Origin: Tricholomella constricta
Lineage: Eukaryota; Basidiomycota; Agaricomycetes; Agaricales; Lyophyllaceae
Direction of reading: 5' to 3'
Assembly: GCA_013368375.1 (NCBI GenBank)
Contig: JAACJP010000024.1
Coordinates: forward strand, 496,001 to 560,000
Length of the DNA: 64,000 nt
In this document: piece by piece, positions 1-64,000 of the stretch
Numbering within the stretch: the first letter of the stretch is position 1
How the letters are laid out: every line of letters starts with the position of its first letter
Program-made: the position numbers and the translations under genes
Notes under the pieces: model-generated
The model's database searches: none
What the model was told of the DNA's origin: nothing
Seen by the model: the letters and a program-made list of their open reading frames with translations, nothing else

Positions 1-725
1 ACGTCCCATTCGTTTGCGGACCGTAACTCGTTCAGCCCAGAAGACCGAATAAGCGGCTTGCGACCATTTGTTTTCATTTCCATCGGCGGCTTTGAACAGG
101 GCTTGTCGGACGTTGAAGTGGGGCTTTTCGATGAGTCCGTTGGCTTTAGAGTTGTAGCCCGAGATGCAGATGTTGTGGATATGGTACTTCTTTGTGATGT
201 GTTCGGCCGCTTTGATAAAGGCTGGTCCATTGTCGGTTACGATCTCGCGTAATCCCCCCCAGCGACAGACGATGTCTTTGTACATCCAATCGCCTAACGT
301 GCGGCTGTTTTCTTTCCGAAGTGCACGCCACTCAGGGAAGTGGATAAGAGAACAGCGACCTTGGACGATGTATTTGAATCCGTTGGATGCTGGCAGGTGC
401 ATGGTGTCGATGTATATTTTTGCGAAGAGTGGTGCGGGTGTTGCGACAGTCAGGGGAATAAGGACTTTGGTGGTCTGCTGGATCTGGCATATGTGGCATG
501 TTTGGACGAACCAAACGACGTCAGCCCGAATGTTGGGCCACCAGAAGCGCTCGAGGAGGGTCGCGCAGGTCGCGTAGAATTGCTTATGCCCGAGGTTGTC
601 GTGGACCGACCGTAAGATCTCTAATCGTGTTTCGGGTCTGGCGACCAATTTGTGTGCGCCTTGTCTGTCCCTTCGCCAGAGTCGCGTTCCGTCTATGAAG
701 AACCCTGTGGCATAACGGATAAAGG
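1..725 (-). pseudogene. Gypsy integrase core fragment
   Basis: On the minus strand this matches the integrase encoded by the sister copy at 38339-38734: a conserved VTDNGPAF-type box, the GYNSKANGLIEKPH segment that holds the third catalytic acid, and the region preceding them (H2C2-type CHICQIQ and WW motifs near 440-560). Unlike the sister copy, the segment joining the zinc-binding part to the catalytic core is present. The reading is broken by several frame changes. The window starts inside it, so the C-terminal end is not seen. Confidence 0.7.
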
Positions 726-2395
726 TCACGTACTGATCGTCGGACATATTATCGGTCGCTTAAGGTCGGTCAACCATTGTCTTATGACGTTTATGCGTCG
801 GTCCTGAGCTTTGGCGGCGTCGGTTCTGGGTACGTCATTATATGACATGTCGGTCGGGTTCGCATTAGGGTCGCGTATTCCTGTATCGTCGTCGGTACGG
901 ATTCTAGGCTGTCGCGGAAGGTTGGTTGCAAGTTCGTGAGCCGTTAGGTCTGGTGGTATCGCATTGGTGTCGGCTGCCACCATCTCCTCTTTACTTGAGA
1001 CCTGAGCCAGGGCGAAGGTCTGATAAACATGTAATGGCGACGGTGGTTGGGGTAACGGCTGGATAATGTGCATTAGGCTTTGCGATCGGTCGACCCAGTC
1101 TTCGAAGTCGGCTTCGTCTTCGTTGTAAGTATCGGGCAGATCGTCGGGCTGTCTAGGGCGACGCGACAATCCGTCGGGGCCATGGAATGTGCCTTTAACG
1201 TGGATGAGCTCGAAGTGGAACATGAGGACGGAGACAATCCACCTATTGACGGAGGCGGATGGTTGGATATCAGGATTGGAAAGCATGCCTTTGATGTAAC
1301 GGGCGTCGACTTCGATGACCAGGTTTCAGACGCCTATGACGTAGAGTCGCAAGGCTCCGAGTGCGCGAAAGAGGCCATAAAACTCCAGCTTGGGTTGTGA
1401 AAAATGCGACTCGCAGTCATTCAGCGTGATGGAGCCAAACCGATTGTATCTGTGTTGCGCTCGGTTGGCTGGGTCGGTCTGGCAGAGGTAAAATCCGACT
1501 GCGATGTGGGAGGTGTCGACAACGAGTATCACAGGGTCGTTGGATGTGTAGTCGATGGGGACGAGGGGTTTAGCGGCTGCGATTGCTTCTACGATGTCGC
1601 CCTGTGCTGCGACCTGGTCGGGTCCGAACTCAAAGACGGCATCTTTACGGGTTAGTTTTATGAGGTGGTGTGCGCGGTGAGCGAAGTTTTTGACAAATAT
1701 TCTTAGTCCTCCGACAGTTCCTAGGAAGGCGCGCAGTTCTGACAGTGTGGTGCAGGATGTCCATTTTCGCAATAACGTGAGGCGGTCCACATCAGGGACA
1801 TGACCAGCCGGTGTGCAAACATGTCCCAGGACTTTGAATTGCGGCGCACATATGACTAGCTTCTTGCCTGAAAAGGTACCGCCGCAGTATTTCATGCATT
1901 GGAGAATTCGGTTGACATTATTGAAGAACTCCCAAATTGCGAGGCGTACGTCGGAATTGTTGGGATGTGTTTTCGGTAGGCCTGTTTCGGGGTCGGGGTA
2001 CCAAGTCGCGGGACCCTTGATAGGAGCATCATCGATATATGGCAGCGTGTGGTCGGGGATTTTGGGTTGCAGGATGTAATTGACATCGTCATGAAATATC
2101 GGGACGGAGTTGGTCCAGCCCATAGGCAGGGTTACGAGGCGAAGTGCGCCAAAAGGTGTTTGGAAGGTAGTGAGGTCGCGCGACGATGGTGCGATCAATC
2201 GCTCGTCGTAACCGACGAATAGATCTAACATTGCACCACAAATGCGACCGGCAAACTGTTCTGCGACGTGGTCTGGAATCGGTGTTACTCCTGAGTGTCG
2301 TATGGTGATGCGGTTCAGGGGTTCAAGGCTGTGGACGAGGCGGAGTTTGCCGTTTTTCTTTAGGGTACAGAACCAGCGCGATCGGTAACTGGAGT
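726..2395 (-). pseudogene. Gypsy reverse transcriptase-RNase H fragment
   Basis: The main open stretch (1326-2231) encodes the reverse transcriptase palm with the catalytic box LPYIDDAP and the preceding FGALRLVTLPMGWTNS segment, then the RNase H region beginning ILVVDTSHIAVGFYL. A second stretch (726-1286) continues after a frame break with the end of RNase H (FELIHVKGTFHGPDGLSRR, the usual Gypsy HxPG-A-LSR box) and a spacer leading to integrase. The reading frame is interrupted between the two and again upstream of 2231, so this is a dead fragment. The function in an intact element would be synthesis of cDNA from element RNA. Confidence 0.8.
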
Positions 2396-4773
2396 TGGAA
2401 ACCCCTTCCTGACAGCGAGGGGCGGGCAGGGCAACCTGTCCTATGTCGTAGCAGCACCGGCGACGGGAGGTGGAGGGCGAGCGGGGGGGGGGGGGGGAAC
2501 AGGAGCATGAGCACCAAGACCGCTGCTTACAGAGGCTGACCGCATAGCGCTACGTGCACGAATCGCCGAGATGGTGCACTACCCCAATACGGAGGCGGGC
2601 CGCACTGCCCACCAAGTGCAGCAACGAGCCTGGGTCGAGCGACACGGCGTGGAGACCAGAGTCACAGAGCTGACACCTTACCCTCTTTGCCCAGGGACAC
2701 TCCCGGTGAACTCGAACGAGTGCACCCAGATGCCCGTTACCCGCAGAGAAGAAGCTGAACATGCGCGAGGCCGACTGGTGCGCCATTTGCAGGAGCATAT
2801 TGCGCGTGGCATTCGCGGCACCCGTCCGGTACGTAGTCATCGACGACTATGGTGGCATCGCCGCTCTCGAGACCTCAGCGTACATTGAAGAAATTGAGGA
2901 CCAGGAAAATGGGGCAGGGCCGTCCAAATGAGCGTGCAACGGACAGCCCGACAACGAGAGGCAGAGGATGCAGTGGTCCCCGCCCAGCGACGAGGGGTGG
3001 ACGGGGATGACGCGAGCACTCACGATGTAGAATCAGCCCAGCATGTAATTCGAGAGAATACGAGCATCATTGATGTCTATGCCGTGGGCTGAGCGCCAGC
3101 CATCACTAGAGCAAGGGAGGAAGCAGTGCCCTTCCTACACACGATAACGCTGCTTGGGCCAGACGGAGGGAGAGTCTCAGTCGTAGCGATGTTCGATGAC
3201 AGCGCAATGGTGGGCGCCATGTGCAGCCGGTTGTTCGAGAAGACGAAGACACAGCTCACCGATTGGGGGCCCTCAGCACGTTGCCTGTGCATGGCAGACG
3301 GCAAAGTAGTGCGAGCCAAGGCAGTGTGGCATGGCGATATCGAGATCGCCGGTGTTCGGGCAAAAGGCGCATTCGAGGTTTTTGACACCGGAGGCAACTG
3401 GGAGTTCCTGTTCAGGAAGTCCCTCATGCTGGCCTTCGACGCTGTCCACAGCTACAAACTCGACCAAGTTCAAATCGGAGACCCCCACGCCGCGGTCACG
3501 CTCCGAAACAAGAATCCAAATGCACCGACATGCAGAGGGGTGGCAGCGGGCGCCGAAGAGGAAATGCGAGAGGATGTAATGGGGGGGCAGCCAGAGGCTG
3601 CAAAACAACCCCCCACAAGGCAAGTAATGCCAGTACCCATCACGCTCAAAGTGCCGGTTGACCAGGCAGAGACACAGCCAGTAAATGTCGACCGACACAA
3701 GAACATGACAGGGGAAAGGACGGTGGCAGAGCGCACATGCGAGAACGCACTGGTAGGGGACGAAGGAGCGACGGGACAGGAGGAGGAACCCATAGTCACT
3801 GGAATAGCATGAGGAGATACAACGGGGGGGCAGTGCGAAACTGCAGGACAACCCCCCGCGAGGCAAGTCATCCCCCCTCCAGGCCCGAACAAAGCACAGG
3901 TTGACCCGGCAGAGACACAGCTGACTGGGAGAGGTCAACCCAACAGCACGGCGAGCAAAGGCTCGGAACCACCACAGAGGCGGAGGTCGGCATGGGTGGA
4001 AGACGAGGGAAACAATGGTGCCTGAAAGGGAAATCAAAGCGACGGGCAGCACAACAGCACAAGAGGAGCACTCGGCCCAGCTCCCAAACAGGCAAGTCCC
4101 AATCCCAAGTACTGAACAGGCTGACAAGCCACACGAGCCGAACAGGGAACAGCGCGAGCTTGGAGCAACAGAAGCGGCACCAGGGGACAAGTCCAAGGAG
4201 AGATCGTGGAGGGCGGCGACATGGAAGGGAGCAGGGCAGAGATGGCACCACCGGTTCCATGCCAGAGCACAATTCGCGAGACGAGCCAAGACCCTCGGAA
4301 TGCAAGGGAAGCAACAGTCAGCAGACGGCGTCGCCCCCGCACCAGTATGCAGCATGGATGAAATTGATGACAGCACACACGACAATGGGGCGGAGGTTCC
4401 AGTCGATGAGTTACATCACGACACCGAAGGGATATTTACCCGCAAGACAAACCCGTTCAAGCCGGAGCGGGTGAAGGAGGTCCTCAAACGTGTCAAGATC
4501 GGCGAGGAGCGTACAGCGGTATGCGCGCTCATTGCCCAGTACACGGACGTATTCACTTTGTCAGTCGGGGAGGTATTTATGGTGGAGGGGGCGGTACACA
4601 GGCTGAACATATTGCCAGACGCTAAGTTCTCCTCCAATGTCTGTCAGAAGCCACTTACACCACCTCAGCAGCAGTATCTCCACGAAAAGATAGATGAAAT
4701 GCTGGAGGCAGGAATCATCGAAGCCTGCAGTCTGAACGACATCAAATGTGTCTCACCCACCACATTACGAGGT
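2396..4773 (+). pseudogene. Decayed plus-strand Ty3/Gypsy element: gag end, retropepsin, start of reverse transcriptase
   Basis: Three pieces of one Gypsy polyprotein lie in order. About 2690-2932 encodes a gag C-terminus (READWCAICRSIL, then VRYVVIDDYGG, ending before TGA at about 2930). 3126-3812 encodes a retropepsin-like domain with a VVAMFDDSAMVGAM active-site region and a later FRKSLMLAFDAVHSY segment that corresponds to the usual flap/LLGKP region. 4015-4773 encodes a long low-complexity spacer then the start of reverse transcriptase (PLTPPQQQYLHEKIDEML, EAGIIEA). The frame is broken several times. The right end is cut exactly by the inverted repeat of the KDZ transposon at 4774. The left junction with the minus-strand Gypsy copy is near a run of about 14 G at 2485-2498. 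This is a different family from G1. Confidence 0.7.
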
Positions 4774-4795
4774 CTTTACACTCCCCCACCTATTC
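4774..4795 (+). repeat. Left terminal inverted repeat of KDZ element
   Basis: Twenty-two bases, starting CTTTACACTCCCCCACC, are the exact reverse complement of 12642-12663. One mismatch follows and then GATCGGA is shared again, so the pairing extends loosely to about 30 bp. Confidence 0.9.
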
Positions 4796-5010
4796 TGATC
4801 GGAATCCTATCGGACTCCTAGGACTTCCTAGGACCATCCTAGGACTCCGATCGGACCAGTTGCATAGGACTTTTATCAAGAGAATCCACTCATTTGCAGT
4901 CCGAGTCCTATTCAGTCCGATCGGAGTCTGTCGGACAGTCAGATCGGACTCGGATTCCGATAGGATTCTGACAGAGAATAATGCAACGGACTCCTCGGAC
5001 ATCCTAAGAC
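4796..5010. repeat. Left subterminal palindrome cluster (TCCGATCGGA)
   Basis: The palindrome TCCGATCGGA occurs perfectly near 4848 and 4917, with close variants (CTGATCGGAA, CAGATCGGAC, GACTCGGATTCCGATAGGA) between them, mixed with CCTAGGA repeats. The same motif set is found at the other end (12240-12641). By analogy with other DNA transposons these could be transposase binding sites; this is inference. Confidence 0.6.
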
Positions 5011-5186
5011 TGTCCGATCACCCAATATTGGTTGTGAAAAATATTGGCCACAGTCAGGTTTGAACTCTTGGGTTGCAGCATGCAAGGCTTGGGCATAGCG
5101 TGCTCAACCGCTAGGCCATTGAGCCCACTGATCACTCATGGACGGTGCACCTCATATGGTCAGATAATACACGTGCTTGAGGCATG

Positions 5187-7240
5187 TCGCTACCATCACC
5201 AGCACTGCCACCACCACCACCATCAGCTGCACGACCACGACGACCACGACCACCGACCGCCACATCGACCGCCACACTACTCGACACGACGACGAGGGGA
5301 AGAAGGGGAAAACGGACCAGGGCAGACCCCAGTTGGGGGAGAGCCGCATGGTATGTGGATCACTGCTCCCGCCACTGCAGTTGCTGATGACCGCCACCAC
5401 CACCAACTGCAGCAGCCCACCGACGACGGTGGCCACCACCAGCGCTGTTGTCAAGTGCCGCAGCCCGAGCACCACCACGACGGCCACACCACCACCACCA
5501 CACCACAACGACGATGAATGGCCACTACCACCACACCACCCGCAGCACCACCACGACAACCACACCACCACCACCTCAATGACGATGACGGCCACCACAC
5601 GACCACCACGATCACCACCACGACCACCACCCTGCCACCACACGACCACACACGACGACCACCACCACCACACGACAACGACAATTACCACCCCACCACC
5701 ACCACCACTACAACGACAATTACCACCCCACCACCACCACCACTACAACGACACCATACCACGATGACGGCGACGGCGTCGATGGCACGACGACACCACC
5801 ACCACCCCACCACCACACGACAATGGCGGCGACGGCACGACGGCCACCACCACACCACACCACCACCACCATGGACCGACAGCCACCACCACCTCCGCCA
5901 CCACGGACCGACAGCCACCACTGCCACCACCACAACCACCACCGATGGCCACCACGACGACAGCCACCACCAACCACCACCACCGGCACCACACCACCAC
6001 CACCATACCACCACACCACGACGACGGCCACCACTACCACCACCACCACCACCAACAATGGACAACAGCCCCCACAGCACCACCACCACCCAGAGCATGA
6101 CGACGACAGACAACGGCCCCCACAGCAACGGACGACGGACGACGGCGACGACAGCCCCCACAGCACCACCACCACCACCACCACCACCAATGACGGACAA
6201 CGGCCCCCACAGCACCACCACCACCCAGAGCACGACGATGACGGACAACGGCCCCCACAGCAACGGACGACGGACGACAGCGACGACGGCCCCCACAGCT
6301 GCACCACCACCACCACCAACGATGGACAACGGCCCCCACAACACCAGCCACAGCACACCACAACGACGGCGACGACGGCCCCCACAGCTGCACCACCACC
6401 ACCCACAGCACATGACAACGGCCCCTACAGCACCACCACCACCACCAACGACGGACAACGGCCTCCACAGCACCACCCACAGCACAACACGACGACGGAC
6501 GACAGCGCCCACAGTGACGGACGACAGACGACGGCGACGACGGCGCCCACAGCAACGGACGACTGACGACAGCCCCCACAGCACACGACGACGGCCCCTA
6601 CAGCACCACCACCACCATCAACGACGGACAACGGCCCCCACAGCACCACCACCACCCAGAGCACGACGATGATGGACAACGGCCCCCACAGCAACGGATG
6701 ACGGACGACGGCGACGAAGGCCCCCACAGCTGCACCACCACCACCACCAACGATGGACAACGGCCCCCACAACACCAGCCACAGCACACCACAACGACGG
6801 CGACGACGGCCCCCACAGCTGCACCACCACCACCCACAGCACATGACAACGGCCCCTACAGCACCACCACCACCACCAACGACGGACAACGGCCTCCACA
6901 GCACCACCCACAGCACAACACGACGACGGACGACAGCGCCCACAGTGACGGACGACAGACGACAGCGACGACGGCGCCCACAGCAACGGACGACTGACGA
7001 CAGCCCCCACAGCACACGACGACGGCCCCTACAGCACCACCACCACCACCAATGACGGACAACGGCCCCCACAGCACCACCACCACCCCGACACGACAAC
7101 ACCACCCACAGCACCACCACCACCCACAGCACACAGCAACGGACGACGGCACCACCACAACCCACAGCGACGGACAACGGCCCCCACTGCACCACCACCA
7201 CCCCGACAATGGCACACGACGGCGGCCACCACCACGACGA
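5187..7240. repeat. CAC-rich satellite with a 431-bp higher-order unit
   Basis: About 2 kb consist of CAC/CAN triplets with interspersed GACGGACAACGGCCCCCACAG blocks. From 6192 a longer unit repeats with a period of 431 bp: matching anchors occur at 6192, 6623 and 7054 (GACGGACAACGGCCCCC) and at 6300 and 6731 (end of CCCACAGCT). The third unit is partial. All three plus frames stay open for long stretches as His/Pro/Thr-rich and the minus frames as Val/Trp/Gly-rich, which is a result of composition, not evidence for a protein. Confidence 0.85.
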
Positions 7241-7246
7241 ATGCGA

Positions 7247-7264
7247 GGGGTTAGGGTTAGGGTG
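7247..7264 (+). repeat. Short telomere-like motif
   Basis: GGGGTTAGGGTTAGGGTGG contains two TTAGGG units, the fungal telomere repeat, right at the edge of the CAC satellite. It is followed by G-rich GGGTGC repeats to about 7310. It may be chance or a remnant of a telomeric insertion. Confidence 0.5.
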
Positions 7265-7539
7265 GACAGGTGTGCGGGTGCGAGTCTGGGTGCGGGTGCG
7301 GGTGTAGGACGTACATGTAACATTTTCACACTTGTATTACAGCAATCAAAATCATTTTCAATGCACGAAACTCTAGTCAAAGTTGAAATGAAAGAAATCA
7401 GGGAATTGACACGGTCGAGAGTTAAACGCTCGACCTTGCACACGTGACCTGTTGCGTCAAATTCGGTGCATCTGTCCACCATTGCACATCCATCTCGCAC
7501 TCATCGCACACCATCACACACTCCTAGCTTCACAAATAT

Positions 7540-9967
7540 GCACGAACTCGTTCAAAGGTCTCTTCTACCCGTGGTGGTACCATCCGGACCTCTCCACCGC
7601 CCTCAACTGCCACTAAGCGCGGCCAAAAGCATGCTACATCATCGGCTAACACCACCACAGCTAAATGAGCCAAGAAGGTCATTTCTGCAGAACTCAGTCA
7701 GGAGGAAGAGGAGGAGGAGGAGGAGGAAGAAGAAGAGGAGGAGGAGGATAAGAAGAAGAGTAAGAAGAAGGCTCTGAGGTCTGTGACTATCCAATACCAG
7801 AGACAGTTAATTCATCTAATGGTTGTTCTGTTGCAGGAAACCTGCAGGAGGTAACAAGGAGGATCAGGATGAGGAAGAGGGAGAGGAGGAGGAGGAGGAG
7901 GAGAAGGAGGAGAAAAAGAAGAAGGAGAAGAAGGCTGCCAGGTGAGTAGTATGTTCAGCTCTCTACAATATTATGCTAATATAATTCAGAAAATCTGCTA
8001 CAGTCCGAAAGCCCACCTTGCGTGCTCCTGCATCTACTGTTCACCTTACCAGGTGAGTATGCTGCTCTCATCTGAACATCACAGCACTGATTTTTGAGTT
8101 TCACTAGGACTGAGCAGGCACTCATTGATGCCAAGATCAATATTGCCCCTCCCAAGCGCTCTCAGTCTGTGGCTATTTCTGCTCCCACTGCTCTTACTGG
8201 TATTTCTGCCCGCCAGCGTCGTTTTGATGCCCGTGCAGCCCACAAAGACTTGGAAGACAATGATAGCAGCTTCGAAGGTGAGGGTGGCAGCAATGAGAAA
8301 GAGGACACCGAGGGAGAGAACGAAGATGAAGATGATGAAGATGTTCCTACTACCACTGCCACTGATGTAACCACTGGTGATGAGGGGGACATCTCCACTG
8401 ACTCTGACTCTGGTGGTGAGAATGACACTGCTGCTTCCTTGACAACATCTCCTGCCATCTCGTCTATGATGACTACTGCTGCTGTTCCTACCACTCCCAA
8501 TCCCATCATGACTATGGCTCCTACTGCTCCTGTGACTCCTCCCACCACTTCTATGGCTGCCGCTAGGGCCACTGCTTTTACAACTCCAACTGCTCGTTCC
8601 ACCGGTGATAATGGTAAGCATTTAGCCAAATTAAAATCAGACAAATATCAATTAAATCAGATATAGACTTCAATGCTACCGATTTCAATGAAGATAAGTA
8701 TTTTTATTATTATATTATGCTTTGTATCTAATTTTATAATGACAGATGTAACAATGACAAGTCCTCCGCAGAGTCCATCTAGGAATTTGCAGGGTGCTTC
8801 TCGAATCACCAGTGGATTTTCTCGTGGTCGTGCACAAGGCAATGTTTTCAACTTTGCTGATGTGATCGATGTTCGAGGCAATCTTCTGCTCGCACCTAAG
8901 GGGGATGTTCATGTCTTCATCAGCAATGATGATCCAAAGACGGTCAAGCCAAGCGAAGTTGGTCCGTCTATGTTTATAAAGCATAGCATATCCGCCACTA
9001 CTCTCAGGCCAATTTTGGATCGACTTGGCAGGAGTTATTCTCCTATTCGACGTAAGTATTTCTTTTTATCATGTTTATTATACTCATTTGTTTTTTTAGA
9101 CTCCAACGCACGCATTTTCATTTGGGAAGATGGATTGTGGCATGTTAGGGGTTAGATTTAGAGATGCTTTGGAGGATGATGATGATGCTCCTTGGTCTGA
9201 TGAGCAGGGCAAGCCCGTTATGTGCATCCTTGCTGCAGTAGGTGATTTTTTTTGATTGAGATTATTTATTAATAATTATGTACAACTAACAGCCAGGTGG
9301 TGGAGAAATTCCAACCCCTGCCTTGTCATCCTTGGTGTCTCTTACTTCTGCTCAATCTGGTGTCTCTGCAGTCTCTGGGGCTAGCTTTGCTACTAGTGGA
9401 TCTTCTGGGCTTGCCAATGCAGCATCTGGAGGCAATTCTGCCACTCAGATGGATGCTCGCATGCATCTTCTTATTGAAGCACTGGAGATCAATGAGCTGC
9501 TTGTTGGTCGTTCTGATAGTGGTCTGGTTGCATCATATGCAAAATACCAGGCGGCTTTGCAGGCACTTACAGCTCGAGACAACAAACCGGCTGGCTTCTG
9601 GGGTGGTGACAAGAAAAAGCCAACTCAGAGAGAAGTCATTGAGCTGTTTGTCTCGAACTCTATGTGGTTCTCGCATTACGTGCCATATCTGTCAAAGGTG
9701 TCCCATTATCCACTTTTGAAGAAGTGGCTCGACAATGGCACTGATCGGCCAACCGACCTTGAAGTCTGGGGTTATGAGAAATCTGCGTACAATTTCTCAG
9801 ACCTCAGTGAATATATTTTGAATCGCCCAATTGCTGCTGGATCAAAGAAGGGGAAGGAGAAAGAGAAGGAGAAGGAGAAGGAGAAGAAGAAGGAGAAGGG
9901 AAAAGAGAAGGATGTAGAGGTCATGAAGAAGAGCAAGAAAGCTTCCGGTAGCAAGAAACAGAAGTAA
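7540..9967 (+). pseudogene. KDZ-linked gene of unknown function, multi-exon
   Basis: Coding pieces separated by short introns with GT...AG ends can be followed: 7540-7780 (ends in a Glu/Lys-rich run), about 7837-7941 (Glu/Lys-rich), about 7989-8052, about 8108-8612 (TEQALIDAKINIAPP, then an acidic stretch), about 8744-9050 (FNFADVIDVRGNLLLAPKGD, later LDRLGRSYSPIRR), about 9100-9240 (DALEDDDDAPWSDE) and 9297-9967. The last exon has a globular region (REVIELFVSNSMWFSHYV, DLEVWGYEKSAYNFSDL) and a tail made of KEKEKEK repeats that looks nuclear. An in-frame TGA near 7671 and the lack of a clear ATG suggest the 5' part is damaged, unless splicing differs. I do not recognise the family. Its place upstream of the transposase, on the same strand and inside the inverted repeats, suggests it belongs to the transposon. 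Confidence 0.55.
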
Positions 9968-10020
9968 GTAGTATAATAGTTAGTTATGCATTGACATAGC
10001 CCAATATTCCTTACAGTTTT

Positions 10021-12228
10021 CAGATCTCACTCACTTTGGTTGTTTCTCTGATGACTCTCATCTCACACTGGTGTTCAAAGCTTGCATGGATTCTGTTTTT
10101 GGCCATATGTCTTCCAACTGTTGCTGCTGCTCCACCAGAAGATCCATTATCAGATATCTTGTTCAAAGTCTTTTCAGCTTTTATCAAGGAAAATTTCAGC
10201 TCAAAAATCTCACTTGCTACTGTGTTGGATCTTCTGTTTACAATGACAGAAAATATTGATCTGCTGAGCCTGTCAGCACGCCAGCAAAATCCTCAAGTTC
10301 CTGGTGAAAATAAAGTTGCTGTTTCTGGCTGGATGAATTGCTTAAGCCGTGCATTAATTGAGCTTCTGGAAGACCGCACAAAACATCTATTCCAGAGTAG
10401 CCAACGAGACAAAACTGCTACCAATGATGACCGTATCAACACAGTTAGTCTTAAACTCAATGATTTTGCCAAACTGCTCAAACTCTATCCATATGCTGAA
10501 AATGGAAAATACTTGGGAAAGCTGAAGCCTGTTACATATGAAAACATTCAAGCGGTCCATATGATCTGTCCAATTTCTGTCGAATGTGAAACTTTGAATT
10601 GTAAACCACGTTCTTTACTACAGTCAACAAAGCCTCGTGATATTCCAAAAGTGACTCTTATCAAAGGCTCTTCTATTTACAAGAATGCACACATTTTGAC
10701 TGGAAAATGTCCTGACTGTGACACACTGTATCTGGCAGATCATGAGCGAGCAAAAGAACCAGATAATACTTGGACCAAAGTCTATCTCAATTCTGCAATT
10801 TATCTGAAAATTGGACAAAGCTTATAGGTTGATCGTAAATTTGCAAATGGAGTCTTGAATGGCATGTATAGTTTTCATGCATCAGCTTCAGCGTATTCAG
10901 AGTATTGGAGTAACACTTTTGGAACTCAGAGAAATTTTAAGCTTACTCGGCGACAAACATGGCATGTATTTGTTCAAGAATCACTGTGTACTATTGCAAG
11001 TTCTGCTGGATTTAACTTGGTGTTTCCAGATGGACTTGCTATTGATCAGGTTACAAAAGAAGCTTTTGAAATGCTTGGTCAAAATGGAATCATCCATGCA
11101 GGTCTCGAACATTCTTGCTCAGAATGTACTCATGAATACAAGGATACTGCTGATAGACTTGTTGCAAATTCAGCAAATAATTCTGATGATCATATGGATA
11201 TTGATACCTCACCAGTAAAAATGATTGTCATTGATGGAAATGTTATGGGGCCATTTGTATGTATGATAAAATTTGAACTGGTATATGAGATCTAATGATG
11301 ATATTTTATAGCATTGTGCTTTTGATAATTGCACTGCAGAGCTTTTAAATGCCCGTGGTGGAGCATTCTGTGCATTGCATGAAGATCAATATGGTTCTTT
11401 CTGCCGCATACGAGACTGCAATAATGATAAGGTTACTGGAACTCAGGCTTGTAATGAGCATCAGTCACTGTGGAACAAACATGTCCATCAGCATAGCCGT
11501 GCTAATTTGACAGGTGTCCGCAGGATGCTTCGTACAAATGAAAGATTACCTTGGCAAACTATGGTTCCAAGTGACACTTCTCAGCCGCATGATGAAGAAG
11601 CACCTGAACAACGCCAAAGAACAAATTATTTCAGTCCATCACATTTTTATTGTGTTGAGACAATTTGTGCACCATGTGGGGCTGTAATTGCATGGGCTAA
11701 ATTTACAAAGTCTGAGTCACCGACTAATATCTTGCATTTTCTGCAATCAGTATACCCAACTGAAGATTCACGGCCAGCCTATGTTTGCATTGATAAAGCT
11801 TGTCTAGTTTTGCGTACTGCAACTTTAAGAATGACTTTTCACACTGGTTAAATACAAGTCGATTTATTGTTGATGCATATCATTATCAAAATCATTCAAA
11901 GACTGATAGGTTGTGCCAAACTTATTGTAATCCTGCTCCAACGGATGGGTCTGCTCCTAACCTTGTTGTTGTTGAATATGACACACAAGGAAGACCACAG
12001 TATAAACGTGCTTTCAATACACAAGCATGTGAACAATTGAATGCCTGGATGGGTGGCTTTGAGTCAATTCTCAAAAGAATGGTGCCAAGCAACTTTAACT
12101 GGTTCTTACATGCAATGTTGTTTTATCATACAAACTTTGTGATTTCTAGACAAAAGCAAAGAAATGCAACAGCAGACAAGGAAGATGAAGATGAGGATGA
12201 GGATGAAGAAGTTGATGAAGAAGTGTAG
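10021..12228 (+). pseudogene. KDZ transposase with cysteine clusters, broken
   Basis: The first half contains a cysteine-cluster region (HMICPISVECETLNC, then GKCPDCDTLYLADHE) and a second one (LEHSCSECTHEYKD) of the kind found with fungal KDZ transposases. After an intron at about 11258-11315 come CRIRDCNN and ACNEH motifs, a YVCIDKACLVLRTA segment, and a C-terminal catalytic part with DAYHYQNH, CQTYCNPAP and NTQACEQLNAWMGGFES. The protein ends in an acidic tail. Two lesions are visible. A TAG at 10825-10827 interrupts otherwise continuous coding (GQSL, then VDRKFANGVLNGMYSFHASAS); a TGG codon changed to TAG would explain it. A one-base frameshift lies at about 11815-11835, because the DAYHY segment is in another frame. 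The family cuts and pastes DNA; this copy should be inactive. Confidence 0.75.
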
Positions 12229-12235
12229 GTAGGGT

Positions 12236-12641
12236 TGTAGTCAGTCTGATATATAGTTCAATCAGAATTTTGTATGTAGTCTGATTAGAACCTTAGGATG
12301 TCCTACCAGAGTCTTATGGAGTCCGATCGGACTTCAATAAGGTTGTAGTCATTGTATGTTAGTTTGATATATAATTCAATCAGAATTTTGTGTGTAGTCT
12401 GATCAGAATCTTAGGATGTCCTACTAGAGTCTTACGGAGTCCGATTGGACTTCACAAGGTTACTTTATAGACAAAACTACATAAATTACAATCCATAGTC
12501 CTATCGGAGTCTTACAGAGTCCAATCGGACTTCATAAGCCTAATTTGTAGATAAAACTACATGAGTTAATAATTTGCAGTAGTCTGATCAGAATCTTAGG
12601 ACGGTCCTAGGATTCTGATCAGAACCTTCGGAGTCCGATCG
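12236..12641. repeat. Right subterminal repeats of KDZ element
   Basis: A diverged direct repeat of roughly 115 bp occurs twice (about 12240-12340 and 12345-12455) and again in part, each with GGAGTCCGATCGGACTTC or a one-base variant (near 12317, 12434, 12506, 12630) and TCTGATCAGAATCTTAGGA. The palindrome is shared with the left end. Confidence 0.65.
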
Positions 12642-12663
12642 GAATAGGTGGGGGAGTGTAAAG
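12642..12663 (-). repeat. Right terminal inverted repeat of KDZ element
   Basis: Exact reverse complement of 4774-4795. It truncates the retropepsin reading frame of the minus-strand Gypsy fragment that begins at 12664. Confidence 0.9.
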
Positions 12664-13995
12664 TACTGTAGAGGGGCAACCAATGTCAAGCAAGGCAGGA
12701 ACGGGGATGGGGAACTCAGAGATGTTGGGCCCAAAGGCGTCCAGAGTGGCAACGAGGTGGGGAACAGTGAAAGGGGGGTTGACGTATGAATCTGTTTCAT
12801 TGTCAAGATGGAGATTTTCGGCCACCGACTTGACCTGCGCGGTGACAGCGGCCGCGGCCGGTGCGCGCAGCCGGGGTGTTGTGCTTGGGTTTGGCGGCCT
12901 TCGCCATGTCCAGGGTAAGCTCAACGTAAGTTGCTGCATCCGGCCAGGCATTGGCGGCGATGAGCGGGCAGGTTGGGCCACAATGCCCAGCGTAGAACTT
13001 GCGGCACCTGGTGCAGCCATCGAAGTCAGCGAGAAGTCGTTTCTCCGCGTCCATGAGTTTAGGGAGATAGCGGCGAGCCGTGCCATCGCTGTTGGGACCA
13101 CCCTTCGAGGAACGTGGCTGGGGGTCAGTGATGCGACTGAGGAGGTCCTTCTTCTCTGAACGGCGAGCCGCACGCGAGGCGTTGTTAGCATCAATGATGC
13201 GCTGGGTGCGCGCGTCCTCGGCCTTGATACGATCATCGCGTTCCTTCACCTTGATGGTCCAGACTTCGAGTTTGGTGGAGAGGACTGGCTTGTTGAGGAG
13301 ATTCAATTTGAGTTCGGCGTCGAGGTTGGCTTCGAGCTGGACCTTGAGCCCATCCGCAGTGAGCGCGTTGAGGTTCTCGAGCTCGATTTCCAATCAATGA
13401 AGGGCCAAGAACCCTGCTTGGAGGAGATGATGGTATCGCGTAGCTTATGAGCCCCGTTCTTCTTGAGGACGAGGGCGGCGAGTTTGTCGAGGTACTGCTG
13501 AAGCGTGAGGGCGTCGATACGGACCTGGCCTGCCTGGTACCACGCGACGAGGCGCGGCTCGAGCATGGCTTCGGCAACGAAGCTCACAATCTCCTTGTCG
13601 GTCTTACCCGCATGCTTCTGATAGTGCTTGCATGCGAGGGACCAGGACTGGAGAACGAGGGGGGTAATCTTGCCGGCGGTCAGGACCGGACAGTCCTTCA
13701 TCTTGGCAGTGCGGACTTCGGCAAGCTGGTTGGATTTCATGGCGTGCACGTGGGCTGATGTGGGCAGGGGTGATGTTGGCAGGGATGATGCAGGCAGGGG
13801 TGATTGAGTAGGGTATCCTGAGTGATCGGAGTCGGTGCCTGTCTCGCTGTCAGGGGGCGAGACATTCGCGCGCGAAGCTACGAGAGATGAGTCGGTGTTC
13901 GAGCCCGAAGGTTCTCGTGTAGCCGCGGTGGACGGTAGACCGGTGACTAGCGGGTAGGCTGCAGGGTTAGCCTTCCACGCCGATCGGGTGAGCAT
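12664..13995 (-). pseudogene. Minus-strand Gypsy gag and start of retropepsin, decayed
   Basis: The gag starts near 13995 (MLTRSAWKANPAAYP), continues with a structured gag core (ITPLVLQSWSLACKHYQKH, LRDTIISSKQGSWPFIDW), and after a one-base frameshift at about 13393 proceeds with IELENLNALTADG and a cysteine-rich part (CTRCRKFYAGHCGPTCP). After another frame change the retropepsin begins (VPALLDIGCPSTVL) and is cut by the KDZ inverted repeat at 12663. It therefore ends against the transposon in the opposite orientation to the Gypsy fragment on the other side. Confidence 0.7.
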
Positions 13996-14330
13996 GGGTG
14001 TGGTCGGCTTGCGAGACAGCGTGGCCGTGAAGAAGTATTGTCGATGTCAAAAAAAAGTTGTAAGGGCGCCATCAGTGGCGCACCTTCACTAGGGTCAGTT
14101 TAGCTCAGGGTTCACGCAATAGACAGGACAATGATATCTTCGTTGCGCGGAGAAAAAGTCAGCTACTGTGTTTACAAGAAATTAATATTACTGACCTTCG
14201 TTGCGCGGGGGAAAAGTGGGAGCGCAATGAAGGGCGGGGGTTAAAGTATGCAGGGTTGAGTTTAGGGTTGGTATTAAAGAAGTCGAAGTCAAGAAGGTAG
14301 GTAATGGCATGAGAGTGTAATAATCAATAG
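13996..14330 (-). other. Gypsy leader or LTR remnant
   Basis: Non-coding sequence upstream of the gag fragment. It holds a direct repeat, TTCGTTGCGCGG followed by a purine-rich stretch, near 14133 and 14195. I see no clear LTR ends or primer binding site. Confidence 0.35.
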
Positions 14331-14390
14331 AAGCGTACATTCAATATTCTAATCCGAGGACCCGTGAGGGTCCCGAGCAAGTGGTGAGCC

Positions 14391-17386
14391 TGGCAGCAGG
14401 ACACCGCCACTGCTGTGAATAAATGTTCCATGAATTCGGGCTTGATGCCTGTCGAGGGCCTCGTAATCCGTTTGAACATGAGGGCGAATTTGGTGCCTTT
14501 CCCGAGCGCGTATTTGGCATGTTGTTTCCATCGTAGTTCATCATCGACCATTACGCCTAGAAACCTGGCAATGTTAGCTGGTTAGATCGTGGTGCCCTGC
14601 AGCGTGATCGGGGGTCGCGCTCTTCGAATCGTCCTGCCCTGCCGGTTGGGGTCGGCATCTCGTCGTTGCGTGAAGTGAAGTAACTCAGATTTGCTCGTTT
14701 CAAACTTCGAGTTGTGTTGCTCGGGCCATCGGTAGGCGCCTCTTCTCTTTTCCATCATCTTCTTGAGGATCCCATTAGTTTCCTCGAAGGAGGTGCCAGA
14801 CACGAGGTAGGCGCCGTCGTCAACGAATCCCAGCGCCATCTGGCGTTGCCCTTTCAGGATCTCTAGCAAGTCAGCATTATAGAAGAGGTATAGTATCATG
14901 GATACCGGATCTCCTTGACCAATGCCATTGGTCACGTTGAACCAGTCGGAGGTATAGAGGCCCCGGGAAGCTCCCATATATGTTTGTCGGCCAAAATCAC
15001 CTAAAATCGGCCTGAAATACGCAATATTTTTGGCGTAAAATACGCAATGTCCGACAGGGTTTTCATGTGAGATGTATCACGTGCTGGGTATCACGTCTCA
15101 AACAGGAAACGCGATGTCATCAAATACAGTATCTGCATCTACCAATGAACTACTTGCTTAATTTTCCCCTGGGAGTATATATACCGAGTTTGGGGCCACC
15201 AGGCAACACCAGCTTCTGCCAAACAGGATCGCGAACCTTGGCCCTGGTAAAATTTTTTGCCGCTGGCCCTCAAATATGCAATCTTGTGACAAGGATCTGG
15301 GCCGCTGGCCCTCAAATACGCTATGTTCCGACAGGAAAATGGCTACTTTTGAGCCCTCAAATACGCTATTTTTCTGACAAACATATATGGGAGCTTCCCG
15401 GGGCCTAGGTATAGTCGTCGAACTTGAGTTTAGTCCTTCTGCCTGTTAATAGCCTCTTCGTGAAGTTGACGTACGCTTCCGGCACTTGTCGTTTTTGCAT
15501 GTTGTGTAGCAGTCGATCCAGCACCACGTTAGGGAATGCGCCTTCAATGTCGAGGAAGAAGGCGGACACCACTCTCCCTTGCCGCCACTCATGCTTGATC
15601 CAGTTCATCATCAGGTGCAGAGAGTCCATCGTCATTTGACCCAGTCAGCCTCCGAATTGCGTGCTTGGTAGTAGTTGGTGCTTCTCCATAATGTGCGTTA
15701 GGTCTTCTGCCACTATGGCTGTCAGTAGTTTCGCCAGGGTGTTGAGTAAGGCTATCGGCCGGTACGCTTTTGCTGCATCATAGTTCGGTTTCCCCGGCTT
15801 TTGTAGGATAACGGTGATGACGTCCCTCCATCCCGGGTAGTAGGTTTCCAGTGTGAAGACCGCTCTGTAGATATACAGTAATTGATAAGTGGGTAGGCCT
15901 TCTTGAGGACGATGTTGGGTATGCCGTCATTGCCGCACGCCTTGTACGGGCTGAGCTTCGCGACACTCCTCCGTATTTGTTCCTCGGTGATTTGACCGCT
16001 GGTCGGTAGGGGCTCAGGATATTCGCAGTTAGCTGGTACCGAGGAGGTTGCTGGTGGGTCCGAGAAGAGGGTGCGAGCGAAGAGCTTGCCCTTCTCCTCG
16101 TTGGTAACGGCCTCCTTTGGTCGACCGTCATTGCCAGTGTACTTCAGTGTTGGAATCCGTGTCTTGCTGCCGTCGCCTGTTGGGTCAGTAATGTAGCGGT
16201 TTGCGATCCATAGTTCCCATTCCATAGCTGTCTCCAGGAAGTCTCGTCAATGTTCCGTTTTTGCCTTCAGGATTTCGGCCGCGTACAGTTTCTTCGCTTC
16301 ATCCAGGACAACGCTGCTCTTGTGGTTTTTCAGTCCTCGATAGCGGTGGGCGATTGTGCTTAATCTGTTCACATTCTTACGTGAGTTTTCCAGTTCCCTA
16401 CTCCACCATCGGCGTGGTGAGACGTGATCTGTGTCATCGGTACAACCTCAGCCATCGTTTCCTGCTTCTGTCAGTTGGGTGACCTGTAGTTGAAAGTCAG
16501 CCTCCGTCTGTATGGGCTGCGGTGGGGCATAGTCGCGGGCCGTGATTTTGGATTCCAACTTTTTGGAGAAGGCTGTCCAGTCCGTCATGTGGTAGTTCCT
16601 GGTTGGTGTTGCGTGCTTCTTTATCGGTATGTCGAATATCGAGGCGATGGGTAGATGGTCAGTGCATGGTCCCTGGAGCGCTGGTATCGTTTCACATCTT
16701 GTATGATAGTCTTCCAGGTTCCCGCTACAAAAGACATTGTCTGGCCTGGTCCAGTTTTTCGAACGCCTAGCCTGCAGCGTCGGCATCCCTCTCGGTAGAA
16801 TCATCACCATATTGAACTCGGCGAGCATTTCTATCAGAACCTGGGTGTCCCTCGTTGCTTGTGCTGTGAACAAGTGGTGATTGCACGCTTTGTCCCAGAG
16901 TGGATCATGTCGGTTGAAATCGCCTGCCCAGATCATGTAGTCATTACCTCGCTCGCAATATTTGTGTCGGTCCGTGGTGATGAAGTCGTTGAGCATGTCG
17001 AGGTTCCGAGAGTGGGTACAGTTGTTATATATGTTGAATAGTGTTAGTCGGCCGAATTTGCCCCGTATTTGGATTGCCGTCAAGTTGTTGTTGTTTGGGA
17101 GCATGATTTGTGTCCAAGTGTTTGTGTCGAGATCCGTATTGACCAGCATCATGGATCTGATAGCACTATCCTTGTCAGTAAGGTGGGAAGTGGGATATAT
17201 TACTCGCCAGGCTTTAGAGGCTCGTGTTTTCCTTTCCGGATTGATGTATGGTTCTTGTATGATTATAATGTCCCATTCTTTCGCTAGTGTGTTGGAGTTC
17301 AGTAAATTGTATTGCGCCGTTTTCGATTTTGCCAGGTTTTGTTGGAGTATCCTCAGTCGTTTTGGTGTGGGGTCTGGTTCCATCAT
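14391..17386 (-). pseudogene. LINE-A ORF2: endonuclease and reverse transcriptase
   Basis: 16448-17386 is an intact endonuclease/exonuclease/phosphatase domain: LRILQQNLAKS, IIIIQEPY, MIWAGDFNRHDPLWD, RPDNVFCSG and TDHLPIAS carry the usual catalytic residues that nick target DNA. Reverse transcriptase follows in pieces: 15752-16225 (SVAKLSPYKACGNDGIPN), 15405-15635 (SAFFLDIEGAFPNV, the first catalytic Asp) and 14582-14957 (GIGQGDPVSMILY and ALGFVDDGAYLV, the catalytic FVDD). A further short piece at 14391-14551 follows. The MITE at 14958-15406 separates KLKFDDYT from SDWFNV; removing it with one copy of its duplication rejoins the frame. Other frameshifts near 16226-16448 and 15635-15752 remain. 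Confidence 0.8.
14958..15406. mobile_element. hAT-type MITE (449 bp) inside LINE-A
   Basis: Inverted repeats of 31 bp, starting AGGCCCCGGGAAGCTCCC at 14958 and ending with the reverse complement at 15406, are flanked by the 8-bp direct repeat AGGTATAG (14950-14957 and 15407-15414). An 8-bp duplication is typical of the hAT superfamily. There is no coding capacity. Internally, CCCTCAAATACGCTAT and CCGACAGG motifs recur three to four times. Removing the element and one duplication restores an uninterrupted reverse transcriptase frame, which proves both ends. Confidence 0.9.
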
Positions 17387-19155
17387 TAGTTACCTGTCAG
17401 AGTATTCCCTCGAAAATGTGGCTCCATGGATGGCGATCTAGAGACTCTCTGACTGGCATTCGGTCCTGTGGCCGGAGGGGCTAAGCTGGAGCTGTTATTG
17501 ACCTGCATCCACTGGATGGACTGGCTGGGGCTCGGCACGAGGCTAATTTCATGGCTAGGTGGTGGTTCACGACCCTGCTGTTTTCTTTGGCGTTGACTTT
17601 GCTGGATCTGCATCGTTGGGTCGGCGTAGGTAGTATTGGGGGGCGTCGATCTGGGCACCGTCGCATGGGTCCACGGTTCCTCGGTTGGGAAATACGGCAT
17701 CGCATTTTCGGGCATTCTTGCGTTGAGTTCGTCCCTTTTCTTCTTGTAGATCGGGCAGTGGCGTCGGTCGCTGCTGATGTGTTCCTTTTGTCCGCATGGG
17801 ATGCAGTAGACCTGCTCGCTGTTGCAGTCATGTGCCAAGTGTCCGTTGTTGCTGCACCTTCCGCAGTAGACCACGCTCCTGTGGCACGCGTTCGCTAGGT
17901 GATCCCAGTCTTGGCATTTGAAGCAGCGTAGGGGTTCCTTGTGGTCTTTCTCCACGCTAATCCGTTCTCCCAGAATGAATAGTCCCGTACTGCCAGTTCA
18001 TTGGCGCCCGATTGGTCGTAGAGGCGTATCGCCAGGTGAGCCGATTGTTGTCCAGGTGATCTTCTCTCCTTGGGCTTGATCCACTTCATGGAGGCGATGG
18101 CTCCCAGCGGTATCCTGTTCTTCTCGAGTACTGAATCTCGGTGGTCAGCGAGCAACGGGTCAAATTCAACCGACACAAATCTGGCGATCATATTGAACAT
18201 ACATCTCTGAAGCATTGCTCCAGTGCTAAGTCCATTCGAGAAGTCGCTAGCGTTGTCGTTGATCCATTTTGCCGCCGCCTCAGTGTTGGCCTCGAGAAGG
18301 GTGCCTCCGTTTACCAGTCATCGGGCCGCGCATATGGAGTGCTTCGATGTGATGTTAACCATGGCGATGGCGGTGTTCGCTTTGTCCACTAGTTCCGCGA
18401 CACTACAGTCCTTGAGGTTTGCGTTGTCGGAGTCGAAGTCCACATCAACGAGTAGCTGTCGCATTTTGATTGCTTCCCTGGCGCGTAGTCGGGGGTCTAT
18501 GTTTCCGTTCATGGTGAATGGCACTGGGCCGGAGTTGGGCTTGCTGGCGAGGGCGTCCCTGTAGGAAGTTACTGTTTTCCCTATGGTCCGGGCTGTTTCT
18601 TGGATCTCTGAGTTGGCCTGTTTTCGCTTGTTCGTGGGACGTGGCGACAGCGTCGATCAAATCCGTTCGGAGGTCGGCGACGGTGGCTTCGATTAGTGTC
18701 TTCATTTCCGCTCGGTTCTGCTCCAGTTGCTTGTTGATTTCTTGCGAGACTTCGTCTTTTAGAGTGTTATGGTCCAGTGTCCCAACCAGGTAGGCGCATG
18801 CTAGTTTCGCGTTGTGGTTGTCCAGGTTGTCAATTATCCCCTCGTAGTTGGCCAGGACGTGGAGTATGTTTGATAGCATTGTACCATTGTTCCCGGGCGC
18901 ACGAATCAGCCCTAGGGTGCGCAAGTGCTTCTCACTCATCTGTGTGTTGTACCGGAGGGCTTCTTCGCCGTTCGCACTCTCCTCCTTGTCCATTTCTTCC
19001 GACCATGTCGGGCTTCCCTTGTCTGTATTTTCTTTGGTGGGTCTCTTCGATATTGAGTTCTCTAGTGTGGTCTGTCTCACGTTCGTTTTGGTTGCGTTTG
19101 CTGTTGTTCTTGTTTGTGTTACCGGTGGGGGCTTTGGGGGTTGGCTGGGCGCCAT
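17386..19155 (-). pseudogene. LINE-A ORF1 (gag-like, three zinc knuckles)
   Basis: The N-terminal piece (18445-19155) is charged and contains a helical region (GIIDNLDNHNAKLACAYL, EINKQLEQNRAEMKTLIEA). Frames shift near 18445-18520 and 18215-18320. The C-terminal piece (17386-17955) has CFKCQDWDHLANAC and CGRCSNNGHLAHDC, both CX2CX4HX4C, then CIPCGQKEHISSDRRHC. Such knuckles bind element RNA in the ribonucleoprotein particle. The final codons are followed by TAA, which overlaps the start codon of ORF2 as TAATG (plus-strand 17384-17388). The frameshifts make the ORF1 non-functional as it stands. Confidence 0.75.
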
Positions 19156-19344
19156 TTGCGCTGTCTTAGTGCAGGGGAAGGGGGATTTAAACTCTCTTGG
19201 TAGGCCTTAGCTAGTGGTGTAGTAGATTTACGATAGAGATAGTATGGCAGTAGGGCTGCTACGTCGTGCTCGACGCTGCTGCCGCTGTGCCAAAAGTCCG
19301 GGGTCCTATAGGGGTGCCACATGGTCCGGAGCCAAGAGAGTTTT

Positions 19345-20155
19345 CCCTAGGGATCCTTGATGCCAGATGGCCAGCTGGCTATATACCAGATGCAGTGCAT
19401 GTAATAGAATAAATAGTGTGTGGTGTGTGTATGAACATGTCCTGATACAGTCTGATTTACATGGTGCAGGGCAGGGTACAGGCACATAGTTGGAGGTGCA
19501 GCCCAGGGCTTGGGGGTGCAGCCTTGGGGCCTGGAGGTGCAGCAGTCAGGAGAACTCCCATTTATGCCCTGCGACACTCTCTGACTGTCCTCTGACCTAT
19601 GCAGTCATGTTAGGAGAACTCCTGTCCGTGCCTTTCTATGCTCACCGGCCATCCCCCAATGTGTGTGATTGCTCTGGACTGATCGTGATCCTGATCCCAC
19701 TGCTCTGACCCAAGCGCCGGTGTACATACTTACATCCTTCCTGTCATCACCCCTCCTTCCCAGTGCATGCCAGACACCGGCCCCAACATCCTGACATCCC
19801 AATGTCGGTTGTCTGACCTTGTGCCTGCATCCTGAGCCATGAGGATCAGACAGCATCAGGAACATGTTCATACATGCGCCGCTGACCATTTGTTACTATT
19901 ACATGTACAGTACGCCATGGAGAATTGGACCTCATGTATAATACTCGTATGTAGCCAGCTCTCTGGCATTTGGGAACCCTTTATGCTAAGCCTTACTATA
20001 GAGGTCACCCTAACAGGTCTACCACAATCCACCCTGGCACCCTGTCCCAAGCGCCAGTGCACATACTTACACACTTCCTGCTGTTACCCCTCCCTCCCAA
20101 TACATGCCTAACACCAATCCTGACAGCCCAACATCCCGATGCCGGCTGCCATCCC
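19345..20155. repeat. Decayed LTR fragments of the chromodomain Gypsy family
   Basis: About 19660-20015 aligns by eye with the LTR at 28198-28694: it shares GGTGTACATACTTA, a stretch around ATCCTGAGCCATGAGGATC (CCCTGAGCCACGAGGATC in the intact LTR), CATACATGCGCCGCTG and the end GAGGTCACCCTAACA (intact: GAGGTCGCCCTAACA). Most differences are CG in the intact LTR and TG or CA here. A second partial copy lies at about 20035-20155. A third, inverted, lies at about 19345-19500. No coding sequence accompanies them. Confidence 0.65.
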
Positions 20156-20440
20156 CATGCTTGCCAGTCATCCCTGATAACCCCATGCTTGCTGGCCGTC
20201 TCTATGCTTGCCAGCTGTTCCCATGCTCACTAGTCATCCCTGACAACCCCATGCTTGCCAGCTGTTCCTACGCTCACTGATCATCCTTGACAACCCTACA
20301 CCCACTGGCTGTCTCTATGCCCGCCTGTCTCTGGCAAGCTCATGCCCGCTGACTGTCTCTACTCCTGCCCATCCCTTACAAGCCCACACTTGCTGGCTGT
20401 TCCCATGCTTGCCAGCCATTCTCCCCATACTAGTGCAGTT
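20155..20440. repeat. Irregular minisatellite (CATGCTTGCCAG)
   Basis: Motifs such as CCCATGCTTGCCAG, CAGTCATCCCTGACAACC and GCTGGCTGTCTCTATGC recur about every 25-45 bp in imperfect form. Units vary in order and length. No spacer-repeat regularity is seen. Confidence 0.55.
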
Positions 20441-20889
20441 CGCTCTGCCAGAAAAGTTGCCCTTATACCAGCTAGGCTGGGTTCAAGGAACACTTTCGGA
20501 GGTAGCAACATAGTGAAACTCTCTATAGCAAACTAGCCATACAATTGCAGTTGGTAGGGGAGGGGCTACTGTTGCCACTTTGGTATACTTTTTTTAGCTG
20601 CAGAAGACAGCAAAATCAGTGAGAGCACTGAGTTCAAGTTCTGATGTTATGGGGCAAGCCCTGGGTGCTGATACATGTACTGTAGGATTAATATTGTGTG
20701 CTTTTATGGGCAAGTTGAAAAGAAATTTGATGGTGCCTAGACTGCAAATTCCATGAAGTGAATGAGATAAAAAAGTCTAAAGGTATTAAGTGTGCTGTGT
20801 AAGATGTGGTAGACTAGGCAGTGATGCACTGTAGTGATTAACCTTGCAACGTTAATATATAGTTTCAGGATTGTAACCGCTACACTATC
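20441..20889. other. No feature recognised
   Basis: AT-rich, no convincing reading frame, repeat or element end seen. Confidence 0.4.
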
Positions 20890-21350
20890 CACTGCAGGTG
20901 CCCGTGAGTGTTTCCTTGGGAAACATGCAATAAAAAAATGTCTTCCCTGTTCTGAGAAAACAGGCATTAGAAATATATGACCTGTATTTTCTGGAGAGAT
21001 TATATATTTTCTCCACATGTTTCTATCACGAAATTCCTTTCATGTTTCTCACAAAAAATACAATGTGTTTCCCAAATCTTTCATAAGAAAAAGAAATCGC
21101 TTTTTGGGAAACATGTGTAGATTTTCTTTGTTCTTGAACGATGTTTCCAGTCTTTTACTGCAGAAACACTTGAAGTGTACCCTGCATGTTTCCATAGAAA
21201 TAAATATCATGAATTTCTCTAGAAACATTTGATCTGTTTCCTTACTATTTCTCAAAGAAGTATTTAAATGTATTTAGTAAGTGTTTCTTAAGAAGCCAGA
21301 AACCATCTTTCTATTAAGTGTTTCTCAGCAAACACTGATGGCCGCCAGTG
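20890..21350. mobile_element. CACTA-like MITE (461 bp)
   Basis: The ends are CACTG (20890-20894) and CAGTG (21346-21350), flanked by the 3-bp direct repeat ATC (20887-20889 and 21351-21353), as expected for CACTA-type elements. The terminal repeats are imperfect (CACTGCAGGTGCCCGTGAG against CACTGGCGGCCATCAG) and continue into a shared GTGTTT...GAAACA block. The interior is a chain of TGTTTC and GAAACA motifs in both orientations, so the whole could fold extensively. It has no coding capacity. Confidence 0.65.
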
Positions 21351-21353
21351 ATC

Positions 21354-21659
21354 GCACCATCATATTAGGTTTACTCCACAGTCCATTATATGTGGTATGT
21401 TAGAGCACCTGGTGGCATGTGGTGCTATATTATAGAAGAGCAAAAGATAGTGTATTAATGAGGATAATCCATGATAGCTATGACAGGACAATGGTATAGA
21501 ACACTACACAGTGTTTTTTTTGGGGGGGGGAAGGGAGAGAATGGGTATACTGGTTGGTAACAAAATTATGCCAGCAAGCAAAAAACAAGTATTCAAGCAA
21601 AGCTATGGTGGCCAATAGCATTTAACATTTTGCAAAGGAACCAGTAATCAAAAGCCTGC
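21354..21659. other. No feature recognised
   Basis: Contains a G run at 21522-21530 and otherwise unremarkable AT-rich sequence. Confidence 0.4.
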
Positions 21660-23877
21660 TGAAAATTTTGGATATTGAGGTTTGATAAATCAGGATAAAT
21701 CAGGATAGGTAGCTTTGGCGAGGCCAAGAATGTAACCAGGGAGATGCACTGCACGCAGGCAAGTTCTAAATGAGATCTTTCCCTGGGACATCATAATAGC
21801 TCTCAGGCTGGCTTCCGAGTACATGCTGTCATCAGCGGCAGCACAGACAATCTGTCAGTAATAATCAGCATCTGCTGGTCAGAAAACCTGTAGCAAACTT
21901 ACTGAGATGGTAACCAACTTGGGATCAAGAGAAGGTGAACCAGTAGCTGCTCAGGCAAACATACGAGGCTGAAAGCCTGGGCTTTCAATACTGCTAAAAT
22001 CAATAGCAGTACTGAAACTATCCTTGGCAGCCTCAAAATGAGAGAAACATGGAATTCCAGACCCCTGTAAGAATGTTTCAACAAAAAGCTGGAATGATGA
22101 ATTTCATGGGTTGCTTTAGCAAGTTCCAATGCGATCGAGGATGGCACCCAGGGCCAGTATAAATAAGAGGAGAGCGAGGAATAATCACTGATGTGAGAAG
22201 TCCACACAAGGCTGAAGAAAGCCTCAGACCCTTCAAATTGCTTGGGAACCTAAAATGTACTTCAGAACAGTACAAGCTCTAATAGAATGTCAAGTCATAC
22301 CTGTGTAAAATCAAACCCATTCCGGCAAGACAGTTTGCATCCAGAAATGAAGGCCTGCCATTCAGGCTGTTGGTGATCTTCTGGGCCAATTACTGCTTGG
22401 TACAACAACATTTCAACAGCAAGAGCTATGTGGGATGCCTCAGTACGATGCTATAATGATGACACCTTAAATGGCCCAATAGCTGTTAGAAAATAGAGCA
22501 AATTTTTAGATGAATGTGCGCACCTGGAGATCGTAATAAGTGACAAAATGACCCTGAAAATTCTGCACACCGGCTGGCCCAGCCTCCTTCCAGTTAACAA
22601 GAAGCTCACAAAGAGCTGGATGCCATTCACCAATGAAAGAAGGGTGCAAAGAATTCAGATCACAGGAGTAGACAATAAATTGGAAAACTGCAGGGTCAAA
22701 TGGTGATAGAGTAACTCCCATAACCATCATCAGCGAGGCCAATGCCCCAAGTTGCTGGAGAGAAACAAGCCACTGTGGAGGAATATGGTGAGCAGCCATT
22801 GCTGAATGGGTGATGCGAAGGGTGACAAAATTATCCCCGCATGGGTAAAACCATTCAGAAGGCGAGGCACAGAACATGTTAAAGGCTGTGAATATAACCT
22901 CACATTCGATCCCAAGTCATGACTGGGTTGAACCTGTGGCAGTAGTGCTAAAAGTGTATCATTAGAGACTTCTCAGTTTCGTACAAATAAAACACTTACA
23001 CTGTAAAAGCCTGATTGGCGAGAGAATGTATGTATAGTCACTACCATTATCTGCTACTGCAAGCTTTTGGAGCAGAGCCTCTGCAAGTGCTGCTATACTT
23101 GGGGCCCACCCGCAGATTTAGCTGCTGAGGGACCTCACCACTATTTGCAGCTTCGAATACAGCAGCTGCAAGCCCATCGATATATCGGCCTTTACAATCA
23201 GCCGATTGACATTAATGTCTGAGGAAGAAGAATTAAATTCATCAGCTGTAGATTTTGTAATGATGTAATTTACATACCTCAGACCTGCGACCAGGTGGGT
23301 TCTGTAAGCAAAAGGAAGTTCCTCATCCTCAGTGTCAGATTCTGCCTCGGATTCAGACAATGAATCAGGAGGCATAATGCAGTCGCAAAATAGTCTGATC
23401 TATTCCTGGGTAGATTAACACTGTTGGAGGGAAAGAGCCAAGCCATTTCTTGATCGAGGCTATGTCTCATACCATCAAAAACCAGTGAAACTGGGTGAAC
23501 AGTAATACCTTGAAGCTATATTAGCCACTGCACATGCTATAGACAGAATGTCATGCTTACCAAAATGAATAACCAGCCGATTTCCTTCAATGCAAATTGG
23601 CATATTAAACCGAGTTTTGTCAGCAGCCAGCCAGGCAGAGAGGGTTTCTGGTGAAGGGATAGCCTTAAGCCAAATCTGTCCATCAGTCTTGCTCGAATTT
23701 GAACATATGTTCACCCTCTTCCATCTGCCTTGTGACTGAGGCGATGAGGGTGTTAACAGTCAGAGCTGTTGGAACTATAAAGTTGAAAAACAGTCCCCTG
23801 CAAAGGATATATGCTCCAAAAGAGTCTTTGAGGAAGCAATACAGATATTTATCCTGCAACGAGCTCTCCTGATATAA
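21660..23877 (-). pseudogene. Decayed multi-exon gene, possibly HECT-type ubiquitin ligase
   Basis: Minus-strand coding pieces with intron-like gaps run from 23877 down to about 21660. One (22506-22877) reads HIPPQWLVSLQQLGALASLM, then LSPFDPAVFQFIVYSCDLNSL and HPSFIGEWHPAL, which resembles the N-lobe of HECT domains. A later piece (about 21895-22080) has GFQPRMFA, stop, AATGSPSLDPKLVTIS, like the FVTGSxxLP segment, and the last (about 21710-21845) reads KISFRTCLRAVHLPGYILGLA, where the TC could be the catalytic cysteine. The stop is TGA where TGG would fit. The upstream part (23475-23922) is not recognised. The right end is cut by LINE-B at 23878. The HECT assignment is from pattern only. 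Confidence 0.4.
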
Positions 23878-25103
23878 AATGAATTCCAGACTCGGACAGA
23901 ATTCTGGTCTTCTCAGACTCAACCAAGGCCATTAAGTGGGCCTTGGATGCCAGTCTACATTCAGGCCAGATGCATTCGATTGCAATCTGCTCCAAACTTC
24001 GTACTTGGTTGTCTGACCATCCAGACCGCCATGTGCAATTCATCCACACCCCAAGCCGTTTGCGGTGGGATATCCACTTCTCGTCGCATGAGGCTGCTAT
24101 GCAGCTGAAAGTGCCACAAGGACCTCGCTCACGCACATCACTAGATTATGCGCGCAAACGCACTGTTGAACAGATGCTGAAGGAATGGACTCGTCTGTTC
24201 CAGCAACCTGAATACAGTGGCAGATCGTTCCTTCGAACAAAAAGGAAAGGCAAGCCAATAGCACCATCACACCTTGATGGTAGCCCATGGCTTAAAGTAA
24301 TGGGCAAGTCAAATGCCCACACCGCTCGGATGTCTTGTAGCATCCTCAATCACGCCCCTATTGGCGAGTACCGGAGGCGGTTTAACCTTTCTGAGGAGGT
24401 GAACTGCTCCTGTCGCAACGGAGGGCTCGAAACCAGAGCCCACATGCTGGACCAATGTCCCAGATACACGAGGAAGCGCCGGGCCCCGGCGCGCCTCGAA
24501 CATAAGAATTACCTCGAATTCCTCGAGGTCAACCCACGGACTTTTGCTTTCCCAAGCGAAAATCCACCTCCACCCTTTCCCAAGGCCAGACCAAAGCGGA
24601 AACCACCTGATCAGGTGAATCGCCGCAGATTAGCACACCGCATGCAGTCTGACGAGGGCCTGCACGACCAACCAGCACGCCCAGAAGATCTCATCTGGGT
24701 ACCTGAACTATTCCGCTTGCTACGGCGAGACGAAGCAATTGCTGCTGGACTGGTGTTTGCCGACCAGCAACAAGGCGCCAGGCTACTCGACTGATTGGTA
24801 CCTTACCGTCAGAAGGGGGCCTCGGGGTCATTCCTGTGGTACCTTCCCTCGGGAGGGCTAAGCTAGCCCGCCAAGGCGGAGGGGTCCTTCTGCAACTTGG
24901 AACCTCTCAGCGAGCACACCCTCGCTATTTGGCAGATTCTGCCTCCACGCGGGACTCTTCCGAGCGGCCTGCATATCGAGATGCACACGTTACATGCAAC
25001 ACCATTACTGTCACTGTAGATATATGAACTACACACCAGCCGGACTGCGACCAGGCGCCGGGGTATAAATATGGATTTCAAAAAAAAAAAAAAAAAAAAA
25101 AAA
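23878..25103 (+). mobile_element. LINE-B copy, 5' truncated, with poly(A)
   Basis: This is the 3' part of LINE-B: it begins inside RNase H (coding for RILVFSDSTKAIKWA after a local frameshift) and includes the open stretch 23943-24794, the C-terminus of ORF2 with a CSCRNGG...HMLDQCP cysteine/histidine motif. The 3' untranslated region (24795-25080) is followed by 23 A residues (25081-25103). The 5' truncation at 23878 interrupts a minus-strand gene. No target duplication can be recognised because another LINE-B piece abuts the poly(A). Confidence 0.85.
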
Positions 25104-26850
25104 GGTGCATGGTCCGAAGGCCCAATCCAGTCTGGGCGCACCTCGTGTGTGAGTCCTACCTACCAGTCGGTCTTGTGGTAAGAACATAAGGTCGATCACC
25201 GAGGGCTTAAGGCCCCTGGCATGAGGGAAGTGCGTGGGCGTCCTAACAGGTTGCACACTTACTTCCACCCCGAGGTCAGATGCAACATCAATCAGTGATG
25301 TTGCAACATGATTGTTGCCTTCGTGTCAGGGGTCCCAGACAGATGAATGGCAGTTGAAGTCGCCTGCCATGCACTGAAGCTGTGGCAGGTGTTCTACGTT
25401 GTCGCACAGCCAGTTAATAGCTGTGGAGTTTTGGTCTGAATAGACATTGATATAGTGTAGAGGAGTGTTGTCTTCGCCCCACAACGTGAGCACCAGGATG
25501 TCCCTGTGATCTGCAAGGTCTGTGCGAAACGCGGGTCGCATTGCTGCTAGCCGCTTGTTCACATAGGTCATGACTCGTGGTCTATCGTCCTTGCCTTTCG
25601 GGCACCGGAAGATGACCATCCAGTCTGGATGAATTGGTGGACCGACCACTGCCTCCCCTTCTGGGTTGGTAGCTGAGACGGTGTGCCGTATGAAGTTCCA
25701 TGGAGGTTCTTGAATCATTAAGAGGTCAAATGACGACTTGCGTTCTTCCAGAATGTTTGAAACCAACTCATAGTTTCGATTTACGTTCTGGGACAGTATA
25801 GATATACGTGATATAGTTGTTGTACTAGGCATAGGTAACACGCGCAAATATTGCGGTTCAAGGAGCATCGTGTGTCGATGTGGCCCCATTTCCAGCAACG
25901 TTGACACTGAGGCGTGCCAGGACGCTTCTCAGCAGGTCGGATCATGCAGATCTGGCCACCAAACGACAAGTGTTTGTTGACGAGCTGCTTGAGGTTGGCC
26001 CCAGACTGGGTGTCCCAGATGTCGAACCACACTGTGCAGGAATCCGACGCCGGCGAGTTCCTCGAAACCGGGGCTTGGATGCAAGGTGGAAGTTCTTGGT
26101 GACAGGATCTTGACAAATGCGCGATTCGACAAGATCCTGCGTGATAGGTGCCCCGCCCACCTTCTGGAAGAAGGGGACGTTGACGATCTTCAAATAGGAG
26201 CGCGACGCTGGGATTTCCGCCGTGACCTTTGTGTTTGCTGGGAACCAAGAGCGCGTCGCGTCGATAACAACGGGCAGGTCCTCGGCTGTGGGGGTGGATT
26301 GTGTAGCAAGTACGATGCCTCCCATGCCTGTAAAGGCTTGGGCGACGCGCAGACGACGGCGGTTGGACGCCAGTCGATTGTTAAGAGGGGTGACAACCGT
26401 TTCAAGGTTGCCCGTCTGCATACACAATGATCTGCATACGAGAGGGACCGCGGGTCGTTGACTTCACCCGTTTAGAGGGTGGAGGCGAGGATGGGGAACC
26501 TGCAGAACACTTTACGTTCTGTTGGTACAAAGTCGAGATCTCTGAGGCAGAGAGCTCGGGAAACACCTTAGCAAGGGCAAGGATGCCCTCCACTGAAGTG
26601 TTTGTTGTAGGTGCTGGCGTTTTGGCAGGTGCCCGACGCGCAGCAGCAGCAAACGTTCCCCCAGGGAGGGGGCGCGAATGGCGAGGGATAGGGGGTGGGG
26701 GACCTCCTGGAGTGGGGCGCGCGTAGCTGCGCTTAAGGACAGGCTTAGTGGCTGCAGGAGCCGCATCAGTCTGTTTGGAGTTCGGTGTAGCTGTGGGCTT
26801 CGCGCCATCGCGCTGCTTGCCCTTAGCTGCAGAAGAAGTTGACGGACATT
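25104..26850 (-). mobile_element. LINE-B fragment, inverted (ORF1 end and endonuclease)
   Basis: On the minus strand: ORF1 C-terminal half (25880-26850, including the first zinc knuckle CQRCWKWGHIDTRC) and the ORF2 endonuclease (25104-25832, ending at the WIGPSDHAP-equivalent). Internal deletions are visible: about 320 bp between the start of the second knuckle (ICA) and just before the ORF2 start. It abuts a sense-oriented LINE-B piece at about 26850, head to head. Confidence 0.8.
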
Positions 26851-28197
26851 TCACTTCCTATGCATGGAACACAGAGTCCTCGCCCAGGATGCGCGCTGAT
26901 GTCATTGGCCAAGGGTCCGCTCTGTCTCCAATCCTCTCAGCACTGTACCTTGTGCCAGTGATGAGAATTTTCCAGAAGAGAATCGAGGTGGACCTCTGCA
27001 CTCTAATGTCATACGTGGACGATGGCTCCCTCATTGTCCAATCTAAAACATGGGATACCAATCTCATTAAACTCAAGGAAGCCTACGCAGTGATCAATGA
27101 ACTGGTGGATGCGATTGGTTTACTCCTTGAACACGACAAAACTGAAGTCTTTCATTTCTCCCGCAAAGCAACCGATGATAGATTGATTTAGGCTATGCCC
27201 CTTACACAGAGGACACCGCACTCAAGCCAAAGCGCGTCTGGCGCTACCTTGGGTTCTATTTTGACAGAGGTCTTACATTTAAAGACCATGTCAAATACTA
27301 CGCTACCAAGTCACTCACCACGGTGAAAGCCATGGTGATGCTTGGCAACTCATCGCGGGGGATCACCCCCTCTCAAAAACGTCTCCTTTACCGCGCCTGT
27401 GTGCTGCTCTTGGCCACGTACGGGTGCAGGTTATGGACATATAAAGGCGCTCGTAACAAAATGGTTATGAAATCACTCGCACAGATGCAACGCAAGGCGG
27501 CGCTGGATGCCAGTCTACATTCAAGCCAGATGCATTCGATTGCAATCTGCTCCAAACTTCGTACTTGTTGTCTGACTATCCAGACTGCCATGTGCAATTC
27601 ATCCACATCCCAAGCTGTTTGCGGTGGGATATCCACTTCTCATCGCATGAGGCTGCTACGCAGCTGAAAGTGCCACAAGGACCTCGCTCACGCACATCAC
27701 TAGATTATGCGCGCAAACGCACTGTTGAACAGATGCTGAAGGAATGGACTCGTCTGTTCCAGCAGCCTGAATACAGCGGCAGATCATTCCTTCGAACAAA
27801 GAGGAAAGGCAAGCCAATAGCACCATCACATCTTGATGGTAGCCCATGGCTTAAAGTAATGGGCAAGTCAAATGCCCACACCGCTCGGATGTCTCGTAGC
27901 ATCCTCAATCACGCCCCTATTGGCGAGTACCGGAGGCGGTTTAACCTTTCTGAGGAGGTGAACTGCTCCTGTCGCAACGGAGGGCTCGAAACCAGAGCCC
28001 ACATGCTGGACCAATGTCCCAGATACACGAGGAAGCGCCGGGCCCCGGCGCGCCTCGAACATAAGAATTACCTCGAATTCCTCGAGGCCAACCCACGGAC
28101 CTTTGCTTTCCCAAGCAAGAATCCACCTCCACCCTTTCCCAAGGCCAGACCAAAGCAGAAACCACCTGATCAGGTGAATCGCCGCAGATTAGCACAC
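26851..28197 (+). mobile_element. LINE-B fragment, sense (reverse transcriptase and RNase H end)
   Basis: Begins at TSYAWNTESSPRMRADV in reverse transcriptase, keeps LMSYVDDGSLIV and the thumb region, then jumps at about 27505 from QRKAAL directly to DASLHSSQMHS, so most of RNase H is missing; the junction has the short shared sequence TGGAT. It is interrupted at 28197 by the chromodomain Gypsy element and resumes for 30 bp after it (34565-34594), ending without a poly(A). Confidence 0.85.
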
Positions 28198-28694
28198 TGT
28201 TAGGGGAACACCTGTTTGGTGATCACGTGACCATCCGATTCCTCGGACGAGCACGTGACCGACCGCTCCCCAGATGATCGCGATCCCGACCCCGACGCTC
28301 CGCCCCAAGCATCGGTGTACATACTTATAACTTCCTGTCGTTACTTCCCCTTCCAGCGCGCGCCCGATCCCGATTCCCGACATCCCGACGTCGGTCACCC
28401 GACCTCGTGCGCCTGCACCCTGAGCCACGAGGATCGGACAGCGTCGGGAACGTGTACATACACGCGCCGCTGCCCATCCGTTATCATTTACGTACCATAC
28501 ACCCCAGAGAGCCGGCCCTCAAGTAGTTACTCGTATATAGTCATCCTCCTGACATGGGGGAATCCTTTACTCTATTCTCATTGGATTCCCCTCTGCCAGG
28601 TAGGTCTACTTACGTTCTCTCTAATCGTACATAATATAACATTGGATTCCCCTCTGCCAGCACGACTAAGCTCTGCGCTGAGGTCGCCCTAACA
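28198..28694 (+). repeat. 5' LTR
   Basis: TG...CA ends, 497 bp. It contains an internal duplicated motif CATTGGATTCCCCTCTGCCAG (near 28580 and 28640). The 12-nt stretch 28567-28578 is complementary to the primer binding site, so transcription is predicted to start at about 28567, as in self-primed Tf1-type elements. Confidence 0.95.
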
Positions 28695-28696
28695 GC

Positions 28697-28708
28697 AGAA
28701 TAGAGTAA
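28697..28708 (+). promoter_or_regulatory. Predicted self-primer binding site
   Basis: AGAATAGAGTAA lies 2 nt after the 5' LTR and is perfectly complementary to 28567-28578 (TTACTCTATTCT) within the LTR. In Tf1-like elements the first bases of the RNA fold back and prime at such a site in place of a tRNA. The tRNA alternative was not excluded by a search. Confidence 0.7.
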
Positions 28709-28821
28709 CTCTAGAAACCCGACGAAGCCGACCGATCCGCTTCCGCGCCGAAACACGCGTCTGCTACACGCGACCGTCCAACGCGCGCTCGCCCCGATCG
28801 CCCGTCCAGTCCCGTTTCGAG

Positions 28822-30036
28822 ATGTCCGAATTTGGTGACATGTCGCAGCGACCGTTCTCTCCCTTCCTCACGACGGAGGAGCGGTTGGCGAATATGGAAG
28901 CCACAATTTCGGCTCTCTCTGCCTCCAATACCTCCAACTCGGCCTCTATGGACCGCCTCTCCGCTCTTTTCGAAAAATTCATGTCGGGGACACCCCCCAA
29001 TCCCACCCCCGCTGCTCCCGAAGCAGACACGACCCCCCCGCCGCCTGAGACGACCACCCCGCTGCCAGGCTCTCCGCGATCGGGATCGCACCACCTCCGA
29101 CCGTCGCCCCCTCCCATTTACGACGGCGCCCGATCGGGCGGTCGCGCGTTCTTGAACGCCTGCAAGCTCTACTTCTCCTTGTGCGGGGGAAGTTTCGCCG
29201 ACGACCACGCCCGAATAGTATGGGTGCTGTCGTACATGCAGCACGGGCGAGCCGCCGACTTCGTCAGTCGGGTGTTCCAGTTCGGAACCGCCAAGGACGT
29301 CTTTCCCGCCTGGAAGGACTTCGAAGACACCTTCCGTGGCGAGTTCTTCCTCTTCGACGAGGTCGCCGATGCCGCGCTCATCCTGGAGTCGACGGCGTAC
29401 TTCCAGAACGGTCGATCGATCGACGAGTACATCGACTCGTTCCGATCCCTGTGGGTCAAGGCGGGCTACCCAGATGGGCGTCACCTGGTCCTCAAATTCC
29501 GTCGGGGAATGGACCCGAAGCTCTCGAGGCGACTCGGAAGCATCACCACGGGTCGCCCGCACGATGAGAAGATTGAGGAGTGGCTGAGGATCGCTCGTTC
29601 TCAAGACTTCATCATGAGGTCGGAGGACGACTTCCACCGTCGGATGGTCCCGACAAAGGCGCCCGACAGCCGCCCGCCCACCACCGCAGCTGCACGATGG
29701 GCGTTCGCTACTGCCCCCGCTCCCGCTCCCGCTCCCGCTCCCCCCGCCCCCCGCGCTCCTGCCGCACCAGCCCCCAGGCCGATCCCCCAGGGCATCCCAA
29801 TGGACGTAGATCGGATGCGCGATCGAGTTGCGCCTGCCGACGACCACTGTTTTCGGTGCAAGAAAAAGGGTCACTACTCTCGTGACTGCCCTTCGCGCTG
29901 GGACGTGCGCCACATGCTCGATGATGAGCTGGAGGCGCTTATCATGGAACATCTAGCTCGCAAGGACGCAGTCCCCGCCGACCCGACTCCATCGTCGGCC
30001 GACGCGACCGCCTCCGACGCCGAGGAGGGTTTTTAA
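28822..30036 (+). CDS. Gag protein of chromodomain Gypsy element
   Basis: 404 residues. After a Pro/Thr-rich N-terminal stretch comes a retrotransposon gag core (PIYDGARSGGRAFLNACKLY, FEDTFRGEFFLFDEVADAAL, LKFRRGMDPKLSRRLG; residues about 95-270), an Ala/Pro linker and one zinc knuckle CFRCKKKGHYSRDC (CX2CX4HX4C, residues about 345-358). It would assemble the particle and package RNA. The ATG at 28822 is the first in frame after the primer site. The last codons are GAG GGT TTT TAA, where a -1 shift on GGGTTTT would lead into pol. Confidence 0.9.
   Translation: MSEFGDMSQRPFSPFLTTEERLANMEATISALSASNTSNSASMDRLSALFEKFMSGTPPNPTPAAPEADTTPPPPETTTPLPGSPRSGSHHLRPSPPPIYDGARSGGRAFLNACKLYFSLCGGSFADDHARIVWVLSYMQHGRAADFVSRVFQFGTAKDVFPAWKDFEDTFRGEFFLFDEVADAALILESTAYFQNGRSIDEYIDSFRSLWVKAGYPDGRHLVLKFRRGMDPKLSRRLGSITTGRPHDEKIEEWLRIARSQDFIMRSEDDFHRRMVPTKAPDSRPPTTAAARWAFATAPAPAPAPAPPAPRAPAAPAPRPIPQGIPMDVDRMRDRVAPADDHCFRCKKKGHYSRDCPSRWDVRHMLDDELEALIMEHLARKDAVPADPTPSSADATASDAEEGF
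30024..30036 (+). promoter_or_regulatory. Predicted -1 ribosomal frameshift site
   Basis: The heptamer G GGT TTT (30027-30033) precedes the gag stop TAA. Pol lies in the -1 frame, is open from before this point and has no ATG near its start, so a gag-pol fusion by slippage is expected. The same GGGTTTTTA sequence survives in the decayed copy near 43317. No downstream structure was computed. Confidence 0.6.
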
Positions 30037-33000
30037 TTACACAACGGGTGGAACGTACGCCCCCGTTGTCTAGTCGTAATCGGTTCGCTCCTTTATCCGT
30101 AGAATACGCCAATACACCTAATATTGCTGCTATTCCGACGAGTGAACCGACCGACAAAGACGTACAAAACCCCTCCGACCCGACGACACCAATCGCAGTC
30201 GCAAAGCCGATCGCCCCGTCGCGTCGTGGCCTACCCCGCTGGGAAAAGCGACTCCCTAGTCGCTTCATCGCCGCTGCCTCCCCCTGCCCCAGATCCCTGT
30301 GGCTCAACGTCGAACTGGAGACCACCGACACCCAGGAGTCGCATGCCGTCACTGCCCTAGTGGACAGCGGAGCGACTGGCAGTTTTCTCAATGTTGCTTT
30401 CGTCGAGAAACACAAGCTCACAACCAAGGTGCTTAGTCGGCCATCCCCGGTTTACAATGTGGACGGCACTCTCAACGAAGGCGGTTCGGTCTCTTGCATC
30501 GTAGAAGCTGTCTTGCGATACAACGGTCATACCGAACGAGCCGTCTTCGGGGTCACCCAGTTAGGCAAGCAAGACATGATCCTCGGGTTCAACTGGCTTA
30601 AAAACCATAACCCCGAGATCGACTGGGAGACCAAGGAGGTGAAGATGAGTCGCTGTCCGACGCAGTGCGGCACCTGCAAGGACGAGGTCAAAGCCGATCG
30701 GCGCGCACGCACCAAAGTGCGCGCAGCGATCCGCGCCTGTCGAGCCGACGGTATACCGATGACTGAGCCCGACCTGCGAGCCCCGACCAACCCGTATGTT
30801 GAGGACGACTCTGATGAGGAGGAGTTCCTCCCCTACACCCCGGTCCTGGAGGAACCTGACCCAGAGTCTGACGACTTCCTGGTGGAAACCTTCCTGAGTG
30901 GCGATCGCATCTTCGCGACCGCGATCCATCCGACTCCGACCGCCGAACATATTCGGGCCAGCCAAACGACATCGCAGCGACTTGCGGAAGCGCACGCTGC
31001 TAACTCCGTGCCCAGAACTTTCCGCGACGCAGTACCGACCCACCTCCACGACTTTGAAGATGTCTTCTCCAAAGTCGCATTCGATGAGCTTCCAGAGCGC
31101 AAGCAATGGGACCATGCCATCGAACTGGAGCCGGGCGCGTCGCCGACGGGCACGAAGGTCTACCCGCTCTCACCGGCAGAACAGGTCGAACTCGACGCGT
31201 TCCTCAAGGAGAACCTCGAGACAGGTCGCATCCGACCGTCCAAGTCGCCCATGGCGTCGCCGGTCTTCTTCATCAAGAAGAAGGACGGGTCGCTCCGACT
31301 GGTTCAGGACTATCGGACGCTCAATGCGCTCACGGTGAAGAACCGATACCCGCTGCCCCTCATTAGCGAACTGGTGAATAACCTTCGCGGCGCGCGGTAC
31401 TTCACCAAGTTGGACGTCCGATGGGGGTACAACAACGTGCGGATCAAGGAAGGCGACGAGTGGAAGGCAGCGTTTCGGACGAATCGCGGCCTCTTCGAGC
31501 CGCTCGTCATGTTCTTCGGCCTCACGAACAGCCCCGCCACATTTCAGACCATGATGAATGATATCTTCCGCGATCTGATCGCTGAAGGTGTTGTTTGCGT
31601 GTACCTCGATGACATCTTGATTTATACAAAGACGCTAGAGGAACACCATCGGGTCACGCGACTGGTACTGGACCGACTCCGCGAACATCAGCTGTTCTTA
31701 AAGCCCGAGAAATGCGAATTTGAGCAGACTAAGATCGAGTATCTCGGGCTGATCATCTCGCAAGGGCAAGCGGAAATGGATCCGGTTAAAGTCGCTGGAG
31801 TGTTGGAATGGCCGGCGCCGAAGAACAAGAAGGAGGTGCAAGCGTTCCTAGGCTTCACCAATTTCTACCGACGGTTCATCCAGGACTTCTCGCACCACGC
31901 CCGACCCCTGTTCGATCTGACAGGCAAGGACGTCGCCTGGCGATGGGGAGAGTCGGAGCAGTCGGCCTTTGCCCTTCTGAAGTCTGCGATCACATCGGGG
32001 CCAGTCCTCATGTTCCCCGACGACGATCGACCGTACCGCATCGAAGCCGACTCGTCCGACTTCGCAACGGGCGCAGTCCTGTCGCAAGAGTCGCCGTCCG
32101 ATGGCAAGTGGCACCCGGTCGCGTTCTACTCGAAGAGCTTGAACGCCGTCGAGCGGAACTACGAGATCCATGACAAAGAGATGCTGGCGATCATCCGGTC
32201 TCTGGAGGAATGGCGACACTTCGTAGAAGGCGCAAAGCACAAGGTGGAGATCTGGACCGACCACAAGAACCTCGAGTACTTCCTCACCGCGAAGAAACTC
32301 AATCGGCGTCAAGCCCGATGGTCGCTTTACCTCGCTAACTTCGACTTCGCCCTCCACCACCGTCCTGGCCGTAGCATGGGCAAACCCGACGCGTTATCGC
32401 GTCGCCCCGACCATGGCGACGGAAGCGCCGACAACGCCAACATCGTGCTGCTCAAACCAGAATTCTTCGCCGTTCGTGCAACTGAAGGCCTTGCACTGGT
32501 CGGAGAGGAGGATGATGTGCTGAAAGCGATCCGCAAGGGCAATCGCGATGGGGCTCAGGAGGATGCGGTCGCGAAAGCGGCGCAACTGGTCAAAGCATCC
32601 AAGATCGCCGGCCGCTCCCTTCGCTTTGGCGAGTGGGGAGAGGAAGGCGGTCTGCTCACGTTCCGTGGACGGATCTATGTCCCGAACGTCCCAGACCTTC
32701 GCCGACGCATTGTGGAGCAGCACCACGACTCCAAGGTCGCCGGTCACCCCGGTCGCTGGAAGACGCTCGAACTGGTGTCGCGCAACTACTGGTGGCCCCA
32801 GATGTCGCGCTTCATCGGTTCGTACACCAGCACCTGTGACATGTGTCTGCGCACGAAACCTCGCCGCCAACTCCCCGTCGGACAGCTGCAGCCGCTTCCC
32901 ATCCCCGAAGGCCGATGGAATGTCGTATCGGTCGACTTCATCACCGAACTTCCAGAGTCCAACGGCCACGACGCGATCATGAATGTCGTGGATTCAGTTG

Positions 33001-34067
33001 GAAAGCGCGCGCACTTCATCGCGTCGCACACGACTTGTTCGGCCCTGGGAGCTGCGAACCTCTACCGTCGCCACGTCTGGAAGCTGCACGGTCTCCCCGA
33101 CGCATTCGTCTCCGATCGAGGTCCACAGTTCGTCGCCGAGTTCACGCGCGAACTGTACAGACTCCTGGGTATCAAGCTGTCGGCCTCGACGGCGTACCAC
33201 CCACAGACCGACGGACAGACAGAGCGTGTCAACCAGGAACTGGAACAGTTCTTGCGAGTCTTCTGCAATGAGCGCCAGAACGATTGGGAGGACCTCCTGC
33301 CCGACGCCGAATTCAGTTACAACAACCATGTACATTCGGCGACGCAGCAGACCCCCTTCCTGCTTGACACTGGTCGGCATCCGCGCATGGGCTTTGAGCC
33401 GCGTCGGGGCGCTTCCAAGAACGAGTCAGCAGACGAGTTCGTGGAGCGCATGAAGGAAGCACAGGAGGAAGCCAAGGCAGCGCTTTCAAAGGCCAAAGAC
33501 GACATGGAGCGGTATTACAACCAGTGGCACGCCCCAACGCCCGACTACCAGCCTGGCGACAAGGTATACTTGGACGCGACCGACATTTCTACGACCCGAC
33601 CGTCTAAGAAGTTGTCGCATCGCTACCTTGGCCCTTTCGTCGTGCAAAGGCGAGTCGGCCCGCTGGCATACCGCCTCCTGCTGCCTCAGTCCATGAAGCG
33701 CATCCACCCAGTCTTCCACGTCGTGAAGCTCATCCCCGCCATTGCTGATCCGATCGAAGGTCGTCGATCCGATCCCCCTCCGCCCCCCGACATAATCGAC
33801 GATGAACCCCATTACGAAGTTGAAAAGATCCTCGATAGCCGAACCTTCCGCAAAAAACTACAGTACAAGGTCCTGTGGAAGGGCTATGGTTACGAAGAAG
33901 CTTCTTGGGAACCTCGCGAAAATGTCGCCGCCCCCGATCTGGTACGCAAATTTCACCGCGACAACCCCGACGCCCCACGCCACATTCGTGGCATCTTCAC
34001 TCTATCCCCCGCCATCTTCGCCACCGTCACCCCGCACCGAGTCGTTGCGATTCAAAAGGGGGGGTGA
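30027..34067 (+). CDS. Pol polyprotein: protease, RT, RNase H, integrase, chromodomain
   Basis: About 1,340 residues counted from 30048. Order: aspartic protease (TALVDSGATGSFLN, near residue 106); reverse transcriptase with DGSLRLVQDYRTLN and catalytic VCVYLDDILIY (about 516-524); RNase H (RIEADSSDFATGAVLSQE near 665; WTDHKNLEYF; HHRPGRSMGKPDALSRR); integrase zinc motif HHDSKVAGH...CDMC (near 890-930) and catalytic DFITEL (about 962), FVSDRGPQF (about 1019) and QTERVNQE, with exactly 35 residues between the second Asp and the Glu; and a C-terminal chromodomain (YEVEKILDSRTF, YKVLWKGYGYEEASWEP; about 1254-1310) that would direct insertion to marked chromatin. No ATG lies near the start, so translation is predicted by -1 shift from gag. 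It ends at TGA just before the 3' LTR. Confidence 0.95.
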   Translation, partial: GFLITQRVERTPPLSSRNRFAPLSVEYANTPNIAAIPTSEPTDKDVQNPSDPTTPIAVAKPIAPSRRGLPRWEKRLPSRFIAAASPCPRSLWLNVELETTDTQESHAVTALVDSGATGSFLNVAFVEKHKLTTKVLSRPSPVYNVDGTLNEGGSVSCIVEAVLRYNGHTERAVFGVTQLGKQDMILGFNWLKNHNPEIDWETKEVKMSRCPTQCGTCKDEVKADRRARTKVRAAIRACRADGIPMTEPDLRAPTNPYVEDDSDEEEFLPYTPVLEEPDPESDDFLVETFLSGDRIFATAIHPTPTAEHIRASQTTSQRLAEAHAANSVPRTFRDAVPTHLHDFEDVFSKVAFDELPERKQWDHAIELEPGASPTGTKVYPLSPAEQVELDAFLKENLETGRIRPSKSPMASPVFFIKKKDGSLRLVQDYRTLNALTVKNRYPLPLISELVNNLRGARYFTKLDVRWGYNNVRIKEGDEWKAAFRTNRGLFEPLVMFFGLTNSPATFQTMMNDIFRDLIAEGVVCVYLDDILIYTKTLEEHHRVTRLVLDRLREHQLFLKPEKCEFEQTKIEYLGLIISQGQAEMDPVKVAGVLEWPAPKNKKEVQAFLGFTNFYRRFIQDFSHHARPLFDLTGKDVAWRWGESEQSAFALLKSAITSGPVLMFPDDDRPYRIEADSSDFATGAVLSQESPSDGKWHPVAFYSKSLNAVERNYEIHDKEMLAIIRSLEEWRHFVEGAKHKVEIWTDHKNLEYFLTAKKLNRRQARWSLYLANFDFALHHRPGRSMGKPDALSRRPDHGDGSADNANIVLLKPEFFAVRATEGLALVGEEDDVLKAIRKGNRDGAQEDAVAKAAQLVKASKIAGRSLRFGEWGEEGGLLTFRGRIYVPNVPDLRRRIVEQHHDSKVAGHPGRWKTLELVSRNYWWPQMSRFIGSYTSTCDMCLRTKPRRQLPVGQLQPLPIPEGRWNVVSVDFITELPESNGHDAIMNVVDSVGKRAHFIASHTTCSALGAANLYRRHVWKLHGLPDAFVSDRGPQFVAEFTRELYRLLGIKLSASTAYHPQTDGQTERVNQELEQFLRVFCNERQNDWEDLLPDAEFSYNNHVHSATQQTPFLLDTGRHPRMGFEPRRGASKNESADEFVERMKEAQEEAKAALSKAKDDMERYYNQWHAPTPDYQPGDKVYLDATDISTTRPSKKLSHRYLGPFVVQRRVGPLAYRLLLPQSMKRIHPVFHVVKLIPAIADPIEGRRSDPPPPPDIIDDEPHYEVEKILDSRTFRKKLQYKVLWKGYGYEEASWEPRENVAAPDLVRKFHRDNPDAPRHIRGIFTLSPAIFATVTPHRVVAIQKGG
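34054..34064 (+). promoter_or_regulatory. Polypurine tract
   Basis: AAAAGGGGGGG ends 3 nt before the 3' LTR, overlapping the last pol codons. It would prime plus-strand DNA synthesis. Confidence 0.8.
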
Positions 34068-34564
34068 TGTTAGGGGAACACCTGTTTGGTGATCACGTGA
34101 CCATCCGATTCCTCGGACGAGCACGTGACCGACCGCTCCCCAGATGATCGCGATCCCGACCCCGACGCTCCGCCCCAAGCATCGGTGTACATACTTATAA
34201 CTTCCTGTCGTTACTTCCCCTTCCAGCGCGCGCCCGATCCCGATTCCCGACATCCCGACGTCGGTCACCCGACCTCGTGCGCCTGCACCCTGAGCCACGA
34301 GGATCGGACAGCGTCGGGAACGTGTACATACACGCGCCGCTGCCCATCCGTTATCATTTACGTACCATACACCCCAGAGAGCCGGCCCTCAAGTAGTTAC
34401 TCGTATATAGTCATCCTCCTGACATGGGGGAATCCTTTACTCTATTCTCATTGGATTCCCCTCTGCCAGGTAGGTCTACTTACGTTCTCTCTAATCGTAC
34501 ATAATATAACATTGGATTCCCCTCTGCCAGCACGACTAAGCTCTGCGCTGAGGTCGCCCTAACA
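34068..34564 (+). repeat. 3' LTR
   Basis: Same length and, by eye, same sequence as 28198-28694. It starts immediately after the pol stop codon. Confidence 0.95.
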
Positions 34565-34594
34565 CACACCGCATGCAGGCCGACGAGGGCCTGC
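34565..34594 (+). mobile_element. Continuation of the interrupted LINE-B fragment
   Basis: Begins with the second copy of the 5-bp duplication CACAC and continues CGCATGCAGGCCGACGAGGG as in the uninterrupted LINE-B copy at 24634. Similarity stops at about 34594. Confidence 0.8.
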
Positions 34595-35004
34595 TTAATC
34601 AAGATTTGATCGTCAGATATATTTGAAATGTCGGATTTATGTTGAATTTATTTCATTTCACACTCATTATTAAAATATATTCAACATAAAATCCCTGATG
34701 TTTTCGGCTTCCCCCCGCAGTGTGAAGGATGCGATGTTACGATTGGAATAATTCCAAGAAGGCTAAGAACAAAGGGTTTGAGCTGTTAACTTTGAGTTTG
34801 AGGAATAATACAGGCAGGGGTGCATATCATCTCCTCCTTATTTGAATTACCGACTGTCCCTAGTCGGCTTCAAGGTACCGGATCGGCATCCTAGTTGGCA
34901 TGGTGTTGTACGGAGTGGTGCAGGGGGAGTGGCGGTGCGTACGGCCCTGGTGACGAGTCCGATTCGGTTTTATACCCCTTCCGTTCGTGGTCGTCTTTAT
35001 TACA
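34595..35004. other. AT-rich spacer with an imperfect hairpin
   Basis: GGATTTATGTTGAAT (about 34634-34648) and ATTCAACATAAAATCC (about 34678-34693) can pair around a loop of about 30 nt with one bulge. The block ACCGACTGTCCCTAGTCGG near 34850 resembles GCTGACTGTCCTCAGTCAG near 36188, so the upstream region is duplicated together with the following gene. Confidence 0.4.
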
Positions 35005-35859
35005 ATGTCCTGTCCTCCTACCGATTTTGGGAAGGTCGTCTGGAACCTCGACGAGGACTGGGTCGCTTGGCGTTTGCTCCCTATCGACACTGGTCGTGAA
35101 GAGTGTACTTCTCTCATAGAGAACATTTTGGATGGTATCGAGATGCTAAGGAGTCAGGACGCGGCGTCCGAGCGGTGGGAGTGGCCTAACGAAGATGCTG
35201 CCTTTGCCGACTTATGGGCGGTCATTTCGCATGACACCGAGTGGTCCGATTGGAGTCTGGAAGTACGTCTAGGCGCCTGTATCGTTGTGTCTTCGTGGTC
35301 CGATTGACACCTTTATTCTAGGATGACTATACGCGCCGTCGTCGCGAGCGGCGACTCTGTTTGGCGGATGGTATAGATAAAGCAATAGGCGAGGAAGCTG
35401 CCCGTGTCGCGTCAACACCTGTGGCTTGTAAACGTAAACGAGATCTCGTCGACGACGAGCGCCAGGAGTCGGAGAGTCAGGAGGGTTCGGGCGGTGGGCA
35501 TGCGGGAGTTCCCTTAGTCCAGGATCACGACTTGGTGGTTGTCGCCCGTCACCTCGCGATGGAACAAGTCGCCGACGTCCCTTGTGATGAGGATCCGCAC
35601 GACTCAAACCCTGTGCAGCCTTTGTCGGTTGTGTCGCGCTTCGATCTCGTCGGCGTGGACCGCACTCTGTCTACGTCGTTCCTTTTTACAGTCTCTGGTT
35701 CGGGATTCTCATGTCCTTGAGTCGCGGCAAGAGGTCCTACGCTTGTCGATCTGCCAGCTCTATCAACAGGTCGTAGCGACGTCTACCGCCTTAGACGTAC
35801 TCCGGGCGCACCGTTCCGAGTTAGTTAGCGAAGTTCTAGTGGGTGTCGCGGAAAGCTAG
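35005..35859 (+). pseudogene. Tandem paralogue 1 of unknown family (lacks zinc cluster)
   Basis: Exon 1 (35005-35262) encodes a conserved block: NLDEDWVAWRLLP, LIENILDGIEMLRSQ, ERWEWPNEDAAFADLWAVIS, DTEWSDWSLE. An intron (35263-35321) leads to DDYTRRRRERRLCLADG and an acidic, Ser/Gly-rich region. After a frame change near 35690 a helical stretch follows (LESRQEVLRLSICQLYQQVV, ending about 35859). Blocks 1 and 2 match the downstream gene at 36316, showing a tandem duplication, but the Zn2Cys6 segment of that gene has no equivalent here. I do not recognise the family. The basic RRRRERR suggests nuclear location. Probably a truncated copy. Confidence 0.5.
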
Positions 35860-36315
35860 GGCAAAGAGCACGACAGGGGAGGGGATTTCAAGAACACGGT
35901 GGTGGCAGGAGCGAAGAGAGACGCTGGCGACAGCGCTCGAGGGCTTGGAATGTCGGCGTCTGGTTGGTTCTAGTCACGTTCTGTCTGTTATTGTTCATCT
36001 TTGTATTCGTTACTGTCATGTCCTAGAATTGTGTCATGTTTCTTTCGCTTCCTGTCGGCAGCCGACCGGTGTGATGCTTTATTCGTTTTTTATCGTGCGT
36101 CGCCGACCATGTCTGGTTTAGACGGTTTACGCCACTCCTTTGCAGAGATGCGTGGTCATGTGATTTTGTTGGTCCATGTGTTGAACTGCTGACTGTCCTC
36201 AGTCAGGCCTGGGTGTCGCGCGTGCGTGGCGTGGGAAGGGTGTGGTGGTGCGAAATATTTTGTCAACGCGTCTTTGTTGCCATTTCTTCCTTTCTTTTCC
36301 TTCCTCTCTCCTGCC

Positions 36316-38246
36316 ATGTCTCCCGTAATTCCGGATCTCGCACTCGTCCTGGACAACCTGGGGAAGGACTGGGAGGAATGGCGCTCTTTGCCGCCGGATG
36401 CGTCGCGTGCCAAACGCGCTGTCGTCCTCGAGGATATAGAGGGTGTCGAGTCCCTTCGTGCGCAGGTGGATAGCGGGGAGCGGCAGGTCTGGCACGACGA
36501 GGATGAGGCTCTGGCTGCCATTTGGGCTGTTGTTAGTGTGGACAGTGAGTGGAGTGTGCAGTTCGCGGGTCTGCGCCCAGAGGTGAGTTCCTTGGGGCTG
36601 GTGGAGACCGTTCGTTTGCCTTCTGATGCGCTTGTTCTGTTTGCGCAGGACAGTACATTCGCCGACGCCGGCAGCGACGTCTGCGCCTCGGGTCGGAGGT
36701 CGGCACGCGTGGGTTGCAGTTGGTGGCTCCGGAAGAGCCCGCGGGCGTCCCGAATGCGATAACCAAGGGAGTGGGTCCGATGGACGTGGACGTCGAGGCG
36801 GGTGCGGGACTGCCCTCTGCTGTTGGGGCTGACGGTCGTTCCGGGGTTGCTGGCTCTGCCGGTGGCGCTGCGCCTTTTTCTGGCGCTGCCTGTAGCAACG
36901 AGGGGGTCACACGTACGGTAGAGGGTTTTCGTCAGGTATCGGAGGCAGCCAGTGTCGCGGCTATGGCCGCGCGCATGGCGCGTGAAGTCGAGGAGCCTCT
37001 GCGGGACCCTCTTGCGCCCCTCTCTCGCGCTGTTTCCGAGGTCGCTTTGAGTGGTCCGCCTGTCGCTGTCGGAGAAGGGGCTTCGCCGGTGCGCCCTAAG
37101 GTCGAGGGTAAGAAGCGCGATGGTGCGCGCAAAGTGGCGTACATGTCCGTGGGTGGCGGTCGTCCGACAGCGTCGCCCGCCCTTGCGGCGCCTGGGGTGA
37201 GTTCGTTTTAGCAGTGTCGGATCGCTGGCTTCCTGACGTCGTTTGATAGGTGTCCCGTCCCCTTGCTCGTCCCGTGGGGTCGGGTGAGTCTGCGCTTCGT
37301 TCCTTCATCGTGTTTTGTCCTCTGAGTGGGCGCTGCCTGATCCCTTTTGCAGGTGCGGCCCAAGCGACTTCTCGGCTATTCGAGACACCGACAAGAAACG
37401 CAAGCGTGTGGTGGGAGAGGATGACGAGGGGTCGGTCGTGGTCGTGGAGGAGGTCGCGGAGAAGGGGAAGAAGCGGAGGACGACAGCAACCCCCAGCGTC
37501 TGGGAGCTGAAGTTGGAGGAGTTCAAGGTGGAGTGTCCCGACTGGGTCCTGCGCGACGTTCCGGTGAGCAGGGTCGGTCGGCCTTCTCGTTGTGCGTCCT
37601 TCTAATTTGTTATGTTTTTCTGTAGTGCAAGCGTTGTGTGCGCGCCAGCCAGACGTGCGTCCAGCGACCGGGCAGTGGCCCTTGCGCGCGGTGCAAGATA
37701 CAGTCCAAAGGCTGTGTCTCGTCGCTCGAGATTGTCTCATCGCCATCCGGTACCCGCCAGGGTCGGTATGCGACCGACAGGCCGTTTGGGATTGGTGCTT
37801 CCACAGGGCGTCTGGCACTGGAGCGTACCGAGGCGCTCCCTTTCCTTGGGTCTGACTACCTGCTGTGTGGACGGGTTTCTGGGGATGCTGGTCTGCCGAC
37901 GGGGGCTGACTTGGTTGGGTTGGGACGGGACCGGGAGGCGACGTCGGCCATGGTCGCACACTTCTCTCGTGCCGACGTGGAGCGAGCGCTGTCATCGCGA
38001 CACGCTTTACTCTGCAGCCTCGTTCAGGAGTCGCAAATGGCGGAGGCGCGGGTGGAGATTCTGCGGTCCACCCTAGCGGCGTTGAACGAACAGTTAGTGG
38101 AGACGACTGTCGCTGTCCAACTTCTCCAGGATCGCTACAACCAGATGTGCGTGGCCGACGAGGCTTATCTCGATTTTTGTGTTGCGCATGAGAATGAGAT
38201 CGCCCCGTTGAAAGTTGTAGTCCCGGGTCCTGGCGTGTTTGATTAA
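36316..38246 (+). CDS. Tandem paralogue 2: unknown gene with Zn2Cys6 cluster and coiled coil
   Basis: Exon 1 (36316-36582) reads NLGKDWEEWRSLP, VLEDIEGVESLRAQV, ERQVWHDEDEALAAIWAVVS, the same block as the upstream paralogue. After an intron ending at about 36653 exon 2 begins YIRRRRQRRLRLG and runs to about 37196 (Ala/Gly/Val-rich). Short introns at about 37197-37249 and 37283-37352 lead to a basic exon (DTDKKRKRVVGE; KKRRTTATPSVWELKLEEF), then an intron ending at 37625. The last exon starts CKRCVRASQTC and continues with CARCKIQSKGC: CX2CX6CX8CX2CX6C, the spacing of fungal Zn2Cys6 DNA-binding clusters. A heptad-like helix follows (RVEILRSTLAALNEQLVETT). Usually the cluster is N-terminal, here it is in the C-terminal half. 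Function unknown; a DNA-binding protein, possibly of a repeated family, is plausible. Exon borders are my estimates. Confidence 0.55.
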
Positions 38247-38338
38247 ACGGATCGCCGCTTGTCATCGTGCCGTGTAGACGTCAGAATGTAGTCGGTCTAG
38301 GTCATTGGTGCATTTTTGTAGGGCGATCACGCGACATC

Positions 38339-38813
38339 TTAAAAGGTCGGTAGAAGAAAGAATAGAATCGGGTGGGGGTTGGCTTCGACAATATCGAGTA
38401 GGAGCGGGTGGGTACCCGTCGCGGCGTAGTAAGGGGAACGTCCCATTCGTTTGCGGACCGTAACTCGTTCAGCCCAGAAGACCGAATAAGCGGCTTGCGA
38501 CCATTTGTTTTCATTTCCATCGGCGGCTTTGAACAGGGCTTGTTGGACGTCGAAGTGGGGCTTTTCGATGAGTCCGTTGGCTTTAGAGTTGTAGCCCGAG
38601 ATGCAGATGTTGTGGATATGGTACTTCTTTGTGATGTGTTCGGCCGCTTTGATAAAGGCTGGTCCATTGTCGGTTACGATCTCGCGTAATCCCCCCCAGC
38701 GACAGACAATGCCTTTGTACATCAATTGGGCCACCAGAAGCGCTCGAGGAGGGTCGCGCAGGTCGCGTAGAATCGCTTATGCCCGAGGTTGTCGTGGACC
38801 GACCGTAAGATCT
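38339..38813 (-). pseudogene. G1b integrase remnant
   Basis: 38339-38734 encodes KGIVCRWGGLREIVTDNGPAF, NICISGYNSKANGLIEKPH and VFWAERVTVRKRMG, the second half of the catalytic core with the second Asp and the Glu. The first catalytic Asp and the zinc-binding region are removed by the deletion at about 38725, where a short upstream remnant (LLERFWWPN-equivalent) joins out of frame. Confidence 0.7.
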
Positions 38814-40820
38814 CTAATCGTGTTTCGGGTCTGGCGACCAATTTGTGCCTTGTCTGTCCCTTCGCCAGAGTCGCGTTCCGTCTATGAAGAACCCTGTGGC
38901 GTAACGGATGAAGGTCGCGTACTGATCGTCAGACATATTATCAGGTCGCTTAAGGTCAGTCAACCATTGTCTTACGATGTTTATGCGTCGGTCCTGAGCG
39001 TCGGTTCTGGGCACGTCATATGACATGTCGGTCGGGTTCGCGTTAGGGTCGCATATTCCTGTATCGTCGTCGGTACGGATTCTAGGCTGTCGCGGAAGGT
39101 TGGTTGCAAGTTCGTGAGCTGTTAGGTCTGGTGGTATTGCATTGGTGTCGGCTGCCACCATCTCCTCCTGACTTGAGACCTGAGCCAGAGCGAAGGTCTG
39201 ATAAACATGTAATGGTGACGGTGGTTGGGGTAACGACTGGATAACGTGCATTAGGCTTTGCATTCGGTCGACCCAGTCTTCGAAGTCGGCCTCATCTTCG
39301 TCGTAAGTATCGGGTGGATCGCCGGGCTGTCTAGGGCGACGCGACAATCCGTCGGGGCCATGGAATGTGCCTTTAACGTGGACAAGCTCGAATGGAACAT
39401 AGTCGATGGGGACGAGGGGTTTAGCGGCTGCGATTGCTTCTACGATGTCGCCCTGCGCTGCGATCTGGTCGGGTCCGAACTCAAAGACGGCATCTTTACG
39501 GGTTAGTTTTATGAGGTGGTGCGCGCGGTGAGCGAAGTCTTTGACAATATTCTTAGTACTCCGACAGTTCCTAGGAAGGCGCAGTTCTGACAGTGTGGCG
39601 CAGGATGTCCATTTTCGCAATAACGTGAGGCGGTCCACATCGGGGACACGACCAGCCGGTGTGCAAACATGTCCCAGGACTTTGAATTGCGGCGCACATA
39701 TGACTAGCTTCTTGCCTGAAAAGGTACCGCCGCAGTATTTCATCCGTTGTAGAATTCGGTTGATGTTGTTGAAGAATTCCCATATTGCGAGGCGTACGTC
39801 GCGATTGTCGGGATGTGTTTTCGGTAGGCCTGTGTCGGGGTTGGGGTACCAAGTCGCGGGACCCTTGATAGGAGCATCATCGATATATGGCAGCGTGTGG
39901 TCGGGGATTTTGGGTTGCAGGATGTAATTGACATCGTCATGAAATATCGGGACGGAGTTGGTCCAGCCCATAGGCAGGGTTACGAGGCGAAGTGCGCCAA
40001 AAGGTGTTTGGAAGGTAGTGAGGTCGCGACACGATGGTGCGATCAATCGCTCGTCGTAACTGACGAATAGATCTAACATTGCACCACAAATGCGGCCGGC
40101 AAACTGTTCCGCGATGTGGTCTGGAATTGGAGTTACTCCTGAGTGTCGTATGGTGACGCGGTTGAGGGGTTCTAGGCTGTGGACGAGTCGGAGTTTGCCG
40201 TTTTTCTTTAGGGTACAGAACCAGCGCGACCGGTAACTGGAGTTGGATGGCTCAACGCCTGCTGCGAGCTTGGTTTTGATAATGTGGCAGACTTCGTCGT
40301 AGATGCCTGGGGGAATAGGGATGTTTCGTTCGATCCACGGGGTGTGAGCGACAACTGGGATATCAATGGGTGGGAAGAAGTCCGATCGGAAGCGACCACG
40401 CTCTGAGTCATCCCATGTGAACACGAGGTTTTGTTTACTCATGAGATCGTGCATTATAGCGCGTTCGGTATCGGTAAGGAATCCTGGATCGGTGATAGTT
40501 ATAATGGTGTCATCGGCAGAGCGCGTTTTGACGTTGGAGCAGGTGAGTACGTCGAATGGTCGGCCGAGGAGTATGTCGTATGCGGGGTTACAAATGACGT
40601 GCATCTGGAGGTAGAGAGTGACTTCGCCTATGGTGCATGGTACGTTTCGCGCTAGCCCGAGCGATGGGTCAGTCGTGCCGTTCGCGGATTGCATCTGGAG
40701 AACGATGGTTGGGTCGTATTTAACTCCTAATCCATGGCAGACCTCTTCCGACATCGTGATGATTTGACATCCGCTATCCACAATGCTTTCTATTTGTTCT
40801 CTTGCGTCGACCATCAGCAT
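38814..40820 (-). pseudogene. G1b pol: retropepsin and reverse transcriptase with RNase H deleted
   Basis: A single open frame of 668 residues. It starts with a retropepsin (ESIVDSGCQIITMSEE, then PAYDILLGRPFDVLTC), continues with connection and reverse transcriptase (WFCTLKKNGKLRLVHSLEP, LVTLPMGWTNSVPIFHD, LPYIDDAPIKGP), and then passes from PLVPIDY directly to VPFELVHVKGTFHGPDG, so the RNase H core present in G1a is gone without breaking the frame. The end (RRDRQGTNWSPDPKHD, stop) lies before integrase. The start ATG overlaps the gag stop (ATGCTGA). The protein would not complete reverse transcription unaided. Confidence 0.8.
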
Positions 40821-41970
40821 GATGGAGTTGGCGTCTTGGTCGCGTCCGCTAACGATCCGCTTGGCGCAATTGTAATCTGTGGCGGCGCACGCACATGCTC
40901 TTCTTGTCGTCCGATGGCGCTCGTTCCATGGAGAATGTGTTCAGCTGCTGCGCGGATTTTGGTGTCATACGGGTCATCGGGGTGGTGGTTCGGATTTAAG
41001 ATTTCGAGTCGGCGATGGATTTTCGACCATAAGTCGGGCTGAAACGCGCGGCAGAATTGGCTGTCGCGCTCGTTTCTCGAAAGTTGGTCCTTGCTGACAA
41101 GAAATTGAGTGATAGGCAGGAACCGTCGGTAATATTCTCCGAGATCGCTGTTGGATTGGATCCCTAGTCGGTGTCGTTCTCTGATCAGATGGTCGAGGTC
41201 AGCCATCGAGTACTTTCTTTCCTCGCTAGCTCCTGGGTAAAGTGCCATTATTGCTTTTCGCCAGTCGTCGTGGGCGCCGTTGGCGAGCTCGTCGAGTTGT
41301 TCCCATAGGTCGGCCGTATCGATATCGGTGTATCGCGTGGCGTGCATCTTTTTTTCTTGTTCGTCTAAGACCTTACATTTGGTGAAGAGGTGATCCAAGT
41401 CTGAGAAGTACCGCCGTAGTTCGCGCGCGTGTTCGGGTGAGAACGTCGGTGCCGAACTTTGTCCGCGTGCAGGCATTGGCTTTATAACGATCGGTGGTTG
41501 TGCCACAGATGTTGGTCTCTGAAGAGGGGACGGAGAGGGGGAATATGATGGTGAGGAAGAATATGAGGTTTCTGGTGTCGTAGGTAATAGGGGAGTGAGT
41601 CTAAATTCTACTCCTTGGTCGGTAGTAGGGAGTTCCGACGCAAAGGGGTTGGAGTCTGAGTTGGTTCGGGTGTTGGGGTAGGTGATGGTAGATCTGATAG
41701 AGGGCTATAGAAGAGGGGACTGAGGTCGTTGTGGATCGCACGATGTGGGGTTACTGAGTGAAAGAGCGGGGAGAGGGATTCTGAGTCGGTGTCGGCCTCT
41801 CCGAAGACAGCGTGGATTTCGGCACGAAGGGTTCGGGCTCTCGTTTCTTGTCGAGTTTCTGGCGGAATAGTCACCGCGTCGTAGGTTTTTACGAAGAAGT
41901 GGAAGAAGGTTGCGTGTTCGGCGGTGGTTTTTACCCTCGCGGTGGGCTCCATCCTTTTAGCCCTGCACAC
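40814..41970 (-). pseudogene. G1b gag
   Basis: 40814-41506 encodes a gag-like core: FSPEHARELRRYFSDLDHLF, DTADLWEQLDELANGAHDDW, LIRERHRLGIQSNSDLGEYY, FCRAFQPDLWSKIHRRLEIL. No zinc knuckle is seen. The N-terminal part (41608-41970; FFHFFVKTYDAVTIPPETR and a Pro/Ser/Thr-rich tail) is in another frame, so a frameshift lies at about 41510-41610. The gag stop overlaps the pol start codon. Confidence 0.65.
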
Positions 41971-42000
41971 TTGCGTGTTTGGGAACTTTTAACACTTCTC

Positions 42001-42927
42001 GCCCCCTATAGTTGTTAGTTGTTTTGTTGTTGTGTACAGCACCTACAGGCCTTCTAGGTCTATCATTCTGGTTTTGGATGAAGGTAAGGACGATCTGACT
42101 TGATATTAGTCGAACCGACGGCGACGCGACGAGCGCGATAAGATACGATCATTCCCAGCTGGAATAGGTCGGCGACGCGACTGCTTGTGTCGGTAGCGCG
42201 ACAACGAGATGAACGATGTCAATACGGAGAACTCACGGGTTCGGGCGACGAGTACGAGCGGACAGATACGGGGTTACGAGTTTTTACGACGGTGGCGACA
42301 GTTGCGGCGGGTTGCAACGAGTTTATACGACGAGAACGGTTCGGAGACGACAGAGAACGGTTTTTGAACTGTTAACTCTGAATATGAGGGAAAACGCGGG
42401 CTATAATTCACTGGGGGACTGTAGATACTACATGGGATTGTTTATATGATAAAGTCAGATCACCGACTCTTCGTGCGACCATGCAGGCATTTCACGTTAG
42501 GTTGTCGCCAAGTCTGACACCGCGCGGCGCGTTTCTGAGGGCAAGTCGAGTGTGGCACGTTATTGATCGGATAGTGTCGGATCGGATACGTGATCAGGGC
42601 AGTCGGTGATTACGGGACTCCGTGGGTTAGTCGGATCTGTGCCGTGAATAGGAGACGGAGTGGCTTTGTCGGTAAATGCATCATGGGTAAGGCGCCAAGT
42701 CGGGTATTTGACGTTTTGACAGACGAATGTGCGTAGTCGCTTGGTGACTACACGGTTACTCCGATCTCCGGCGCCCGAGAGCAAGATCGGCCGAGTTGAG
42801 TAGGTCGCGTTTGGTCGGGAGTCGGTCGGCGAGTTGGTTGGCGAGTCGGTCGATGTTGTTGCGTGCGTCTTTGGGCAGTTTACTGTGGTCGGAACGTCGG
42901 ATCAGTGACCAGCCGAAGAGGGTGCAT
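42001..42927. other. Non-coding, possible 5' leader or LTR of G1b
   Basis: GC-rich, many TCGG/CCGA motifs, no convincing reading frame. If G1b has a 5' LTR it should lie here, but I found no matching 3' copy. Confidence 0.3.
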
Positions 42928-44394
42928 ATCAGCGGAGGATGACTTTCACCATTGGGTGATCCCAACAAAGGTGAATGACAGCCGCCTGACTACTGCAGCA
43001 GCCGTCCAGTGGCCATTTGCCCCTGCCCCTGCCCCTGCTCCCCATGCCCCCACTGCACTGGCCCTTAGGCTGCTCCCCTAGGGCATTCCAACAGAGGTAG
43101 ACCAGATGTGCAACCGAACGCTGCCAACAATGACTTCTGCTTCTGGTACAAGAGGAAGGGCCACTTCTCCTGTGACTGCCCCTTGTACTGGGACATTTGC
43201 CACTTGCTTGACAATGAGCTGGAAGAGCTCATCATGGAGTGTCTAGCCTGCAAGGATGCAATCCTCCCTGACCTGACTCTATCGTCAGCTGGCGCAGTCG
43301 CCTCCAACACTGAAGAGGGTTTTTAGTTGCATAACAGGTGGCGTTGTCTAGTTGTATTTGGTTTTGCCCCCTATCCATAGAATATGCCAATACACCTAAT
43401 GTTGTTGCTATTTCTATGGGTGAACCAACCAACAAAGACATACAGAACCCTTCAGACCAAATCACGCCAATTGCAGACACCAAGCCAATTGCTCCATCAT
43501 GTCATGGTCTACCCCGATGGAGAAAAGCGCCTCCCTGGTTGCATCATAGTCGCTGCCACCCCCTTCCCCAGATCCTTGTGGCTGAATATTGAACTGGAGA
43601 CCACTGACACCTAGGAGTCACACACCATCACTACACTGATGGATAGCAGAGCGACTGGCAGTTTCCTCAATGCTGCCTTTGTCATGAAACACAAACTCAC
43701 GACCAAGGTGCTCAGTCAGCCATCTCTGGTTTACAATGTCGAATGCACTCTCAATGAGGGCGGCTCTGTTTTGTGCATCATAGAAGCTGTCCTGTACAAC
43801 GGTTATACTGAACAAGCCGTGTTCGGGGTTGCTCAGCTAGGCAAGCACAACATGATACTCAGGTTCAACTGGCTTAAAAACCACAATTCCGAGATCAACT
43901 GGACGACTCGAGAGGTGAAGATGAGCCACTGTCCCTTGCACTGTGACACCTGCAAGGACAAAGCCAAAGCCAAATGGCATGCCCACACCAAGGTGCGTGC
44001 AGCAATCTGCACTTGTCAGACTGATGGTGTCCTGATGCTTGAGCCCGATCTGTGAGCCCCGACTAGTCAGTATGTCAAGGAAAACTCTGATGCCAATGAA
44101 TTCCTTCCCTATACCCCAATTTTGGAGGAACCTGACCCAGAGTCTGATGACTTTCTTATAGAGACCTTCTGAATGGTGATTGCATCTTTGCAACTGTGAT
44201 CTACCTGACTCCGACCGCCAAACACATTTGAGCCAGTCAAACAATGTCGCAGCGACTTGCTGAAGCACACACTGTGAACTCTGTGCCCAAGTTGTTCCGT
44301 GATGCCATCCTGATGGTCGCTCTACCTTGCCAACTTTGATTGTGCCCTCCACCATCGTCCGGGATGCAGCATGGGCAAACCCAATGCACTGTTG
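42928..44394 (+). pseudogene. CpG-depleted old copy of the chromodomain Gypsy element (left part)
   Basis: Matches the intact element from about 29616 onward. 43108-43326 retains a gag knuckle with its first Cys changed (DFCFWYKRKGHFSCDC) and ends EEGF, stop; 43339-44055 retains the pol start and protease (MDSRATGSFLN where the intact element has LVDSGATGSFLN). From about 44312 the sequence jumps to the RNase H end (equivalent of 32316), so the reverse transcriptase is deleted. Differences are dominated by CG to TG or CA. The copy is split at 44394 by a DNA transposon and resumes at 51342. Confidence 0.85.
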
Positions 44395-44556
44395 TATGGC
44401 AACAGGGACAGACCAGCTTGCTAACCGACGGTCAAACCCGTATTTCAAGCTCCGCCGAGCGCCAAACAATGCCAGGGTCCGAACCAGTTCATCTGATGAT
44501 TTCGCGATAATCGGGACCTTCGCCGCAGTTTGCTCAGCCTCTCAACTACAGTCCTC
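44395..44556 (+). repeat. Left 162-bp terminal inverted repeat
   Basis: Reverse complement of 51180-51341 with no difference seen. Starts TATGGCAACAGGGACAGACC and ends CTACAGTCCTC. Confidence 0.95.
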
Positions 44557-44572
44557 AATGTTGTGTCTCAAT

Positions 44573-46743
44573 TTCAGAATGCTATTTCGCTGCAGCAGTT
44601 ATTTGGCTCTGAGTACCCTAAGCCGGTGATCCCAGTAAGTTGTTGTATCAAAACAGTGGACTGTTCTATCGGACATCTAGCAAGTGATTAAGGCAGCCCG
44701 TGTTTCTTAACATTGCGTGCCATGGTTAATATTCTAGGTCTGGATATCGCGAATTGGACCCAGCAACATGCACTAGAATACGTCTCGATCCTGAGGAAAA
44801 GTACGGGTCGGGTTTCATGAAAACATGCACATCACACATGTAAGTCATGAGGCCGTCATTTTCGACTACTTATATCCAAACCGCGCATTAGGAACAGACC
44901 CAGACATTCGAGTACCACTCGAGTTCTCCTTATGCCTCGCACAAATCAATACAAGCCTATACGTACGTCTTTGTTCCTTTTCAGACCTTCATTTTCGAAG
45001 CTCTGAACTGTTCAAGCCTCGCCGGAGGAGGATCTTTATCATTGGGTCCGCCGTTACTGGCGTTTTGGTTTACCGGACAACAGAATCGTCGAACATACAC
45101 TCGAACACTTTGATAAGGAGAAGTATGGATTTAGGTGAATATTTTTATCTGCATAAGAAACTTTCCACAGCTAAATCTCTCAGTGTCTCGTCATTAAAGA
45201 GAGTTCGGGCGAAGTTGGGGCTCGTAGGAACACGCAAACGAAATGCGTCCTTTGAAGAAATCGCGCCGTTTCTACTGGAAATCCGAGAACGATTCCCAAC
45301 CATGGGTGCCCGGCAAATGGTTACCGTCTTGCGGCATGATTACGAACTCAAGGTTCCCGAGTGCGTAGCCTTGTGTACGCAAATTCATTGTCATTGATGG
45401 CTATTCTCAGACAGCGCCTGTTGGAACTCTTCAGGGCGACCGAACCGGAAGCCATCAATGCACAGAAATCCCTCAAATTTCGGCGGAAGCGGTTTTGGGC
45501 AGCGGGTGTGATGGATATCTGGGCCATTGATCAGCATGACAAGTGGCAGCGGTTTGGGTTGTGGATGCATTGTTCAATAGATCCATATCCTGGCCGCGTG
45601 GCGTGGCTGAAAATCTGGTGGTGTAATCGGAACACTCGACTTATCAACAGCTATTACATTGCAGCAGGACGAAGCGTTGGTGGTAAGTATATCTGTCTCT
45701 CCCCACACTGCAATTGTTTACCAGGCATATTGCACTAGGCATTCCTCTCATCACTCAAAGTGATCGCGGACGCGAAAACAATGGGGTGGCAAATATGCAT
45801 ACATCGCTTCGCCACCGTCTGGACCCCAGCCTCAGTGACACACTGCAACATCGATGGTGCATTGACAAGAAAAATATCAAGCCTGAGGCGCTTTGGTCAC
45901 AGCTCCGTCGCCAATTCACACCAGGATTCGAGAAAAGGCTAGACGAGGGGTTGAATAATGGATGGTATGACCCTAACAATCCAATTGAGAAGTATGTATC
46001 CCTTCTAATGGGCTATTCTTGCTGCTAACGTCCACGATCTCAGACTATTATTTCGATGGCTTGCCATACCCTGGCTCCAGGCCGAGCTCGATGCTTGGAC
46101 TTTGCGCTATAACTCTAGCTCCCGGCGCGCCGACAAGCACAAAATCCTTCCTCAAGGTATTCCTGACCTAATTCACGAGAAACCCGGCCACAGTGGGTCA
46201 AAGAACTTTATGGTACAATTCACGCACATGTTCAATTTCAAGTTTCTTATCTATCACATGCTCTTTCTTCAGGTCGTTGTATCTCCAGAACTTTTCGATG
46301 AAATCAAAAAAGAATGGGCTCCTCCTAATGATCCCGTTTTCCGACTTGTACCTTCAACATTTGACAACCAAGCATCTGCTTTGTATGCAGCTATCGGACA
46401 TCCTACAGTATCATCTTCCACATTTTGGCCAGTCTACCAGGAGATGCTAGACGCATTTCATGCACTTCCTCGTGACCCCATCCTTGCAGCAGCTCTACTT
46501 ACTGCTAATTACGGTGAGGAGAATGACGTACCGCTTATGGCTGGGCTCAGAGAGCTTCGGCACGGTGACAATGTTGTTGGGCAGCATGGTTACATTTATT
46601 ATGGTGGTTTAGAAGATCCTGGCTTGCCTCCAGGAGCTGATTTCGATGGTGATGATGAAGGCCCAGAGGGTGGCGGCGCTCAAGATGATGATGATGATGG
46701 ATTAGCTGTAGATCTCCGAGAATATGCAGACTTTAGTGATTAA
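44573..46743 (+). CDS. Integrase-core (DDE) transposase, multi-exon
   Basis: Clear exons: about 45030-45360 (DLYHWVRRYWRFGLPDNRIV; then VRAKLGLVGTRKRN, IRERFPTMGARQMVTVLRHD), 45411-45682, 45739-45991, 46044-46212 and 46273-46743, with GT...AG introns of 50-60 bp between them. The catalytic core reads AGVMDIWAIDQHDKW (first Asp), GIPLITQSDRGREN (second Asp) and KKNIKPEALWSQLRRQF (probable Glu), as in integrase-like DDE enzymes widespread in mushroom genomes. The C-terminus is acidic. The N-terminal exon(s) upstream of 45030 are uncertain, and the join near 45130 may need a frame change. It would cut and rejoin the element ends. It is co-oriented with the two following genes. Confidence 0.75.
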
Positions 46744-46832
46744 TAGCATATCTCATTCACACCTGTCACATCTCATTTTCGCTTGCCGTTTCTCTTACTC
46801 CACTCTCAGCTCATTACTGGCCACGTCACCAT

Positions 46833-48142
46833 ATGTCTGGAGAGACAACTCAATATGCAGCCGATTTTACGGGCGTCGACAACAGTGCTTCGATGCATTG
46901 TGGACGTGAACAATGTGCTACGAAGACATTTCCTGGCGGAACAAAGATGAAGCAATAATCCCAAAGAGCCAGCTATCAGTACTACATGCAGAAGGCTACA
47001 ACAAAATGTCAGTCCCCGAGTGCCATGCCCACGGAAAATTATCGGAAAGAAATTCGCAAACAAGTTTCGAGCGCACAGCGAGGACGTGAGTTTTTCTTTT
47101 ACCTTGAAGGCTTTCAACAGCTCACGGAGTGCAGAGGGAACAAATGTAGTTCAAGCAGTGGGCACCAGTGCATATGCAGCGCCGTTTCAAGCAGGATATA
47201 TCATTGGGACATCAAATGGTCCTATGCGGGTGGGAGGGCCATTGATACAGCTACCTGGCCTAACTCCACCACATGCTATGGGGCAGATGCCAACAGCCCG
47301 ACCAGTTCAAGCAGGAAGTTCTGGTTACACCAGCAATCACGCCGCATACTATGCAACACGGCAGTCACTGGCGCAGAAGGCGTATGCAACAAATGGTGGA
47401 AACGTATATTCAACTTACGCAGAACATTCCCCATGACGGACGGACACAAGCTCGAAATCTGACAATGGAGATTGCGTGCCTTGTTTGGGCACGTGTACTC
47501 CTTGATCTTGTATATGTCTTCATCGAGAAATGTGTATCGACAAAAGGCCAGCCACAGTTCGACATTCCTCAGCTTAGATTTGTCGAGGCTGCTCTGGCTG
47601 TTGAAGATGCAGATAGCAGTCGGGAAAGCCGTGTCTTCTTGGTGGAAGAGGTTATTGGGGGTGCAAGCGAAGGGTCATTCCGCAAGTACATGAACAATGT
47701 CTCTCCAGTTCCCCTCCCATTATCAGACGAAGCAGACAAGGAGCGCGCACTTTTCCTTGCCTTCAGCCAACATGTTCAGTATTTCAAGACCAAAAAGATG
47801 GCTTTTATATCGGACTACCAAGGTGTGTGGCTTCCTATCGTATTATTATGACATTCATCCCACTGATCTCTATGTAGGAGGCAGATTGCTTAGTGATCCA
47901 CAGATTGTGACAAATAGGTGAGTGATACTACCGCTGCCTCTTGTCGTGAAGTGCGCAAAGTTCTTATGATTTTTTTAAGCGCTCTTGGTGTTATTTTTGC
48001 CGATGGCAATGTTCCGTCCAGCCACGAGAATTTCGAAATCAACCACCGATGCAACCACTTCTGTGACTTTTTTGAAGACCCAACTGACTATGATGTCTGG
48101 GAGTCGCATGCGTCAACTCTTCGCCCCGACATCTTTACTTAG
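46833..48142 (+). CDS. Alpha-kinase (atypical protein kinase), transposon cargo
   Basis: The kinase domain is recognisable from about 47455: IACLVWARVLLDLVYVFIEK, SRVFLVEEVIGG, FLAFSQHVQYFKTKKMAFIS, DYQ, then an intron (47823-47877), GGRLLSDPQIVTNS, a second intron (47918-47979), LGVIFADGNVPSSHENF, and NHRCNHFCDFFE. The DPQI box, the GNV glycine-rich motif and the H-C-H-C zinc-binding cluster are hallmarks of alpha-kinases. The N-terminal half (47020-47436) is low in complexity (Gly/Pro/Ala/Thr) and joins the kinase domain by a frame change or intron near 47430. Upstream ATG at 46833 (MSGETTQYAADF, CGREQCATKTFPGG) may start the gene, but the splicing there is unclear. Targets are unknown; it lies between transposase and TET/JBP genes. 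Confidence 0.7.
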
Positions 48143-48766
48143 TCTGGTTTAGTTGCACACATGTTGACTTTCCTCGCGTCCTTCTTTCCTTATTTCATCC
48201 CTCTGCAATTATCTATTCCTCACATTCCTTAAATCAATTGCGCTCTTTAGTTACCTTACAACAGATTATTCCCTTCATTTACGCCCCTTATTCCAACCAT
48301 CCATATAGCCCCGTTATCCTCCAACATTATATTTACGTCCCATACAGTGGGATATAATGGTTGACTTATCTAATGATGTTTTTACTCAAGTAACGGACAT
48401 GTGATGCAGTGGCCCTCGCCACTACCCACCACAGTCTTACTTGGGCCCGCCTCCCACCGGCAAGAAACGTAGTAAGGAACTTGTGTTTTCGTCTGCTTTT
48501 TACCGCTGCCATGGGGCAGGCAGCTCGTAGACTCCAGGACTACACCAGGTCCGAGTACGCACGCTGATTGCCCCATGACAGTTGTAAAAAACAGATCCTT
48601 GCGTTCTGCCTGACCTGCACTAAAACGCGCCCTCAGACATATATTGATGAAGCCGCCAATTTTTTTGGCCCGCAGCGTATGTTTCCTCCTTCTCCATCTC
48701 GCGTTTTTTGCCATGATATTGGTGCACCTGCAGACGCGCTCTGGGGCAGAGTTTTCGCCGTTTCAA
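48143..48766. other. Intergenic region between alpha-kinase and TET/JBP genes
   Basis: No coding sequence recognised. It should hold the promoter of the dioxygenase gene; no clear TATA element was assigned. Confidence 0.4.
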
Positions 48767-50289
48767 ATGTCGGTCGTTGAAGCCCCGGCATTCAGCCTCC
48801 CCAATGCCCTCAAGTTATCTCTGGTGGAAGAAGATCGCGAGGATGATGTATTTTCTGCTCGCTTGCCACTGAACGATCATCGCACTAAATCCTTGACTTC
48901 ACAGATATCTCATTCGAGCCACTCCAACTCAACTCTCCTGGCACCCCCACCTCCTGGAGCTGCCGCTTCAGCCAAGCGTCCGCGATCTCCATCGGTTGAT
49001 GCCGACAACGGTCGGTGCGCAGCGTCTGAAAATACCCATGTGAAGAATCTGCTTCCCGGCCGCCACTGCAACACTCGGCGTAATCGAAACGCACGCGTTC
49101 ATGGGAAACGTCAGCGCCGACGCGATGCTGCCGCCAAAGAGCAGGGCCATCACGTCCTGCAGCCCGCCATTGCAGCCACTCATGTCGACAGAGCAGTGCC
49201 CATCACCACCTCACTCAAGGCCGCGGCGCTGCCTACCACCAGCTGCGGATATCTGGCCCTCAACTCATTGCCCGGCGAAGGCGCCTCCTTCAAGTCACTT
49301 CAAGAGGCGTTGGATGCCGGCTGCCGCTTGATCGAATGGGATGGCATGTATGTTGCAATCTTGCATTCAATTCTCCATGCGATTGACTGCTTCTTAGCAC
49401 CCCTATGCCGTTTCTGGACCGCGAGGGTCGAATCTTTGGCGGCGGCATCGGTCAACGATCCGAGCTATGCGGAATCCTGCCGACGGGCCTATGAGGCCAT
49501 CATGGAAGAGGGCCGGCGCGCCAATTTTTCCGACGCAGAACACAACCACCGCCGAGGAAACTTTCCCGCCATTAACGTCGGCGTCACCATGGCGCCTGGT
49601 GCTGCTCATCCCACTAATCTCGGCCTTGGTCCTCACAAAGGCATGGCCCAGCGTCTCCTCAACAACCCAGACATCATGCGGATCGCGCACTTCGCTGATG
49701 GTGAGTTTGCACCCGTTGGTCTCATCACTGCGTGCCCATTATTTCTCGCCTAGGAGCATTCAACCTCTGGGCGCCCAACATCCATCAGCGCTATCGCAAC
49801 CACCTGAACCCTCTTTTTGATCGACTTCCCGACCTTCATAAAATTTTTCCCCGAAGCATTTTTCCTGCAGCCGCGATCAACTTTGGCGGCAACGTCTGGA
49901 CAAAGTCGCATCGCGACAGCAAGAATGCAGCAATCGGATGGTGTGGAATACAGTCACTCGGGCCTTTCGATCCCAAGAAAGGTGGCCACCTTGTGCTCCC
50001 AGACCTCAAAATTGTCATCGAGTTCCCACCGGGCTCACTCATATTCATCCCATCGGCAACGTTGACGCACGCTAATATCCCTGTGCAACAGGGTGACAGT
50101 CGCGTCTCATTTATACAGTACTGCGGTGGCGGGTTGCTCCGCTTTGTCGACAATGGCTTCTGTACGGAAAAGCAGCTTATGATGAACGATCCGGAGGAAT
50201 ATCGGCGGATGTGCCAGCTCAAGGCTGGGCGGTGGGAACGAGAAGTGAAGCTCTACCAGAAGCTAGAAAATATTGTATGTAAAGTCTGA
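48767..50289 (+). CDS. TET/JBP-type 2OG-Fe(II) dioxygenase, transposon cargo (one possible frameshift)
   Basis: Exon 1 (48767-49347) has a basic Arg-rich region (RRNRNARVHGKRQRRRDAAA) and FKSLQEALDAGCRLIEWDG. Intron 49348-49397. Exon 2 opens TPMPFLDREGRIF, as expected for the family, but NDPSYAESCRRAYEAIMEEG downstream is in another frame, so one extra base lies at about 49435-49455 in a GGCGGCGG run: real damage or a sequencing error. Intron 49701-49753. The catalytic exon has AAAINFGGNVWTKSHRDSKN (HxD), GWCGIQSLGPFDPKKGGHLV, IEFPPGSLIFIPSATLTHAN (distal His) and SRVSFIQYCGGGLLRFVD (2-oxoglutarate Arg). Relatives oxidise 5-methylcytosine in DNA. The ATG at 48767 was preferred to 48644, which would add a hydrophobic leader unlikely for a nuclear enzyme. 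Confidence 0.8.
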
Positions 50290-51179
50290 AGTGCTTGGTG
50301 CATTCTGGACCGCAATGATCATTTATCACATGTGTAAACTACTAACAAAAAGAACAGCGTAAAGCTGCTTGATGAGTTTCGAGATGCCATCGCGGTCACT
50401 CGGCAAATCTTGAATAATTGTCGCCCTGCGTGGAGCCACCCGGCGTCAAATTGCTGTTGCCCTGCAAGTCAAAAGAACGCGATGCCACTCGCATGTCTCG
50501 AGTATTCACCGTCGTCGCCCTGCAGGCCAGAGTGATCGCATTGAGTGCGAGAATTCGTCCTCAAAGTCTATCCTCCGAGGGGGCATCAGAATCAGGTATA
50601 GAGAAGACATAAGAAGGAAAATCGCACCTGGGACAGAAGCATGCGCCGACGATCTTCATCGACGCACCCATTGACAGGTCCCGCAGACACCGCAGCGCAA
50701 GGACTCCCGAAAAAACCACCAGGCAGCGCGCGACGTTGCGAGGAACATTGAGATATTGAGTTTGAGTGGCCCTCAGAGTCTAACCCTCAAGGTCCAGCAT
50801 TGGAGCATCAGAGGCAGGTATAGAGAAGGCGGGAAAGAAGATCGCACCTGGAACAGAAGCACGAACCGGCGATCTTCATCGACACACCCATCGCCAGGTC
50901 CCGCAGACGCCCCTGCAGTCGCGACACCCCCCAAAACAACCACCAGCCTGCGCGCGCTGTGGCGAATAATATTGAGGTCAATCGATAGATGGAGAATGCG
51001 TCGAAGCTGGCGGCCGGCAGCGTCAGTCCTTGGAGCAGAGGTTGGCAACTTGGCATGATACAAAAGAAGACACACCAAGTATCCCATACATGCAGGCCAA
51101 TCATATTGAAAAAAAAAAACTAGAAAAGTACCGGAGGGATGAGTTGTGAAGTCACCATTCACTGTTGACGTTGTGGCCA
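50290..51179. repeat. Right non-coding arm with a diverged direct repeat
   Basis: Two copies of an approximately 180-bp unit lie at about 50577-50760 and 50804-50985, offset by about 225 bp. Both contain GCATCAGA(A/G)(T/G)CAGGTATAGAGAA, ATCGCACCTGG(G/A)ACAGAAGCA, CGATCTTCATCGAC and CAGGTCCCGCAGAC. No coding role is apparent. Confidence 0.6.
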
Positions 51180-51341
51180 GAGGACTGTAGTTGAGAGGCT
51201 GAGCAAACTGCGGCGAAGGTCCCGATTATCGCGAAATCATCAGATGAACTGGTTCGGACCCTGGCATTGTTTGGCGCTCGGCGGAGCTTGAAATACGGGT
51301 TTGACCGTCGGTTAGCAAGCTGGTCTGTCCCTGTTGCCATA
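51180..51341 (-). repeat. Right 162-bp terminal inverted repeat
   Basis: Mirror of 44395-44556; ends GTCCCTGTTGCCATA, followed by the target duplication CTGTTG. Confidence 0.95.
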
Positions 51342-51655
51342 CTGTTGCATTGTGCCGACCACGGCGACGGAAGCAGTGACAATGCTGACATTGTGCTCCT
51401 CAAACCTGAGTCTTTTGCAATTCACGTGACCAAGGGTCTCATACTGATTGTAGAGGGGGACAATGTGCTGAAGGCAATCTGCAAGGGAAATTGTGATGGC
51501 ACGCAGGAGGATGCGGTTGTGAAGGTGGCACAACTGGTCAAGGCATCAAGGATTGCCAATCGCTCCCTACGCTTCAGCAAGTGGGGGGAGGAAGTGGTCT
51601 GCTCACATTCCATGGACAGATCTATGTCCTGAATGTTCCTGACCTTTCACTGCGT
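51342..51655 (+). pseudogene. CpG-depleted old copy of the chromodomain Gypsy element (right part)
   Basis: Continues the element interrupted at 44394: HGDGSSDNADIVLLKPESF, QEDAVVKVAQLVKASRIAN and RSLRFSKWGEE match the spacer between RNase H and integrase of the intact pol. Similarity stops near 51655. Confidence 0.85.
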
Positions 51656-51706
51656 TCAGGCCTGGTTTAGACAGGGCGTGATTAAGTGTGACTATGTCAC
51701 AATTCA

Positions 51707-51721
51707 CACCTAGCCACAGTC
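51707..51721 (+). repeat. 15-bp target duplication of LINE-B copy (left)
   Basis: CACCTAGCCACAGTC, identical to 56201-56215, directly before the poly(T). Confidence 0.95.
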
Positions 51722-52033
51722 TTTTTTTTTTTTTTTTTTTTTTTTTTTGAAATCCATATTTATACCCCGGCGCCCGGTCGCAGTCCGGCTGGTGTGTAGT
51801 TCATATATCTACAGTGACAGTGATGGTGTTGCATGTAACGTGTGCATCTCGATATGCAGGCCACTCGGAAGAGTCCCGCGTGGAGGCAGCATCTGCCAAA
51901 TAGCGAGGGTGTGCTCGCTGAGAGGTTCCAAGTTGCAGAAGGACCCCTCCGCCTTGGCGGGCTAGCTTAGCCCTCCCGAGGGAAGGTACCACAGGAATGA
52001 CCCCGAGGTCCCCTTCTGACGGTTAGGTACCAA

Positions 52034-54600
52034 TCAGTCGAGTAGCCCGGCGCCTTGTTGCTGGTCGGCAAATACCAGTCCAGCAGCAATTGCTTCGTCT
52101 CGCCTTAGCAAGCGGAATAATTCAGGTACCCAGATGAGATCTTCTGGGCGTACTGGTTGATCGTGCAGGCCTTCGTCAGGCTGCATGCGATGTGCTAATC
52201 TGCGGTGATGCACCTCACGGCCGTTGCGGTTACTGGGACATTGGTCCAGGATGTGGGCTCTGGTTTCGAGCCCTCCGTTGCGACAGGAGCAGTTCACCTC
52301 CTCAGAAAGGTTAAACCGCCTCCGGTACTCGCCAATAGGGGCGTGATTGAGGATGCTACAAGACATCCGAGCGGTGTGGGCATTTGACTTGCCCATTACT
52401 TTAAGCCATGGGCTACCATCAAGGTGTGATGGTGCTATTGGCTTGCCTTTCCTTTTTGTTCGAAGGAACGATCTGCCACTGTATTCAGGTTGCTGGAACA
52501 GACGAGTCCATTCCTTCAGCATCTGTTCAACAGTGCGTTTGCGCGCATAATCTAGTGATGTGCGTGAGCGAGGTCCTTGTGGCACTTTCAGCTGCATAGC
52601 AGCCTCATGCGACGAGAAGTGGATATCCCACCGCAAACGGCTTGGGATGTGGATGAATTGCACATGGCGGTCTGGATGGTCAGACAACCAAGTACGAAGT
52701 TTGGAGCAGATTGCAATCGAATGCATCTGGCCTGAATGTAGACTGGCATCCAAAGCCCACTTAATGGCCTTGGTTGAGTCCGAGAAGACCAGAATTCTGT
52801 CCGAGTCTGGTCGTTGAAGTGCTTTGCCTACAGCCATTGCGATGGCTGCGAGTTCAGCATCGTCTGAGGTAGCTTTGCTGGCCACCTGCCGGGATACACT
52901 GGGACCTACGTCCCCGTGGATGAGGGTGCAGGCAATAATTGCCTGGAGTCGATTGTCAGTGGGGACCGAGGCGTCCGCTGCAACCATGACGGTTCGCGGA
53001 TCCAGGCCTCCCTCAGTGCGAAGCGCATCCAAGTGGTTGCGTCGATCAGCTAGGGCCTCTTTATCCCGGGGGATGTCAAGGTCATAGGTGATTTGGGCTC
53101 CAAACAAGTCAGAAACCCGTTGCCCTGGTGTGGCCTCCTCGTGGAGGGGGTCATGGGCTCATTGACAACAGAGGCGTTAGCCTCCGCGTCCATCACAGAA
53201 GATTTAACTCGCTTCTGTAATGAGGGTGCCATACTTGATATGGCGCAGGGGTGGAATTCCTCCCCTCTGAACAGACCATGCCGTGTCATGAGAGAGAGTG
53301 TTGGATGTGTGTTCAGGAGTGTACGAGTCCGGGCGAAAGAGCGATCGACCAGTTTCTTGATGTGCAGATGGACAGGTGGTAAGCCTGCAAGGGTTTCCAC
53401 CCCTCCACCTGGAGATGTGCGAAATGCACCAAGTATCCAGAGCGCCGCCTTGCGTTGCATCTGGGCGAGTGACTTCATAACCATTTTGTTACGAGCGCCT
53501 TTATATGTCCATAACCTGCACCCGTACGTGGCCAAGGGCAGCACACAGGCGCGGTAAAGGAGACGTTTTTGAGAGGGGGTGATCCCCCGCGATGAGTTGC
53601 CAAGCATCACCATGGCTTTCACCGTGGTGAGTGACTTGGTAGCGTAGTATTTGACATGGTCTTTGAATGTAAGACCTCTGTCAAAATAGAACCCAAGGTA
53701 GCGCCAGACGCGCTTTGGCTTGAGTGGGGTGTCCTCTGTGTAGGGGGCATAGCCTAAGTCAATCGATGGGTTATCATCGGTTGCTTTGCGGGAGAAATGA
53801 AAGACTTCAGTTTTGTCGTGTTCAAGGAGTAAACCAATCGCATCCACCAGTTCATTGATGACTGCGTAGGCTTCCTTGAGTTTAATGAGATTTGTATCCC
53901 ATGTTTTAGATTGGACAATGAGGGAGCCATCGTCCACGTATGACATTAGAGTGCAGAGGTCCACCTCGATTCTCTTCTGGAAAATTCTCATCACTGGCAC
54001 AAGGTACAGTGCAGAGAGGATTGGAGACAGAGCGGACCCTTGGCCAACCCCGACATCAGCGCGCATCCTGGGCGAGGACTCTGTGTTCCACGCATAGGAA
54101 GTATAACGATCCACTAGGTAGGATCGAAAGAAGTTAACAACAGCCGGGGAGAAGCCTAGCCGCTCCAGCGTTGCGATGAGAACCTCATGGGTCAAGGAGG
54201 GAAAGAATTGTGCCAGGTCAAAGGCAACAACGCTTGTTTTCAATCCACGGGCCCAGCCCGTCTTGACGATGTGGGTAAGGTACACCCCAGCATCTTCAGT
54301 GGAATGCTGACGCACTCCTCCGAACTGGTTGGGATGGAAGATACCATGCTTTGCTGCTTCAAACTGCATACGGTTTGCGAGCATTTTCTCAAACAGCTTC
54401 CCGAGCGTGTTCAATAGCACAATAGGCCTGAATGCTTTGGGAGTGGAATATGAGGGCTTGTTCAGTTTTGGGAGAATGACCGAGCGAGACTCTTTAAAGT
54501 GAGATGGCCAGTAAAGGTCGCTTGTTCTTGGTGGCAATGGTTTCGATGCGTTCATCGAAAAATTGCCGTTTAGCCGCCTTTGTGGCGCGCCTAAGAGCCC
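52034..54600 (-). pseudogene. LINE-B ORF2 remnant: reverse transcriptase and RNase H
   Basis: 53050-54603 holds the reverse transcriptase: AFRPIVLLNTLGKLFEKML, TSVVAFDLAQFFPSL, VGQGSALSPILSALY and LMSYVDDGSLIV. After a frameshift near 53080, 52034-53107 holds RNase H: TVMVAADASVPTDNR (first Asp), DDAELAAIAMAVG (Glu), RILVFSDSTKAIKWA (Asp). A cysteine/histidine motif follows (CSCRNGGLETRAHILDQC) and then an in-frame deletion. The stop is at 52034. Confidence 0.85.
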
Positions 54601-56103
54601 CATAGTCTGCAGACCGGGACTGTCTGTACTGCCTCATCGCAGTGGCGCAGTCAGCATTCCACCAGGCTTTTGACCGGGTGTTCACTTTGACTGTTTTGGC
54701 ATTTGAGTTCCATGCGTCGTTGCAAGCTCTTGCAAGGCCTGCAATCAGGTCTTCTAGAGCGTCGCGTGTGTCAATATTGGAGATGTCCATTGACTTAATG
54801 TAGGTGAGCAGTGCTTGTAGAAACGATGATTCCTCTTTTGTGTTTGCTGGGAACCAAGAGCGCGCCGCGTCGATAACGACGGGCAGGTCCTCGGCTGTGG
54901 GGGTGGATTGTGTAGCAAGTACGATGCCTCCCATGCCTGTAAAGGCTTGGGCGACGCGCAGACGACGGCGGTTGGATGCCAGTCGATTGTTAAGAGGGGT
55001 GACAACTGTTTCAAGGTTGCCCGTGAACGTGGCCTCTGCATACACAATGATCTGCATACGAGAGGGACCGCGGGTCGTTGACTTCACCCGTTTAGAGGGT
55101 GGAGGTGAGGATGGGGAACCCGCAGAACGCTTTACGTTCTGTTGGTACAAAGTCGAGATCTCTGAGGCAGAGAGCTCGGGGAACACCTTAGCAAGAGCAA
55201 GGATGCCCTCCACTGAAGTGTTTGTTGTAGGTGCTGGCGTTTTGGCAGGTGCCCGACGCGCAGCAGCAGCGAACGTTCCCCCAGGGAGGGGGCGCGAATG
55301 GCGAGGGATAGGGGGTGGGGGACCTCCTGGAGTGGGGCGCGCGTAGCTGCGCTTAAGGACAGGCTTAGTGGCTGCAGGAGCCGCATCAGTCTGTTTGGAG
55401 TTCGGTGTAGCTGGGGGCTTCGCGCCATCGCGCTGCTTGCCCTTAGCTTCAGAAGAAGTCAACGGACCCGCTCCCCCGGATGGTGCAGGGAACGGGGGCG
55501 ACGGTAGTGGGTTCCCTGGGTAGGGAACGTGAAGAATACACGCATCGCGCACTGCACACAGTGTCTCGATGGTGCGGTCGTTGCCAGCATCTTTGGCAAG
55601 GAGATTGATCAGTCCTAGATCAGCAGCGCCCTCGAAGAGCTCTGTGATGCGATGGGCCAGTGCGACACACATTTGTGCGGTAAGGGGCGATGTAGAGCGC
55701 TCCCGGTAGTGGAGCCACTCCTTGATCGATAAGAGGGAATCGAAGACGGCCTTGGCATCGCTGTTGATGTCCCCATCACCTCCAGTGAGGCCTATGGGGG
55801 ACCCGTCGCCTGATTGTCCATAGAATGCAACAGGGTCATCTGTATGCATGGGTGTACTGTCCCTGCTCACCTGGGACGCGTTTTCATCGTCAGCATCGTC
55901 CGATCCATCCTTATCTCCCTTCCAACGCTTTGGGTCGGGTGTTGGGGCAGAGGGCGACGCTGGTCGCGATGATTTCATCGAGGGAGGCGCCGCGGGCGCC
56001 TGGGGGCGTTGGGGGGTGGTTTCGAGGTCATCCCCCCCCCAATCCATTGGATCCACTGGGATCTCCGAGGATCCCGGTGGTGTAGTAGTGAAAAAGGCGT
56101 CAG
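54494..56103 (-). pseudogene. LINE-B ORF1 fused in frame to ORF2 remnant
   Basis: The frame begins MSSSDAFFTTTPPG, as in the intact ORF1, runs to SWFPANTK, then passes in frame into EESSFLQALLTYIKSMDISN, which belongs to ORF2 after the endonuclease. Zinc knuckles and endonuclease are absent. It stops at TKNKRPLLAISL where the second deletion shifts the frame. The fusion is a deletion product, not a natural ORF. Confidence 0.85.
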
Positions 56104-56200
56104 AGCTGCTCATAGGTGCAGATCTGACTGAGATCGAGCGAGAAATAGAGGCTAGAGAGGCTAGAAGAGGTTGCGAGGTTGCGACTTGTGGCTGTGCACG

Positions 56201-56215
56201 CACCTAGCCACAGTC
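56201..56215 (+). repeat. 15-bp target duplication of LINE-B copy (right)
   Basis: CACCTAGCCACAGTC, second copy of 51707-51721. Confidence 0.95.
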
Positions 56216-57077
56216 ATCGTGTATCCAAGCCACAGCACCTTAGTGTATCCATCACTAGCCTTCTTCTTGGACCTATGCACAGGGTGCACCTGTCATCTAA
56301 CAGTTCTTTATTTAACTGGTTGCACCTTTGGCTGGCTTAAATAGATGGATCTGTTGACAGCAACCTAGCCTTGGCACTAAGAGTAGGTATGTATGACTTG
56401 CTTTATGTGACTGAGACATTCTACATCTACATCTAACTGGTTCTGATGGTTCAAATTATTGAGACACACCTATCCAAAGTTCTCTTCAACAAGCATTTTC
56501 ATGCCTGGCTCCATGTTTGGCCATTGCAAGCAGGATGGCTCCACTTGGCTGAGCTGTTTTAAGTGCAGCACTCCAAATATGCGCAGAATTTCAACAGTAG
56601 AGCCTTACAAATTATTTTGTACCCATTTCAAACTAGATAGAATATATACTCTCATGCTTTTCAAAGAGGGTGTTGATGTGATGGGGGCCAAAACAGCTTG
56701 TGTGATACTCGACTACTTTCATATTCTAAATGTTAAAGTTTGGTGTCAATTACTACTAGTTATAGCTGTCGTGATCTTCTTCAAATGACACAGGATGCTA
56801 AATAGCAAAGTTACAATGTCAAAAAAGAAGACAAAAAATATACATACTCTTTCCATTGTTGTTGTGATCCACATAGGTGGGTCCGTGGTCTTGACAACTC
56901 CACGAGATAGTTGACATTTGATCCAGTAAAAAGGAACAACAATTGGTGGACAATCTTGGTCAAGAGGATCAAGGAACTCCTGCAATGCCCACGTTTCAAC
57001 CTCAAGCTCGGGACTGGAATAAAGTAATTAATTAGAGCACTTGAAAGATGCTGGCACCAGAAAAACTAACACACAAA
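56216..57077. other. No gene recognised
   Basis: AT-rich; short open stretches on both strands lack recognisable motifs. Confidence 0.4.
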
Positions 57078-57617
57078 GGCCCCTTTCGGAAACGTGGTCA
57101 GGTCAGAGTTTGGCTAGGTTAGAGTCGAAACCTGGCCAAGGGTCCTAACCTGACGTGCAGAGATTGTCACGCTGTTAGTTATGTACTTTTAGATTGTAAT
57201 CTATCTTATCAATGGCTTAACATTTTGAGCGATCAACTTGTTCGTCGAAACTCTCAATGCATTTCATGACCTTTCCTCAGCATCCTGCCCTCCTACATTC
57301 TAGCAGCACCATTTCCAGAGCGAGTAGATGGCATTGATCCGGTTTGCGACGTGGCTAAGACTGAGGAAGGTGATGTTACGTTCATCTGTCAGTTTTTGTT
57401 TTCATTTTGATGGCCTCCAGGCAGTTTCAGTTCGTCGTGGCCTTTTCCGAGTAAAGATGGTGTGCGGCTTCAACGTGGAGAGTGCGTGAGGTGAGGCATC
57501 CAGTCCAATATAAATAGAGACTAAAATTTCATTAGATCTTCAGTGCGCTCTGTTCTATCGCGCACACCACAGTCACCAACTCCACATTACCACCAAAGTC
57601 TATCACATATCATCACG

Positions 57618-58909
57618 ATGCCCCGTCTCCGTGCGACCTGGACCGCTGACTGCGACGCGATTCTCATTGACACACTGTTCAAAGAGCGACAGAGCGGCAG
57701 ACAGACCGACAATGCCAGCTTCCACACCTCTGCTTGGACCACTGCCGAAACACTGCTTGCGGGAACCAAAGCTCATACTGGGGGTAGTCCGAAGACTGCT
57801 GATGGTTGTAAGAACCGATGGAACATGGTAAGCCAAGCTCGGCCCCAGATTTACGCGATCTCATGACAGTATGTCTCAATTTAGCTAAAAAAGGAGCACA
57901 AGGAAGTCAAGCAGATACGAGAGCTGTCAGGCTTTGGATGGGATGCGGAGAGGCATCTAGCTACTGCAGACGATAATGTATGGGACACATATTGTGCTGT
58001 ACGTTGCTCATCCTTTTGTTACTCAATTCTGACATTGTAATTTCTCCAGGCTCACCCAAAGCAGAAGAAGTGGCGCAAGACATCTTTTCCACTCTTCGAC
58101 GACATAGCAGACCTTATAGAAGGCACCTACGCAACTGGTAAAGGTGTCTTTCGCTCTGGCGAGCTGCCCAGTAATTCTTCCGATGACGAGGAGGATGACT
58201 TCACAGCCCTCGCGTCTCCCCTCTCTGTCAGCCTCTACTGCGATCACATCTTTCAATACTGCCTGGGATCTTCCCACACCTTCTGCTGTCGCTACGCCTC
58301 TCGCTGATGCTGCCGGCTCCAGTAAACGGTTGAGAAACGGCCATCGCAAGTCTGGCAGTTACGCGATTGAAGGCATGGCATCATCAATCAGTCGACTTGC
58401 TGATGCCTTTGCTGCAGATACTGTCATACCATCCCCAGCACGCAAAAAGGCAGCTATTCATGTAGTGGAAGATGATAGCGATCTTTCGGAGGATGAACAG
58501 CAGAAGGCGTACAAAATTCTCTACTGCGATCACATCTTCCAATACTGCCTCGGATCTTCCCACACCTTCTGCTGTCGCTACGCCTCTCGCTGATGCTGCC
58601 GGCTCCCGTAAACGGTTGAGAAACGGCCATCGCAAGTCTGGCAGTTACGCGATTGAAGGCATGGCATCATCAATCAGTCGACTTGCTGATGCCTTTGCTG
58701 CAGATACTGTCATACCATCCCCAGCACGCAAAAAGGCAGCTATTCATGTAGTGGAAGATGATAGCGATCTTTCGGAGGATGAACAGCAGAAGGCGTACAA
58801 AATTATTCGTCTTGACACAAGCTTTGCAGACACCATCCTCGCCATTCGCAAGCCAGCTGCTCGTACCCGCTTTATCAAGGAGGAGCTTTACGGCGAGACT
58901 GAACTTTGA
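57618..58909 (+). pseudogene. Myb/SANT-like protein with 286-bp internal duplication
   Basis: Exon 1 (57618-57827): MPRLRATWTADCDAILIDTL, SAWTTAETLLAG, TADGCKNRWNM. Intron 57828-57884. Exon 2 (57885-57998): LKKEHKEVKQIRELSGFGWD, VWDTYCA. Intron 57999-58049. Exon 3: AHPKQKKWRKTSFPLFDDIA and an acidic region. This trihelix-type Myb/SANT domain is the DNA-binding partner of Harbinger nucleases. A tandem duplication, 58233-58518 and 58519-58804, repeats coding for LPTPSAVATPLADAAGS through EDEQQKAYKI. The period of 286 is not a multiple of three, so the second copy is out of frame with the first. The end (RLDTSFADTILAIRK) is intact. Confidence 0.75.
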
Positions 58910-58960
58910 GTTTGATTATCTTTACATTCACTTTATCTCATCCTACATACTTTCCACTCG

Positions 58961-59351
58961 TTATAATATGTCTGCTCGTTCTGCTAGCCAGCTTTGGTAA
59001 TCATCCCACATAGCCCTTGCAATGCCATCCCTCATTACGCTTGCTCGAATTTTCTCTTCTTGTGAAATTTGAGATCCCAAATAATCAGGATTGATTGGTG
59101 CTGTGACATGCGCTACCCCATCCACCTCATAATCACCATCCCTATCTGCTTCATCATCAGGATCCACGATGCGAATAAGATTATGAAGTGCAGCTAGTGC
59201 AAGGGGGATCTTCGCTTGCGTCCGGAGGTCGTACTCGGGTGCTGCAACTATTAACTTGAATCGCCGCTTGCAGACACCAAAGATTCGTTCTATAACGTTC
59301 CGAAGAGAAGCATGTCTGAGGCGCTCATCGCTTCTTGATTCAGCACCACCA
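58961..59351 (-). pseudogene. Harbinger nuclease (DDE) C-terminal fragment
   Basis: Minus-strand reading: DERLRHASLRNVIERIFGVC carries the third catalytic acid in IERIFG; KRRFKLIVAAPEYDL and KIPLALAALHNLIRI follow as in this family, then an acidic linker and SVMRDGIARAMWDDYQSWLA. The N-terminal two thirds with the other catalytic residues are missing because LINE-B begins at 59352. The open frame artificially continues into LINE-B antisense sequence up to 59704. Confidence 0.8.
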
Positions 59352-59438
59352 CGTGCACAGCCACAAGTCGCAACCTCGCAACCTCTTCTAGCCTCTCTAG
59401 CCTCTATTTCTCGCTCGATCTCAGTCAGATCTGCACCT

Positions 59439-61415
59439 ATGAGCAGCTCTGACGCCTTTTTCACTACTACACCACCGGGATCCTCGGAGATCCCAGTGGA
59501 TCCAATGGATTGGGGGGGGGATGACCTCGAAACCACCCCCCAACGCCCCCAGGCGCCCGCGGCGCCTCCCTCGATGAAATCATCGCGACCAGCGTCGCCC
59601 TCTGCCCCAACACCCGACCCAAAGCGTTGGAAGGGAGATAAGGATGGATCGGACGATGCTGACGATGAAAACGCGTCCCAGGTGAGCAGGGACAGTACAC
59701 CCATGCATACAGATGACCCTGTTGCATTCTATGGACAATCAGGCGACGGGTCCCCCATAGGCCTCACTGGAGGTGATGGGGACATCAACAGCGATGCCAA
59801 GGCCGTCTTCGATTCCCTCTTATCGATCAAGGAGTGGCTCCACTACCGGGAGCGCTCTACATCGCCCCTTACCGCACAAATGTGTGTCGCACTGGCCCAT
59901 CGCATCACAGAGCTCTTCGAGGGCGCTGCTGATCTAGGACTGATCAATCTCCTTGCCAAAGATGCTGGCAACGACCGCACCATCGAGACACTGTGTGCAG
60001 TGCGCGATGCGTGTATTCTTCACGTTCCCTACCCAGGGAACCCACTTCCGTCGCCCCCGTTCCCTGCACCATCCGGGGGAGCGGGTCCGTCGACTTCTTC
60101 TGCAGCTAAGGGCAAGCAGCGCGATGGCGCGAAGCCCCCAGCTACACCGAACTCCAAACAGACTGATGCGGCTCCTGCAGCCACTAAGCCTGTCCTTAAG
60201 CGCAGCTACGCGCGCCCCACTCCAGGAGGTCCCCCACCCCCTATCCCTCGCCATTCGCGCCCCCTCCCTGGGGGAACGTTCGCTGCTGCTGCGCGTCGGG
60301 CACCTGCCAAAACGCCAGCACCTACAACAAACACTTCAGTGGAGGGCATCCTTGCTCTTGCTAAGGTGTTCCCCGAGCTCTCTGCCTCAGAGATCTCGAC
60401 TTTGTACCAACAGAACGTAAAGCGTTCTGCGGGTTCCCCATCCTCACCTCCACCCTCTAAACGGGTGAAGTCAACGACCCGCGGTCCCTCTCGTATGCAG
60501 ATTGTGTATGCAGAGGCCACGTTCACGGGCAACCTTGAAACGGTTGTCACCCCTCTTAACAATCGACTGGCATCCAACCGCCGTCGTCTGCGCGTCGCCC
60601 AAGCCTTTACAGGCATGGGAGGCATCATACTTGCTACACAATCCACCCCCACAGCCGAGGACCTGCCCGTCGTTATCGACGCGGCGCGCTCTTGGTTCCC
60701 AGCAAACACAAAGGTCACGGCGGAAATCCCAGCGTCGCGCTCCTATTTGAAGATCGTCAACGTCCCCTTCTTCCAGAAGGTGGGCGGGGCACCTATCACG
60801 CAGGATCTCGTCGAATCGCGCATTTGTCAAGATCCTGTCACCAAGAACTTCCACCTTGCATCCAAGCCCCGGGTTTCGAGGAACTCGCCGGCGTCGGATT
60901 CCTGCACGGTGTGGTTCGACATCTGGGACACCCAGTCTGGGGCCAACCTCAAGCAGCTCGTCAACAAACGCTTGTCGTTTGGTGGCCAGATCTGCATGAT
61001 CCGACCTGCTGAGAAGCGTCCTGGCACGCCTCAGTGTCAACGTTGCTGGAAATGGGGCCACATCGACACACGATGCTCCTTGAACCGCAATATTTGCGCG
61101 CACTGTGGGGGCCCCCACGGTTTGCAATACCACCGGGTGTTGGGCAGTTGCTGCAAAGCGAAGCCCAAAGCAAACCCTCCTGTTGAAGCGACGCACCCCG
61201 ACGAGGATTGCCCGCATCCCCCCAAGTGCGTGAACTGCGGCGGTGAGCATCTTGCGAATGCAAAGACCTGCCCGTATTTCCGACACCGATTTGAGCCCGA
61301 GTGGATCAAGGGCAGATACGAACGAGACGCAGTAAGCAAACGCTTACAGCACTCTCGATCCCCTGCTGATGCAATTTCTAGGCGCAATCGTCCTAATATG
61401 CATACTTCATCGTAA
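59439..61415 (+). CDS. LINE-B ORF1 (gag-like, zinc knuckles)
   Basis: 658 residues from the ATG at 59439, which is preferred because upstream sequence is 5' untranslated LINE or Harbinger DNA. Acidic, Pro/Ser-rich N-terminus (MDWGGDDLETTPQRPQ); helical region (IKEWLHYRERSTSPLTAQM; IRELFEG-like ITELFEGAADLGLINLL); Pro-rich linker; an RRM-like stretch (TVWFDIWDTQSGANLKQL); then knuckles CQRCWKWGHIDTRC (CX2CX4HX4C, residue about 531), CAHCGGPHGLQYHRVLGSC and CVNCGGEHLANAKTC. It should bind element RNA. ORF2 starts 14 nt after the stop, so reinitiation is likely. Confidence 0.9.
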   Translation: MSSSDAFFTTTPPGSSEIPVDPMDWGGDDLETTPQRPQAPAAPPSMKSSRPASPSAPTPDPKRWKGDKDGSDDADDENASQVSRDSTPMHTDDPVAFYGQSGDGSPIGLTGGDGDINSDAKAVFDSLLSIKEWLHYRERSTSPLTAQMCVALAHRITELFEGAADLGLINLLAKDAGNDRTIETLCAVRDACILHVPYPGNPLPSPPFPAPSGGAGPSTSSAAKGKQRDGAKPPATPNSKQTDAAPAATKPVLKRSYARPTPGGPPPPIPRHSRPLPGGTFAAAARRAPAKTPAPTTNTSVEGILALAKVFPELSASEISTLYQQNVKRSAGSPSSPPPSKRVKSTTRGPSRMQIVYAEATFTGNLETVVTPLNNRLASNRRRLRVAQAFTGMGGIILATQSTPTAEDLPVVIDAARSWFPANTKVTAEIPASRSYLKIVNVPFFQKVGGAPITQDLVESRICQDPVTKNFHLASKPRVSRNSPASDSCTVWFDIWDTQSGANLKQLVNKRLSFGGQICMIRPAEKRPGTPQCQRCWKWGHIDTRCSLNRNICAHCGGPHGLQYHRVLGSCCKAKPKANPPVEATHPDEDCPHPPKCVNCGGEHLANAKTCPYFRHRFEPEWIKGRYERDAVSKRLQHSRSPADAISRRNRPNMHTSS

Positions 61416-61429
61416 TACAGTTGTTACCT

Positions 61430-64000
61430 ATGCCTAGTACAACAACTATATCACGTATATCTATACTGTCCCAGAATGTAAATCGAAACTATGAGTTGGT
61501 TTCAAACATTCTGGAAGAACGCAAGTCGTCATTCGACCTCTTATTGATTCAAGAACCTCCATGGAACTTCATACGGCGCACCGTCTCAGCTACCAACCCG
61601 GAAGGGGAGGCAGTGGTCGGTCCACCAATTCATCCAGACTGGATGGTCATCTTCCGGCGCCCGAAAGGCGAGGACGATAGACCACGAGTCATGACCTATG
61701 TGAACAAACGGCTAGCAGCAATGCGACCCGCGTTTCGCACAGACCTTGCAGATCACAGGGACATCCTGGTGCTCACGCTGTGGGGTGAAGACAACACTCC
61801 TCTACACTATATCAATGTCTATTCAGACCAAAACTCCACAGCCATTAACTGGCTGTGCGACAACGTAGAACGCCTACCACAGCTTCAGTGCATGGCAGGC
61901 GACTTCAACTGCCATTCATCTGTCTGGGACCCCCGACACGAAGGCAACAATCATGTCGCAACGTCACTGATTGACGCTGCGTCTGACCTCGGGGTGGAAG
62001 TAAGTGTGCAACCTGTTAGGACGCCCACGCACTTCCCCCACGCCAGGGGCCTTAAGCCCTCGGTGATCGACCTTATGTTCTTACCACAAGACCGCCTGGT
62101 AGGACTTACACACGAGGTGCGCACAGACTGGATTGGCCCTTCGGACCATGCACCACTCTGCGTAACCCTCCCTATCCGTGCTACAGAAGTAGCTTCAGAA
62201 AGGCTGGCAATGCCCAAAGGAAGCGAAGAGGAATCATCGTTTCTACAAGCACTGCTCACCTACATTAAGTCAATGGACATCTCCAATATTGACACACGCG
62301 ACGCTCTAGAAGACCTGATTGCAGGCCTTGCAAGAGCGTGCAACGACGCATGGAACTCAAATGCCAAAACAGTCAAAGTGAACACCCGGTCAAAAGCCTG
62401 GTGGAATGCTGACTGCGCCACTGCGATGAGGCAGTACAGACAGTCCCGGTCCCCTGCAGACTATGGGGCTCTTAGGCGCGCCACAAAGGCGGCTAAACGG
62501 CAATTTTTCGATGAACGCATCGAAACCATTGCCACCAAGAACAAGCGACCTTGGGACCTGATGAACTGGACCAAGCAACGCAACCTCCCAACATACGAGG
62601 CAATTCGCTACAACGAAGCGCCCTGTAATACGATGGATGACCTTTGGCAGGCCCTTCACGCCACATATAATGCTGCGTCAGATCGACCAGTCAAAGTGGA
62701 AGTACTGGAGGAAGTGGAGCAAGAACCCCCGCGCGAGTGGGTGGACTTCAGCACTGCAGAACTCCGGGAAGAATTGGCAAAGTGTTCAAACACGTCTGCG
62801 CCGGGACCAGATCATTTGACCTGGTACCAGCTCAAAAAACTTGTCATTGACAACGATGTTGCTGACAAGTTCACCAAGATTGCCAGTGCCTGCCTCCGCG
62901 TGGGTTACTGGCCATCTCACTTTAAAGAGTCTTGCTCGGTCATTCTCCCAAAACCGAACAAGCCCTCATATTCCACTCCCAAAGCATTCAGGCCTATTGT
63001 GCTATTGAACACGCTCGGGAAGCTGTTTGAGAAAATGCTCGCAAACCGTATGCAGTTTGAAGCAGCAAAGCATGGTATCTTCCATCCCAACCAGTTCGGA
63101 GGAGTGCGTCAGCATTCCACTGAAGATGCTGGGGTGTACCTTACCCACATCGTCAAGACGGGCTGGGCCCGTGGATTGAAAACAAGCGTTGTTGCCTTTG
63201 ACCTGGCACAATTCTTTCCCTCCTTGACCCATGAGGTTCTCATCGCAACGCTGGAGCGGCTAGGCTTCTCCCCGGCTGTTGTTAACTTCTTTCGATCCTA
63301 CCTAGTGGATCGTTATACTTCCTATGCGTGGAACACAGAGTCCTCGCCCAGGATGCGCGCTGATGTCGGGGTTGGCCAAGGGTCCGCTCTGTCTCCAATC
63401 CTCTCTGCACTGTACCTTGTGCCAGTGATGAGAATTTTCCAGAAGAGAATCGAGGTGGACCTCTGCACTCTAATGTCATACGTGGACGATGGCTCCCTCA
63501 TTGTCCAATCTAAAACATGGGATACAAATCTCATTAAACTCAAGGAAGCCTACGCAGTCATCAATGAACTGGTGGATGCGATTGGTTTACTCCTTGAACA
63601 CGACAAAACTGAAGTCTTTCATTTCTCCCGCAAAGCAACCGATGATAACCCATCGATTGACTTAGGCTATGCCCCCTACACAGAGGACACCCCACTCAAG
63701 CCAAAGCGCGTCTGGCGCTACCTTGGGTTCTATTTTGACAGAGGTCTTACATTCAAAGACCATGTCAAATACTACGCTACCAAGTCACTCACCACGGTGA
63801 AAGCCATGGTGATGCTTGGCAACTCATCGCGGGGGATCACCCCCTCTCAAAAACGTCTCCTTTACCGCGCCTGTGTGCTGCCCTTGGCCACGTACGGGTG
63901 CAGGTTATGGACATATAAAGGCGCTCGTAACAAAATGGTTATGAAGTCACTCGCCCAGATGCAACGCAAGGCGGCGCTCTGGATACTTGGTGCATTTCGC
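61430..64000 (+). CDS. LINE-B ORF2: endonuclease and reverse transcriptase (partial)
   Basis: Open for at least 857 residues, no stop before the window end. Endonuclease: RISILSQNVNRNY, LLLIQEPPWN (about 40), MAGDFNCHSSVWDP (about 154), GPSDHAPLCV (about 236). Reverse transcriptase: AFRPIVLLNTLGKLFEKML, TSVVAFDLAQFFPSL, VGQGSALSPILSALY, LMSYVDDGSLIV (catalytic DD near 684), then thumb (VWRYLGFYFDRGLTFKDHV; LATYGCRLWTYKGARN). RNase H, seen in other copies, should follow. It performs target-primed reverse transcription. Confidence 0.9.
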   Translation, partial: MPSTTTISRISILSQNVNRNYELVSNILEERKSSFDLLLIQEPPWNFIRRTVSATNPEGEAVVGPPIHPDWMVIFRRPKGEDDRPRVMTYVNKRLAAMRPAFRTDLADHRDILVLTLWGEDNTPLHYINVYSDQNSTAINWLCDNVERLPQLQCMAGDFNCHSSVWDPRHEGNNHVATSLIDAASDLGVEVSVQPVRTPTHFPHARGLKPSVIDLMFLPQDRLVGLTHEVRTDWIGPSDHAPLCVTLPIRATEVASERLAMPKGSEEESSFLQALLTYIKSMDISNIDTRDALEDLIAGLARACNDAWNSNAKTVKVNTRSKAWWNADCATAMRQYRQSRSPADYGALRRATKAAKRQFFDERIETIATKNKRPWDLMNWTKQRNLPTYEAIRYNEAPCNTMDDLWQALHATYNAASDRPVKVEVLEEVEQEPPREWVDFSTAELREELAKCSNTSAPGPDHLTWYQLKKLVIDNDVADKFTKIASACLRVGYWPSHFKESCSVILPKPNKPSYSTPKAFRPIVLLNTLGKLFEKMLANRMQFEAAKHGIFHPNQFGGVRQHSTEDAGVYLTHIVKTGWARGLKTSVVAFDLAQFFPSLTHEVLIATLERLGFSPAVVNFFRSYLVDRYTSYAWNTESSPRMRADVGVGQGSALSPILSALYLVPVMRIFQKRIEVDLCTLMSYVDDGSLIVQSKTWDTNLIKLKEAYAVINELVDAIGLLLEHDKTEVFHFSRKATDDNPSIDLGYAPYTEDTPLKPKRVWRYLGFYFDRGLTFKDHVKYYATKSLTTVKAMVMLGNSSRGITPSQKRLLYRACVLPLATYGCRLWTYKGARNKMVMKSLAQMQRKAALWILGAFR

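Follow-up and report, generated by a model that had tools for sequence, protein, structure and literature searches.

An IS3EU-type transposon family with transposase, alpha-kinase and TET/JBP dioxygenase genes in the mushroom Tricholomella constricta

The window analyzed here, a stretch of 64,000 nucleotides of the Tricholomella constricta genome, contains one copy of what we read, with a probability of roughly 0.7, as a low-copy transposon family of the IS3EU/GingerRoot type, the full form of which encodes first a transposase, then an alpha-kinase and last a TET/JBP dioxygenase, with the dioxygenase relieving silencing in trans. A first-pass annotation knew of no description of this combination, but the same trio is already reported in IS3EU elements in the main text of Kojima 2025 (PMC12730594). 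The Tricholomella family is new in its host subphylum, its gene order and orientation and its TET lineage, the last as judged by residue tests for the AG and PE types.

The transposon occupies positions 44395–51341 of the forward strand (6,947 bp) and has the ends TATGG..CCATA. Its left terminal inverted repeat (44395–44556, forward strand), which starts TATGGCAACAGGG, and its right one (51180–51341, reverse strand) match at 162 of 162 bases, exactly as first annotated, while a 163rd matching base is part of the target site duplication. This duplication, CTGTTG, flanks both repeats (44389–44394 and 51342–51347) and thus sets the bounds of the element. When fused through a single CTGTTG, the flanks align without gaps to three insertion-free copies of the same Ty3/Gypsy-like sequence (a call made by eye from its ORFs) over 180, 178 and 148 columns, which indicates a clean insertion into the pol gene of a retroelement. 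A chance inverted repeat is ruled out by the identical 162-bp arms, the duplications and these empty sites. The repeats enclose three gene regions with introns, all on the forward strand, as the annotation had it. A scan of the window against Rfam at the gathering score gave no match.

The first gene (44932–46743, forward strand) encodes a transposase of 496 amino acids in an open model of seven exons (44932–44962, 45017–45134, 45184–45360, 45411–45682, 45739–45991, 46044–46212 and 46273–46743), which is free of stops and includes the motifs WAIDQHDKW, TQSDRGREN and NIKPEALW. Its identity is based on relatives, of which P0083, P0094 and P0095 exceed the Pfam cut-off for rva_4 and P0094 has an integrase fold in structure comparison; searching the PDB with a transposase profile brought no useful match, and Foldseek by itself remained below significance. 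The element has the attributes of the IS3EU/GingerRoot superfamily, namely 6-bp target duplications, TA..TA termini with inverted repeats longer than 30 bp, and an IS3/integrase-core DDE transposase that lacks an HHCC motif, as no cysteine lies upstream of the first catalytic Asp. That it belongs instead to another superfamily, such as Ginger, Polinton or KDZ, is very unlikely, given that the TATGG..CCATA ends and 6-bp duplications fit IS3EU and that HTH_21, which we take to be an IS3 transposase domain, is found in 4 of 95 transposase relatives. Such an assignment would accommodate an integrase-core transposase and the fact that, by fold, retroviral integrases score equal to IstA against the transposase relative, and KDZ elements are known to bear TET genes (PMC12730594). 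The missing HHCC also speaks against it, with no bearing on Polinton, which likewise lacks this motif (PMC10045372, PMC8889193). A KDZ element in particular was rejected: the repeats enclose an integrase-core transposase, and no KDZ domain was found by Pfam in nine ORFs of the window at E up to 1. The TET-bearing IS3EU families have TAYGG..CCRTA termini (PMC12730594), and the transposon in the window is treated below as a member of IS3EU.

A genome search with the repeat gave at least 13 matches, repeat counts being lower bounds, and these probably represent six elements: the window copy, C22, C16, C11, C4, and one with its ends on C45 and C78. The two lone ends are probably those of one element since they have the duplication CATTTG in common, and for the same reason the view of C78 as an element with other content was set aside; no TET was found in the 8 kb covered there, and the total is seven copies if the ends are separate. 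The 6-bp duplications of the two-ended copies are exact and mutually different (five of five), and together with the empty sites they make the insertion pattern evident. The C22 copy (8,372 bp), likewise bounded by these repeats and by a 6-bp duplication of its own, carries the three genes in unchanged order. The models of its TET (498 aa) and of its kinase (702 aa) are open, and the six transposase blocks that were compared contain no stop. The annotation had proposed a defined element, to be recognized by recurrent copies in repeat and protein searches, and this is what was found: C22 is a second three-gene copy, all six copies contain TET sequence (six of seven with C45 and C78 counted separately), and accidental cargo is rejected. 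Transposase and kinase are present in two copies and an open TET in one, the TET being broken in five of six. C16 and C11, which are 3.3 kb long and 97.8% alike, have neither transposase nor kinase, and their TETs are interrupted by the same stop and the same internal loss of about 0.1 kb. C4 and C45 are 99.7% alike over 2,385 bp and also lack transposase and kinase, with broken TET frames and with breakpoints that differ from those of C16 and C11. A seemingly giant relative of 21.9 kb at C4 was explained as a TET-only copy split by nested retroelements, with direct repeats of 535 bp (99.8%) and 477 bp (100%) and ORFs that by eye are reverse-transcriptase- and recombinase-like.

The alpha-kinase gene of the window (46833–48142, forward strand) is broken. 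Compared with C22, it has an early stop codon and lacks about 1.1 kb at about 47405–47420, with a frame shift at the deletion junction, and the missing part includes the N-lobe, which is present in C22. The stretch CAKQTYY, which we take to be the ATP-lysine region, falls in this lobe. Alpha-kinases have a DPQ(I) loop and a C-terminal HxCxxxC motif, both of which are found, and the remaining C-lobe is recognized by Pfam (Alpha_kinase, E 3e-7, 31.1 bits, cut-off 21.3). The annotated alpha-kinase was therefore correct as to family, although with the N-lobe gone the window copy does not have a complete catalytic domain. The T. constricta protein P0079 is the C22 kinase, identical over the 523 residues searched, and scores 56.8 bits with Alpha_kinase, while the alpha-kinase profile matches TRPM7-type 1ia9 and MHCK-A.

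The TET/JBP gene (48647–50289, forward strand) has, in our choice of splice sites, four exons (48647–48676, 48734–49347, 49398–49700 and 49754–50289). Relative to C22, it has lost 5 bp between 49452 and 49453, upstream of the catalytic exon, a deletion that was placed in exon 2. The catalytic exon (49754–50289, forward strand), with HRD, the distal His and the Arg, is open in itself. Hence, as read from the assembly against C22, the kinase and TET genes of the window are both broken, and the expectation of working cargo in this copy was not borne out. The identity of the dioxygenase as a TET/JBP enzyme comes from the predicted fold of its relative P0001, for which the closest solved structure is CcTET, and to this extent the annotation was right. 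It is not evident from sequence alone, where Pfam Tet_JBP gives 15.2 bits on the catalytic exon (cut-off 34.9) and matches 3 of 37 TET relatives at E up to 0.01. In the PDB, neither phmmer nor profile queries with the TET retrieved a TET structure, which is no evidence against the fold, and identification by sequence alone was dropped. AG-type TETs have G/S at CcTET position 331 and D at 337, the latter called essential for 5mC activity in CcTET (PMC12730594), and the window TET has N and C at these positions as placed by an ungapped count from HxD. The AG residues are present in another T. constricta TET, L017. The PE type, with HxE in place of HxD, does not apply either, as the window TET has HRD.

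Comparison of the frame-intact blocks of the window copy with those of C22 gave dN/dS values of 0.064 for the transposase (481 codons), 0.046 for the kinase (178) and 0.24 for the TET (458), falling to 0.12 in the TET catalytic exon. Synonymous divergence is lower in the TET (dS 0.41, 0.32–0.51) than in the transposase (0.69, 0.55–0.86), for which recombination is one reading considered. In columns where the reference copies agree, changes of CpG to TpG/CpA are in excess over other C/G transitions in C16 (21/192 vs. 17/680, P about 5e-6) and C11 (22/190 vs. 19/682, P about 5e-6), which as close kin amount in effect to one observation. The excess is weak in the window (9/138 vs. 18/669, P 0.03) and absent in C22 (34/214 vs. 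109/882, P 0.18) and C4 (20/141 vs. 62/508, P 0.57). This decay suggests that some copies of the family may be methylated.

In the proposed mechanism, the integrase-fold DDE transposase would act on the TATGG..CCATA ends and the TET would most likely oxidize 5-methylcytosine, whether in the element itself or in transposon DNA at large, which would relieve methylation silencing in trans for the family, while the kinase might perhaps have the transposase, or else a chromatin or DNA-binding factor, as its substrate. The window copy can still encode transposase, but TET and kinase activity would have to be supplied in trans, by C22 or by other TETs of the genome. The spread of derivatives that have no transposase points to help in trans, and because TET-dead derivatives were amplified (C16/C11 and C4/C45), an intact TET is not needed in cis and would be acting in trans. 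Against this model, constraint is weaker on the TET than on the two other genes, derivatives with a dead TET have amplified, the CpG excess is missing in C22 and C4, and the position of CcTET D337 is occupied by C.

That the oxygenase has a target other than 5mC, such as 6mA, thymine or RNA, and serves for instance to erase 6mA or as a CMD1-like modifier, is unlikely on balance. Still somewhat less probable is that TET and kinase are passive cargo, riding along and decaying with no gain to the element, to which the two broken genes of the window, the broken TET in five of six copies, the amplification of broken-TET derivatives and a TET dN/dS that is the highest of the three would all conform. 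Such cargo fits less well with dN/dS values well below 1 in all three genes, particularly in the TET catalytic exon, with the open TET and kinase models of C22, and with the recurrence of the same cargo pair in rust and truffle IS3EU elements (PMC12730594). A TET that counters silencing in trans is the reading we prefer.

The closest known systems are IS3EU elements that combine a transposase with a TET and an alpha-kinase, described by Kojima 2025 from seven species of Pucciniales and from Tuber indicum, for which the main text proposes escape from methylation-based silencing and also considers other base modifications (PMC12730594). They are like the Tricholomella family in their three proteins, TAYGG..CCRTA inverted repeats and 6-bp duplications, but their TET, of the PE type in T. 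indicum, lies between transposase and kinase, which are in opposite orientation, whereas the Tricholomella family, in Agaricales, has transposase, kinase and TET on one strand and a TET that keeps HxD and lacks the G/D residues of CcTET. This different arrangement argues for a separate capture. The TET carriers named in Agaricomycotina are Kyakuja, Zisupton, EnSpm, Plavaka and Helitron2, no transfer of AG-type TETs between superfamilies is reported, and no TET-bearing IS3EU of Agaricomycotina is named in the main text (PMC12730594). KDZ elements with AG-type TETs, among them the kin of CcTET, also place a TET/JBP gene on a mushroom DNA transposon, but with another type of transposase, and the window TET has no sequence-level match to CcTET. 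In the open-access literature we found no further report of the transposase-TET-kinase combination and nothing relevant on TET with Crypton.

Scoring of the 7,997 candidates that share most words yielded at least 78 TET protein relatives, 72 of them named and presumably all from genera of Agaricomycetes. The host itself belongs to the Lyophyllaceae (Agaricales). The TET tree has 54 rows (four family copies, ten other T. constricta TETs and 40 of the 78 relatives), leaving out P0062 and L026 for their motif pattern, the AG-like L017–L022 and the unselected relatives. In it the four family copies group together (100/99), with Lyophyllum atratum as their nearest neighbor by path length, whereas TETs of the C15 and C66 types from T. 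constricta sit in another clade. In L. atratum, Arthromyces matolae and Russula earlei, matches to IS3EU-like transposase and alpha-kinase apparently lie on one contig, a pair like that of the window, but among the annotated proteins listed for these contigs there is no TET match, which counts only weakly against the main model because the C22 TET itself is absent from such matches. Transposase and kinase are annotated as a single gene in Tricholomella, Tricholoma furcatifolium and Arthromyces matolae. The alpha-kinase probably belongs to the older parts of fungal IS3EU elements, and we tentatively raise the possibility that kinase-bearing IS3EU captured TET independently in rusts/truffles and in mushrooms, with the mushroom TET as a fourth transposon-borne type.

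The family extends transposon-borne TET genes to the IS3EU elements of mushrooms. If TET was captured independently in this way, the recurrent pairing of TET and kinase with one type of transposase would point to a two-part counter-silencing module of base oxidation and phosphorylation, which would serve the family in trans and keep transposase-less derivatives moving. With one three-gene copy, one copy with open transposase and broken cargo, and four with decayed TET only, the system is small and tractable, making counter-silencing by TET, in cis versus in trans, directly testable. In addition to the two close transposase copies, the T. constricta genome has a distant match on C15 (26% identity), and no TET lies in the approximately 150 bp that separate a kinase ORF (38.7 bits, cut-off 21.3) from transposase remnants of low score (16.5 bits against a cut-off of 26), the two being arranged tail to tail.

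The terminal inverted repeats of the IS3EU-type element in the window (44395-44556 and 51180-51341) are identical to each other at all 162 positions, and those of the second copy, which lies on contig C22 (L009) and carries the same three genes in the same order, are likewise identical over the part that could be aligned (153/153). Because the repeats are identical within a copy yet differ by about 4-14% between copies, the element ends seem, from these sequence comparisons, to evolve in concert inside one copy. Synonymous divergence between the window and C22 copies is lower for the TET gene (window 48734-50274; dS 0.41, 95% interval 0.32-0.51) than for the transposase (window 45025-46740; dS 0.69, 0.55-0.86), a difference for which recombination or composition could be the explanation.

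Lone repeat ends occur on contigs C78 (L012, position 8213) and C45 (L013, position 4289) and have the same 6-mer, CATTTG. A single nested element, divided between these two contigs, probably accounts for both ends. A second, diverged locus on C15 (L070, 714000-718500) contains an alpha-kinase ORF and weak remnants of an integrase-core transposase, arranged tail to tail with no TET gene between them, and the inverted repeats found within these 4.5 kb are short and imperfect only.

Further TET genes in the Tricholomella constricta genome (L067, L068, L069, and L071, on C66 and C64) have as neighbours ORFs of opposite orientation that contain GCR1_C and NDC10_II domains, and these domains are typical of fungal Crypton-type recombinases. 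C66 and C64 have in common a 2.95-kb stretch (99.8% identity) that spans the TET gene and the GCR1_C ORF together with the greater part of the NDC10_II ORF. Cryptons are not named in Kojima's text on TET-carrying transposons (PMC12730594). Two TET genes on C66 (71856-84067) lie in tandem units spaced by 8,690 bp; a comparison over 3.5 kb shows these units to be 99.97% alike. On C2 (about 1342706-1360591), three TET matches are in tandem with a spacing of 8,682 bp.

Elsewhere in the window, a retroelement at 28693-34067, judged by eye to be Ty3/Gypsy-like, has long ORFs encoding a 447-aa gag-like and a 1,379-aa pol-like product, and its pol contains an empty site matching the insertion site of the IS3EU-type element. 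The His/Thr/Pro-rich, low-complexity ORFs at 5518-6672 probably represent a tract of repeats, not a gene. ORFs at 52034-56203 and 59187-61415, which sit in a repeat-rich region, are LINE-like by eye, with reverse transcriptase and RNase H-like features.
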